DNA of 64,000 bases from NCBI GenBank assembly GCA_902806565.1, contig CADCXA010000058.1, forward strand, positions 404,350 to 468,349. Reading direction: 5' to 3'. The stretch is from Hypoxylon rubiginosum. Its lineage: Eukaryota; Ascomycota; Sordariomycetes; Xylariales; Hypoxylaceae. Position 1 is the stretch's first letter, and the number at the start of each line of letters is the position of its first letter. Positions 1 to 64,000 of the stretch are shown here, piece after piece. A program made the translations under genes and the position numbers. Below the pieces are notes generated by a model. The model worked only from the letters and a program-made list of their open reading frames with translations, was not told the origin of the DNA and did no database searches.

Positions 1-1031
1 AATACTAGTAGGGTCGCAGAAATACGCATTGCGTGATTTTAGAAACTTGATAAAATTCGTGTTAGTGATTGAAGAGTCTGGAACCTGTTGAGGCTTTATA
101 AAAGCTAAGCGGTGGCAGGGGAAACTGCTTGGTATCTTGTATGTATTCCGTGGCTCGGAAAGGGGCTAGGTTCTATTTGAAGTAAGTCTTCGACTTGTTA
201 CGAAGAGAACTAGGGTAATTGCCTCAGAGATCTTAATCAGGAGGTATCACCATGAATATATTGGTATATAAATACGACTGGATTTGCCTTCAAATTGTAA
301 TAATTCAAAGGTAAAGTCCGTAAAGCATCAACTAATAGAGTAGAGATATTACGTGCATATAGAAAGGTACTTAAATAGGAAAGTGGAGTTTTGAATCTTG
401 ATATGTGATTGGCTCCGGCAGTTACCTGTCTTATCCTCGGCATGCCATAACTAGAGGCTGCATTGTGGTGCCACAGTGTAGGGCTGGCGTAAATAGGGTG
501 GACCATAGAGCAAAAAACTAAACGTTAGGTAAGTATCTAAATATATCTGTTCGTATCTACTCTGTTAGTTTTGGGACTTACATGATTCGCGTCGCGCGCC
601 GCGGGTTGCGTGCGAAGCGTGAAAAGGGGGAGGCTCTGTTCAGTGGAGTCTACTTGTACGAATTAATGCTTTAAAAAAACGTAATTTTTATCCCCTGTTA
701 AGACCCCTAAAAGTCGAATAGCCTATATTTTGAGGCTTAGCTATGGTGAAATGTGGTGAAATGTGGCGCAGGACTTTGGTAGCATTGACCTATCTAAGCC
801 GCTAGTTGGCGGCTTAGTCGCGTAAAGGGTCTTGGCTTCACTCTCCATGATATAACGAAAACGTACCTAAAAGACTAGAGCGTGGAATAGTCGATAAAAT
901 TTTTCTATGAAGAAGTTTTACATATAAGATATGTGATCCCAGACTAGGAATAGAATACGAGAATATCGCAAATCACAACTCATCATACTGTAACAAGCCT
1001 TGAAGGTTTAATTTCTTGTCTCTCGTTAAAT
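1..1031. other. intergenic, no gene seen
   Basis: AT-leaning DNA with only short non-conserved open frames. The one structure I see is a perfect 8-bp stem hairpin at 795-816, listed separately. No tRNA or conserved coding segment was recognised. Confidence 0.5.
795..816. repeat. 8-bp perfect hairpin
   Basis: TAAGCCGC at 795-802 is followed by a 6-nt loop and the exact reverse complement at 809-816. It lies about 215 nt upstream of the BTB gene start. A palindromic regulatory site or chance are both possible. The perfect pairing is seen directly; any role is unknown. Confidence 0.4.
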
Positions 1032-2075
1032 ATGTCAGAATCCCCAATAGAGTTTGATCAGCATGGCGATCTTAAACTCCGGGTCGGCCCGGCTAACGAG
1101 ACTACGTCTAATACATTCCTTGTCTGTTCACGCAGCTTAGCCCGAATATCACCGGTTTTCGACCGGATGCTCTACGGATCTTTTACCGAGGCCAAGGACT
1201 CCAATCCCGAAGATTGGACCGTCGATCTCCCGGAAGACGATCCGGCCTCTCTCGCTATCATTATCCGCATAGCCCATGGCCACTTTAGCGAAGTCCCTAA
1301 GATCCTCACTATCGATAGGTTATACACACTCACTACTCTCACACATTACTACGACGCCACCAATATCTTGGTGCCGTGGGCTGACGCCTGGTTAACCTCC
1401 GTCGACGATATCTTGAGAGATTCGAACCTTCTCATGCCAAAATTCTTGTGGATCTCGTGGGAACTTGGCCGCAAATCGTTATTTAGGTCCACTACCCGCC
1501 GTATACTGACCGAAGCCCCTGCGTCTCTTCTGGAGTCTTATTCCCCTTCGCAAGAAATACAGATGCCACCGGACATAATGGGTATGATCTGATAATGCTT
1601 GACCCCTTTTATAGGCACTTTGACGAGACTAACAAGCTTGGTAGAGAGAATCATAGAAATTAGGACCCAAACCATTCAAGCTTTCCTAGACGTGTTTCAG
1701 GATATGGTAGACAAGCTGCTGGTAGTGGACGAGACCCCACGATGGTGTCGGCATGCGACTTTCATGGGCCACCACAGGTGCGAGTCGATGATATTGGGGT
1801 CCATGACGTTCTGTCTGGCCAGAGCAGGTCTCTGGCCGTTGCCCGACGTAAGCGAAGTCGAAGAGAGCGTGGTCGAATTATACACGAAGTTGATGAATCT
1901 GGTAATACACGACATTGGGCGACCCTCCCCGAAAAGCCCCGAGGATCATACCGGGTGCAACCCTATGCAGCATTTGATGGTGCACATGAAAGGAATTATT
2001 AATGGAATTGCGGATCCAGTTACTGATGCTCACTGGAGACATCTGGAGATACAGGAAAGAAGGCTAAACCTATAG
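1032..2075 (+). CDS. BTB/POZ domain protein
   Basis: About 326 residues from two exons, 1032-1581 and 1645-2075. The intron (1582-1644, 63 nt) has a GTATGA donor, a perfect GACTAAC branch site and a TAG acceptor. Removing it bypasses in-frame TGA and TAA stops and joins PPDIM to ERIIEIRTQTIQ, a join typical of fungal BTB proteins. The N-terminal third (about residues 10-125) carries the BTB pattern: a polar strand, a VCSRSLARISPVFDRML helix (the 'S-x-V-F' hallmark), then an LPEDDPASLAIIIRIAHG segment. The C-terminal half is the extension found in many ascomycete BTB proteins, containing CESMILGSM and CNPM. BTB domains mediate oligomerisation and sometimes Cullin-3 recruitment; the partner here is unknown. 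The family is expanded and variable in filamentous ascomycetes. Confidence 0.82.
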
Positions 2076-2484
2076 ATACTAATCATCGAATATGCGGCAA
2101 CCTATATAAGTTATATTTTCCCGAGTCTATCGGTACCTACGTTCTTATATACTCTTCGACTCTACTTAACCATAGTTAGGGGTAGTGTTGCTAGAGACTG
2201 CGAGGAGGAGAAAGAAGATAAGGCGTTGCGAATATTCATCCCTGACTCTCCGAAACCGAAAGAATAGATCTAGTGTGGTAAGGAGCTGGGTAACTTGTTA
2301 TTAACTTACATAGTATGAGTTTCGCTATCCAATCTCACGAGCTTCTTAGCTATTCTTGCTCGATACTCTGAATGTAGTATAATGCTCGTCGTTGTCGCGA
2401 TCCTTCGAGGTCATCGCATTGAAAAAGTCCCGGCGGGACAGGTGGAACGGTCAGAGGCGAGTCTGAAAGTGATTAAATTGCTTG

Positions 2485-3158
2485 TTATCCCTTAAAATGA
2501 GACCACAATGGAAGAAGCCGTGTAAACAGCATTATAGTGGCTAGGAATGCGCATATAGTTGCGGAAAGAGTCTCCCATGTAATTTGTTGTGCCGCAGCTG
2601 ATAAATGCGCCCGCGCACTCTTAGCCACCCCAGAGACAGCTTCACCCACCCCATCGCCGTTCGGGTCGACATCCGGCAATTCGGTAGCATTCCCCCGCAT
2701 ATGCAGCAGGTCCGGCGCCCCTCTGAATTCAATCCCCTCGCCTACAGGCAGTATTGTCCGCAGCAAAATTATGTGGAGTCGGTCAGAATTCTGAAGAATC
2801 GCCTGGCTATTGCTGCCACTCAGGGGCTCCATGATATTTCGGTAGAAAGCATCGCCATTCTCCCAGAATTGACGACTAGTGGCAATACTATTGCTGTTAG
2901 GATTGTGGCTGAATGGTAGTTACGTGCTGAACAGCGTAAAGCTGCCCTGCCTGCGCGACCCTGTCATACCCGAACGAGCTCTGGTACTCTGACAGGATAG
3001 ACCACGAATCGATTCCTCCAAAGTTGCAATCGTGCTGCGTAGGTGGCTGTCCTTGTGCTAGTATTGCGTCGACACAGGCTTTTTCCTAGTACCTGTTCGC
3101 AGCTTGCGCTTTGCGTTGAATCTTCCGCGTACAAGTTAGTCACGTTGACGAATAGCAC
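2485..3158 (-). pseudogene. decayed gene, possible membrane protein
   Basis: On the minus strand the frame ending at 2485 is open from about 2919. It reads as ordinary protein (..ATSRQFWENGDAFYRN, then ELPDVDPNGDGVGEAV) and ends in a hydrophobic helix (ATICAFLATIMLFTRLL) that looks like one membrane span. Just upstream, 2964-3158 minus is another plausible coding stretch ending in VVYPVRVPELVRV. The two are separated by TGA and TAA stops in different frames (around 2910-2966), and I could not find a canonical intron that repairs both. I read this as one gene broken by mutations. I do not recognise the family. A plus-strand frame over the same bases is most likely its shadow. Confidence 0.4.
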
Positions 3159-3795
3159 GATGCCACAGAGGGGTCCTGAGTGCTATTCCGTCGTGATGTT
3201 GCCATAGACCGGCCACACGAAGTCGTAGGTTGTGCTCGCGAGGTGTGGTATATCGGATGCGCCCCGTCGAATTCTAGCACGGGAGACAAATGCATAGTGA
3301 AATTCCTGCCACTATTAAACGGATATGCTATTTATAAGAATTGCAACTCGGAGTGAGCTTCAGCAGCGCAGATAAGTCGTCCCATCGACATCTGCCCATA
3401 GGCATTTGCGACGTAGTTAGCGGAGAACTTTTAGAGAGCAGTTCACTGCCACGCGAATTAAATATGCAGCGATGCCAATAGCACAGGATTAATTTCGCTT
3501 TCTGCTACTTATTCGAGAACATTGGTTTGAAGTGTGAAAGGAGCGGTCGTCCGACTCTTCAGTTGCTAGATGTCGTGTTTCGGTCGGGAGATTGAAGTTC
3601 ATGAGATCTTTCACCTCACTGAAAGATAGGGGATGAGTAGTGTGGCTTAGTTATGTTAACCCAGCCACTGTGGCTTGCCGTAATCTCAACCCAACGGAAC
3701 TTTAGGCATTTCTGCTTACGTGAATTATTCCTATATTCCTAGGTATTTTCCATCTAACCCTTCTAGTTTCTGGTTTCTGGTTTCGCGGAGCTAGG
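3159..3795. other. intergenic upstream of HD-domain gene
   Basis: No coding segment or RNA gene recognised. The last 60 nt before the HD-domain start are pyrimidine-rich, with TTTCTGG occurring twice. This is compatible with a fungal core promoter and leader. Confidence 0.45.
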
Positions 3796-4833
3796 ATGTC
3801 TTTGAAAGTCGGTTACTTCCAAACCTTGGACGTATCGACGGAAGACAAAGTAATCATCCAAGATCAACTCTATGGTACCCATACGATATCGGATCCGGTA
3901 CTCAATGATCTCTTACGGTCGCCTGCCCTAGCACGTCTCATAGGAGTACGCCAGCACGGCATTTCAGCCTTTCTAAACTTTACCCCTTCCATCACACGGT
4001 TTGAGCACTCGGTCGGTGCGTTTCTGCTCGTGCGCCATGTCGGAGGCAGCTTAGAGGAGCAGGTCGCGGCCCTACTTCACGATGTCAGCCACACTACCAT
4101 GAGCCACGTCGTGGATTTCGCCCTGTCTGAACCGGGCGAGGGAAGCTTCCACGAGGTGCATAAGATGCGATTTGTCAAAACAACGCAGATACCTGACATA
4201 CTCGCCAAGTATGGATTCGGAGCTCTGAAACCCTTGGATGAAGAGTTGTACCCGCTGGTCGAGATGCCTGCGCCTCACCTTTGTGCGGACCGGCTTGACT
4301 ACGGTTTGCGCGACGCTGTGGGGTTCGGCAATCTTACGCCTGAGGACGCTCAGCGAGTCATAGCCTCCCTCAAAGCATTTCCCAATGCCACTTCACCGCA
4401 TCGCTTGCTTGTCCTGCAAGACCAAGAAGCAGCACTGAGTCTAGCGAGAGGGTACATGGCATGCGATAGAGACGTGTGGGGCAACCCAGCGCACGGCAAC
4501 CTCTACACGCGAACTGCAGAGCTCATGCGCTATTCTATTCGGAACGGAGGCGTAGGCGAGGAGGAATTATGGAAGTTATCGGACGAAGAGTTCTGGAGTA
4601 AGATGCGCGAAGTGTTGGACGCTAGCGGGCAAGAAGATATGAAAAGGCTAGAGTCCGAGGGTCTTCCCGATGACAAGGAGCTCCCACTCCCTCGCGGTGC
4701 GAAAGTTCGTACCATAGACCCCGATATATACGACCCATCCGGCGACAAGGCAGTTCCTCTGTCTATACTGGATCCCGAATATGCCGCGGAGAGAGAGCAA
4801 TATGTTCTTGCGAGGAGAGCGTTGTATGCATAG
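3796..4833 (+). CDS. HD-domain phosphohydrolase
   Basis: Single-exon gene of 345 residues. The metal-binding HD signature is complete: H71 in ITRFEHSVG, H95-D96 in AALLHDVSHTTMSH, and D165 in CADRLDYG. This H...HD...D layout and the surrounding sequence match the SAMHD1/dGTPase-like HD family (COG1078 type), which hydrolyse nucleotide phosphates. The natural substrate cannot be read from the sequence. There is no signal peptide or membrane segment, so it is probably cytosolic or nuclear. It has no SAM domain, so it is not a SAMHD1 orthologue. The C-terminal 100 residues are charged and lack a named domain. Start: first ATG of the frame. Lack of introns is compatible with bacterial origin but does not show it. 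Confidence 0.85.
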   Translation: MSLKVGYFQTLDVSTEDKVIIQDQLYGTHTISDPVLNDLLRSPALARLIGVRQHGISAFLNFTPSITRFEHSVGAFLLVRHVGGSLEEQVAALLHDVSHTTMSHVVDFALSEPGEGSFHEVHKMRFVKTTQIPDILAKYGFGALKPLDEELYPLVEMPAPHLCADRLDYGLRDAVGFGNLTPEDAQRVIASLKAFPNATSPHRLLVLQDQEAALSLARGYMACDRDVWGNPAHGNLYTRTAELMRYSIRNGGVGEEELWKLSDEEFWSKMREVLDASGQEDMKRLESEGLPDDKELPLPRGAKVRTIDPDIYDPSGDKAVPLSILDPEYAAEREQYVLARRALYA

Positions 4834-7800
4834 ATAGGTAGTTCCAACCAATCATGCAGGGAAGTCCATTAGACAGTATACCCAAAGTACCTAGAGTAGA
4901 AAGCCCCTGACATTCTAATCATAGAGAAATAGCCTTCCTATCAAAGACCGAACACAACATCCAATACCTCTGGTAAAAGGGGGGGAAAACAAACCGTATG
5001 TACTGGTGTCTTAGCATCTTTCGAAATAGTTGTCGATGTTGTGACCTCATGTAACAACCGAGCACAGAAATTATGTGATGGTCATCCGCATATACCTCTT
5101 AATCAACATGAAGTGACTGATAACCAGCGACCTAATACCATTTCCCACTTGTTGACCCGTCCAGTATTTGATACACTTACCTCCCTGACTGTTGTGATAT
5201 TTCACCGGGACGATAAAGTGAAGGAAAACCCGGCAGGTATCTACTACAGCCGGATTAAAGAAGTCTAACGGAACGTCGCACCGTGGCGTTCTATCGACAA
5301 TTGCATCCGAGTATATCGGAATCTCCGGCCACTAAGCTACCGACGACGGAAACGTTGAGATCGGCAAGTTGGAGGCGAGTGTTGTCTATCTGTCCGTTCG
5401 CGTACCCGATGACATTGGCTAGCTCTATTATCGACACGAACCTCCTTGCAATACCTACACATTGCCGTACTTAATATAATTCATCGGAGATCTCAGCGTT
5501 CTCTATATTTCGGTCAAGCACACGTGTTTCTGTCATAATGCAAACTGAACGGCGTGGAGATATTGAAGCTGCTAGGAATTCTAGGTACCTAGGTATACAT
5601 ACAATTTAAGGCTGTTTCTACTGCTGTCTCACCCCCTATTCGGGCTACTAGGCCGAACTCCCTGTTTAGAGAATTAGGGATTGAAGGACTGATCCCCACG
5701 GCCTAGAACCGACATTGAGCTGATTGCCGTCCCTTGAGAGTCTGGGCCGGGCTATACGGCCTCGCCGACTGTGGCGCAAGAGATATGTGATATGTTATCA
5801 TTGGAACCTACTCACGAGTTTTTTCAAAAGGAAGTTTTGAACTCTGCATAGCAAGGGTTTCACCTATAGACTACCTATACTGGGACCGGAATCTTGTTCC
5901 TCCGTATACACTTCTCTTATCTACTACCGAACGACTGACAAATATAAATTACTCGAAATGCTTGATAGAGAATGGGGGACCTGCGTGTAACTCGAAAACA
6001 TACCGGGACCATGGTTGAATGAGCTAGTTTACATCACATCTCAGATTTCCCATGCATATTTCAGCATAGAGTGGTGTGTAGGATTGTTAGATTTCGTGGT
6101 ATATACGAAAAATGTTACGTTTGGATTTATGACCTGAATGGTTGGGTCTCATCCGAGTGCTACTTAGAGATATCTGACAACTTGGATGTTTCTGATGAGG
6201 GACTTTTAACAAACAACACATAGCTACCGGGAAAGTCGACTCATTACCATGTACGGGTAAAAGCCAAGAGTAAGATCCGAGTTGGGGAACACGATACGTG
6301 CGCTTCATGCTTTTCCTGCATAGGACTAAGTGTAATGCTGGTGGTGTATATGAGAGTGTTTAATAGGTGGATACATATGCCAGTTGTTAACCAATAGTCG
6401 ATTGTGAGTATTCCGCAATCCCAGCAAATCAAATGAAAATGGATGGTTACATCCATCTGGCCAGGTCGAACCGAACTCGTGCAGATGTATCATGTGTGTG
6501 TTTGTATTTATTCCATCTTTTTCTCCTATCTTGAATGTCTTTGTTGTTTTGAAGTCCGGCCGTGACAGAAGTGCTTAGTCATTACAAGTTAGGATTAGCC
6601 CCTGAATTACCCCTGAACCGTGCCTGAAGCTTTTAGAGCCTCTACGGTCTGCACGGTGAGTCTCCCGTCGCTCATGATCTGTTCGTTCACGCTACTGCCG
6701 CTCATTAGCAGGGGTGGACACCGAAGCGTGGTATCCTATTGGTTTGTGCGACGAGAAAAAATGTAGCTAGAGGGAGCTAGCAATGCCGCATGCAATTACT
6801 AGCAGAAGCCGGTTCAGGGGCATATGCAACTAAAACCACGTGTGGAATTGGATTTTTCTCATTCCTGATTTTTGACACTCTTCGGTTTGGGTCATGTCGA
6901 TTGAAATCGGAATCAAGTTGTCGGGTCGCCCATTATGGGTACCTTTATGGGTCTCAATCACTGACCGAAGTACGTCATTTACGGTACTACTCATTAGCGA
7001 TCAGGGGTAAGCGACCTCGCAGAGTACCTAGGTACCTTTGTATCTGGTCTTGTGCAACGACTTTTAAAGGGAACCGTTTCTTCAGCCTCTTGTTGCAACC
7101 CCTCGTTACTGTCATTGCGCCCCCCAGAATAGCAGAATGGGGGTATGGGTCTCCCCAGAGATTGTAACTTTGTAACCAAATGCGTAATGACGTAAATCTC
7201 CGAGCCCAAAAGAATGGTTCATCCTACTTTTCTCAAAGTTCTATCGCATCTCACCAAAAGATAACAGACGAAAGACTGGCGCGGCTAGGAAATATGGTTA
7301 GGTAAAATGGCAGAATGGTTAGGTAGAAATGCAGCATCTCCTTAATGCGCTTACTATGTGATACGTACCAAGTCCTCCGATCCCATCTAGATTCTATGAG
7401 CAAGAATTGATTTCATTCTCCGATTGTTTCCGTCTGATATGCAGCTGAGGTCTCCAACTTCTTACATGCATTCCGCTACCAACAGAATGCGATTATGGAG
7501 AGATCTCGGGGCACTGGAATGCAGCGTAGCCCACACCATCGCCGTATCCGCTATGCCAGCATGCCCATGGGGGCTCAGATTGAACTTTGGTCTTGCTTTT
7601 CCGTTACCGATCCCTATTCGTACATTATTCGTCCATTCGTGCCCCGGTGCATTTGTTCCCTATTATACAACCCTACTAACGAAAGAAAAAGAAAGAAGAA
7701 AAAAAAAATGGTGGCTATGGCTAAGTAGTGTTTGGGCGGGTACATTCTCGGCAAACTGGAAAACCTTTTAGGTCACAGTATACCTTACCTTGTACGGTCG

Positions 7801-8039
7801 TTTTATGATTAGCCCGAGGACCCGTGGTACATTCAGGGGCAAAATTCAACTTAGCACACATGATTGGGTCTGAAACGACCGTGACAATAGCGGTACTACC
7901 AGTTACTACCCAATGGTAGCAACTTCAAGTATATTCAATGCGGTAAGGCGCAGTCACCTGATACCCCAAAACCCAAAGCCCAAAAGCCCGGGGCTACTGA
8001 GGGATAATTGCGTGGGATGACGCCAAGTAGCTTTGTTTT
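4834..8039. other. gene-poor intergenic region
   Basis: About 3.2 kb with short open frames only, none with a recognisable family or coherent codon use. It contains ACCTAGGT palindromes at 5581-5598 and 7025-7036 and a short A-rich purine run near 7681-7710. Some stretches (around 5280-5470) look weakly protein-like, but I cannot assign them. Confidence 0.5.
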
Positions 8040-8066
8040 CCCCAGGCCGCCCCAGGCTTTCCCCAG
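8040..8066 (-). promoter_or_regulatory. three CreA-type (CTGGGG) sites
   Basis: CCCCAG occurs at 8040-8045, 8050-8055 and 8061-8066, i.e. CTGGGG on the minus strand at 10-11 bp spacing. CTGGGG fits the fungal carbon-catabolite repressor consensus SYGGRG. The cluster lies about 330 nt upstream of the sugar-porter start. Spacing near one helical turn would place the sites on one face. Regulation by CreA/CRE1 is an inference. Confidence 0.4.
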
Positions 8067-8264
8067 GCTCCCCCACCACTAGGTCATATATCACAGCTCA
8101 TTGGACAATTTATTTCGACCATGATACCTTTTGATACAGTGGGAAACCCTGTCAACCTTTGCGCCGGACAGCGTGACACCTCATGACACTACCGGGCCGC
8201 TACTATGTAAGTCGCTAAGACGTATTCATGGGTTGTACTTTAGCTGCCGTAAACTACTAGGATG

Positions 8265-8272
8265 TATATAAG
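8265..8272 (+). promoter_or_regulatory. TATA box of MFS gene
   Basis: TATATAAG 121 nt upstream of the MFS ATG, followed by a pyrimidine-rich leader. Position and sequence fit a core promoter element. Confidence 0.45.
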
Positions 8273-8392
8273 AAGGACCTATGCCCTTCGTAGTTCTTAG
8301 TTCGCCATTCGGCATTCAGTCTTGTCTCGACATCCCCATCTCCTTTCAGGTTCCACTCTCTTAGTAGGAACTCGACAATCTCTTGCAGCAAT

Positions 8393-10494
8393 ATGGCTAC
8401 ATCGAGAGCGAAACAGCCCTACTTTGGGCTCAAGGGCAAATGGCTAACCTTCTGGATCACGGTATGTCTATCCTATACCCCTACCCCTTACCCTTACCTA
8501 TAGCCTGGTATCTATCTCTATACACGGCACGACTGACATGGTGGAATATAGTTCGCTTGTGCTACGGACATGACTCTGTTCGGTTATGACCAAGGCGTCT
8601 TCAGTACGTTGCTACTGCAATACCCCTAACATCAACGTCGGTGCTGATATCCTGGCTCTAGGTGGCGTTGTTATTTCAAAGGACTATCTTGATGTCCACA
8701 ATCTTAACGGCCACGAGAACACGAACGTCCTATCTATCATCACGTCGATTTACACCATCGGCTGTTTCTTTGGTGCCATTACGGCCTTTTACATCGGAGA
8801 GGTCATCGGCCGCAAGAAGACTGTCCTCGTCGGTACCGTAATAATGACTATCGGCGCTATTCTCCAAACAAGTTCCTTTAGCGTCCCACACATGATAGTC
8901 GCCCGTATCATCACTGGGTATGTATCACCAGGAACGACTCAACATACACTGCATGACCAATAGGCTAACACGCGAAATAGCATCGGTAACGGAATCAACA
9001 CGGCCACTGCGCCCGTTTGGCAGACGGAAACTTCCAAGGTCCACAACAGAGGAAAGCTTGTCATGCTCGAGATGGGCTTGAACATCTTTGGTTTCTCCTT
9101 GAGCAACTGGGTCAACTACGGAATGTCTTTCGTGGGAGGCTCTATTGGTTGGCGACTCCCTTTGTCTCTCCAGCTCGTGTTCTGTTTGATTCTTTTCACC
9201 ACCGTCCCGTGGCTCCCCGAATCACCTAGGTAAGCAATTACTCACATTGCCCACTCATGCTAGCCCAGTCAACTAACATTGATGTCAGATGGCTGCTTGC
9301 TCATGGACGCGAGACCGAAGCTAGCAAGATCCTAGCGGATTTGGAAGACAAGCCCCTTGACGATCCTTATGTGATAGCTGAGCGGGAAGAAATCATCTAC
9401 GGTATCGAGTATGAGCGTCAGAATGCGATAAATTGGGGAGACCTACTCCGGGGTCGTGGTAAGGCCGGAACCAAGACCATTCGACGATTACTCCTCGGTG
9501 CCGGCACGCAAGCTATGCAGCAGTTTGGTGGTATCAATGGTACGCATGGGAAAGAATACTCACCCCCTCCCGTCATTTGATATGCACATATGCTAACTGG
9601 AGGGTAGTGAGTAACAATTGCCTTGTTCAACCTAGCTACGGTCCCTATACCTATAAGGCAAACCTCCCGACTCACTACAGCAATATTAACGCGAGATAGA
9701 TTATGTCGTACTACCTGCCTACCGTGTTGATTGAATCCGTCAAGCTTGATGACAGCATGGCTCGTCTTATCGCGGCCTGCGCATCGGTCGCATACCTCTT
9801 CGCGGCTCTGGCGGCAGCGCCTCTTGTGGAAAAGTGCGGCCGTCGCATCATGATGATAGTGTCAACGGTGGTCCAATTGCTCTGCTTCTTGCTTGTGACT
9901 ATCTTGCTTTACTTCGCCGAGAAGCCGGGCTACCTTCACCAAGTCGAAGTGGCCGAAGCATCAGTCGTGTGGTTCATCATCTACTACATGGGCTTCGGCT
10001 TGGGAATGCTCGGTGTAAGTCCTGCATGAATTCAATATTACCTAGTGATTAAATTTGCTAACACATGCTCTTATTAGATTCCTTGGCTTTACCCAACCGA
10101 AATCAACTCGCTCCCCATGCGAACCAAGGGCGCCGCTGTTGCGACAATGACAAATTGGATCACCAACTTTGTCGTTGTCGAAATTACCCCTATCGGCATC
10201 CAGACGCTGGGCTGGAAGTTCTACATCATCTGGGTGGTGACCAATGCGCTATTCCTGCCCATCATTTGGCTCTTCTACCCCGAGACGGCCAACCGTACCC
10301 TGGAAGACCTGGACGCGTTCTACCGTGACAACCCGCCGCTAGTCCTCCACCGCGACCGCGACTCTACCTCGGTGCGCCGACCCGAGAGGTTCATCCAAGC
10401 TCAGGGTCGCGATATCGAAGAGGCTGCCGAGAACTTACGGCGGCGCGGCTCTATTATGGTCCACGACGGAGGCGAGAAGTCTGTTAGCGACTAA
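8393..10494 (+). CDS. MFS sugar-porter family transporter
   Basis: Predicted 535 residues. Exons: 8393-8461, 8552-8603, 8662-8917, 8981-9229, 9289-9538, 9700-10014, 10078-10494. All junction phases agree. Sugar-porter hallmarks: FGYDQGVFSG after helix 1, GRKK near residue 90, LPESPRWL before the central loop, QQFGGIN near 290, EKCGRR near 338 and PETANRTLEDLD near 465, closing the second six-helix bundle. It should import a hexose or related carbon source across the plasma membrane; the substrate is not predictable. Four of the five simple introns have CTAAC or CTGAC branch sites. The gap after codon 292 works only as a twin intron (see finding). The start gives a short cytosolic N-terminus, as in relatives. 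Upstream CTGGGG sites suggest glucose repression. Confidence 0.9.
9539..9699 (+). other. spliceosomal twin intron (stwintron, D1,2)
   Basis: Inner intron 9540-9607 (68 nt): donor GTACGC, branch CTAAC at 9593-9597, acceptor TAG. Removing it brings G9539 next to TGAGTAAC at 9608, creating a perfect GTGAGT donor. The outer intron (G9539 plus 9608-9699, 93 nt) ends with branch ATTAAC at 9685-9690 and acceptor TAG. The product joins codon AAT (9536-9538) to ATT ATG TCG, giving the family-typical GGIN-IMSYYLP in frame. One-step removal of 9540-9699 shifts the frame and stops after about eleven codons. Confidence 0.75.
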
Positions 10495-11945
10495 ACAGAT
10501 ACCTGGATGATTCTGTGGTCGTTATCATACCTCGCTTCATCTGAACGTCGGATACATCTTGGGCATTTTACTGAGGGTGGGACATACGCGAATTGTTTTA
10601 CGAGGGATATATACCAGGCTTAGGGGTACATGCATGGGCGTTGATTTCCATATACACGGGATCTACAGGGTTTCCTTTACGGAGTAGATGTGATACCACT
10701 TTGCATTTTAGAATGAATGAAATCAATAGATTTCTTGATCATCAATCTGAAGGCCCCGGACACGGTCTTACCCATTGTCTATTTCCTGGACTCGGTGTAG
10801 CTGGTTAAGATGAGGAGTATTAGACCACTAGGACAACAAGGAAATCTCGAGGTAAAATCAAGAGTACTATTACTGAGATAATTTATTTCGGAAAAAGGAC
10901 GTGTCTAGCGTTTTCTCTAGCTAGCACACATGTACGTATGGGATGCTGCCTTATGCCATAGCAGCTGCACAACCCGCTTGTCAAACTGGTTCCAAGGTAT
11001 AATCGTTTTAAGACGCACATATGAAGTTCCTACACTACGAAACTCCGGTCAGAAGTATTAAAATTTAAACTAACCCTACTAGCCCTTCATGATATCTGGC
11101 CACAGCAGCTCAGACATGGCGAACAATGGTGTAATGACGATCCTCACTGTTGCCTAGGGCTCTCGGGAGTTCATCATCTACAGCTAGGTTAATATGGAAC
11201 ATTTCGATCTCTTCTAAACCGGCTCGACCTATTCAAAGGCGCCTAACCATTTCTAAACCTGTTCGACGGTACACGGAAGCACAAGGCGTTAGCTGAGACA
11301 GGTTTCACCTTATCGGCACGCACATCTTCGGGGTATTGTAACATCCCAACGAAGTCCGTTTCCGTCGACGATAGCTCAGCCATGTAATTTTCCGGACCCC
11401 TTTAGGAACACGTGTGGGTGCACATCGCCCACGACATACCTGTAGTCGTGCACATCGTATGGCAGGGTGCCTACCAAGCCTCGTACAATTGGCCATATCG
11501 GTCTACGTGGGCAACGTTCCCATATTCCTAAGATCCGAGTCGAGATTTACCCCGAAATGAGACGCGGGGGAAGTACAACGACACCACCATGAGAACTAGC
11601 TCGCTCAAGAGGGACGCAGGTTTACGAGTGATAGAGAATATGCCGGCCAATTATCGTGAAACATGGTAATCGACGGTAACATCAGCTCTAGGACAGCATG
11701 TTTTCTTAAAACTCCATGGAAGCGCCCACGACCGGATCAGTCTGTTTCCTTTCAGCATCCATATATCTGCTCCCCTAGATCAACCAGTATGCCGTGAAAT
11801 TTGAGATTTATACCAAATGTTGAGCTGGGGTTAACTGTAAGCGTACATGAATCTCCTTTTACTGTCTACGCGATTGTCACAAACTTGCTTATTTCTCATT
11901 TCTCCTTCCTCTATTCACCGTTAGGAAGTCTCTTCTAGGTCTAAA
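10495..11945. other. intergenic, no gene seen
   Basis: About 1.4 kb between the convergent MFS and PrsW-like genes. It holds 3' untranslated sequence for both and otherwise only short, unconvincing open frames. Confidence 0.5.
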
Positions 11946-12870
11946 TTAAGGGGGGCATTGAAGAGAGTCACGTACCTCTTCAGCTTTCCATCTCGCGTAC
12001 CTATTTCGGACGACGAGTGCCAAAATCCCCTGAGTAGCAATAGCAATGCCCGCAACTACCAGCAACGACCTCCCGCGCGGATGCACCCATCCCACGTTCT
12101 CATCTGAAGCACTCGTAGCAAATAGCGAGAAGTCCCAGGCGCCGTGGAGGAACACGGGGACGCGCAGGATCTCGACCAGACTCATGGCCTCTCCGCGGAA
12201 ATCCCCACGGGACGCGGCTATCCCGATCAGCAAGCCGCTCGTGACGTGCATGGGCGACCCGATGACCACGCGTTCGAACAGCGCCAGGAGCAGCTCTCCG
12301 TATCTCCGGTTCAGCTTCGCCGCCGCGGCGTACACGAAGCCGATGTTCTCGACGGTGCTAAACCCCAGGGCCGACGCCGCCCCCAGCGTGACGTAGCTGT
12401 GCTCGTGCGCGACGCGGCCGCGGCGGCGCGCGTACATTATTCCACAGTACTTGAGGAGCTCCTCCGGCACGGCGGCCGCGCCGAACGCGAACACGAGCAT
12501 GAACACCCAGTACCGCCACCGGCCGGCCATCCGCCGCCGCGCGGCGAGCGCTCCGGCGTCGAGGCCCGCGATATCATCTTCACTTCTCCCGATCTCCCGG
12601 AACAGCTGCGCGACGGCTGCCCCCTGCTGGAAGGAGGCTAGGGCAAGGAGGTACATCCAGATGAAGGTCTCGAGGTCCACCCTCTGGCCCTCGGGTCGTT
12701 TGCGATCGTATCGCAGCAGACATAATGTGGGGCCGAGGATGAAGACTGAGAGGAAAGCCGTCAGTGGCGATGGACAGGACTGGTAGGACGACCCAGATCA
12801 GGATCCTCGTAGATCGGGAAAACTGGAGCTGCGTCGCATGGCCCTCGGCTCGGGTTTTGCTGGTCTCCAT
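11946..12870 (-). CDS. PrsW-like intramembrane metalloprotease (frame problem at N-terminus)
   Basis: The frame 11946-12680 carries the PrsW pattern: PEELLKY (two acidic residues before K), GFSTVENIGF (F-x3-E-N), MHVTSG and FLHGAWDF (H-x3-D), spread over several hydrophobic segments. PrsW proteins cleave membrane substrates; fungal members are uncharacterised. The same frame continues upstream into a plausible helix (VFILGPTLCLLRYDRKRPEG) without an ATG. An ATG at 12868-12870 starts a different frame with a good membrane helix (RILIWVVLPVLSIA). The two should join near 12755-12765, but I find no intron with matching phase. The nearest candidate, 12746-12792 (47 nt, CTGAC branch, CTCAG acceptor), leaves the frame off by one. 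So either an indel disrupts the gene, or it starts at the in-frame ATG at 12656 without the first helix. High GC in this gene contrasts with its flanks. Confidence 0.65.
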
Positions 12871-14332
12871 TTTCAGGGTACCTAAACAAGATCTATTCAA
12901 AATTTTCGAGGTCCGCTGAGGCTGCTACGGTAACTTCGCCCCCCCCCCCCCCTGACGTATCTACGCATGTGGGCTTATCGATAACAGGACCGGATGAGCG
13001 ATATCGACCCCCTATATCCCCCTATTATTGTGAATGAGTGCGATGAGTACCTAACGTTGTTGCTGATAAGTGTCGTGATACTCAAGCTTGTGAGAACTCC
13101 TGAGAATTAATAGAAGTTCATGAAAAAAAAAAAAAATAGATGAACCTCTGAACACATAACGCCGGAGATGATATTTATAGTCTTATAGCTTGCCAAGCGG
13201 TGAGCACGGCGATATCCCCAGGCATTGGGAGAGCTTAGCGCCATTGAATACAGCGTATATGCGCGACGAGTCAACTATGAGTTCTATGCATCCGCCAATG
13301 AGGTTGATGCGCGACGGTATATAGAACACGCGGGGATAGCTCGGCGATTCTACCTACCCAAGTCATGCAGTCTATTCGAGTATTGAACTGATCATACAGA
13401 CATAACTATAACTGAAGGTACCAAATTGTTGTCGGTGCTGTGCATATTAATCAAGAATGGCTCCTTCAACTTTCCCTCGGTACCAGAGACGTTTAGGAGT
13501 TAGATGCATGATATTGATTACCTAATGAAAGGTAAGGTTCCAAGTTATCGCCTCTCCGAAATAATTTTCGGCTTTATTATTCTTATCGTCGAATTTAATA
13601 ATCAGTCCTCGGCATCGAATTAGTGTGAAACTCTAATGACAACGTGGCATACCAGCATACCCCCGGGAGTCTTACGGGTCCTACGGGGCTCTTAGTACGA
13701 GAGCGGAACACAATGCGGAACACTATACCCAGAGGCGTTAAGTCTCCGCTACTATATTGCTACTAACTAACCAGCTAACTACATTGTTTTTTATATTTTA
13801 TATAGGGATTCTCTGTTTTAGGCAGCTGACTTTAGGCAGTGCTATCTTAGAGCCGGGACTCATCTCATGTACCGGCCTTGACCTTACCTATCTTACCCCT
13901 TATCCACTTATGGAAGTTGGCATGAAGAATCGTTAACGATATCCAACTCTTTGCCTACATGTATCATAACCGCACACCTGTATATTCTTGGGACTCCTAT
14001 ACATAGAGAACTTGTACGGAATTGTCTCGTCTATGGATTAACACATCCATCTATCCGTTTATCATTATGGCATCCCCGGGTACAGGCACGCAAGACGGAC
14101 TAATGTCTGGACTGTGGACCCTTATCTCCTCAAGTCCACCTATTCATCTCTTCCACCGCCTTCTGCTTCCCAAATTGGGTCCAAAGACGAGGTAGCTCGC
14201 TATACTAGGTGCGGCCCTTTCCGCACTGGCGACTCAACGTCATTCGTAGGTGAAAAATGAGATTTGTAAGGACGGCGCCACTCGGTTTCGCTTATTAGTG
14301 TTGAGAGAAAAAACTTTTATCATGATCCCATG
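12871..14332. other. intergenic with C14 and A14 tracts
   Basis: No gene recognised. A run of 14 C lies at 12939-12952, just upstream of the PrsW-like gene, and a run of 14 A at 13123-13136. Such homopolymers are prone to length variation and sequencing error. Confidence 0.5.
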
Positions 14333-14340
14333 TATATAAA
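14333..14340 (+). promoter_or_regulatory. TATA box of alcohol dehydrogenase
   Basis: TATATAAA 160 nt upstream of the ADH ATG at 14500, after an A-rich stretch. Compatible with a core promoter. Confidence 0.4.
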
Positions 14341-14499
14341 CTGGTTGAGTTGACCGATAAAAGCGTAGAGACTGCCCATTGACAATTCATAGACACATTA
14401 TCTTAACACTAACTCCAACACTAACTCTAAATACCACCCTAAGAACTGCTCTAAACACCCTAAACACCTATCCGAGCTCCCAACGATCCGATACAAAAG

Positions 14500-15626
14500 A
14501 TGTCTTTTACGTTCACCGTCTTCAAGGGCGACAAGTCTGGCGCGCCGAAGAAGTCGACTACCACCAAACCCGATAAACTATCTGGAGACAGCGTTTTGCT
14601 CAAGGTCACAGCTTCTGGGCTATGTGGAACTGGTAAGCATCTTTGAACGAGTTTCACAAACATGAATATAGCGGTTGCTAACCAGAACTTTTAGATCTCC
14701 ATTACGTAATCAACCCCTGAATCCGATTTGCGATATATGAATATTAAGCTGACATACACGGTCAGAGAAAAGATGATGGTATGGTCCTAGGACACGAGGG
14801 AGTCGGCGTTGTCGAAGCCACCGGACCTCTGTGCAAGGTCCTAAAGAAGGGAGACCGGGTGGGCTGGGGATACGAGCACGACAGCTGCGGCCACTGCCAC
14901 CAGTGCCTGACCGGCGCCGAGACCTACTGCCCGGAGCGCGCCCTATATGTATACGCGAACCGCGACCAGGGCAGCTTCGCGTCCCACGCCATCTGGCGGG
15001 AGGCGTTCCTGTTCAAGATCCCCGACGCGATATCGGACGCGGACGCCGCGCCCCTGATGTGCGGCGGCGCCACCGTGTTCAACGCGCTCAACGCGTACAG
15101 CGCGCTCCCCACCGAGACCGTCGGCGTCATGGGCGTCGGCGGCCTCGGCCACCTGGCCATCCAGTTCGCGGCCAAGATGGGCTGCCGCGTCATCGTGATC
15201 TCGAGCACCGAGTCGAAGAAGGAGGAGGCCATGCGGCTCGGTGCCCACGAGTTCGTCGCGACCAAAGGCCAGACCGAGCTCAAGGTGTCGCACCCGCTCG
15301 ACCGCCTGCTGGTCACCACCTCGGGCCAGCCCGACTGGGCCCAGCTCGTGCCGATCCTGGCACCCGGCGCCACCATCCACCCGCTGTCCGTCGACGGCGG
15401 CAACTTCTCGATCCCCTACCTGCCCCTCATCGCGGTCCCCATCACCGTCCAGGGGTCCATCGTCGCCCCGCGGTACATCCAGAAGCGCATGCTCGAGTTC
15501 GCCGCCCTCCACCAGATCAGGCCGGTGCTCGAGATCTTCCCGATGACCGAGGCCGGTATCGTCGAGGCTATGGACAAGTTGGAGAAGGGCCAGATTCACT
15601 TCCGCGCCGTTCTGGTGCCCCAGTAA
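14500..15626 (+). CDS. zinc-dependent alcohol dehydrogenase
   Basis: 334 residues from three exons: 14500-14632, 14695-14705 and 14766-15626. Exon 2 is only 11 nt and encodes part of the DLHY that follows the catalytic-zinc cysteine (GLCGTDLHY). Both introns (62 and 60 nt) have canonical ends, the first with GCTAACC. Medium-chain dehydrogenase features: catalytic Cys and GHEGVG His; structural zinc cluster CGHCHQC...YC at about residues 95-110; Rossmann motif GVMGVGGLGHLAIQFAAKMG. It resembles the Adh6/YahK group, NADP(H)-dependent reductases of aromatic and aliphatic aldehydes; cofactor choice is inferred. It should be cytosolic. Exon 3 is very GC-rich with strong C/G third positions, which produces long meaningless frames on the other strand. 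The proposed start gives a normal N-terminus. Confidence 0.9.
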
Positions 15627-16352
15627 AGGAGTCGGGCGCTTTTCTACGGCTCCCTCCGTTTTCATGATTTGAGCGATATTAGACATAGATTAGACGACGG
15701 CTCAATGAGATGTGGTTTGACATATATACCTTGGACTGAGTAGCAGGCGTGATGGCGAAGAAAAGTGATGTGGTTATGGCTCGGAGATAGATAGAGGCAC
15801 TGGAGTTACTAAATTAAGAATCCTACCCATTCTACTATTTAACGATATTTCATACACTCCTGATTTGCTGCACTTGTGCTATCAAGGCACCAAATCCAAG
15901 TAGAATAGAACCTGGCGCATCTGACTACTACGCCATCGTGAGCGTTCCGCCGGCGCCAAGCCCGCCCTGTGGAACGTGGTACCCCCGAGGTGTGGGCCCC
16001 TTTTCCCGGTCGTAATCAATGCCATCAATATTATGATAGTCTACGTGATTCCCGTCTTTCATCAGATAGGGGATTCAATACCGGGAAGGGTTCGAGTCAT
16101 TATTCCGCCGACTACCTACCTACCTTAACCCACAGCGACCGCCAACAGATGATTACTCGAGCGGAGTGGTACCAACGGTCATAGGTAATCCCTTACAGGA
16201 GACTTTCATAGCACATTTCTGTATAACAAGGCTGCATCTAGACACGCGTATTTGTATCGCCCGCGTCTGCGCTGGAGGCGGCCAAAGGCTTTGTTTGCCA
16301 GCAGAACTCCGTATGATCTACGGCACTTACCCTCCAACACCCCCTCGTACCC
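15627..16352. other. intergenic, no gene seen
   Basis: 3' flank of the ADH gene followed by DNA with short unconvincing frames. Nothing recognisable. Confidence 0.45.
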
Positions 16353-16680
16353 TTGGCTGCGGCCGAAAGAATCTCATGTGCCGCTATGTGCCGCTATGTG
16401 TCCATCGCAGATCACGATTTCGATACCGAACTGGTTGCTACCATCCGATCTAAAATCTCCTCTGACGTCGTGGATTCAAGCTTGTCTGCCGATGCCATGG
16501 ACGTGGCCTGGTCCGTTTCGGCTCGGATACGACAAGAAATGAAGGCCGGGCCGGACTCGGGCATATACAACGATATAATAGGCATTGCGGGGTTTGTCCG
16601 GGACTGGCGGCTCTAGTAGCAGAGCGAAGTACGGAAGCCGAGGTACTTCACAGCGCCATGGCCTGAAGAGCAGCCAGCCA
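16353..16680 (+). pseudogene. possible coding fragment, frame-broken
   Basis: From about 16390 the frame reads like real protein (SIADHDFDTELVATIRSKIS, then DAMDVAWSVSARIRQEMKAG) up to a TAG near 16616. Sensible coding then seems to continue in another frame (GLAALVAERSTEAEVLHSAM), ending at TGA near 16665. There is a 10-bp tandem duplication (GTGCCGCTAT twice, about 16378-16397) at its upstream end. I do not recognise a family. A one-off frame change suggests a decayed gene or a missed small intron. Confidence 0.25.
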
Positions 16681-16830
16681 AGTTGCTTATCGATACATCG
16701 GAAGAATAGGTATGTTTTTCGTACGGCACCCCCTGTCCGAGCGGTTAGACTTTGGGCTGGCTCGCAAGAAGATACATAAGTCTACCTAGCCAACCTACAA
16801 ATACACATTACAAAACCATCCTCACACTGA

Positions 16831-16931
16831 GGGCCGAGTTGGTTCGGCCTAGCGAATATCAGTCTTACGCTATCCTTAAAGTGTGGTTATGAGTATTCCT
16901 AGGCTCTGGGGTTCGATTCCCTAGGTGGCCA
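16831..16931 (+). other. tRNA-like element with Pol III boxes
   Basis: GGGCCGAGTTGG at 16831-16842 matches the A box except at its first base. GGTTCGATTCC at 16910-16920 is a perfect B box. A perfect D stem (GCCG 16833-16836 with CGGC 16845-16848), a 5-bp anticodon-like stem (TAGCG 16850-16854 with CGCTA 16868-16872, loop 13 nt) and a T stem with TTCGATT loop can be drawn, followed by T runs. The 3' acceptor strand GGTGGCC at 16924-16930 has no partner upstream of the A box, and the anticodon loop is too long. It is therefore a tRNA pseudogene or a tRNA-derived SINE head rather than a working tRNA. Confidence 0.4.
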
Positions 16932-17185
16932 TTCTTTCGTTTTTCTTTTTTCGTCTCTTCTCTGTTCAATATTTTCTACTGGGGCGGTCACTCAAGAAAT
17001 ATTCTGAACTTTTATTGTTATTATTATCGCTTTATTCCTTAAGTGTCTACGATGTATGGTTCTAAATCATCAACTCCGATAGAGTGTATGTTGAAGAGTT
17101 CTTCACGAGGAACATATATGGAGAAGACGGAGATATTCAATAACGTCGTTGCTTGCGAGCTGCTTGTTCATATCGCGACAGCCTA

Positions 17186-20100
17186 TCAATCACCGTTCAA
17201 GCGATATAACTCCTTAAACCTCGTATCCCCTTCCATAAGCGTAACCGGGGCACCGTACTCGAGTAGCTTGCCAGCATCAAGCAGCGCAACTACGTCGTAA
17301 CTGCGCACTACGTGATGTAGCCGGTGCATGACAGCCAGCACAGTGCAGTCTTTGAATTCGGTATCGATGATCTCCTGCATGGTAGACTCGGTTTCGGCAT
17401 CAACACTATTTTGGGTGTATAATCAGCCTCGTATCCGCGGTGCTGGAAAAAATAGGGGGGAAAGGTGGACCGAATACTTACCTACTCATCGCCTCGTCAA
17501 GCACCAATATGCCACCCGTGGTACCCTTCTTCCACTGCCGGACCATGGCCCTGGCAAGGCACAGTAGCTGTCTCTGGCCGACCGACCAGGCAGCGGCATC
17601 GAGCGGGACATCTAGACCTCCCTGCGTGTTGATAGAGTCCCAGAGCCCTACTCTCTCCAGTGCGTGGCGCATCATCCTATCATCGTCTTGTCCTCCTTCG
17701 CTGCTATTGTCTGGATCACTACTGCTACGGCTGGAAGTGGAAAAGGGGTCGATATTGAAGCGCACAGTCCCGGGGATGAAAAATGGGTCCTGCGGAACGA
17801 CGTTGATACGTGTGCGTAGGTCGGCGCGTTTTACGGTGGTTATGTCGACGCCGTCGATCTTGATCTGGCCCTGAGACGACGATTCATCGAGCATCCGTAG
17901 TAGCGCTAGTAGTAGAGAGCTCTTGCCACTCCCGGTACGCCCGCAGATGGCTACGTGTTGGCCGGGCTGAATCGATAGGGAGATGTTCTTCAGTACTGGT
18001 TCCGTGGTGGGTCTATTATCGTGTATATTAGTTAATTTTCGGCCTTTTCACGCTTGTTGGAGGCAATATTGGGCTAGTAGCGTGGCCGTATAGAAGATAC
18101 AGAAAAGGAAAGGGGAGGGAAAAAAAGAAGTAATGAAAGGTGAATTTACCCATATGAAGCAACGACATCAGCCAACTGTAGCGCACCACTACCTGGCCAA
18201 TTCGGTGGTAGCTGGGAGTCTACCCCTGCCCCAACCTCCCGCCCATCTTGTTCTTCGACCTCCGTATCGGCCAAAAAACGCTTGACACGGGCGACAGCAC
18301 CGACACTCGACTCGAGCTTGGTCCAGTTTTGGATGAGGCGGGAGAGGGTCTCGCTGAAGTTCACCACGACTAGCAAGCTAACACCGACGCTGCCCGCGGT
18401 GAAGCTGTCGTGCCACGTTACAACGATGGCCACCAGGACCACGGCTAGTGCGGCCACCAGCAGGTCCAGTACGAACGCGAGCCACTGCTGGATGCAGCTT
18501 TGCAGATACACGGGCCGCTGGGAGTCATCGACTAGCTCGTGGTTGCGGCGGCGGTACTGCGGCTGCCAGCCGAACGCACGGATTGTCGAGCTGCCGGCGT
18601 TCGTCTCGCCGAATTGCGTGTAAAGCGGGGCGCGCGCCTCGATGCCTAGGAGCCGTATCTGTCGTGACGTTTGCAGGTAGAACCGTTGCAGGAAGTAGAC
18701 GGCTACGCCTAGGAAGGGGATCGTCACGCCGAGGTACCGCGAGAAGATGGCAAGGATTACGATCTTGATTCCGAGGGATACAGCGGCTGTCGTGCGAGCG
18801 AGCGGTTAGTGTTTCTCGTCTCAACGCAATTCTTGCTGTGGATTTGATGATTGGGAATACTGACTCGATGTGTAGTTGAACATCACTAAGGGTAGGTCCA
18901 TGTCTACAAGATCCATGTCTTGGCTAAATCTGATCAGGGATAAATTAGTCAACATAGGTCATATAGTGGTTAGAAAGGGGTATTTTCTAGATATTAGCGA
19001 CGTAGGACAGAAAAGCCACTTACCGGTTAAGAAGTTCACCGCTATCCGTCGAAGCAAAGAAGCGGAATGGTGCCCTAGTCGCAATAGTTAATACATCATG
19101 ACACGGTTTGGAATAGCAACGGGATGGTAGGCTTACTTGACCACGGCCCCTAGTAGATCGGCATGAAGGTTGGCGGCTGTGCTCGATATTATGGAGATGA
19201 CCGCGAACCTGCCATCATCTTAGTTAGCTAACGTCCTCTCGCTCAACAAGTTGTCTAGAACTCACCAGGATGCTATGGCGGCAGCGATAACGCCAACAAC
19301 TCCAATCATCGCATAGATTCCCATATACAACCCTACGTCCTTGTTCGGCTCGACTGCATTAGCCGCAGACCACCAATTTACCACGACAGCTACGAGTATA
19401 GTCAATATTACGTCCCAAATCTAAATAATGCAGGGTTTCTTACTAGAAAATTCCATGCAGAACACCCAGAGACTGATGAACCCCATGTATAGACCAACTG
19501 CGAGATATCCCGCATTGGCGATGTAATACTTGTAGACGGTTAGATCCCCATGCTTGCGTCGGAGATCCGTAAGCGATCTATTCGACTCCTCAGCCATATC
19601 GGTCGACGCCCGGGACATTTCGCGGACTAATCCGGTATTTTCGGTTTTAGGGGTCTCGACATTCTCGATATCAGGTTCGGACTGGACGGTAATCCCAAGC
19701 TTGCTGACGTAGCCGTCACCTTGGAGGAGAGTCACAGGGCTTCCTGTTTCTACAATACTGCCGTCCTCGATGACGATGATAGTATCGGCGAGCGCCATGA
19801 TGTTTTCTGTAATGGTTTGGTTAGCAGGACGTGGTGAATGTTTCTACCTTGCTTCGAGAAAACCTACTATTATGCGTGGCTATGACCACTGTTGTCTGGC
19901 GCTGTCTAAGGAGGCCGTCGCGTCCCAGGAGACGTGATGCCACTAGACTCGCCGTGTTGGAATCCATGCTGCTGAATACATCATCAAGAATTACGATTCT
20001 ATGCCTGGCATAAACAGCGCGGGCCAATGCCTATGAAATCCATAAAGCCTCTGGTTAGCGTCTTGTCTCAACTGGTGACTGCTATAAAGAATCAACTCAC

Positions 20101-22742
20101 GACGCGCTGTTTTTGGCCACCGCTCAAGTTCTGGCCCGTACTTCCTACGCTAGTTTGGTCACCTCTCTGTAGTTGTCGTAGGTCGGTGTCGAGCCCGCAT
20201 GCGTATAGGATACTGCTATACCACTTTTTATCGTAAGGCGACACACCAATGATGTTCTGGCGCACTGTTTTGTTCTCAAGCCATGGCTCTTGTGCACAGT
20301 ACGCCATAACCTCGCGAGACCTACTCCCTTGATTTTTATCTCCGGGCGGTAGGCTTGTAGAGATCATTTCGCCCAGTAGGCTATTCAGGAAAGCCGACTT
20401 CCCGCTTCCGACGCGTCCTACAACCGCCGTCACTCCTCCTCGTCGGATATCCACGTCGAGGTCCTTTAGCACAGCCGGCTTATCCCTGGCCCATGCGAAG
20501 CTCTGGTTTCTTAGAGAAATGAGCTGGTCCTCTTTTACGTAAACTGCTTTTCCGCTGCTCTTCGGTGATGCTAGACGCTGAAGACTGATACCTGATTCAC
20601 TACGGGCTGGATCATCATCGTGCATATTAGAGTCTTCCGTATTACGGTTACAGTATTCCTGTACACGCTCAAAGCTTCCAATACTTTGGAAAAGCTGCGG
20701 AAGCGCTTGGATGAAGAGTATTACTGGCGTCGTCAATAGACTGATTAAAGTGATTGAAGTGAAGGCCTTCGCGGCTAGAAGGGACTCGTCCTTCCAGAAG
20801 ATCGCTATCACGACGTATACGGCGAAGGTTACAACAGGGGCGAGATTTAAGGGTGTAAGAGCTAGACACGGTCGTTAGCATCAAGACCAGCCTGGTTCGG
20901 GGGGTGGGGGGATCGGAGTCAACGAACATAGCAGTAATGCCCAGACTAAGAGCTTCCGGTAAACCTTAGATACGTTTATCTCATCCACGCGCAGCTTCTG
21001 GACGACTGTCGACATTACAGGCGAGATACCAAGCATCTTGACGGCCTTCATGTTGCTTAGGAAGCTAGACGTGACCCTGAGTCTCTCCTGAACTCTTTCG
21101 ACCCATCGTACTTGGGCAGCTCGCGCCGCCTTGGATACCCTGTATACAATTGCGATAAATACTAGGCAGTAATAGTACGGTTTAGCAATGTTACTTGTAA
21201 AGTTGTCACGAGGGTAGATGACTTACCGAAAATGAGGACGATAGGAGCGACACAAGCTACGGACATCTGTAGGCCGAGAAGCCAACAGGCAATAGCAATA
21301 TCCACCAGTGAGCTCCATATCTTGTGAAATCTTTGCGCCCCATTAATTATTCTTTCTACGTCCGTACTCATCAGGGCCATCGAGGTGATCTCGCTAGTGT
21401 CGGCCGCTCCCTTATGCAGGGTTCGATCATAGATAAGAGCAATCAGACCACCTCGCACCCTGGTTGTGAACCGGAAGTTTTGGTATTGGTAGATAGAATT
21501 GGAGACCTAGACCAAGCTGATTAGATTTTAGACCAGCCTTAGAAAAGGTGACATTGAGGCCACGGGAACTTTTGCTGTTGACTTACCGCCATACCTAGGT
21601 AGACGAGAGCCCAGGCACCAATCAGACCCTTCCCATAGTTAGAATCAGGGTTTTCAAGACCTACGAACGTCACCGTCGCGTTGACGAGGAAGGGCTGTGC
21701 AAAGGTAAAGCCGGTCAGACAGAGCCGGGGTACAATGGCTGATAAGAGCGAGAGCAGATAGACCCGGAGGCATGCGCGAAGTAGGCTGTGTTTGGCCTGG
21801 GGGTCATCTAGTAGTAATAAAGAGACACATGTAAACAGCTACACTCCGGGAATGATCAAAAGATTCTAGCAGGCGTTACATACATCTGGCCCAAGTTTCC
21901 GTGAGGGCTTTGCCCGTCAGCCGGCTTTCGAGCCCGGCGTCTAGGGGCGGGAGGTCGTTAAGCGCAATGATCCTAGCGTAGCCGGCGCGGAACGTGGCAG
22001 TAAGCCAAGCGAAGCTAGTTCGGCTCCAGATCCCGCTCCTCTGCTCGGGCGCTAGGGCTCTGCCCTTGAAGGGAGGACTCTGATCGTTAATTGCTTCATC
22101 AGAGCTCTGAACTTGACCTGAAGCCGAACTTGCTGTCGCATCTGCCTTCTTTTCAACAGATTCTAGGATCAACGCTGTACCTGTCAAAGTGAATACGAGG
22201 GTAGCTACGGCGGGGACGGAATGACCCTCATTACTACGAGGCAACAATAACGAAAAGGTACGGGTCCGTGCGGTGCCGAGAACGACAAGCACGGAAAGGT
22301 AGAGCCCTAGCAATGTGGAAGGCCGCAGGCGACGCGTGTGGTCCGCGAAAGACAGTACTAGAGCCGCGACGGTTGCAATGGCGCCCAGGATATCGGCTGC
22401 TAGCGAAGCATCCGTAGCGAAGGCTAGGTGCTGGACTCGGAGAGCTAGAAGCGCTAACTGAGCCGCCAGCAAGGCAGTAAGTACAGCGAGTTTAGCCCCC
22501 AAAAGCTTGGAGTAGAGGGGGAAGAGGACGGCGGTACGAGAGGGCGGTTTCCGTCGCAACCGACGAAGCAGCAGCGGCGCAATGCGCGTAGGAAGGAGCG
22601 CTAAGAAGATCGCGGCCGGCAGGCAAGCGAAGAATATGTCCTCGAATTGGAGAGTGAAGTCGAAGGAGCGACAGGTCGGGTCGACGCGGGGTCCAAAGGC
22701 CCGGTCGCTCCCAGACGCGCAGCCATTACTCGTTGTTGCCAT
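17186..22742 (-). CDS. ABC transporter, ABCC (MRP) type
   Basis: 1526 residues, 14 exons. Exons, high to low: 22742-21884, 21807-21587, 21506-21227, 21161-20928, 20861-20101, 20030-19868, 19806-19444, 19389-19266, 19208-19137, 19074-19024, 18929-18865, 18786-18150, 18012-17482, 17405-17186. All phases agree. Layout: N-terminal TMD0 with several helices (residues 30-190), TMD1, NBD1 (Walker A GRVGSGKS about 680, LSGGQKQRV, Walker B ILDDVFSS), linker, TMD2 ending before VASYG, NBD2 (GRTGSGKSS about 1300, WSVGQRQL, LVLDEAMS, H-loop MHRLHH). NBD1 has Asp after Walker B and NBD2 has Glu, the usual ABCC asymmetry with one catalytic site. Expected to export conjugates, drugs or secondary metabolites at the plasma or vacuolar membrane; substrate unknown. 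Donors GTTCGT (exon 4) and GTAGGT (exon 6) are weaker. The 54-nt intron 19443-19390 is required to remove an in-frame TAG. Confidence 0.92.
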
Positions 22743-25352
22743 CGATGCTTACATGGGTGAGAATGGTAAAGATCAATAGGAGATCGAGGTGGAGGAGAAA
22801 TGATATTGGAGTGCAGCTGCAGATTGAGTTAGGGGGCGGCTGTGAAAATACAGCTCCAGCTTAGGTACCTCTAGGTACCTAGGTAGCCATCAAACGCGTC
22901 CTCTTAGGTGCCTTAATGAGAGCACCCCTTACCCAATTTGGTTTCGGGACAGGGGTATATCATTATCCTTGCAACCTCACGTATGATTTTCAACCATGGC
23001 AACTATAGCCGGGAGGTTTAAAATAATGGACTGAGTATCAAATTAATGTAATGCTTGAGTTGTTATTGGGCTGTCAGGTTTGGCTGTCGGTGTGTATAGT
23101 TTGCTCAACGGACTCTAACGTTATAGACCCTCTATATAGACCCTCTACCAAGCTAATGACGATATCTTGATGTAGAGGCCGGCAAGAGATTTGCATTGTT
23201 TAATATCACAATGATCGCCCAGTCCAATCACAAATACCATACTTCTAGGAACCTTCACCAAGCCTAAAGTGTTCCACGGATTGAAATAATGAGGTCAACG
23301 GTGGCTAGTTTCCGGGAAAACCAAGACGCTTCTCTCACTTACGAACAGTACATTAGGTAGGCAGTTAAGTTACACAAGCGTCTCCTATTTCACATCATGG
23401 TGTGACAGCGTGGCGTTACGTAAGCGCCTGTATATAAAGCTCCAAGATGGCACCTTTATGGCACCTTTTTTTTATTCTATTTTCTTTGTGACACCAGAAT
23501 TGCTCGGATTTTGACATGACAGACATACCTAATTCTTACAAGAGTGCTCATGGCTATCTATTTATATAAGAACATTTGAAACATAAAAGCGTGTCCCACC
23601 ACTGTGGCCAATGCAAATTGCTGCTTATCCCCGACAGCCATTTCCACTACCGAAAGCTAGTCCACCTTAGGCGGGTACAAGTCATAGGGCCTTGCATCTA
23701 GCTGGTCTTAATTACCTATATAATGTACCACTGCATCTCATATACCAGAAGATTAAAGGTCGTTCAGATATTGATCATGTACTGAGCCTAATACATGAGC
23801 TGTACCCACGTACTAGGGTACCTAACAATCACCATACCAGGTAAATCTCTGGTAGGAGCTTAATGGTACTTCTTACCTGAAGCTAATCTGTTCCTTCTAC
23901 CTACCTAGGTAGGTAATCGAAGTTTGATATTGACGGCCGGGATACGGCCCCACTCTGCGGCTCCGTGGTCGGCTCCACATGCCGTGCTCCGGGAGGTACT
24001 CCGGTATCTTTCAACGTCAGCTTGTCAATTATACTGGTTCAAAGCCAACTGCTGCACCTCTAGTCTCTTGGACCTAAGTAGCTAGTCTTCGATCACTTAA
24101 AGAAAAGGCTAAATAACGTTCACAGTAGAAGGCGAAGTCAATACGTTCCATAACGTCAAATTTACAATGCTATTAACTTATGCTCCGTTGCCTTTACACG
24201 TATCGCCGCTACCTACTAAAGAGCTGGCGTTAATCTCGTTAAAGTCTAACGTTAACTACGACACTGTGAAGCTAATCATACCCATAAAAATCTGGTGATG
24301 TCTAAAAAACCACGTTTATCTCAGAGTGTCTAGCTGCCATGGATGATTCACTTCCTTCCCAAGTATTATCTTACTAGCTGCGTGACCCGTCCTTCGGCCG
24401 GAGTGATTTTACAGGATGATCACCACTACTGTTTGGTAATCCCGTCAAAGAGGGCATTCTATTATGTTACAGAACCAGAGAAATAAAAATAGCAGCGCTG
24501 TTACGCGAGGATCCCCCAGTCGAACTACGGGGGACTGCGGGGAACATATCTACCTAGGCAAAGGATAAGGCTCACTGCGCTTTACTTGAGAAACTATCCA
24601 GATTGACAGGTTGAATTCTCTATCTGAGGGACCAAGGGCTAAAGACCTAGGGTTATAGTATATTTATCCCTATCCCGCATTCACTGGGTTTCACAAAACT
24701 GTGAAGCAGCCAAGGAGACCTACTGCTTCGCAAGAACCTCTCCTAGCAGCACAATATATATAAATTCGTGACCTAAAGCTAGCAAACTGATAAAAGTAGC
24801 AGTTGCTCGGTGCTGAGCAACCATGGGCGGGTGCAGATGTCAAAAAAGACCGCCGAGCATGGCTGGTTTGGCTCGAGCACTGGAAAGAACTGAGGGGGGT
24901 ACCCGCCCTATGTCAACGATACCTTCATTCCTGTAGAAACCAGGGCAGTCACTATTAAGCGGAGAAAAATTCTGCCAGTCTGGAAGCTTCCGCCCTCTGT
25001 TGCCAGGTTTTTAAACTGGCCTACCTGATCCCCTCCTTTCGTTTCCTTTTCCTCTTTTTTTCTTTCCTCCACCAGCAACTGACGCACCACTCCTGCTGTG
25101 CAAAACAGATCCAACACCAAGCTCTGTAGTAGCATTTTGACTTGTGGCTACATACTTCGCATCTCTTTTCTTCACAAGCTTAAAATTCAACTGCGTGTTG
25201 CTGGCCTCGTTGGAATTTTCGAATAGCCTCTTTTTGCACCACCGTTGCTATTCCCTCTCGTCGTTCGACGCCTTACTGCTGCCGACGAGCTATTCCGTAT
25301 TCTTCAAGCCTCTCATTCCGTTGAAATCGCAAATCTCTAAATAGCCTTCACT
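22743..25352. other. 2.6-kb intergenic region
   Basis: No gene recognised. It contains ACCTAGGT-type palindromes at 22863-22887 and 23897-23915 and a direct repeat of ATGGCACCTT near 23447-23468 next to a T run. It holds the promoters of the divergent ABCC gene and the gene starting at 25353. A pyrimidine-rich tract (25030-25075) lies upstream of the latter. Confidence 0.5.
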
Positions 25353-26405
25353 ATGGCGAACAATCAAGCTCTCATCCATCTGACCTACAGAGACCTGTTC
25401 TTGGAAAACAGAGAAGTATTCTCAGGAGACCATACCGGTGACTTCCTACTGTAAGTTGCAAACTCCTCCTTACCCTCACCACAAGCTCCTCGAGCAGCAA
25501 TACTAACCATTTATCCACCAGCGTCATACTTGCTCTGCGCATGGCCTACTCCCACACCAGCCCTCTGTCGGCATATGATCCGTTCGAAAGGTAAGTGCTT
25601 TCTGTTCCTTTCATTATCTAGCACCAACCCCAGTGCTGGTATTGCGATACTGACTAGTTGTTTAAAAGACAAACTGGCGTGATCCTTGCCGGAAATGTCT
25701 CCATCCGACTTGACATAGAGATGCTAAGACCGCTTCCCCTCTTCTACCGACAGTTCGTCTCAGCCTCGGGCGTCTTCCGCCGCTTGGTAGAAGTTGATAG
25801 GAAGGAGATAAGCGCATGGAAGATCGTCTTGATTGCCCTGTATGGGGGAGTGGGTAACAGTCTTAGCCTCGACACCCTCCAATACGGAGGGCAAAGCTAT
25901 ATCAAGGCTATGAAGATCTTGGTTTCCTACCACGCAGAGGCGTGGGTGCGGGTTTTGGTGGGACACTACTTTCGCGCCTACTGCCACCGGATGGTGGAGA
26001 TAGCCAGAGCCGTCCCTGTCTACGCCGCCAACGGAATCGCCAGACAGGACGCAATACTCATGAAGATAGACAAATGCGCCAACCTATTCCACCAGTGCGT
26101 CCCGGAAGACTTTATCGGAATCCCGGTGTGGGCGTTTGGCTGCTGGGCGCTGCGCGCCATCGACTTCTACTACCGTATGTAACATCCAGAGTTCCTTTTT
26201 CCCCTTTCTAGTATCATTTCTGCTCGCTTGGGAGTATTCACTCCCAAGATATGCATTAAACGAGCCAATCCCCTTTCAAAACAAGCAATTACTAACTCCT
26301 GTTGTTATAGTGAACTGTCGCATGAGTCAACTGTCTCCCCTCCTCCAAGTCTTGATCCGCTGGGCAGCCGAAATCATTCTCTTGATGGAAGAGGAAGACG
26401 AGTAG
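25353..26405 (+). CDS. hypothetical protein, four exons
   Basis: 255 residues from exons 25353-25450, 25522-25590, 25669-26174 and 26311-26405, with phases and splice sites consistent throughout (introns 71, 78 and 136 nt; branch sites CTAAC in the first and last). I do not recognise the family. The protein is mostly helical and rich in aromatic residues, with no signal peptide, no clear membrane span and no metal or nucleotide motif. A central segment (residues about 60-110: VSIRLDIEMLRPLPLFYRQF, then VFRRLVEV) faintly recalls a BTB core, where a buried strand precedes the 'S-x-V-F-R' helix; this is a guess. The C-terminus is acidic (EEEDE). Intron 3 carries a perfect 9-bp hairpin. A run of six CTG triplets follows the stop (26431-26448). 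Start is the first ATG of the frame, in an AC-rich context. Confidence 0.65.
26227..26248 (+). repeat. 9-bp perfect hairpin inside an intron
   Basis: CTTGGGAGT (26227-26235), loop ATTC, then ACTCCCAAG (26240-26248), inside the 136-nt intron between donor and branch site. It would shorten the effective donor-to-branch distance by about 22 nt, as seen for structured yeast introns. Confidence 0.5.
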
Positions 26406-27599
26406 GTCATCTTCCTCCGCGGTTAGGTTAGCTGCTGCTGCTGCTGCTACTTAGGGCCAACTGCGCGACAGTGTCTGTTTACGGCCGTCGAACTAATCCT
26501 ACGCAAAATTGCAATACGTTTGGCGTCGATTAATCTGGCCTGGCGAACGGATAGCGCACGCAGAGTTCTGGAATCACGATGTAATAGGGTTTGAAAACGG
26601 TTTCCAGGTAGATACATAAGACAGTTTGCATTGCCGGTCGAAATACACTTTCTTCTCGGATCAAATTTAGCGTCTATGAATCGTGATTGTGAAGTTACTA
26701 GTAAATTATTGAAATATCTCTAGTGCCTACGTTTTCCATCGTAGGGCTATACTCATGTAATGGTCGCCTACCTACCTAGGTACTAGAGCCCACCAGACGC
26801 CCAGCACCAAGCCTGTGGCCCTTAAATCGCAATATGAAAACGCTCGGAACACGGACAGATATAAGGCGTCTACCTACATATGTAGTGAAAATACTCCGGG
26901 GCTTTTAGAATCAACTGGAAGACAGTTAGCTTACTAGGAGTGTAGGTATCTATTAGGCGTACTCCATTGTAAACTAGCGGTTTATCCAGCTGGCGTCCTA
27001 TTATTGGCATTTTGCTATTGCTCTTCTATCTAGCTTTCGTTATGAGCCGATCCAGGACGCCCAAATTAATATCGTGATCTAAATGGTGGTGTTGCAATTT
27101 CACTTGCGGCACCTGTACTCGCTACACTACATACTGATCTATCTCTAGTCTGTCAAGATTGAAGATATTCATGACTTTCAATGCCTTTAATTCCCAATCA
27201 ACTGCAACGTCAAGATCGAGTTGTCTTACTCTATGCCTTGTATTCGCCTCGCCATATTATCGTAACCCTTGGGAGCCCACAAACAAAAGTTTAAGCATCA
27301 CAAGATATTTTACAAAATACAACCTATTTCGAAGAATACGATATGATATATCCTACTCAGAGTTATTCAGTGGGCGAATTGGATGCATACGTGCATATTA
27401 GCAATTTAATCCCACTACCCATGGTTAATGCATTCACGAGATGAAGCTTACAAGCGTCCATTTAATCTGCAGATAAACAAAGGGTTTACGCTATTCATGC
27501 TACTTCAAGTGAAAGATTACAACAATATGCAGAACACTAATATTTACAAGTAGTGCGTAAAAGAGAATACCAATAATCTCTAGATGAACCTCTCCAAAC
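26406..27599. other. intergenic with CTG triplets
   Basis: CTG repeated six times at 26431-26448, an ACCTAGGT palindrome at 26768-26783, and no recognisable gene. Confidence 0.45.
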
Positions 27600-27790
27600 G
27601 GACGGTTGTTGTCATCCAACCCGGCCGGGACGGCGGGACGGACCGAAATCCGGCCCCGCTCCGGCCCCACAATTGCGGCGAGATATTCCCACAGTGACGG
27701 CGCATCATTCGCTACCTAATTAGCCTTAGCTCCATGTTCGATCAAGAACTGCAAAAACCTAGAGTCCATATCGTCCATTCTAAGCATCTA
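27600..27790 (-). pseudogene. ankyrin-repeat gene relic
   Basis: On the minus strand a frame from about 27783 reads MDDMDSRFLQFLIEHGAKAN and hits a TAG. The pattern FLQFLIEHGAKAN is the second half of an ankyrin repeat. The same frame continues beyond the stop with GC-rich plausible coding (NDAPSLWEYLAAIVG) to about 27600. No gene structure can be completed, so this looks like a fragment of one of the many fungal ankyrin proteins. Confidence 0.3.
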
Positions 27791-28224
27791 ATTAAAAATT
27801 AGGTGGTATATTTGCACATGGTCAAGATTTATCTGCTATCGTAAACGGAAACCTATGCTTCTACTAGTAGGGCCTATTGTCATAAAAAGCTGGCGGTACG
27901 CATCTCAGACAACTGTCTATGGTCTTGATATTTTCATCGAACATGAACTTTTATCACAGCCACCTGAAATCATATTGATAGCAGAATGTATGTGTGTGCC
28001 TCTATTATCCATTCCGTTTTATGGCTGTCGCCTTGTCAGACGATCACGAAAAGATCCTCGCAGCGACGCTCCGCTAATATGTATCATATCTCATCCATAG
28101 GCATTTTCGGGTGCTTCTTCCAACTGCATTAAGCTGTCTCGAAGCCAGAGCCGGAAACCTCATCATCGTTACGCCAGCTTCATATCCTATTTCCGTTATG
28201 GTATGTACTGTCGCACGCCCTCTT

Positions 28225-28932
28225 CTAATCCGTAGTGAGCTTCCACAGCCCGTCGCCCAGGTAATGCGCCTCCTCGATGACGGGCCCCTTGCCCTTCTCC
28301 TTGACCTCCTTGGTGCCCATGACCAGGAACCCGACGGCGCACGCCTCGATCTTGCCCTCGGCCCTCACGACCACCGGCTCGCCCTTCTCCAGCTCCCGGG
28401 TCCACCTCTCGTCGTCGTCGAGCCCCTGCCCCTCGGGGCCGGCCGTCGCGCCCGTGGGCAGGCGGCCCCCCGCGCTCGTCAGGCCGGGGGCCATGAGGGT
28501 GGCGCCCGACAGGACGAAGCGGATGGCGCCGCGGTCGATGCGTATGCTGGGGAAGGCGGCGGGGAAGCGGTGGACGAGGCGCAGGTGCGGCAGCAGGGTG
28601 GATGCCGCGTCGTACTGGAAGAAGAGCGGCTGCGCGTCCAGCACGTACAGCGTGCACCGGTCCGGCAGCTTCATCGCCTCCAGCGACACCTTCTTCGGCA
28701 GGATCTCGTCGATGTACGGGTTCAGCAGCGGGTACGTCGCCAGAAGCGACGTCCGTAGCCCTCGCTGCACTGACTGCTTGAGCTTAGACTTGGGCGCCGT
28801 GGATATTCTGTTTTGTTTGGTGCGTTGGCACGCGGGGTTAGCCTTTTCCGTGTTTCTTTTTCTTTATGAAATCAACCGAGTCTAGAGGAGCAGGGGTGCA
28901 TATAATGAGATAACATACTCTTTCTTGAACAT
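28225..28932 (-). CDS. TMA20: MCTS1/Tma20-like translation factor with PUA domain
   Basis: 198 residues from a 14-nt first exon (28932-28919, encoding MFKK and part of E5) and exon 28807-28225. The 111-nt intron has a GTATGT donor, GGCTAACC branch site and ACAG acceptor. The N-terminal MFKKE start, the ILPKK segment, FFQYDA, LRLVHRFP, and the PUA-domain hallmark DRGAIRFVLSGATLMAPGLTS match the MCT-1/Tma20 family over its full length, ending in HYLGDGLWKL. With Tma22/DENR the family recycles 40S subunits and helps reinitiation; it is cytosolic and ribosome-bound. Compared with the human protein there is a low-complexity insertion in the PUA domain (about residues 120-145, GRLPTGATAGPEGQGLDDDE), common in fungal orthologues. 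The gene is very GC-rich while its flanks are not, and it sits only 220 bp from a RIP block. Confidence 0.9.
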
Positions 28933-29155
28933 TCTGCCGGATATATGGTCAATTGACCTGTATATAGAATGGTATTTGGTGTTGATGCTGGAATTAGCAC
29001 GTAGAGAGATCTCTTAGAAAATGGGAGCTTGTGAAAGTTTGGAGGGGCAGTCGAGGAATTGCCCCGCAATCGCAAGTCGAGCGCGGGGCAGATTTACAAA
29101 CCCCCCCTTGCCCCCTGCTTAGTGGGCATGTTAGTGGGGTGGTCTGGATAATTCG

Positions 29156-29193
29156 GTACCTTAGCAGCAAAATATGGTTTTAAGAAATGGTTG
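29156..29193 (+). repeat. left inverted repeat of AT block
   Basis: GTACCTTAGCAGCAAAATAT and the following 18 nt match the reverse complement of 38855-38892 at all but about five positions. Four differences are A here versus G in the other copy, the direction expected from RIP; one is T versus G. Confidence 0.6.
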
Positions 29194-32100
29194 TAGAATG
29201 GTATTATAATAAGCTATATAAATACTGTTTATTAGGCATATAACATTACCTGGATAATAATTATTATTTAAATAAAAATAATAATTTAATAATATTTTAT
29301 TATTATATATATAATTAAATTAAAATAATAAAATTATTATAATATAAATAATTATATTTATTATTATATTAAATTTAAATTTAATATTATTTTTTATTAT
29401 ATTTTATAAATTAAAATTAATTTAATATAAATTTTAATATATAATAAATTTAAATTAATTTTAATTTTAAATTAAATAATAATATATATAATAATAAAAA
29501 AATATTAATTATATATTAAATAAAATATTAATAAATAAAATTATTTTAAAATTCTTAAAATATAATATTTATTAAGGTATTTTAAACTTTTTATTTAACT
29601 TTATTAATTTTATTTATAATTATTTAATATTCTATTTTATATAGATTATTTTTATATTAATAATTAAAATTAAATATAGTTTAATTAACTTAATAATTAT
29701 AATTTTAATAATAAATAATTTATTATTTAACTTTTTTAAAATATTTAAATTAATAAGCGGATCTTAAACACTAATATAATATAAAAATATAATAATAATA
29801 AAAATATATTATTCCTTATTAATATTAAATAAAAATATATAATTAATATATATAAAATTATTTAACTTATAAAATTAAATATAGTTGTTTTTATTAAAAA
29901 CAAATTATTTTTTAATATTATTATATATAATAAAATAATTAATATGTTTTTTAAAATTATATAAATATAATTTATTATTTATTAAAATTAAATTTATAAA
30001 CTTATTAAATTTAAATATTAAGTTATTATATTTAAAAATAATTAATATTAAAGTTATAATTTTAATAATAAATTAATTAAAAACTAAAAATAAATATAAT
30101 AAATAAGTTTTTAGTTTTAATAAATAATGAATTTTTACTAAATATAAAATATATAATATATTAAATTTTTTTCGTTAAAATATAATTAATAATAATTAAA
30201 TTAATATATGTTTTATTAATAAATATAATTAACTTTAACTTTATATCCTTTTTTTTAATAATATTAATTAAATTGTTTTAATTTAAATAAAATAAAATAT
30301 TTTTAAATAAATTTAAATATTATTAATATAACTTTTATATTTTAATTATTAATTTTAAATCTTATAAATTAAATATATTTTAAATAATAAATTAAGTGAT
30401 AAATTAAAAGTTAAATTTTATTAATAATATATATTTAATATTAAAATAATTAGTTTTATATATATAAATCTTAAAATATTTATATATAATTACTAATATA
30501 TATATAATATAAAATATATATATTAATATTAATTATTAAGTTATACTTTTTTATAAAATTAAAATAATGGATAATAACATAGATATTTAATTATAATATA
30601 TTATTTAAATATTAAATAAATTATATTAATTTTTTAATTATATTTTTATTAATTAATTTAATAATTACTCCGCTTATTATAACTAAAAAAATATAAGATT
30701 TTAATAATTTAACTATATATATATATAACTAATTAAAAAGTTTTTTTATTTTTTTAATTAAGATTTTTATATTATTATAATTAATAGTTAAAGCTTTAAA
30801 TCTTATAAAAATAATATTATTTTTTATAATTATTATATATGTTTTTATAATAAAATAAACTGGATTATTATTACTATATTTATTTATTTTTCTTATAAAA
30901 TTAATTTTAATATATATAAATTTAAATTAGTTATAAAAAAATATAAAAATAATAATAAATTATATAATATAAGTAAATAAGTTATAATTAAGTAAATAAT
31001 ATTTTAATAATTATAATTATTATATATTAAAAAGGAATAATTAATTATATAATATAAAAACATATAATATTACCATTAAAAATATTAAAATACTATTAAT
31101 AAAAAAAGTATATATTAAGTAAAAAAATCTATTATATTTAAAATATATAAAATTATATAATTATAAAAAAATAAGATTTAATATTAAAATTATAGATTAT
31201 AATATTAATAAAAAGTTTAATATATTTTATTATATACCGTAGGTTTTTTTTTTAATGTTATTAATATAATTTTTTATTATATATTATATTTAAATAATTT
31301 AATAGTAAAATTAGTTATATGTTATAATGTTAAAATTTAAATATAATTAAAAACCGGTTTTAATAAATATAATAAAATAATAATAGTAAAATTTCTAGGT
31401 ATAAAAATTTTTTAATTTATTATTTTTAATTTATTATAATATATTATTAATAAAGTATAATATAAAAATATAAATTAAAGTTTTTTTATTATTAATATTT
31501 ATATTTATATTTTTATTAAAAATCTTAAAAGTATTAAAAGTTTAAATAATATTATTAAAGTTAAATTTATAAGGATTAAAAATTAAAAAAAAGATATTAT
31601 TAAGTTTAAAATAATTTATTATTAAAAAACTAGTTAATATAATATAACTTTTTATTAAAAATTTATATAAATTAAAAAAAACGTTAAATTTATTAATAAA
31701 ATTAAAATATAATAAAAATTTAACAAGTTTTATAAAAGTAAATAAAAGTTTTTAATTTTATTTAAATTTAAATAGATTTTAATTATATATGTTAATTTTA
31801 AGCTTACTATAAATAAGATATATATAATAAAAAAATATAATAATATTTATTTTTATTATAATAAATTTAATATTAATTATTTAGTTTAAAATAAATATAC
31901 GTTAAATATAATAAGCTTAATATTTTTAATTTTAAGCTAGAAATTTAAACTTATTATATTTTAACTAAGTGGTATTTTTTTTAGTTTAATTTTTAATTTA
32001 AAGTGCCAGGTTTTTAAATATTTTATTAAACTTATAATTATAATAAATATTTAATAAAAAATAAATATTTATTTTAAGGATATATATTATATTTAATATA

Positions 32101-35100
32101 AATATAAATTTATTTAACTTTTATAAAAAGTTTATAATAATATAAATATTATTTATTTATTTATTATTATTATTAAATAATAAGTACTTTTAAATTTATA
32201 AAATAAGTATATTTTTATTATATTTTATATAAAAGTTAATATATATATTTTATTTAAAACTATAAATATATTTAATATAAAATTTTAAGATATTATTTAT
32301 ATTATTTATAGCTTTATAATAAAAGTAAAATAAAATAATATAATAATAATAAATTTAGTTACTAAGAAATATAATTATTTTATTTTTAAAATAAACTTTT
32401 TTTAAATAAAGGTATTATTTACTAGATATTTAAATTAATTTAAACTAATAATATATATAATATAACTTTATAAAATAATTAATAAATATAATAAAATTAT
32501 TATATATATTTTTATTAATATTAAATAATAAAAAAGTTTCAATAAATATAAAAGAGTTAAAAAAAATAAACTTTATAATAATTAAAAACTTACCTTTTAT
32601 TTAAATATTTTTTTATTATAATTTTTTTTAAGTTTTAGTTTTATATTAAATTATTTTAATAGATAGTTTTTTTATATTTAATAAAATATTAATTTAACGT
32701 ATATTTAATAAAAATAAATATTTATAAAACTAAGATTTTAATATTACTAATTAATTTAAAAAGTTTAAAATATTATAAATCGGTTTATTAAAATTATTTT
32801 AAAAAAATTAAAGGGTTTTTTAAAAAAATAATTATTTTTAATAATTAAAGTTAATAAATTTAGTAAATAAAGTAAATGTTTTTTTAAATTTTAAAGTTTT
32901 AATTTTTTAATTTTAATATATTTTAATTAAATAAGAAATATTATATAAACTATTTTTACTAATATATTTATTTAGATATTTATTAATATAAAAGTTTATA
33001 ATTAAGTTTATATTAAAATAATTATTAAAAAGTTAAACAGTAAAAAATAAGTTAAATAATAATATAAAAAAGTTATAAAAAGTAGTAGTAAATTTAGTTT
33101 TAATAATATTATTTTTTTTTTTCTTTTTATTAAAAAATAATATAATTATAAAAGTGTTATTATTATAAATAGCTTTTTTATATATAATAATATTAATAAT
33201 ATTATTTAAATTTAATATTAAATATATTATAAAATTAAAGTTATTATTAAAATTATTATAATATATTAAATTTAAATTAAAAATTATTATTATATATATA
33301 TTATAAATTAGAATTTATTACTTATTTATTAATAAAATTTACTTTTATTTTTTTAATTAATATAAATTTAATTACTTTTAACGTTATTTTTATTATAACT
33401 TTTTATTTTAATTATTATATTATTATTAATATAATTAATAATTATTTTATAATTATAATAAAAATTTAATATTTATAAGATTTTTTTATTATTAAATAAA
33501 AAAGATATATCACTTTTATTATTAATTAAAAAAGATTTATTTTTTTTAATATAATATAAATTATTTTCTAGGAAAAATAAATATTTAGTAAAATTTAATT
33601 AACTAGTTAAATTAATAATTAATTAGTTATAACTTTTTTTAAAAAATAAAAAATAAAACTATTTATTTAATAACTTTTAGTTTTATAAATTATTTTTTTT
33701 TCCATGTATTTTATATATAATATAAACGTGTTATAAATATATTTTAAAAAAAAAAAATTAAAAATATTAAAAATATTAAATAAAAAAAAATAAGTATTTA
33801 AACGTTAATGTTATTTTCTAGGAAAAAATATTAATAGTATAAATATATTATAAAATATTATAAAAAAAAAAAGGAAAAAATAAAAAAAAGAAAATAAATA
33901 TTTAAATATTAATATAATTATTATTAAAAAAGGGGATAAAATTAAAAAATATTATATATAATATTATAAAAAATTCTTTTATAATATTATATGTTTATTT
34001 AAACTAGATAATTTATTTAATTTAAACTAAATTATTAAAATAATTAAATAACATTAAAAAATATATTTTATTTATAAGGTAAATTAATATAAAAGGTGTT
34101 ATAATATATGGTAGCTTTTTTTTAAAACTTTAAATTTTATATTATTTTATTTATATTAATTTTTCTTTAGATAATTTATTTTAAAAATTTTATTATTTTA
34201 TTTAATATTAGTATTAATAATTTATTATAATATTTAAACATTATAATAATTATTTTATATTATTAAAAACTAGTTTTTATATTTATTATAAGCTAAAAAT
34301 AAATTTTATTATTAATTTATTATTTTATTTATTTAATATTTTAATTTTAAATATAGTTTTTTATTAAATTTAAATATAAAAAACTTAGTTTTAAATAACT
34401 TATTTTTATTATTATAAAAAAATAAACTATAATTAATTTTAGTAAATATATTTTATATTTTAAATAAAAGTTATTTTTATTTATAATTATTTAATTTTTA
34501 GCTTTTAATAAAAAATCTAAAAAAATTAATATAAAAAAAAAAGGTTAAATATTATTATAAAGTTATATATAAATAAATTTCTTTTTTTAATTTAAATTAA
34601 TATTATAATAATATTTAACTTTAGTAATAACTTTTAATATTTATAAAAAAAGTATATAAATAAAAGTTATTATTATAATAATTAAAAAATAATTTAAATT
34701 AAGTTTTATTATAATAATAAATTACGTTGGTATTTTTTAACTTTTAATAATTTTAAGGTTATTAGTTAAATTATCTAGAATTAATACTTTAAATTTAATT
34801 TATTATTAGAATAATTTAAGTGGTTATATAATTATATTATAATGTTATTTTAAAATTTAAAGTATTAGTTTTTATTTAAAAATTTTTATATAAATTTATT
34901 GGTTTTAATATATAAAATATACTAATATTTATAAAAGGTATATTTTTAATTTTATTAATAATTACTTGGATAAAATAAAAAAATAAAAGATGGATTTTAA
35001 TTTATTTTATTAATAAATTAAAAGTAAACTAAATTTAAATATATTTAAATATATTTATAATTTTTAAATTATAACTTTTATTAATTACTAGAAAATATTT

Positions 35101-35752
35101 ATTAAAAAAAGTTAATTTCTTTTTTAATATTTTTATTATATATTTTATATATTTAATAATAAATTATATTAACTTGTTAAAATAAAAGCGGTTTTAAATT
35201 TAGATATTAAATGGTTTATTAAATAATTAAAAAATAAGTTAAAATAAGTTAAAAATAATAATAAATATATTTTTATATATTTTTTATTTAATAAAACTTA
35301 TTAATTTAGTAAGTTTTAAATTATTAAATTAAAAAGCTTTTTATAGATTTTATTTTAAAATATTAATTAAGATAAATTAATTAGTAAAAAATAAACTAAT
35401 TAATAATAAGCTTAGTTTTTCCAGTTTTTTTAATTTAATAATTTACTTTTATTTTTATTATTTAATATTTTATTATTTAGTATATATATTAATATATTAT
35501 AAAGTAATTTATTTTAAAAGTAAAGTTTTATAATATTTATTAAAAAAATTATAAAAGATAAATTAAATAAAAATAATATTAATATAGGAAAATCTATTAG
35601 TAATAAGTTTATTAATAAAAAGCTTTTTAATAATAAATTTATTAATTTTTTTTTAAATAATTTATTAAAAGGTGGTTTATTTATAAATAAGTTATTAAAA
35701 AGTGAGTTATATAAAAATAAGTTTATTTAAAATAAATTTAAATATATGTTTA

Positions 35753-35850
35753 TTTTTAAGTTTAATTTTAAGTTTAATTATAAACTTAGTTTTAAACTTA
35801 ATTTTAAATTTAATTTTAAGCTTAATTTTAAATTTAATTTTAAACTTAAT
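35753..35850. repeat. 12-bp AT tandem repeats
   Basis: Degenerate repeats of TTTAATTTTAAG-like units within the RIP block, with G or C marking each unit boundary. Possibly RIP-degraded minisatellite or coding repeat. Confidence 0.4.
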
Positions 35851-38251
35851 AATATTAAATATAAATTAATTATATTTATAGTTATTTAAGTTAAATAAAA
35901 TATTTATTTTTATAATAATATTTTTTTATTTAGTTAAGTTATTATATAATTTATTTAACTATAAAAAAGGTTAGTTTATAAAATTAAAAAAAGGTAAATT
36001 TAAATTAATTAAATATATAAATTTTAATTATAACTTTTTTAAAATATTATTTATTATAATAATTATAAAAATAATATTTTAATTAATTTATTAATATAAT
36101 ATTATAAATTATTAAAATATTAATTAATATATTAATTTTAAAAAATAGTAATAACAAATTTATTTATAGTTTTTAAATAATTTTTAAATATTAATATATA
36201 TTGTTTTTTTTTTTTTTTTTTTTCTTTTTTTCTTTTATCTCTTTTTTATTTTTAAAATAAAACTTTCTTATTTTTATATTTATCTTATTTAAAAAATAAT
36301 ATAATTTACAAGATAATTTTAATAAATATTATAAGTTTATAATACTAATAATTTAATTTTAAATAATTATAATTTATATATTTTAATAATATATAATATA
36401 ATATAATAAAATAAATAGTGTTTATATTTAAATTATAAATAATATAAAATATTTATTTAATTAAAAAGTTTAAAAAATTAAAATAACTTTAATTTATATT
36501 ATTATATTATATTATTTTATTTTTATTAACTTTAATTTTAATTATATATAATAATTATATTTTTATTTTATTTTTAAAAATAAATATATATTATATTTAA
36601 TCCTATATTTATATTTAAAATATAATTAAAATTTAATTTTAAGCTTATTAAACTTTTTATTAAAATAAAATATAATTATTTATAAAATATTATAAAAGTT
36701 TATTATTTAAATTATTTTTTACCGCTACTTTTTTTAAACTTTATTATAATTAATTTAAATAGTATTTATTATAATATATTATATTATATTTATTATATAA
36801 TTATTAAAAACATATAATATAAAATTAAAAAATATAAGTTAATATTTACCAGGTTGTTTTTTTCTTATTTTATTAATTTATTTAATACTTAATTAATATT
36901 TAATAATAATATTATTTTTTTAAGATATTATTATTTTTATATCCTTTTTTATATATAAAATTAAACTTTTAAATTCCTTTTTATTAATTTTATTATTAAT
37001 TATATATATAGGTTTTTTTTATTTAATTATTTTTAAATTTATCGATTAAATATTCCTTAATATTTTATTAAAATTATAAGTAATATTAAAAAAAAAAAAA
37101 ATTTTATTTACTACTATTAATGTTTTTATTATATTTAATTTATATAAAAAGTTTTATTATATTATTAAAATATATAACTTATTTAAAAAAATATATATTA
37201 TATTTAAATTTATTAATAATTAGTTATTAAATAATAATATAAAAAGTTATTATATTTATATTTAAATAAATTTAATTTATAATTACTTTAAAAATAAAAT
37301 ATAATTTTATAAAAATCTTTATTTTTATTATAATTAAAATAAACTAATCTTATTTTTAAAAATTAATAATAATTAGTAAAATTAATATTACTTAGTTATA
37401 TATATTTTTAACTTTTTAAATAAAATTAAATATAATAATATAAAGATTATTTTTTTATATTAAAATATATTATTACTATTAATTTATTATATTTTTATAA
37501 AGTTTTTTTTTATTTAATTTAATTAAATTATATTTATTAATTACGTTATTAAATTATTTATTAACATTAATTTTAAATAAATAATAAAATATACCATTTT
37601 AATTATTAAAATTAACAGTGTAAAACAATTATATAAAAAAAAGAAAATTTATTTTAATAAGGTTATTTAGTTATTTTTTAAGGTAACTAATACTAGTTAT
37701 TAATTTTTTATTAAAAAAAATAAAATTATAATTAAGTTAATAATAATATTAATAATTTTTTTATTTATAATAAGCGTTAAATAATTTACTTATTATATAT
37801 TAAATAAATAAAATAAAATATAAATAATTATTTTATTTATAAATATAATAAATTAATATATTCGATATATATAAAATAATTAAAATAATAAAAAAATAAT
37901 AATAATTTTAACGGTTTTAATTTTAATTATAATATTAATAAACATTTTTTAAATAATAATTTTAATTATTTTAAAAAGTATAAATAGCTGGTTAAAAAAT
38001 TTTAATTTTAATTATATTTTAATTATTTAAATATTAATATAAAGTTTATATTATTTTAATAATATAATATATTTAATTTAATTAACTTAATTATAAGTTT
38101 AATTAATAATATTAATTAAAGTTTTAATTATAATAATAATTTTAATTATATTTTATTAAAACTTAATATATTTAATAATATTTTTATAAAAGTTTTTTAT
38201 AGTTTTTATATATATTTATTATATAATTTATTTAAATAAAAGTTTTTATTA

Positions 38252-38421
38252 AATATAATAATAATTTAAAAATATAATAATAAATTAAAAAAATAATAAC
38301 AAATTAAAAATATAATAATAATTTAAAAATATAATAATAAATTAAAAATATAATAATAAATTAAAAAAATAATAATAAGTTAAAAATATAATAATAAATT
38401 AAAAATATAATAATAAATTAA
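38252..38421. repeat. 19-bp AT tandem repeats
   Basis: About eight to nine copies of an AAATTAAAAATATAATAAT-like unit, with two variants (TATAATAAT or AATAATAA in the middle). Low complexity, no coding content. Confidence 0.45.
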
Positions 38422-38854
38422 ACTTATAAATAATAATAATAAAAATTAATTTAAATTAAAATATAATTAAAAAAATATTAAAAATTTATAAAATATTTAT
38501 TTAAATAATTATAAATTATAATATATTTTTTTTTAATTTATTTATTTTTTATTATAAAATATTTTAAAATATATTAATAATATATTATTATTTATAAAAT
38601 AATTATATTTTTTATATATATAATTATAATATTTTAATTATTAATATATTTAGTTTAAATAATTAAATATAAAGTTATAAAATTTAAGTTATAAATATAA
38701 ATAATTATATTTTAAATATAAATAATTAATAATATTAATATTATTTTAAGTTATTATATTTCCCCATCTAAATTAAGTGGATAGGTATTTTTAAGCTAAT
38801 AATGGTTATTATAAAAAAAATAAATTTAAAATATAAAATAATTTTTATGTGTTA

Positions 38855-38892
38855 TAACCATTTCTCAAAACCACCTTTTGCCGCTAAGGTAC
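38855..38892 (-). repeat. right inverted repeat of AT block
   Basis: Reverse complement of 29156-29193 with about five differences. This copy keeps G where the left copy has A, so it is the less mutated end. It is also read as the last codons of a small minus-strand open frame (39061-38852); the left copy encodes nearly the same residues (TLAAK.GF.KWL then stop). An inverted duplication of a gene tail is therefore an alternative to a transposon terminus. Confidence 0.55.
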
Positions 38893-39092
38893 GAAGTACA
38901 ACACCCAACTGATCTCGACAATGACCGGATCCGACAATGACAAATATCTCATGCCTCCCTTGCATGCTGCAGGTTGTTGATCCCTCGGGGAGTTTTATGA
39001 CAGTATCATGCACGTCACGAGAATCATTTTCAATTACAATATTATGGCCGGTTTGATTCATTATTTCTTAGTACTCATGTTGTTGTATTAGG

Positions 39093-39110
39093 AGGTAGGT
39101 ACCTAAGGTA
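39093..39110. repeat. ACCTAGGT-type palindrome
   Basis: GGTAGGTACCTAAGGTA, one member of the palindromic motif family found across the gene-bearing intergenic DNA of this window. Confidence 0.4.
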
Positions 39111-39145
39111 GCTAGAGACAAAGCCTAGCAATACAAATGCGTCTT

Positions 39146-39190
39146 ACTCGTAGGACTCGTAGGACTCGTAGGACTCGTAGGACTCGTAGG
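39146..39190. repeat. 9-bp tandem repeat, five exact copies
   Basis: ACTCGTAGG repeated five times without mismatch, so recently expanded. It lies between the right end of the RIP block and the 3' end of the I78 inhibitor gene. The unit is a multiple of three, giving an Arg/Thr-rich open frame that I do not think is a gene. Confidence 0.8.
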
Positions 39191-39278
39191 ACCACTCCAT
39201 TCCATTCCAGGCCAATCTCAAACACACCGACAACTTCGTATTCTCCATCTCAGAGTGCGCGCATGTATAGACCAATGT

Positions 39279-39628
39279 TTAGCCATGCTGGACGTGGCTT
39301 ACAGTGCCGTCTTCCTTGACGTGTACGTTCAATCGGTCGGGTACGAAGTCCTTAGTTACCATCATGCCCGGCTGAATGACACGGCATTGTTGGGGGAGAT
39401 CCTTCTTGCAGAAGTTCTAGAGATGCGCCTGGTTAGCTAGTTTCCTCTTAACTGCGCGATAATTCATTCATAATTCATACATAGGAAGAGAGGTGGGCTG
39501 CAAAGGGGGATGGCACGTACCGTCTCGCTGTGGCTATCTTCGGATACCGTCTTGCCTACCAGCTTGCCAGACCACTCTGTGGTCTTGTCCTGGGAGTTGT
39601 CGTTGATACCTGGGACGACGAGAGGCAT
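39279..39628 (-). CDS. I78-family peptidase inhibitor
   Basis: 81 residues from exons 39628-39521 and 39416-39279. The 104-nt intron has a GTACGT donor, GCTAACC branch site and CTAG acceptor. The start MPLVVPGIN and the W-x-KLVGK segment are followed by the I78 core RVIQPGMMVTKDFVPDRLNV and HVKEDGTVSHVQHG, in which the PDRLN stretch and the final H-x-G are family hallmarks. I78 proteins are small serine-protease inhibitors of the potato-inhibitor-I fold. There is no signal peptide, so it probably acts inside the cell, for example against vacuolar proteases, or is released on damage. It neighbours a lectin, a MACPF gene and a metzincin. A TTTATAAG element lies about 135 nt upstream (39762-39769). 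Confidence 0.85.
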
Positions 39629-41377
39629 TTTGTGTTGTTTAATGGTAGTTTCAGGTTGGTAGATATTGATATAATGTGGTGGGTGTTCTAGAAGGTTTCT
39701 TTGATGTTGAGTAGATTAACTGGGAAGATGTAGGCGAAATCAGGCTACCTCCAACGTGCTCTTATAAAGACATTAGATCAGGCAAACCACCTGCACAATC
39801 TTGGATACGCGTTCCCATGCTTGTCGTATGCAATGACGTATTCGTTTTACTGAATAAGGCAACCCTGTACAGTTAGCGCCACGACAAATCACGTGGTGGT
39901 TATGTCAGCTATGATTCACCTTGACGGTAACGTTTCCATTGTATCACAGGCAGCACAGGATGTACCGACGACGTCAATACGGCACTATCTCAAGTAGGAC
40001 ATGACAAGAATCAGTTTGAATGGCAGTTGAATCTGTGTAGGTCAGGGTAATTGTATAAAGGGTGTTGTTGGAGGTATTTACCTCTAGTGCGGAATTAAAA
40101 GGGGTTTTTTCCGTCTTGATCGCCTTCACTAACAGTTCCTGGCTGTGGAGTTCCAGAACCTGAGCCGAGGACCATCGCTATTCTGCCACTCTTTAAAAAA
40201 TACCTTCGCCAATCGTTCTGTAGCGGATAATTGTTGACTTTAACGGTATGTAACTACGCCATTAAATACCTCGAGGTAACGAGACATCGGGCAAGCCCTG
40301 CTATGTGAGTGTAATCCGGCTAACTCGCTCTCGTCCCGGACAACATCAAGCTCTCGGCAATCAGTGCCTTAGCCACGCTTTGTGTATCTTCCAATCCATT
40401 CCGTCCGAACATAATCTATAATATATTCCACTTCGTGCCTCATGATAATAAGACCTGGCTCCTAGCTATAGTTTCTTAATGTCATGAATATGTACCGCGC
40501 TGACGCCATTGTATACATATACTACTGACTACCAGATGCTGTATAATTTCATGACCCGCGAAAATATACGAACTAATTTAGAACTCCCACAATGACAATA
40601 CTTTAATGTACAGCTAATACCAGTTACTCTTTTCTTCTCTTTCTTCCTCTCCTTCTTCTCCATTTTCTCTTTCTTTCTCTCCTTCTACTAAATTTTTCTT
40701 CTAAATTAGGTAAGTTTGGTTCTTCTTCTTCTTCCCCTTTCTGTTTAGTTACTCTAACCCGTTGTCGCTGCCAAGGCCCATAAGGGACATATAGTAATTT
40801 TACTTCTTCTAATTGGAAGTATCTAATCACTATAATACGATTTCCGCCGTCCCTCAAGCACTGTATCCCTTAATGACTACCAGTAGAGAGAATCCATCTC
40901 CTCGTCGAACTAATGGATCTCACACACTGAATTATCCGTGGCGGCGCGGGTGGAAACGATAGGAGCGGCCGTGGGACCGGAGCGGGCTGCTTAAAGAAAG
41001 GTTAACTATGAAAATTAGAGAGCAGAAAGGTAATGGAACTTAAGCGGATGCGCCCTATGAGCGCCTATGTAAATATTAGTACGAGGGTCTCCGACGAAAT
41101 GGACAACCAATTACATTTACATTTTCCACGAAGCCTTCTACTCCGTCACGAGACTATAAATATGCGTTCACGAAACCCCAACGTACGCTTCCACCGCGAG
41201 GGCACCGACCACCATGGTTCTAGGTTTTAAGGCTTCTAATATTTATTGTTAGCAAACTCCCCGAGACGCGACGAGTAGGGAGTAGTTGGCATGAAATGTA
41301 ATATCTAGGGACATTCCACAATACGAAGAATATGTACCTAGGTAAATTACTAGCCAACTACCATACTGATGAAGTCG
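39629..41377. other. intergenic with pyrimidine tract
   Basis: 1.7 kb without a recognised gene. At 40628-40745 there is a long TTC/CTT-rich strand; its minus strand would encode a charged Arg/Lys/Glu tail preceded by a more protein-like piece (LEEVKLLYVPYGPWQRQR). I cannot assign this and consider it a possible relic. An ACCTAGGT palindrome lies at 41335-41344. Confidence 0.45.
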
Positions 41378-42690
41378 TTAGTCGTCGTCGTCGTTAAAGC
41401 CCCCGCCTCCTACAAAACCGTCTTCGCTATGGTACACCTTGTGAGTAAGATTCAAAAAGCGTGGCACATTTCTACCCTCAAATACCCTCCTGCCTTGCTC
41501 GGTCCTGCACGCGGCGCTTTGGGAAAGCCCAGTGGTCTTGAGCACGAAGACCAGCGCAACCATTTCTTTATCGTCCGCCTTGCGCTTGTATACCCGCCCC
41601 GCGATCGCCGTATTCTCTAGCAGCACCTGCGTGCCGGGGGTGGTCTTCCACTCCCCTGGCTCCCCTTTGTGCTTAGTCAGGGTGCCATATTCGTTTGCGC
41701 AGAAGACTTGGATTGCCTAGGTTTGTCAGATGGGTATCTAGTCTTGCCTAGCTACCTAGGTACCTAAGTAGTTACGGCCTTGAAAAGGGGGGTATAATCA
41801 TGGTAGCAGGGAAGATAAAAGTAGTAGGACATACATTCTCGCTCGGCCGAATCACTGCAGCAAGCCCCGATCCCCTCTGCGCCTTGAAGAGTGGGCCGCC
41901 TACCGACCAAGCCCCGTTGTACTTGGCCATGTACACGTTGCTGTCCTCGCATTGGAAGAACACGAAGACTTCCGGCGCCGACGGGTTTCGAGACACGGCC
42001 GCGATGGCCGTACCGCTATACGGCCGAGTACCGGCAGGGCAAGGGAGACGTTTTCCCACGAACCACGGTTCCGTGTGGTTGCGGCAGTGCTCGCGCAGAT
42101 AGCCGTCAGGGCCAGGCTCCTGATATATGACGCGCAGGCAGCCGGCGTAGCTTACGGAAGCCATCTTGGAATTGCCCGCCGTCACGGCCGAGTTCTCGTC
42201 AAGCTCACCGCTAAACCAACCACCCTTGCTAGCTTTGGTTGCTGTGGTCCATTCTGAGGTGCCCCCGTTCCAGCACATTTCTTTCATGTAACACATTTGG
42301 TCGAGGTGATAGAAACGGATACTGTTCTACGCCGTCTCTGCGTCTTAGCTCAAGTCACGAGAACAACTCTCCGGATGGATACGGCCAGAAACAAACTAGT
42401 AGTACAAGGACAGGAACTCAACGGGGCAGATGACTAACCGTGTAGTTTGCCGGACTATCCTTATTGGTGAACCATTGCATGGCAGCGAGCGGCGTCGAGG
42501 TCTTGGCCGTGAAGATGATGTCGGACGTAGTGCCGCCGTCCCATATACCTTGATCATAGGTGCGCTGGCGGACGCCGTAGCTCGTGTCTGTGTAGTAGAT
42601 AGCCGAGTTGTCGCCGCCCCAGTTGGCGATTGCGATGCTGCCGTCGGGTGGCATGCCCTCGCACGTCGTCATAGACTCGTCTTCTGCCAT
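41378..42690 (-). CDS. fucose-specific lectin family protein (AAL-like)
   Basis: 360 residues from exons 42690-42439, 42326-41835 and 41716-41378, all in phase 0 (introns 112 and 118 nt). The start region SIAIANWGGDNSAIYYTD and later repeats of the same design (RVIYQEPGPDGYLRE, VFVFFQCEDSNVYMAKYNG, IQVFCANEYGTL) are blades of the six-bladed beta-propeller of the Aleuria/Aspergillus fucose lectin family. Each blade ends in an aromatic-rich strand that shapes a sugar pocket. There is no signal peptide, as usual for this family, whose members are stored in the cytoplasm or exported non-classically. Reported roles of relatives include binding fucosylated glycans of hosts and toxicity to nematodes. 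The tail is glycine-rich and ends in four Asp. The upstream TTG at 42759 was rejected as start in favour of the ATG at 42690. Confidence 0.85.
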
Positions 42691-42813
42691 CGTGAATATA
42701 TAACTATTGACTCGATAACTGAGGAGCAACACTTCCGAAGTTCTACAATGGAAGTCCAATTTGAATCTGCTAGAGAAAGGCAGAAAGGAAGAGGGTATGA
42801 GGAGGAGCTTTAA

Positions 42814-43747
42814 ACATTACCGGGAAATGGGACACGGGGGAATCGGTATCATGCCATCAGTTGATTTCGACTATGTCTTTTCTCCAGTGGCGATGTGTGA
42901 TAGACAACATATTCTTCTTGCAGAGTCCTCATGACAGTTTCAGCTAGTCAAGTTTAAGGGAGCGGCCTTGGTGTAGCCTGTCTCGGCCTCAGGAGATGCA
43001 AGATTTCAATAGTTTACTTATTTATTAGCTGGCACTGAATATCAAACGTGATGTACCTCGATATTCGCGATAATTCCCCGCGTGTCAGGCAGATCCCAAA
43101 TCAACCTTATCACACCAATACACTACTCCTTTCAAGGGTATATGGTTTATAGAAGTCTATATATGGCTTTATGAGCAGTTTATATGCATATAAGCACCAT
43201 ACCTTCCAAAGTGGTGTATTGGTGTGGTTGAGTTGGGCTCTGGGTCAGTGTCAGGTACTGGCTACCTGAAGCTCCGGCATTATGCTCTCTTGCTGAAATG
43301 CAATCTTCACCGCATCAATGATGCCATGTCCAATGACCGGCGCGGGGAAGGCCGTCGGTTTCACCTTAGTGTGATTTCCTCCAAGCCACACGTGCCTATT
43401 CAGACATCTAACGGTGTCGATCTCGGAAATGCATCCACGGGATATGCCGTAAGAGGTCATTTATTGCATGAGAAATTCGTGACCGACAGTTGAGTTCCAG
43501 CTTTCCATATGCCGGGATGCCGAACTTGCATAGTACCTACTCAAGACTTCATTGAGAGCTGGGAACAGCTGGAATTGGAAATAGATGGCACTGTATTTTG
43601 GCATATCATGTTGTGAAAGCTGCTGCAGGAAGTCGGCCAGTAATGTTTCCTCGTCTAGCTCTTAATCCACCGGGCATTGCTGATCTCGACATCTCCTTTA
43701 TTGCTACTTGCCTTGTGCATCGGGACGGCCGCTTATCCATTGAGATG
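42814..43747. other. intergenic with MITE-like foldback
   Basis: No gene recognised apart from the foldback at 43095-43237. A minus-strand frame at 43251-43460 contains VIGHGIIDAVKIA, which recalls the end of a subtilisin domain, but it is too short to call. Confidence 0.45.
43095..43237. mobile_element. 143-bp MITE-like foldback element
   Basis: The two ends are inverted copies: CCCAAATCAACC...ACACCAATACAC (43095-43123) pairs with GTGTATTGGTGT...GGTTGAGTTGGG (43214-43237). The core 12 bp are exact, the flanking pairing is imperfect, and there is a 5-nt gap in one arm. Arms continue inward as CTTTCAAGGGTATATGG versus CCATACCTTCCAAAG. The interior is AT-rich with no coding. Size and symmetry fit a miniature inverted-repeat element. 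I see no clear target duplication. It lies 600 nt upstream of the MACPF start. Confidence 0.55.
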
Positions 43748-43753
43748 TATAAA
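43748..43753 (+). promoter_or_regulatory. TATA box of MACPF gene
   Basis: TATAAA 98 nt upstream of the MACPF ATG. Position and sequence fit a core promoter. Confidence 0.4.
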
Positions 43754-43845
43754 TCAGAGCCTATGTCTTCGTCTCGCTAGTCGCTTTACTCTCAAAGTCG
43801 ATTAGAAATTATTCCCTGTTCTACACAGCCTTCACCAATATAAAA

Positions 43846-46118
43846 ATGTCTTCCGGAAAAGAGACCTCTAGTGGGTCAACAACTGTTGAGGATGTCCTCA
43901 AGTCGTCCAAGTTTCTTCTCAAGTTCGATCTACAGTATAGTAACCGAGCAACATCGAGGACATCAAGCCAGCTCTCTGCCATTCTTGATAAAATCAAGAT
44001 CGGATCCAAGATTACTACTGTGTCAGAGATCCCCTTGTCTTCTCTGCGGTCATGTGTTCCCGAGATGTAAGCTTCATTGTTCTGCTAGCACAGGCTGTCA
44101 ACTAATGACAACTTGTCTTTCAGGGGCACCCGAGATCATTTCTGTCTCGACGACAAGCAGACGGTTGTTAGCGGGACGATGACGCTAGCGCAATATCTGT
44201 CATCCACGGAAACAGTCAGTCCAGCATCTGTTCCGCCATCTGGGGGTTTACCTCTCGGTCTAACGTTTTATAGAATACGGCCTTGCTCAAGAATCATGCA
44301 GAGGGTTCTGTGATCCTTTTTACGGTCTTTCTGGTAAAAAACCGTATTCGACCAACTCCTGAAGAGCTTGAAAAAGTCGGAACTGGCCAAGAGCTCCAAC
44401 TAGAGCTTCCTGTACGCCAATCCCTTAGCCATGAAAAGGACGATGTTTGTTAATACTTCACTAGGACGAGAAAAAACTCCAGGGTGACACAAATAAGAAT
44501 CGTCTCTCCGACGGTTGGAATAAGAGCTCCATATCCGGAGATCAATTCGCTGCTAGCGCTGGAACCATCACCATGTAAGCTCATACGCTCCGTATGCCTT
44601 TCGAGATTCTCTCGACGTACTAACTGGTGCTTGGCAGACATCCTGCTGATATGACAGAGAAGGAATGGGAAGTGGTCGTCAAGAATAACGTTCTGACGCA
44701 TGCGTATCGGATTGATAAGTCAGCCCATTCAGCCGTAGTGGCACGCCGGCCACGTATGTTGCACTGGGGTGACGTTGAATCGTTGTGCAAAGGTCCAAAG
44801 CTAACATTTCGTCGTATGCTAGTATTCAAACTGAAGCGCCGACCAGCAGAGATTTTCGTGGTAGATGATGTATGAGAATCACATTTTGCTAAGTTTCTAC
44901 AGCACTAACAGCATTGATAGGACGATTCCGCCGTCGAAACCACGATCCCAGAGTTCCAGGTGTTTGACGACTCCTCTGTCTCTGTGGTAGAGATCACGAA
45001 CGAGGCTCAACAATCGGCCGCTGACAACTCCTTTTCGTCGTACAGCGTTAAAGCTTCTGCGTCAGCCATCTTCCTTTACTCCTGGTAAGCGCTATAGCTA
45101 ACTTTACATCTGCAGATCTGGCGGAATCTTTGGCTACACGGCCGGGGCATCTGCGGGTGTGTCTGGTGATCACACGGAGCAAAGCGGGTCTACCACTGGC
45201 AAATTCGAATCCGTTATGCGAGTGTCATACAAGGTAGGTAGCCCGGGTTCCATCTTGTTGGGGAATAATAGCCAGGGAAAATAATATCCGAGAGATACTA
45301 ATTATGTTTCATTGGCGGTGCAGTTCCCCCGAGTGATCGTCTACCTTGATTACGAGTCTCTGGAGCCAACGGAAGAATGCATCAAGCAATTCAAAGACAT
45401 CGCTAACCAGACCGATACCTCTATCAGAAAGGGAATGATCAATGCGTTCAAGGCAAAGTACGGTATGTATTTCCAAGCATTTGTAACCGAGGCGGGTCGC
45501 AATTTGCTAATTACCCCTTTGAACGTGAAGGGGAGGTATTCTCGACAACCGTCCAGCTCGGAGGATATCTCTACAGCACGAAGCTCGCCTCCGCGATAGC
45601 TGCATCAAGCTCGACTGAGAAGATGGACCGGCTGGCAGTGTCAGCGGGTGTCAACTTTTCCTCGCCGTACGTCTCCGGCTCCGTTTCCACCGAAAACAGC
45701 AGCGGCACCGGTGGATCCAGCCAAAAATCATCTTCGAGCAAGCACGAGAGTTTGACCTGGACTGCAAAGGGTGGAGACACGTTGCTTTGCTCAAAGTGAG
45801 TTATATTCCTGCGCAGATGATCACATGAACAGTACAAGTTACTGACAGTCTTCGTTGCAGCCCTCCGGCTTGGTCAGGTACCGTTGGGAATATTTACAAT
45901 TGGAGAGTTATTGAGGTAAGAATATGCTCACCTATATTTGCAAGCTTCCCCTTTTTCAATATCCACCCAACTCATATTCACATACCGATTTGCAGAGATC
46001 TATGCCGCGCACCATAGGCGATGTGCTCCGCGAGATGCACGGATATGAAGCTATTGCCGAGTATCTCGGTACGACTAAGAACGGGAAAGTTGATGGCGGC
46101 GAGTTCGATGACGACTAG
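43846..46118 (+). CDS. MACPF (perforin-like) domain protein
   Basis: 543 residues from 11 exons: 43846-44066, 44124-44214, 44274-44411, 44465-44574, 44638-44869, 44921-45060, 45116-45233, 45324-45462, 45531-45795, 45861-45915, 45996-46118. All phases agree and no stop is crossed. The MACPF signature Y-G-x2-F-x6-G-G is split across the exon 8/9 junction (around 45459-45565) and is followed by an LYST-type strand. A glycine/serine-rich stretch in exons 7 and 9 fits the membrane-inserting helical clusters. MACPF proteins assemble into pores; fungal members often work with a partner such as an aegerolysin, which is not present in this window. No signal peptide. Exon 6 uses donor GTCAGC at 45061; the stronger-looking GTAAGC 23 nt downstream would create a TGA. 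The C-terminal acidic tail ends in three Asp. The gene looks intact. Confidence 0.85.
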
Positions 46119-46687
46119 ATATTGTTGATGCGTCTGGTGGATTGTTGCCCTAGGGGGCGAAATTGTCTTCTTGATGTTGTGAGCAGAGTACACGAGTGGA
46201 GGCTTTCATGAAAACCAAGCTGAGATATTAAAGTGCAGACAGTGTATGAGAGGTACTTAGGTGCTTCAAGTGCTCGATAGATAGGACAACACGAATCTGC
46301 TGTCGCACTGTCTATGGTCGAATGCACGGCCATGAATATCAAGTGGATTTAACTAGGTACTTTAGGTATGTATCTAGATAAATAACGTAAATTTTTATAA
46401 GTTAAAATCACCACTAAAAAGGGGAATAGACACCTATATAAAAGGGCCGTCCAGGAGCCCTTTTAAGCCTTATAAATACATCTTTTTCTGCCCTAACCCT
46501 TTTCGTTCCAATGCCAAAGTACCAGCCGTCAAGATGCACTCAAGCCCATGCGTTGTTGGCCCGAGAAGCTTCACCGGCTCTGGTCTCAGGCCTACAATGG
46601 TTTACGGCCGTAGGCGTAGAGCATGTAGTACGAGCCACCTTCCTGACTCAGTTCTGTCTCTAACCGCGAGATGAGATTTTCTGTAAC
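46119..46687. other. intergenic between convergent genes
   Basis: 3' regions of the MACPF gene and the methyltransferase. AAAGGGC (46441-46447) and GCCCTTT (46457-46463) form a 7-bp hairpin; its role is unknown. No gene seen. Confidence 0.4.
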
Positions 46688-47600
46688 CTATTCCTCTAGT
46701 TCAGCATTAAGGCCTGCGCCGAGCCGGTCAGTAACTTGCCCGTCATGGTGCGGAAAAGGGGGGGTCGCACATTCGGTGAAGGGACATATGCACTCACTCT
46801 TAGCCACTTCCAAAAGGGCACCCCAGGTCTGCAAGGTGATATCGATGCTCGTCTGAGCGACTACGGGGCCTTTGCACCGGGGTCCTAGTACAATCTCGCA
46901 CCTTTCCTCCTGAACATCTTCAAACCCCTCTTCCCTGAGCCGGCCTGCTATGCTCTGCGCTATATTATCGTATGTGCAGACGGCTTTGAATACTGCACGG
47001 ATCACAGCCCAGCCATCTCGTATAGCTTGTCCGCCTGAGGCTGGCTGGCGCAAGTCGAGCTCGCCTAACTGGATCCAATCCCCGGGAGCAACCAAAGCGC
47101 CAAGGTAGCTGACAGCTTTCTGTGGTGTCGTGGTAGTGCCGACGCCTAGGATGGCGATGCGCTGATGTACCAAGTCGTACTGACCGTGCATCACGGTCGG
47201 CCACTCCTCAGCCAAGTTATGAATTGCATACGAAGTATGCGAAGGGGGTGATGGGGGAAAAACAGCTTCGCTGGACATCGAAGCCCGACAGGGTATAGGG
47301 CGGTGTCAGGAGAGGCTCCACAGATCGCAGGAACAGCCCTAGTGACGCAAGTCATCAATGTTAGCTTTGCTCAGAAGAAATATAGATATAAATAGTATGA
47401 GGTCACGTACCGTCTGCGGTCGCTGAATCGAGAATTTTCAGGCCGGGTTTGCTCATGTCAATAGGTACCAAGACTCGCTTATTGTCCATAGAGGAGACTC
47501 TGACGGTGTCTTGGTCTGTAAGGCGCTGGACTTCCTTTACACGCTCAGGGAGGAGGTACTCTGGGTCCCTGGTACCCTCCGTCGCAGGCTTTGACTCCAT
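46688..47600 (-). pseudogene. SAM-dependent methyltransferase with frameshift
   Basis: Exon 1 is 47600-47411, starting with MESKPATEGTRDPEYLLPER and ending in motif I (GLKILDSATADG). The intron is 47410-47339 (72 nt, GTACGT...CTAG) and exon 2 starts at 47338 in frame as GLFLRSVEPLLTPPYTLSGF. At 47279 the frame breaks: after GGC TTC only one base (G) precedes ATG TCC AGC, where a full Asp codon is expected. The downstream frame (47278-46688) continues the family pattern with HGQYDLVHQRIAIL and APGDWIQLGELDL. It belongs to the class I methyltransferases common in fungal secondary metabolism (UMTA/LaeA-like). Either two bases were lost or the assembly has an indel. The C-terminal part is otherwise complete. 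Beside it lies an MFS transporter relic, so both may be remains of a metabolite cluster. Confidence 0.65.
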
Positions 47601-47903
47601 GATTGCAAATCAACATGTGTAATTTGCAAGAATCGGATAGGAAGAAGAAATTTAGGAGTCCAATCGGATCAATTTCTCTAGTTAATAGTACTGAGCACTT
47701 GATATGCACTTGGGGATCTATGAAGGGAGGGGCTACATGCAAGGGAGACAGCACTGTTGGTTTGCCGATCCCTTGAGAGATGCCCCGGCTTAGGTGGGAC
47801 TGGTCGGCGGTGAAATTATGGGCCGACTACGGAATAAGATGGGAATCATTTTCGGTGCCCGGGTTATATTATATATATCTAGGTATAATATACACGCGCC
47901 CGT
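47601..47903. other. intergenic, no gene seen
   Basis: Promoter side of the methyltransferase. Short TA-rich run near 47865-47895. Nothing else recognised. Confidence 0.4.
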
Positions 47904-48372
47904 TTGTTTGCCGAGTCCATATGTAATAACGCGATGGCATTGCACAAACTGAGCTGTAATATCCTGCAGGCTACTGGCGTAGTTCTGTGGCGCGAGTCCT
48001 TCATTGGATGGTGCAAGTTCTATTTTTGCAGCACAACTTTGTTGGCTCGCCGGGAGCGTTCAGGCGGTGGGGGCCGCTTCTGGGCACCGAGAGCGAGGTA
48101 TATACCAGGTAGGTATGTACTCACACGCTACTAATGCTGTGTTGATGTCTCTGGAGGCATATGCATATGCATGTGATCAGGTGATCGACGTGTTCGCCGA
48201 CAGTTTGAAAGTCGTATGGATTGTTGCAGTTGCAATTGCTGGCGCATCATTTTTTACGGTGTTCATTGGGCGCGAGATGGGGCTCAGAAAGGAGTTGAAT
48301 ACTGCTTATGGATTGGATGAGGGGGAAAAGCGTGACGGAAATATGGATCAGGCCGTGAGCAATAATAAGTGA
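47904..48372 (+). pseudogene. C-terminal relic of an MFS drug transporter
   Basis: The frame 48004-48372 ends with EAYAYACDQVIDVFADSLKV, then a hydrophobic helix (WIVAVAIAGASFFTVFIG) and the tail LRKELNTAYGLDEGEK, the typical end of a 14-helix DHA2-type MFS efflux pump. Upstream, a second frame from 47904 carries a weaker match to the preceding helix region. The other 75% of the gene is absent. It is a truncated remnant next to the frameshifted methyltransferase. Confidence 0.5.
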
Positions 48373-49537
48373 ATGTTGACGAGCCACGAAAGAGCCTCGG
48401 CTAGCACAATAGACGATACCTAACAGTGTAGTCAAGAAGGGAGTTTACAGGCTGATCAGGGCTATGCTTAGTTGCCCTTTTGTATGAATAGAGATTTGAG
48501 ACTGCCTGTGCTTATGTCACACTAAAGGATTCACATAAGGGGTGGATTGCGTGTGTATGACGCCTTCTAGATCAAATAAAACTAAAAACAACCACACCAC
48601 ACTTACCAAAACCTTTGGTACAATAGATATATTATCAATCAAAAGCATATAATAGCTAGAGGCTTAAGATATTGGTATTAATCGAGTTAATTGAATTAAT
48701 TCAAAGTATGTCTAATTACAAACGATACAGTTTCAATCAGAGCTTTCCTTAGGTTAGCACGTGATTAACTCAGATATCTAATCATGTGACTAGCTCTGCC
48801 TTAATCACCCAATTCCCCGTGACAATAGGTCTGAGATCCGTCACCTCTGCATGATTCACCAGCGATGGCATTTCTTACACAACAAGAGCTGTGACACTTG
48901 GAGTTTGATGTGTAGATAAACAGTTGGCATCATTGCTAAGAGCCCTGTTTTTTTTCCCAGGTATCGAGTACTTACAATGAGAGCGCGGGACCAGGGTGCT
49001 CAATCCGCCGCCACATTAGAAGATGATTTGTCTTTGCCGTTGATACCTGATCTCCGAATTTGTTTGCCGATAACAGAGTATGCACTGGTACAGTGAGTAG
49101 GTATCAAACCTGAATCATTCCCTCGCCCATCTCCTTCTTCGTGCGTGGGCCGGTGCTGGTGCTGCTTTAACCTGTCAATTGGGTCCCAAAACACATAAGC
49201 TTCCGGAGCCTCGATACGCGCTCGGAGTATCTAGCCGCCAACAGGTAGCCAAGACAGGCCTCCGCAAAGCTTACAAGTCACAATGCATGAGCCAAAAACG
49301 TGAGTACCTACCTAAGGTATCCAATCAACAATTTCCTGCATTTGACAACACGATGCGCTGGCCAGGGGCATTTTCATGGCTGTGCAAGAGCAGCATACAG
49401 TGGCCTAGGATAAAGTCGGCTTTCTTTCACCGTTAGTGTTTCTCTCTTGCATGTCTCTATATGTCTACGTTACTGCTCGTCTCTTTCAACCCTCAACATT
49501 CTTACCTGTGACCGTCTTGAAGTCAACGCAAGTCAAA
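48373..49537. other. intergenic upstream of metzincin gene
   Basis: No gene recognised. The last 100 nt are pyrimidine-rich (TCTCTCTTGCATGTCTC), fitting a leader. An upstream extension of the metzincin frame exists from 49436 but is not favoured. Confidence 0.4.
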
Positions 49538-50830
49538 ATGCCACATGGATTTCGGATCGGGTTCTTCGACTCGAGCGACTCATCGTCGGCATCATCGTCT
49601 TCTGATTCTGATAGCGACGATGACGCGACTTTAGTTGCTAGTACTAGAAGGTCTAGCCACTCGTCAAGTCGACGAAGTAGCAGACATCAGTCCACAAACA
49701 CTTCCAGACAGAAGCACACCAGTACCACATCGGGCAAGAGATCCCGACCGGCGGATGGGGCGACCACGAGAGACGACAGGCTCTGGCCTCGCGACAAGCG
49801 CTACTTGGCAGTACGCTTTCTGGACGGCAGCTCGGATGAGAGACAGCTGGTCGAGAGCCTCGTTGTAAATCATTACCATGCGATTGCCATGCGCATCCGG
49901 TTCCGGTTCCTCAAGTTTAGCGACGCCACCAGCCCCTCAGATATCCGTATTACTTTCACCACCTCGGGCTGCTCGTCAAGCTATCTCGGCCGCGACAACG
50001 AAAAGATTGCAAAGAATAGTCATACTATGAAACTGAACATGAACCAGACCAGCCGTAGCAAGGTGCAAGCTGATGTGCTGCACGAATTCGGCCACGCGCT
50101 GGGTCTTATTCACGAGCCGAAACACCCAGGCTGCAAGCTCAATTTCAACCGTACCGCGCTCAAGAATCGGTATGGGTACGATGACAAGTTCATCAATAAG
50201 AATTATGGGGTAGGAAGTGTCATTGGGGCCAGGACTACGCGTTATGATATTTACTCCATCATGCACTATCCGGTCGAGCAGGGAGACACCGTGAGCCTTG
50301 TCACACGTATTCCGCTCAATACCGTCTTGTCGGATGGTGACAAGCAGCTTCTCATGTCTCTATATCCTGACGATCCCGAGCCTAAGCCCAAGCCCAAGCC
50401 CAGGGTGTCGGTGCCTGTGACTGTCGTCAGACCCAAGACCACCAGTACCACGTCAGCAACGACGACTCTTATCGAGACACCACGACCTAAGACCAAAAAG
50501 CAGTCGCAGCCAGTGTATCTATCAGGAAGCGGTAACAGTGTTGTGGAAGGCGGCTATATTGTGATCAGCGGGAGCGGCAATGTTGTCATCAACGGCGACA
50601 GCGAGGTTGTCATGTCTGGATCTGGAAACGTTATTCTCAACGGAAATGGAACTGTGCGTAAGAGCGGCTGTGGGTGTCTCATTGTCAACGGCGACTGTGT
50701 GCTCGAGGCCAGCGGCAGCGGCACTGTGCGCGTACGCGGCAGTGGCACGGCGAAGGTCTTTGGCAGCGGGTCTGTCCGATTCTTAGGGAAGTGCTCGGGG
50801 ACTGTAAGCGGAAGTGGTACTCTTAAATAA
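49538..50830 (+). CDS. metzincin-type zinc protease with C-terminal Gly-Ser beta-repeats
   Basis: 430 residues in one exon from the ATG at 49538 (CAAAATG context, MPHGFRIGFFDSS). Regions: residues 12-40 Ser/Asp-rich and acidic; 45-85 Ser/Arg/Lys-rich; catalytic domain about 90-290 with HEFGHALGLIHE (H-E-x2-H-x2-G-x2-H zinc site plus the following Glu) and Met-turn SIMHYP, i.e. a metzincin close to astacin/matrixin types; a PKPKPKP linker; then about 110 residues of short repeats centred on SGSGN/SGSGT alternating with VVINGD- or VILNGN-like strands, suggesting a small beta-helix. A frame-compatible upstream ATG at 49436 would add 34 hydrophobic residues resembling a weak signal sequence; I prefer the later start. 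The stop TAA lies exactly where the AT-rich block begins, so the repeat tail may be truncated. Substrate unknown. Confidence 0.8.
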   Translation: MPHGFRIGFFDSSDSSSASSSSDSDSDDDATLVASTRRSSHSSSRRSSRHQSTNTSRQKHTSTTSGKRSRPADGATTRDDRLWPRDKRYLAVRFLDGSSDERQLVESLVVNHYHAIAMRIRFRFLKFSDATSPSDIRITFTTSGCSSSYLGRDNEKIAKNSHTMKLNMNQTSRSKVQADVLHEFGHALGLIHEPKHPGCKLNFNRTALKNRYGYDDKFINKNYGVGSVIGARTTRYDIYSIMHYPVEQGDTVSLVTRIPLNTVLSDGDKQLLMSLYPDDPEPKPKPKPRVSVPVTVVRPKTTSTTSATTTLIETPRPKTKKQSQPVYLSGSGNSVVEGGYIVISGSGNVVINGDSEVVMSGSGNVILNGNGTVRKSGCGCLIVNGDCVLEASGSGTVRVRGSGTAKVFGSGSVRFLGKCSGTVSGSGTLK

Positions 50831-53036
50831 TATTGTTAGATATAAAACTAAGTTTTTTTTTTTAATTACAAGGCTATTGTTAACTTAGGGAGGTAAATTA
50901 ATATTATAGTTATAAAAATCTAACTTTTTTTACTACATTTTAAAATCGGTTGATATTTACGGTTAACTGTTTATATATTTTAATTAAAATCGAAAAATTA
51001 AATTTAAAAAATACTATAAAAAAAAAAGCGTTATATAACCATATATATATTATATTAAAAAAATACTTTATAAATAAAAAAATAAAATTATTATATAAAT
51101 TAATATTTATTATTATTATTAATTATAATTTCTTATTTAAAACTTTTTTAATATTTTTAATTATTATTAAATAAAGTTTTAATTATTATAAAAAAAAAAC
51201 CTATTAATTTTAAGCTTTTTAAAAATAATATTATTATTTAGTTTTTTATAAGCTTTATTAATAATAATATTTTAATTAAATTTAAAATAAAATTCTATTA
51301 AAAACTTATTAAAAAAACTTTTATTTATATATTTAAATAATAAAAACTTTAAAAATAAACTTATATATAATATTTTAAAACGTTATTAAAAATAAAAAAA
51401 CAAATTTTAATTTTATATTTTAAATTTTATATTTTTAATTTTAAGTTGTTAGTAATATTACACTAAAAAAAATTTAATATAACTTAAAAATAATTTTAAA
51501 AAATATAATTAAAATATAATTTTAAATATTATTAATAAATATTTACTAATAAATAATAATAAATAAATTTTTTATAAAACGTTATAATAAAAAAATTCTT
51601 TAAATTTAAACATTTTAATAAACTTAACTAATAATATATTTATAATAATTTAATAAATAAAAATAAAAACTTTTTTTTTTAGTTTATTTAAAAATTATTA
51701 TTATTATATAAACCTTTTTTATATATTAATATATAATAAAAAAGCAATAATAAAAGTTTATAAAAATTTTTTTTTTAATATAATTATTTATTATTAATAA
51801 TATTTATAAAAAGAAAAAAGCGAATTTATTTATAATAAACTAAATTAAATTTAATATATTAATAATTATAATAAGTTTTTTTAATAAGGAATTTATATAT
51901 ATATAAAAATAAATATATTTTTAAAATATTTAATTTAATATTATATTAGTTAATTTAAAAATATAATAATTTTTATTTTAATTTAATATTTTTATATAAT
52001 ATATATTTTAAGTTATATATTTTATATAATTTAAATAAATAAAAATAAAAAAATACCTTTATTTTTTATTACTTATTAAACTTTTATATAAGTTATATAT
52101 ATTAATATAAATAAGTTTATTATAAGGTTTAATAATTATATTTATTATAATTATAATATAAATAATATTTAAATTAAAAAGTAATAAATATAATTATAAA
52201 CTTTTTATTTATTATATTAAAAAATATATTTATATTTAAATATAAAAAAAATATAATTAAATATTAATATGTTTTTAAATTTTATTTATATAATTAAAAA
52301 ATTAAAAGTTTTAAATATTATATAACCTTATTTTTAAAATTATTTTTCTTATAATATATATATTAGTTATATAAAAAATAATTAAAAATTATATTTTATT
52401 TTAAAATTATTATAAGATTTATTTTTAATATAAAATAAATAATATATTAAAATATTTAATTAAAAATTATTATTATTTTAATTTAAATATCGTTAAATAA
52501 TACGGTTTTATTATTAATATTAATATTTTTATTAATATTAAAATAATAATTACTAGTAATAATATTAATAAATATTTTTTTAAAAACATTTTATTATAAT
52601 ATAAAAACTTTTTTATAAGTGTTAAGTTAAATTATAAAATAAAAAATAATTATAAAAAACTATTTATTAATACTTATTTTAAGTTTTAAAAAATAATTTA
52701 AATAAAACTAAATAATAAAAATTATTTTAACTTATTATTAATTTTAAAACCTTCGATAAATAATTTAATAAAAGTTATATAAAAATTAATATAGCTTTTA
52801 AAATAAAATCTTTTAAAAGATTTAACGGTAGTTTTAAAAAAATTAAAAAAGGATAAATAAAAAAAAAAAAATTATAATATATTTAAATAAATATTTAAGT
52901 ACTTAAAAAATTTATAAATAAAACTTATTTATTTATAAATAACTATAAGGTTATATATTAAATTAACTATAAATTAAAAAAACTTAATATTAAAATTATT
53001 ATAAATATAAAAACGTTTTACTTTTTATAAAACTTA

Positions 53037-53160
53037 TATTTAACCTTAATTAAATTTATATTTAATTTTAATTAAACCTATATTTAACTTTAATTAAACT
53101 TATATTTAACTTTAATTAAACTTATACTTAACTTTTATATTTAACTTTTATTAAACTTAT
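53037..53160. repeat. 22-bp AT tandem repeats
   Basis: About four to five copies of TATATTTAACTTTAATTAAA-like units. The ATATTTAA core is the reverse complement of the unit at 53463-53571. Confidence 0.4.
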
Positions 53161-53462
53161 TTAAATATTTTAATAAAAATATAATATTTATAACATTTAT
53201 AATTTTTTAAAACTTTTATAACCACTTAGAATTTTTAAACTTATTAATTATTAATTTTATTAATTCTTAATATTTATAGTTATTTAAAACATTTAAAACT
53301 TATTAAATATTAATAAACTAATAATACTATTAATAATATATTATAATATAAAAAATTAATTTAAAAAATAATATAATAATTAATTTTAAAGTTTAACACA
53401 CTAATAAATTTATAAATAAATATAATATATTTTATTTTTATTTATTTATTTAAAATAAATAA

Positions 53463-53571
53463 AAATATAAATTAAATATAAATTAAATATAAGTTAAATA
53501 TAAGTTAAATATAAATTAAATATAGGTTAAATATAAATTAAATATAAATTAAATATAAATTAAATATAAAT
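53463..53571. repeat. 11-bp AT tandem repeats
   Basis: About ten copies of AAATATAAATT with AAGTT and AGGTT variants. Seen directly; probably RIP-degraded minisatellite. Confidence 0.5.
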
Positions 53572-56275
53572 GGTTATTATTATTAATTTGTTATTTTTTT
53601 TTAAACTTTTATATTATTAAATTTTAAATTTTATAAATAAATATTAATAAATTTAAATAAAAATTAAAATAAAAAAAACTAATATTAATTTATAATTATT
53701 ATAATAATATATAAATTTATATTTAATAAAAATTTAATATATATTTAATAAAAAATAAATAAAAATTAAATAAATATTAAATAAAAGTTATATAAATAAT
53801 TTTAATATTTTCCTTAATTTTATAAAAAATATTTACCCTTATTAAAAGTATTTTAAATGTTTATTTTTACTTAATTTTTAATTATATACTTTTTATTATA
53901 AAATTTTAATAAACTAATCCTTTTTTTTTTAAATTATTATTAAACAGTTACACCTTATTTTAATTATTATATAATATTTATTAAACTATCTTTTTTATTA
54001 TTATTAAATTTATTATTTTTAATAATCCCACCTTTTATATTATTAATAACTTTAACCGAAAAAATATTTATAAAATAATTATTATTATTATTATTTTTAA
54101 TTTAATTATTTATAACGTTATTTAAAAACTTTAATAAAAATAATAAATTTTTATTTAAACTTTTATTATTACATTTTAATTTATTATAAAATTTATTAAG
54201 CTTATTAAAATTAACTGATTCTTAAAATAATAATAATAATAAATTAATAAAATTATTATTAACTTTAAATTTATTATTATTTAGTTAATAGTTATTAAAC
54301 AACATTTTAATATAAATTAAAACTAGGTTTTATAAATAAAAAAAAAGGGTTTATTATATAAAAAAAATTAAAAATATTACTAGATTTAAATATATAAAAA
54401 TTATAATTAATTAATATCTTTAACTAGTTTATTAACTTAACTAAATTAACCTTTAATAAACCATTACTTAATATTTATTAAACCTAAATATAAAATACTA
54501 AAGTTTAAATAAATAACATTATAATTTTTTTTATTTTTATTTTTTTTTTATCGTTTTTAAAATACCAGGCTAATTAACCTTTTTTTATTTTATAACTAAC
54601 TAATATACCGCCTTTAATTTATTTATATAAATTATTATAAAATTTTATAAAAAATTAAACTTATTTATTAATAAAATTACTTTTTTTAATAAATTATAAA
54701 GTTAATATTTTATTATTTAACAAATTAACTTATAAAATTATAAATTAATAAAGCGGTAAACTTATACTTTTATTTTATATTAATTTATAATTAAGTTAAT
54801 TTTTATAATCTTAAAATTAACTAAGTTATATTTAAATTTATAATAATTAATTTAATTAAATTTAAACCTATTAATTAAAAATAATATTAATTATAATTAA
54901 ATATAAGTTTAAAATAATAAAAAATAATAAAATATATATTTATTTTAATTTATTAATAAACTCCGTTTCTTATTAAACTTTTATAAATATAAATTAATAT
55001 ATTATACTATAAAATTAAATTAATATAACATTTTTTAATAATATAACTTAATATTTTATATATTTTTAATAATAACTTTTTATAAATTAATAAATCTTAT
55101 AATAAAAAACTTAATCACCTTAATATAAAAATTATATTAATATTACTAATATTAATATATTATTATAAATAAAATTTATTAAAACTAATTATTATATATA
55201 TATTTTTATTTTTTTTAAAATAAACTTTGTATATAATATTAAATTTAAATATAATTTTAATTATATATTTAATATTAATAAATTATTAATAAATATTAAT
55301 AAATATAAATTTAATATATATATTATTATTAAACTTAAAAACTAAAATATAAAAGTTTAATAAAACTATAATTTTTAATATATTTATTATTATTTTAATA
55401 TAATTTTAAACATATTATCGTTTTAAACCTTAATTATATTATAAAACTAACAATTATTTTTAATATGTTTTATTTATTTTAAATAAAAAGTTAATTAATA
55501 TAAAATAAAAATTATATTATAAACTCGTTTAAAAAAACCTAATTATTAAAATTCTAATTAAAAATTAAATTTAATTTTATTAATTATAAATAACAATTAA
55601 ATAAAAACTTAATATAAACTAAATATAAATTTAATATAAGTTAAATATAAATTAAATAATAACTAAATAACAGTTTAATAATAAGGTAAAATATTATAAA
55701 AATATTTAAAAACAAAATATAAATTTTAAATAATTAAAATAACTATAACGTTTAATAAATAAATTAATATTATTTTTATAATTTATTATCATTTATTTAC
55801 TTACTAAAAACAAACGTTATATTAAAGTTTTTTTATAAAATATTCTTTAAATTAAACTTATTAATAATAATTTAATTATTAATATTAATAGTTTTTATAT
55901 TTTATATATATATATAATATTAAAAAGGTTATTAATATTAGTTTTATAAATTTAACTATTAAAAAATATAATTATAAAATTAAAAAATTTAAAGATTAAA
56001 ATATTTTTATTATAATAAAATTTTTTATTATATATAATATATAGGTTATTATTTACTTGTTATTTAATTATTATAAAATATATATATATATTTAACTTTA
56101 ATATATATTTTCTATATTTTTATTTCTTTAATATATTTATATATATTAACTTTTATATTTATTTTTTTTATAAATTACTTTATTATAAAAATAATGTTAT
56201 TTATAGTTAAAATATATTATAAAAACTTCGAAATAAAAAATATAATTTTATAAATATATATTTATTTAAATAATT

Positions 56276-56392
56276 TATATTTAACTTATACTTAATTTTA
56301 ATATTTAACTTATATTTAACCTATATTTAGTTTATATTTAGTTTATATTTAATTTATACTTAACTTATATTTAACTTATATTTAATTTAAAT
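56276..56392. repeat. 11-bp AT tandem repeats, inverted unit
   Basis: About ten copies of a TTATATTTAAC-like unit, the reverse complement of the 53463-53571 unit, 2.7 kb away. Confidence 0.5.
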
Positions 56393-59300
56393 AAAAGTTT
56401 ATTTATTTATTAAATATAATAACCTGTATTATTTTATTATTTAAATAATTTTAATTTAAAATATTACCTTTAAAATACCTAGTAATAATATATAATAAAA
56501 ATATATATATATAAATATAAAAAATTATATAAAATATATAATATATTTTTATTAATTTTAATTAAAATATATAAAATAATATTTAATAATAGTAATTATA
56601 AACTTTATTTTATATTTTAATTAAAATAACTTATTTAATAACTATATAATTAATAAAAATTAAACTATTAATATATAATAAAAAAATATAATTTTTAATT
56701 AATATTATTATAAATATATTTTATTATATTTCTAATTTTTATACTATTAATATACCTAGTTATATTCCAATTTATACTATAAATAAAATAAAATAAAATA
56801 TTATATTTAATTATAACATTTAATAAAAAGTTATTTTTTTAACTAATAAAAAACATTATAAATAAATTTAATAAGTTTAAATATAACTTATTATATTAAA
56901 TTATTTCCTTAATTTTTATTACTATTTTTAATAAAATAAAACATAAAAAATATAAATTTTATATTAATTCTAAAAAAAGAAATTAGTTAATATTATAATT
57001 TAAAACTATAAAATTCTAAATTATAACCTTAAGAAAAATAATAAAAAAATATAGTTAAAAATAATATAAATTCTATATCACTTCTTAGTAAAAAAACTTA
57101 TTATTTAAAATAAAATAAAGATTTTATTTTATTATTATTATTCTTATTTAATATTAATTAAAACCACTTTTTAAAATAATTAATATTTAAATTATTATTA
57201 TTATTACTATTATAATTATTTAAACCATTAAAATAATTAATAAAATATTAATAATAAACATAGTTAATAAAAATAACATTAAATTTATTTATATTAATAT
57301 TTTAATTAAAATTATATAAAAACTTTAAATTATTTTAATTATAAGATTATTTAATACCAGTAAATAAATAAATTAAACTTAATTTTTTTATAATATTTAA
57401 TTAATGTTTTAATATTAAAATAAATATAATAATATAAAAAGTAACTACTTTTTTTTTTATCTTATAATTAATATTTATCTTAATTTAAAAATAAACTATA
57501 TAAAATAAATAAAAAAATACTTTAAAAAAACCTTAATAAAAAAAAAAATTAGTTTCCTATAAAATAATTAATATATAAAAAAAATGAAAGTTAATTAAAT
57601 AGTAAAAACATTAAATACCAATATAAAAAAAAAAATAATATAAAAATAATTTATAATTTTAAATCTTTTTAAAAATAAATAATATTAAAAAAGTTATTAA
57701 TCATATCAATATCTTTTTTTTTAAAAAAGGTTTTTTAATATTTATATATATAATTAAATAACTATTAATTAGTTTTTTATAAAATAATATAATAAAACTT
57801 TAATTTTAAATAAAACTAATAATATAATAAATTTTATTATAAATAATAATAATTTTTTAAGTTTATAAAAAATTTAAATAAATAATTAAGTTATTTTTAT
57901 TACGTAAAAAATAATTATTTAATATATTAAGATTTTTTTAATTATATATATTTAAATTTACACTTAAAAATTTAGTTTTATTTTTACTAATTAAATAAAA
58001 TAATAATTATTACCAAGGTTTAAAAATTATTCTAAGAAAATCCTAGTGTTTATTAAATATAAAACATGGTAAAAAAAAATATTAAAAATCTTTTAAATAA
58101 TATTAAATTTATAATTATTTATATATTAAAAAATGTAAAAATAATTTAAAAAGAAAAAAAGCTAAGTAAAATTAGTTGTTCTTTTTTTATTATTATACTA
58201 ATTATTTTTTACTATAATATAATAAATAAAAAAAATAAATTAATATAATTAAAATAATAAAAATTAATACGTTTAAATAAATATTTTTTTATATATTTAT
58301 TTATATTTATAATATAAACTATATAAATCACTTTATATATTTTTTACGTAAATATATAAATAAGTATTTTTTAGTTTAAAAAAATATTATATTTAAAAAC
58401 TTTAAATATTTTATTTAAATAACTTATTATTATTTAAATATATTATTTTATTTTTATATTAATAATAACTAATTAACTTTTTTTCTAATTATTATTTTTT
58501 TAAATATATAATAATTATATAAAAAATATAACATTTTTTTAAGCTAGTATTTTTTTTAATTAAAAAATATTAAAGCTTTTAATATTATATTAATATTTAT
58601 TATTTAAATTATTTTAATTTAAAACTATTATTTAATTTTAATGTTTTTAATAATAATAGTATTTATTATATTATAGTTTATTATATTATATATATTATAA
58701 CTAAAAATATTTAAACTTTTAATAAAAAAAGAAAAAATAAATGTTTAATTATTAAAACTTATTTTTTTAAAATTATAAATAAGGATTTTATTAATATATT
58801 TAATAATAATATTTTTTAAGAATATTGTTACTTCTTTTATATTTTAAGTTATAAAAATAATAATTATAAATATTATTTAATTATTATTAAATATTTAACT
58901 AATTTTTTAATATTTTATTTATAAATTACTAGCCTTTTTATTTAAATTTTAATTATTAGGTTTTTTTAAATAAAATATTAAAACCTTAAAAATATTTAAT
59001 ATAAAATAGTTTTATTAATAATAAACTAACTATAAATAAATTAAAATTATAACTATTATTATTTTAAAAACACTTAGATATTTATTTTATAGCTGGTTTT
59101 ATAACCCTTAAAACCTATAAAACCTACTTTATAACTTATTATTATTAATAGCTTTTTTTTATTAAAAAACCTACCAATAAATATTATTATATTATTAAAA
59201 TAATAATTATATTTAAAGTTAATTATATTATTTTAATTTTAATTAAAAATTAATTTAATTTAAATTTTATATGTTAATATATTTTTAAATTATTATATAA

Positions 59301-62300
59301 TAATCTTTTTAACGCTTTAATAAATCTACTACCTTTTTATAAAAATATTTATACTTTTTTAAATTACAGTTATTTTATTTTTATTTTAAAACTTATTATT
59401 AATAACTTATATATATTAATTACCTATATATTTTAAATATTAAAAAAAGGTATTAAAACTTTATAAATTTATAATTAATTTTATAATATATAATATTTAA
59501 CTTTAAATAAAATTTTTATTTAATATTTTTTAATTTATTTCACTTAATTTATTTTTAATAATATTATTATATTTATTTTTATTAATAAAACTATTAAAAC
59601 TAAAAAATTTATAAAGTATATTAATAAAATCTATTTAAAAAAAAAATTAATTTATATTATATAAAAAATCTAAGGTATTAAGTATAAACTGTAAATTAAA
59701 ACTTATAAAATATAAAATTATACTAGTTTTAAACATAAAATAAATAAAGTTAAAAATAAAAATAATATATTTAATATTAATTCCAGGTTTTACGATTTAT
59801 ATTTAAAGAAAATATATTACTAGGATATATAACTTAATAATATTATATATAATAACAATTATAACCATTTATTAAAACGTTTAAAAATATATTTTTAGTT
59901 ATTTAATTATAAGATATTTAATCCTAGTTATAAACCTAGTTTTAATTATAATAATCTTAGTAATAATAAAAATAATAATTATAATAAATATTTTAAAAAT
60001 TAAGATATTAAACCTAAACTAAACTTATTATTAATAAAAAATAAAGGAAATATTTAAATAAGTAATAATAATAAAAATAAAAATAAAAATATTATAATTT
60101 AATATAATAAAAATAACAAGTTTTAAAGTAAGTTTATTTATAATTTTATTAATAATATAAATTTTATTTTTTGTTTTTTTTAATAGTTTTAAACTGTTAA
60201 AAATTTTTTTAATTAAAATAATAATAATATATATCGCGAAGGATTTTTTTAAAAAATAATAATAAGTTATAAAAAATCTTTTTATATAAATAAAAACCAA
60301 TAATTATTAAAAGTAAATAAAATTTAAATTTAAAATCTAAGTTTTAAAATAAACTTTTTAAGTAATAATAAAAAAAATCTATAATTTTTTTATAATTCTT
60401 TTTTATATTTTAGTTATAACTTTATTTTTTTATATTTTACTAGGTTAAATATAAGTTAAGATTTTTATTATAATATAAAATTATTTTAAGGATTAATTAT
60501 TAAACTTAATAATATTTATTTTAAAACTATATATTTTTAACTTTTTATTAATAAGGTAAATCGTTTTTATAATTTATTATTTTTTAATTATTAACATTTA
60601 AAAAAAAATATTTAAAATATAATAATAAAATTTAATATATTTAAACTGTTTTTATAAAAAAAAATTATTAATAAGCTTAATAATAAAAGTAAAATTAATA
60701 CTTTTTTCTATCTCACGTTATATTATATATAGTTAAATTTTATTATTATTTATAATAAGGTTAAAAACTATAATATTAAATAAAAAGTAATTTTTTTTTA
60801 TTTTTAATTATAATTAATTATTTAATATTATTATTATATTAAAATATATTACTAAGTTTATAATAACCTGGTTTTTTATAATTTATAAAAACTTACTATA
60901 AATAATGTTATTAAACTTATATTTAATAAAAAAAAAAAAATAATAAAAAACTTTATTAATTTTATTAAAAACGTATTTTTTTAATAAATAAATATTATTA
61001 CTTAAAAATAATATTAAATATTTATAAAGTATATTAAATACCGGGTAAAAAAGCTTTAAAATACTTTTTAAAAAAGCTTTTAATATAATAATTAATATAA
61101 AAATATATTAATTATAAGTAAAAATTATAAAAATATATTTAATATAATTACAGTTAAAAATCGTATTTTATATATTTAAAGTTAATTAAAAAACCATTTA
61201 AACGTTAATTTTAATAAACTTAACTTTTATTATTTTATATGGTTTTAATATTAATTTTAATTTATTATTTAACTTTAATTTATTATCCTACTTTTTATTA
61301 TTAAAATTTAAATCTAAAGTTAAATTAACTTAAATTATATTTAATATAGCCAGCTTTTTTTTTAAAACTTCTAACTAATTTATATTTTTTAATGGTTTCT
61401 ATATTTTTTTTATAATATTATATTAAAATAATTTAAAAGTTATATATTTTTAAAGTTCTAGTATAAGTTAAATAAATATATTATTTTTTATTATTATATT
61501 AAAAAGCTTTTAAATATTATAATAAATATTAAAAAACTTATTATTAAAAAAGATTTTATTAAAATAAAGTTTTAATATATAAAACAAATTATTTATAATT
61601 AAAAATTTATACGTTATATAATCCGCCACTATTTTATTACTTACCTAAATTAAATTATTAAACCTAAAAAATAAATTTATTTTAAATATATTAAATAATA
61701 AAATAAAAAATATCCTAGTAATAAAACTAAATATTAATAAAATATTATCCTAGTTAAATATAATTTTCTTTTAAAAAATAATATTATAAAATTTACCACC
61801 TTTAAATAAAATTAATTAATTATTATTTTCCTTTTAATCTAAGCTTAAAAATAATAATTAAACAAGTATAAAAAAATATAAATTTTTTAAAATAACTTTT
61901 TAAAAACTAAAAGTAAGATATTTTAAAAAAAATATATTTAACTATATAAATAAAATTAAAAATAACTTTTATTAAATAATTTATATAAAAAAACATATTA
62001 ACATTTTATAAAAACTTTATAAAATTAAACTAATTATATTTTAATTAAGTTTCTTACTTTTTTAAAAAAGAAATTAACGGATTTAAAAATAGTTTTTATT
62101 AATTAAATTAACTAATATTTTTTTAAAAAAAATAAATTATAATTATTTATAAAATTTTATAACTTTTTTATAATATATAAATTAAAGTTAATAACTAAAT
62201 AACATAGTTATAATATAAAATATAAATTACTTTTATATTATAATTAATATAATTTTTTTATAAAATATAAGTTATTATTTTTTATTAAATTAAAAGATTT

Positions 62301-64000
62301 TTTAAATAATATATATTAAATAGATTTTAAAAAAATATAAATATATATATTAAAAAAAATAAAACTTATATCTTTAAAATTAAATAAAATAATAAAAAAT
62401 TAAGAAATACGTTTTTTTATAGTAACTGGTGTTATTATAATATATTTAGTTATATTTAAAAACTATAAAAAAAAAATTAGTAAAACAAGTGATTTTTTTT
62501 ATAATATAAAAATATTATTAATAATTTTATTAACTTTACTATTATTAAAATAAAAATAAATATTTAAAAAACTTATAACGAAAAGGTTTATTATAATATC
62601 CTATTAAATAAATTATAAAAATTTAAGAAAATAAAATGAAATATTAAATTAAAAATATAATAAAAAAAAATAAATAACTATAAAATAATAGTTTTATTAA
62701 TAATATTAAATTAAGGTTTAATTATATTAAAAAAAAAATTAGTTTAAAAACTTTTATTAACCTATAAATAAAATCTTATAAATTATATTAAAATTAATAA
62801 TATAATATATTAAGTTTATATATATTTAAATAAAATTTAATTAATTAAAAAATATAAAATTACAGTAAATTATTTATTTTAATAAAAAATATTTATTAAA
62901 ATATATTAATTATATAAAATATTATATAAAATTAAGTTGTAATTTCCTATAATATAATATAGGTATAAAATATTTAAATATTAAATTACCTGGTTTAAAA
63001 ATAATTTAAAATAAGTATTAAATATATATTTAGGTATTTTTAAAAATTTAAAAATATTTTAAAAAGCTTTATTTAAAAAATAACCGTTTAAATATTTATA
63101 TTTATTTTTATTATAAAACTATATATTTAAATTTTATAATAAAAATCAAAATATATACTATAAAAAAATACGTTTTAAATAATTAACTTAATTTTAAAAA
63201 TGTGAGATATTAAATATTTTATTAAAACATTTTTATTAATATAACTTATAGTTATTTTTAATCCTTATTATTTTAAATATAAAAAAATATAAAATAAATA
63301 GTTTTACTTATTTTATTTAAATACTTATAATTATTATAAACATTTTTTATTAATAATTAATTTATTTTATTAATTAGTATATTTATTAAACTATTTAAAA
63401 TATATTTATTAAAAATTTATTTAATTTTTATAAATATGTAGTAATCTAGGTTTTTTAAACCTTATTATAAATTATAAAACTATTAATATTATATAAACTA
63501 ATAAATTTATTTAATGTTTAATTAACTTTTTATTTTTAAGTTTTAGTAAAATTAAACGTTAATATTAATAAAAAGTTAGTGGTAATAATTATAAAAAAAA
63601 AGTTATTATTATTTATATATAATATTTTAATTAATAGTTTATTTATATATAAAATTAATAAAAACATTTAATTTAATAAATTAATTTAATTACTTAACTT
63701 ATAAATAATATTAATAAATATTAAGTTTAGTTTTTATATTATTAACTAATTATTATTTAAACGTTTTACTTTAAAATATTTAAAAAAATATTTAATAAAT
63801 AAATAAAAATTATAATTATTAAAAATTATATTATTAAATTTTATATTAAATAATATACTCATTTATATTTATATTAAATTAAAATTAAATATAAATTATT
63901 TTAATATAAAACTAATTAATATTTTTATTATTTTATATTAATTAATATTATTTTATAATATTTAATTTTATAAAAAATAATTTAAAAAACTTAATATATA

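Follow-up and report, generated by a model that had tools for sequence, protein, structure and literature searches.

A very probable [D1,2] spliceosomal twin intron in a sugar-porter gene of Hypoxylon rubiginosum

We analysed a stretch of 64,000 nt (the window) that is part of a 48.3-Mb assembly of Hypoxylon rubiginosum in 70 contigs. On its plus strand lies a sugar-porter gene, the spliced product of which matches Pfam Sugar_tr (PF00083) with 338.5 bits over residues 23–477. The interval between exons 5 and 6 of this gene is best read as a spliceosomal twin intron (stwintron), in which an internal intron interrupts the donor of an external one. According to the exon coordinates the other five introns measure 58–90 nt; the remainder of the gene has an open reading frame and GT and AG splice sites. 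The features are as follows:

8393..10494, plus strand: sugar-porter gene, 7 exons, 535 aa (gene model; Pfam Sugar_tr)
8393-8461, 8552-8603, 8662-8917, 8981-9229, 9289-9538, 9700-10014, 10078-10494, plus strand: exons
9539..9699, plus strand: putative [D1,2] stwintron, 161 nt, phase 0, between AAT (Asn of GGIN) and ATT (Ile) (model A match, frame, enumeration)
9539..9539, plus strand: G1 of the split donor of the putative external intron
9540..9607, plus strand: putative internal intron, 68 nt, with donor GTACGC (9540-9545), branch GCTAAC (9592-9597) and acceptor TAG (9605-9607)
9608..9699, plus strand: remainder of the putative external intron, 93 nt together with G9539, with TGAGT, ATTAAC branch (9685-9690) and TAG acceptor (9697-9699)

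Elsewhere in the window, positions 29001-39000 and 51001-64000 contain blocks of 5–14% G+C (mostly 5–9%) without any N and with sharp borders to sequence of normal composition, the last of which extends to the contig end. Apart from the edges of the first block their (CA+TG)/(AC+GT) ratio is 0.07–0.30, and the blocks look like the product of extreme, saturated repeat-induced mutation. Immediately next to an AT-rich block, a 464-codon ORF (49436-50830, plus strand) encodes an astacin (M12A) peptidase domain; its tail looks rich in Ser and Gly by eye. At 18146-20811 on the minus strand, ORFs encode the membrane and ATPase domains of an ABC transporter and are probably exons of one gene.

Read through G9539, exon 5 is in phase 1 before GTACGC, and exon 6 opens at 9700 in phase 0. 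Removal of a single intron 9540-9699 gives GGIN-DYVVLPAYRVD-stop, a +1 frameshift with eleven codons before the stop, and the resulting product scores 211.1 bits against Sugar_tr versus 338.5 for the stwintron product. The external donor is split between its first and second nucleotide (G9539/GTACGC...TAG/TGAGT), and removal of 9540-9607 joins G9539 to TGAGT as GTGAGT, a donor for the external intron. With both introns removed the product reads QQFGGIN-IMSYYLPT and the frame stays open to the gene end; the GGIN-IMSYY stretch belongs to the seventh-helix motif of a sugar porter. If the external intron is retained, its TAG acceptor becomes an in-frame stop (frame read by eye). In the proposed course of events the spliceosome would first excise the internal intron, the reconstituted GTGAGT would then serve as donor, and a second round would excise G9539 together with 9608-9699, joining AAT to ATT. 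Direct use of the outer sites 9540/9699 would leave G9539 in the message and lead to the frameshift and early stop.

These results bear out the original prediction, the coordinates of which are correct throughout on direct reading of the sequence. The gene model reproduces the phase conflict between exons 5 and 6, with a single intron that stops after about eleven codons, as well as the rescue of the frame by a second intron, giving GGIN-IMSYYLPT where the conserved GGIN-(I/V)MSYYLP had been expected. The complete inner intron with its CTAAC branch and TAG, whose removal creates GTGAGT, was confirmed by direct reading and by a motif match. The assignment to the D1,2 type agrees with everything that can be tested on the sequence, namely model A, frame, enumeration of splice models and family alignment.

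Model A is a formula published for finding [D1,2] stwintrons (PMC9024468, section 2.1). On both strands of the 64 kb it yielded one match, exactly 9539-9699, and the U2 donor, branch and acceptor of both introns lie at the published distances. When G+GTACGC (7 nt) at the start and TAG at the end were kept and everything between was dinucleotide-shuffled, 19 of 20,000 shuffles satisfied model A; with the external branch tail fixed as well, 116 of 20,000 did. Since 30 shuffles of window positions 1-28000 contained a mean of 0.27 matches each, and since in Hypoxylon sp. CO27-5 no more than 90 of the 282 candidates from model A proved authentic (PMC9024468, section 3.1), the motif is not decisive on its own. 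It is frame, protein and position together that are decisive here. We consider it very probable that 9539-9699 is a [D1,2] spliceosomal twin intron, spliced in two successive steps. Sequence elements, frame and agreement with the protein family are shown directly; which splicing step comes first, and that both are actually used, we infer from them.

The mature junction agrees with related genes, as judged from protein families and paralogues. Sugar transport proteins 10 and 6, the best solved relatives, align across it without a gap, and four paralogues in the same genome (L004, L010, L014, L023) are intronless at the site and likewise place three residues between the Asn and the aromatic pair, again with no gap. 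In a fifth paralogue (L006, G000:C41, near 2164-2230) an intervening stretch, which looks like an ordinary intron, begins about 7 nt downstream of the stwintron position. Scans of viral and prokaryote contigs returned no relative.

We also ran model A on 62 loci of the same genome, the window's own place being covered by seven overlapping loci. Seven other loci gave matches. Those at L037 and L044 were supported by the frame as they stood, and that at L045 (the same place as L064) only after a nearer acceptor was chosen; the matches at L035, L038 and L050 were not supported by the frame, and L031 ends 13 nt past its match. Genome-wide, the half-motif of branch plus junction was not enriched (CTAAC form 346 versus 360 in the control, CTGAC form 275 versus 336). 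A fuller nested-junction pattern, composed of G, internal donor, branch, acceptor and the remainder of the external donor, was found at 64 sites versus 16 for the reversed pattern used as control, an excess in favour of the stwintron reading. We inspected 23 of the 64 sites (numbers 1–20 and the final 3 of the list), of which seven lack an external branch and acceptor inside the limits applied. Four are clear stwintrons (L063 with ankyrin repeats, L064 of the SLAC1 family, L076 and L084), a site being clear, as we judge it, if neither flank contains a stop and the score far exceeds that of the single-intron reading. The other twelve are ambiguous or favour one intron: the single-intron reading scores higher in L067, L068, L071, L079 and L081, and the stwintron reading in L065, L069, L073, L075, L078, L082 and L085, but in these stops occur, the margin is small or the acceptor is unlikely. 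By eye, L081 (G000:C24:289333-289411) looks like part of another sugar-porter gene. The lack of half-motif enrichment, the yield of only four clear cases among 23 inspected sites, the seven sites that lack external elements and the five with a better single-intron score count against the stwintron reading.

Two more clear stwintrons lie outside the 23 sites, L044 from the half-motif list and L086 among the 64, and the frame thus supports six further stwintrons (L044, L063, L064, L076, L084, L086). In four of the six a family alignment crosses the junction, namely Pfam OPT in L044, SLAC1 in L064 and Sugar_tr in L086, and DNA polymerase kappa in L076. For the L076 candidate (L076:1501-1696) the alignment to a solved polymerase kappa, PDB 1t94, presumably the human enzyme, spans the junction. 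The L044 candidate (L044:1415-1624) in an OPT oligopeptide transporter has 468 open codons before and 210 after the junction, and none after it if a single intron is assumed. The best ankyrin stretch of L063 stops just short of the junction, and no Pfam family matched L084. L086 (867-1051; G000:C55:519116-519300) is itself a sugar porter with a nested intron of 185 nt in phase 1 that joins NLFFYF to GTTIFQ; its single-intron reading shifts the frame to GNDHLPVC. It shares 26% identity with the window's porter over the longer piece, and its stwintron lies 16 nt downstream of the window's in the alignment, so these would be two sugar-porter stwintrons at different positions. Together with L006 they mark three neighbouring intron positions in the sugar-porter family. 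Frame, and in four cases also family alignment, support additional [D1,2] stwintrons in this genome.

The alternative that survives best is that the assembly is wrong by one base, or the gene a frameshifted pseudogene, and that 9540-9699 is an ordinary 160-nt intron whose nested signals arose by chance. Were a base wrongly inserted or lost at the exon 5/6 boundary, one intron would suffice to account for the frame, and motif searches are prone to false positives, as the 90 authentic cases among 282 candidates illustrate (Hypoxylon sp. CO27-5, PMC9024468). We nevertheless think this quite improbable: elsewhere the gene has an open frame and GT and AG splice sites, just 19 in 20,000 shuffled interiors fit the nested pattern, 160 nt is long against the 58–90 nt of the gene's other introns where 68 and 93 nt are ordinary, and other frame-supported stwintrons exist in the same genome.

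A second alternative, two introns in succession around a micro-exon, or a single intron with an unusual donor (e.g. 9572 GTCATT to 9699), was weighed by enumeration. One-intron models of 42–260 nt with GT or GC donors at 9440-9689 and AG acceptors at 9540-9799 include 12 that are frame-open, none of which uses any of 24 listed donors. Only one preserves GGIN as well as IMSYY, with 11 extra residues and a Sugar_tr score of 325.4 instead of 338.5 bits. Two-intron models with GT donors at 9520-9689 and AG acceptors at 9540-9759 include 37 that are frame-open; they lose GGIN or IMSYY or insert residues in between, and none places GGIN directly before IMSYY. The nearest carries two extra residues and depends on the unlisted donor GTCCCT. 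Ten nested models with a listed external donor are frame-open, and only 9540/9607/9699 retains GGIN and IMSYY. Within the enumerated ranges, then, all other frame-open models damage GGIN/IMSYY, insert residues or use an unlisted donor, and in spite of the 37 and 12 formally open models we regard this alternative as scarcely credible. A single non-canonical GG-AG intron 9539-9699 removed in one step would give the same mature message, but is extremely improbable, as it accounts for neither the complete internal intron nor the GTGAGT donor, and GG donors are very rare.

A twin intron at this site would have one further feature to accommodate, a stem predicted by folding over its internal splice sites:

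9604..9612, plus strand: GTAGTGAGT, internal acceptor and external donor, left arm of a predicted perfect 9-bp stem (folding)
9670..9678, plus strand: ACTCACTAC, right arm of the predicted 9-bp stem (folding)

The predicted pairing probability over 9605-9612 is 0.66–1.0 in the isolated intron and 0.75–1.0 with exon flanks, and pairing of these sites could hinder the first step, which speaks against the stwintron reading. A complement of at least 9 bases over the junction occurred in 7 of 1000 shuffles. The overall RNA fold of the stwintron is unremarkable (z -1.28; 22 of 200 shuffles as good). In the stwintrons L063, L064, L076, L084 and L086 we found no complement of at least 4 bases over the junction (L044 was left out owing to a pattern mismatch), and the stem is therefore not a general feature; it may be the one unusual feature of the stwintron at 9539-9699. 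Section 3.8 of PMC9024468 reports that internal splice elements could mask one another in a predicted consensus structure but that splicing still proceeds mainly in two steps; in nine conserved stwintrons tested there, the optimal structure proved not to be conserved. One could imagine a structure-gated splicing switch, in which a closed stem would hide the internal sites, so that the distal sites would be joined and the frameshifted message passed to decay, and an open stem would permit two-step splicing and production of the porter. Because of the stem and fold statistics and these published structure findings we give such a switch only a slim chance; if true, transporter dosage would be set by RNA folding or a stem-opening factor. 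The stem lets the published idea of masking and mis-splicing be tested at one locus.

The stwintron described here has the same split of the external donor after the first G as the uniquely occurring [D1,2] stwintrons reported for Hypoxylon sp. CO27-5 (PMC9024468), agrees with their model A in the motifs of donor, branch and acceptor and in the spacing of these, and would likewise give a +1 frameshift on splicing at the outer sites. Those stwintrons are RNA-supported, whereas the one in the window is known from its sequence. It is also of the same type as the [D1,2] stwintron in another gene, lipS of Aspergillus nidulans and A. niger, which is 109 nt long in A. niger with external donor GUGAGU and is reported as present across three classes and confirmed by cDNA (PMC5639578). 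The sister stwintrons of Hypoxylaceae and Xylariaceae share the [D1,2] architecture but are described as similar copies within one genome (PMC12403724, PMC8469720). The 161-nt stwintron, compared with its own genome at E≤10 (very common words skipped), returned only itself, and is therefore not a sister stwintron.

Oligopeptide transporter and AzgA-family transporter genes are named in the stwintron literature. In the main texts searched we found no sugar-porter stwintron, and supplements or other papers on stwintrons may list one; the main text of PMC9024468 does not mention sugar, transporter, permease, hexose or MFS. We regard the stwintron at 9539-9699, on the elements, frame and protein match described, as a sound new example, in a sugar porter, of an uncommon intron type that is already known. 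The gene would probably be misread by automatic annotation, either as truncated or with a shortened exon. With several more candidate stwintrons, one of them in a second, distant sugar porter, Hypoxylon rubiginosum may offer material on the origin of nested introns.
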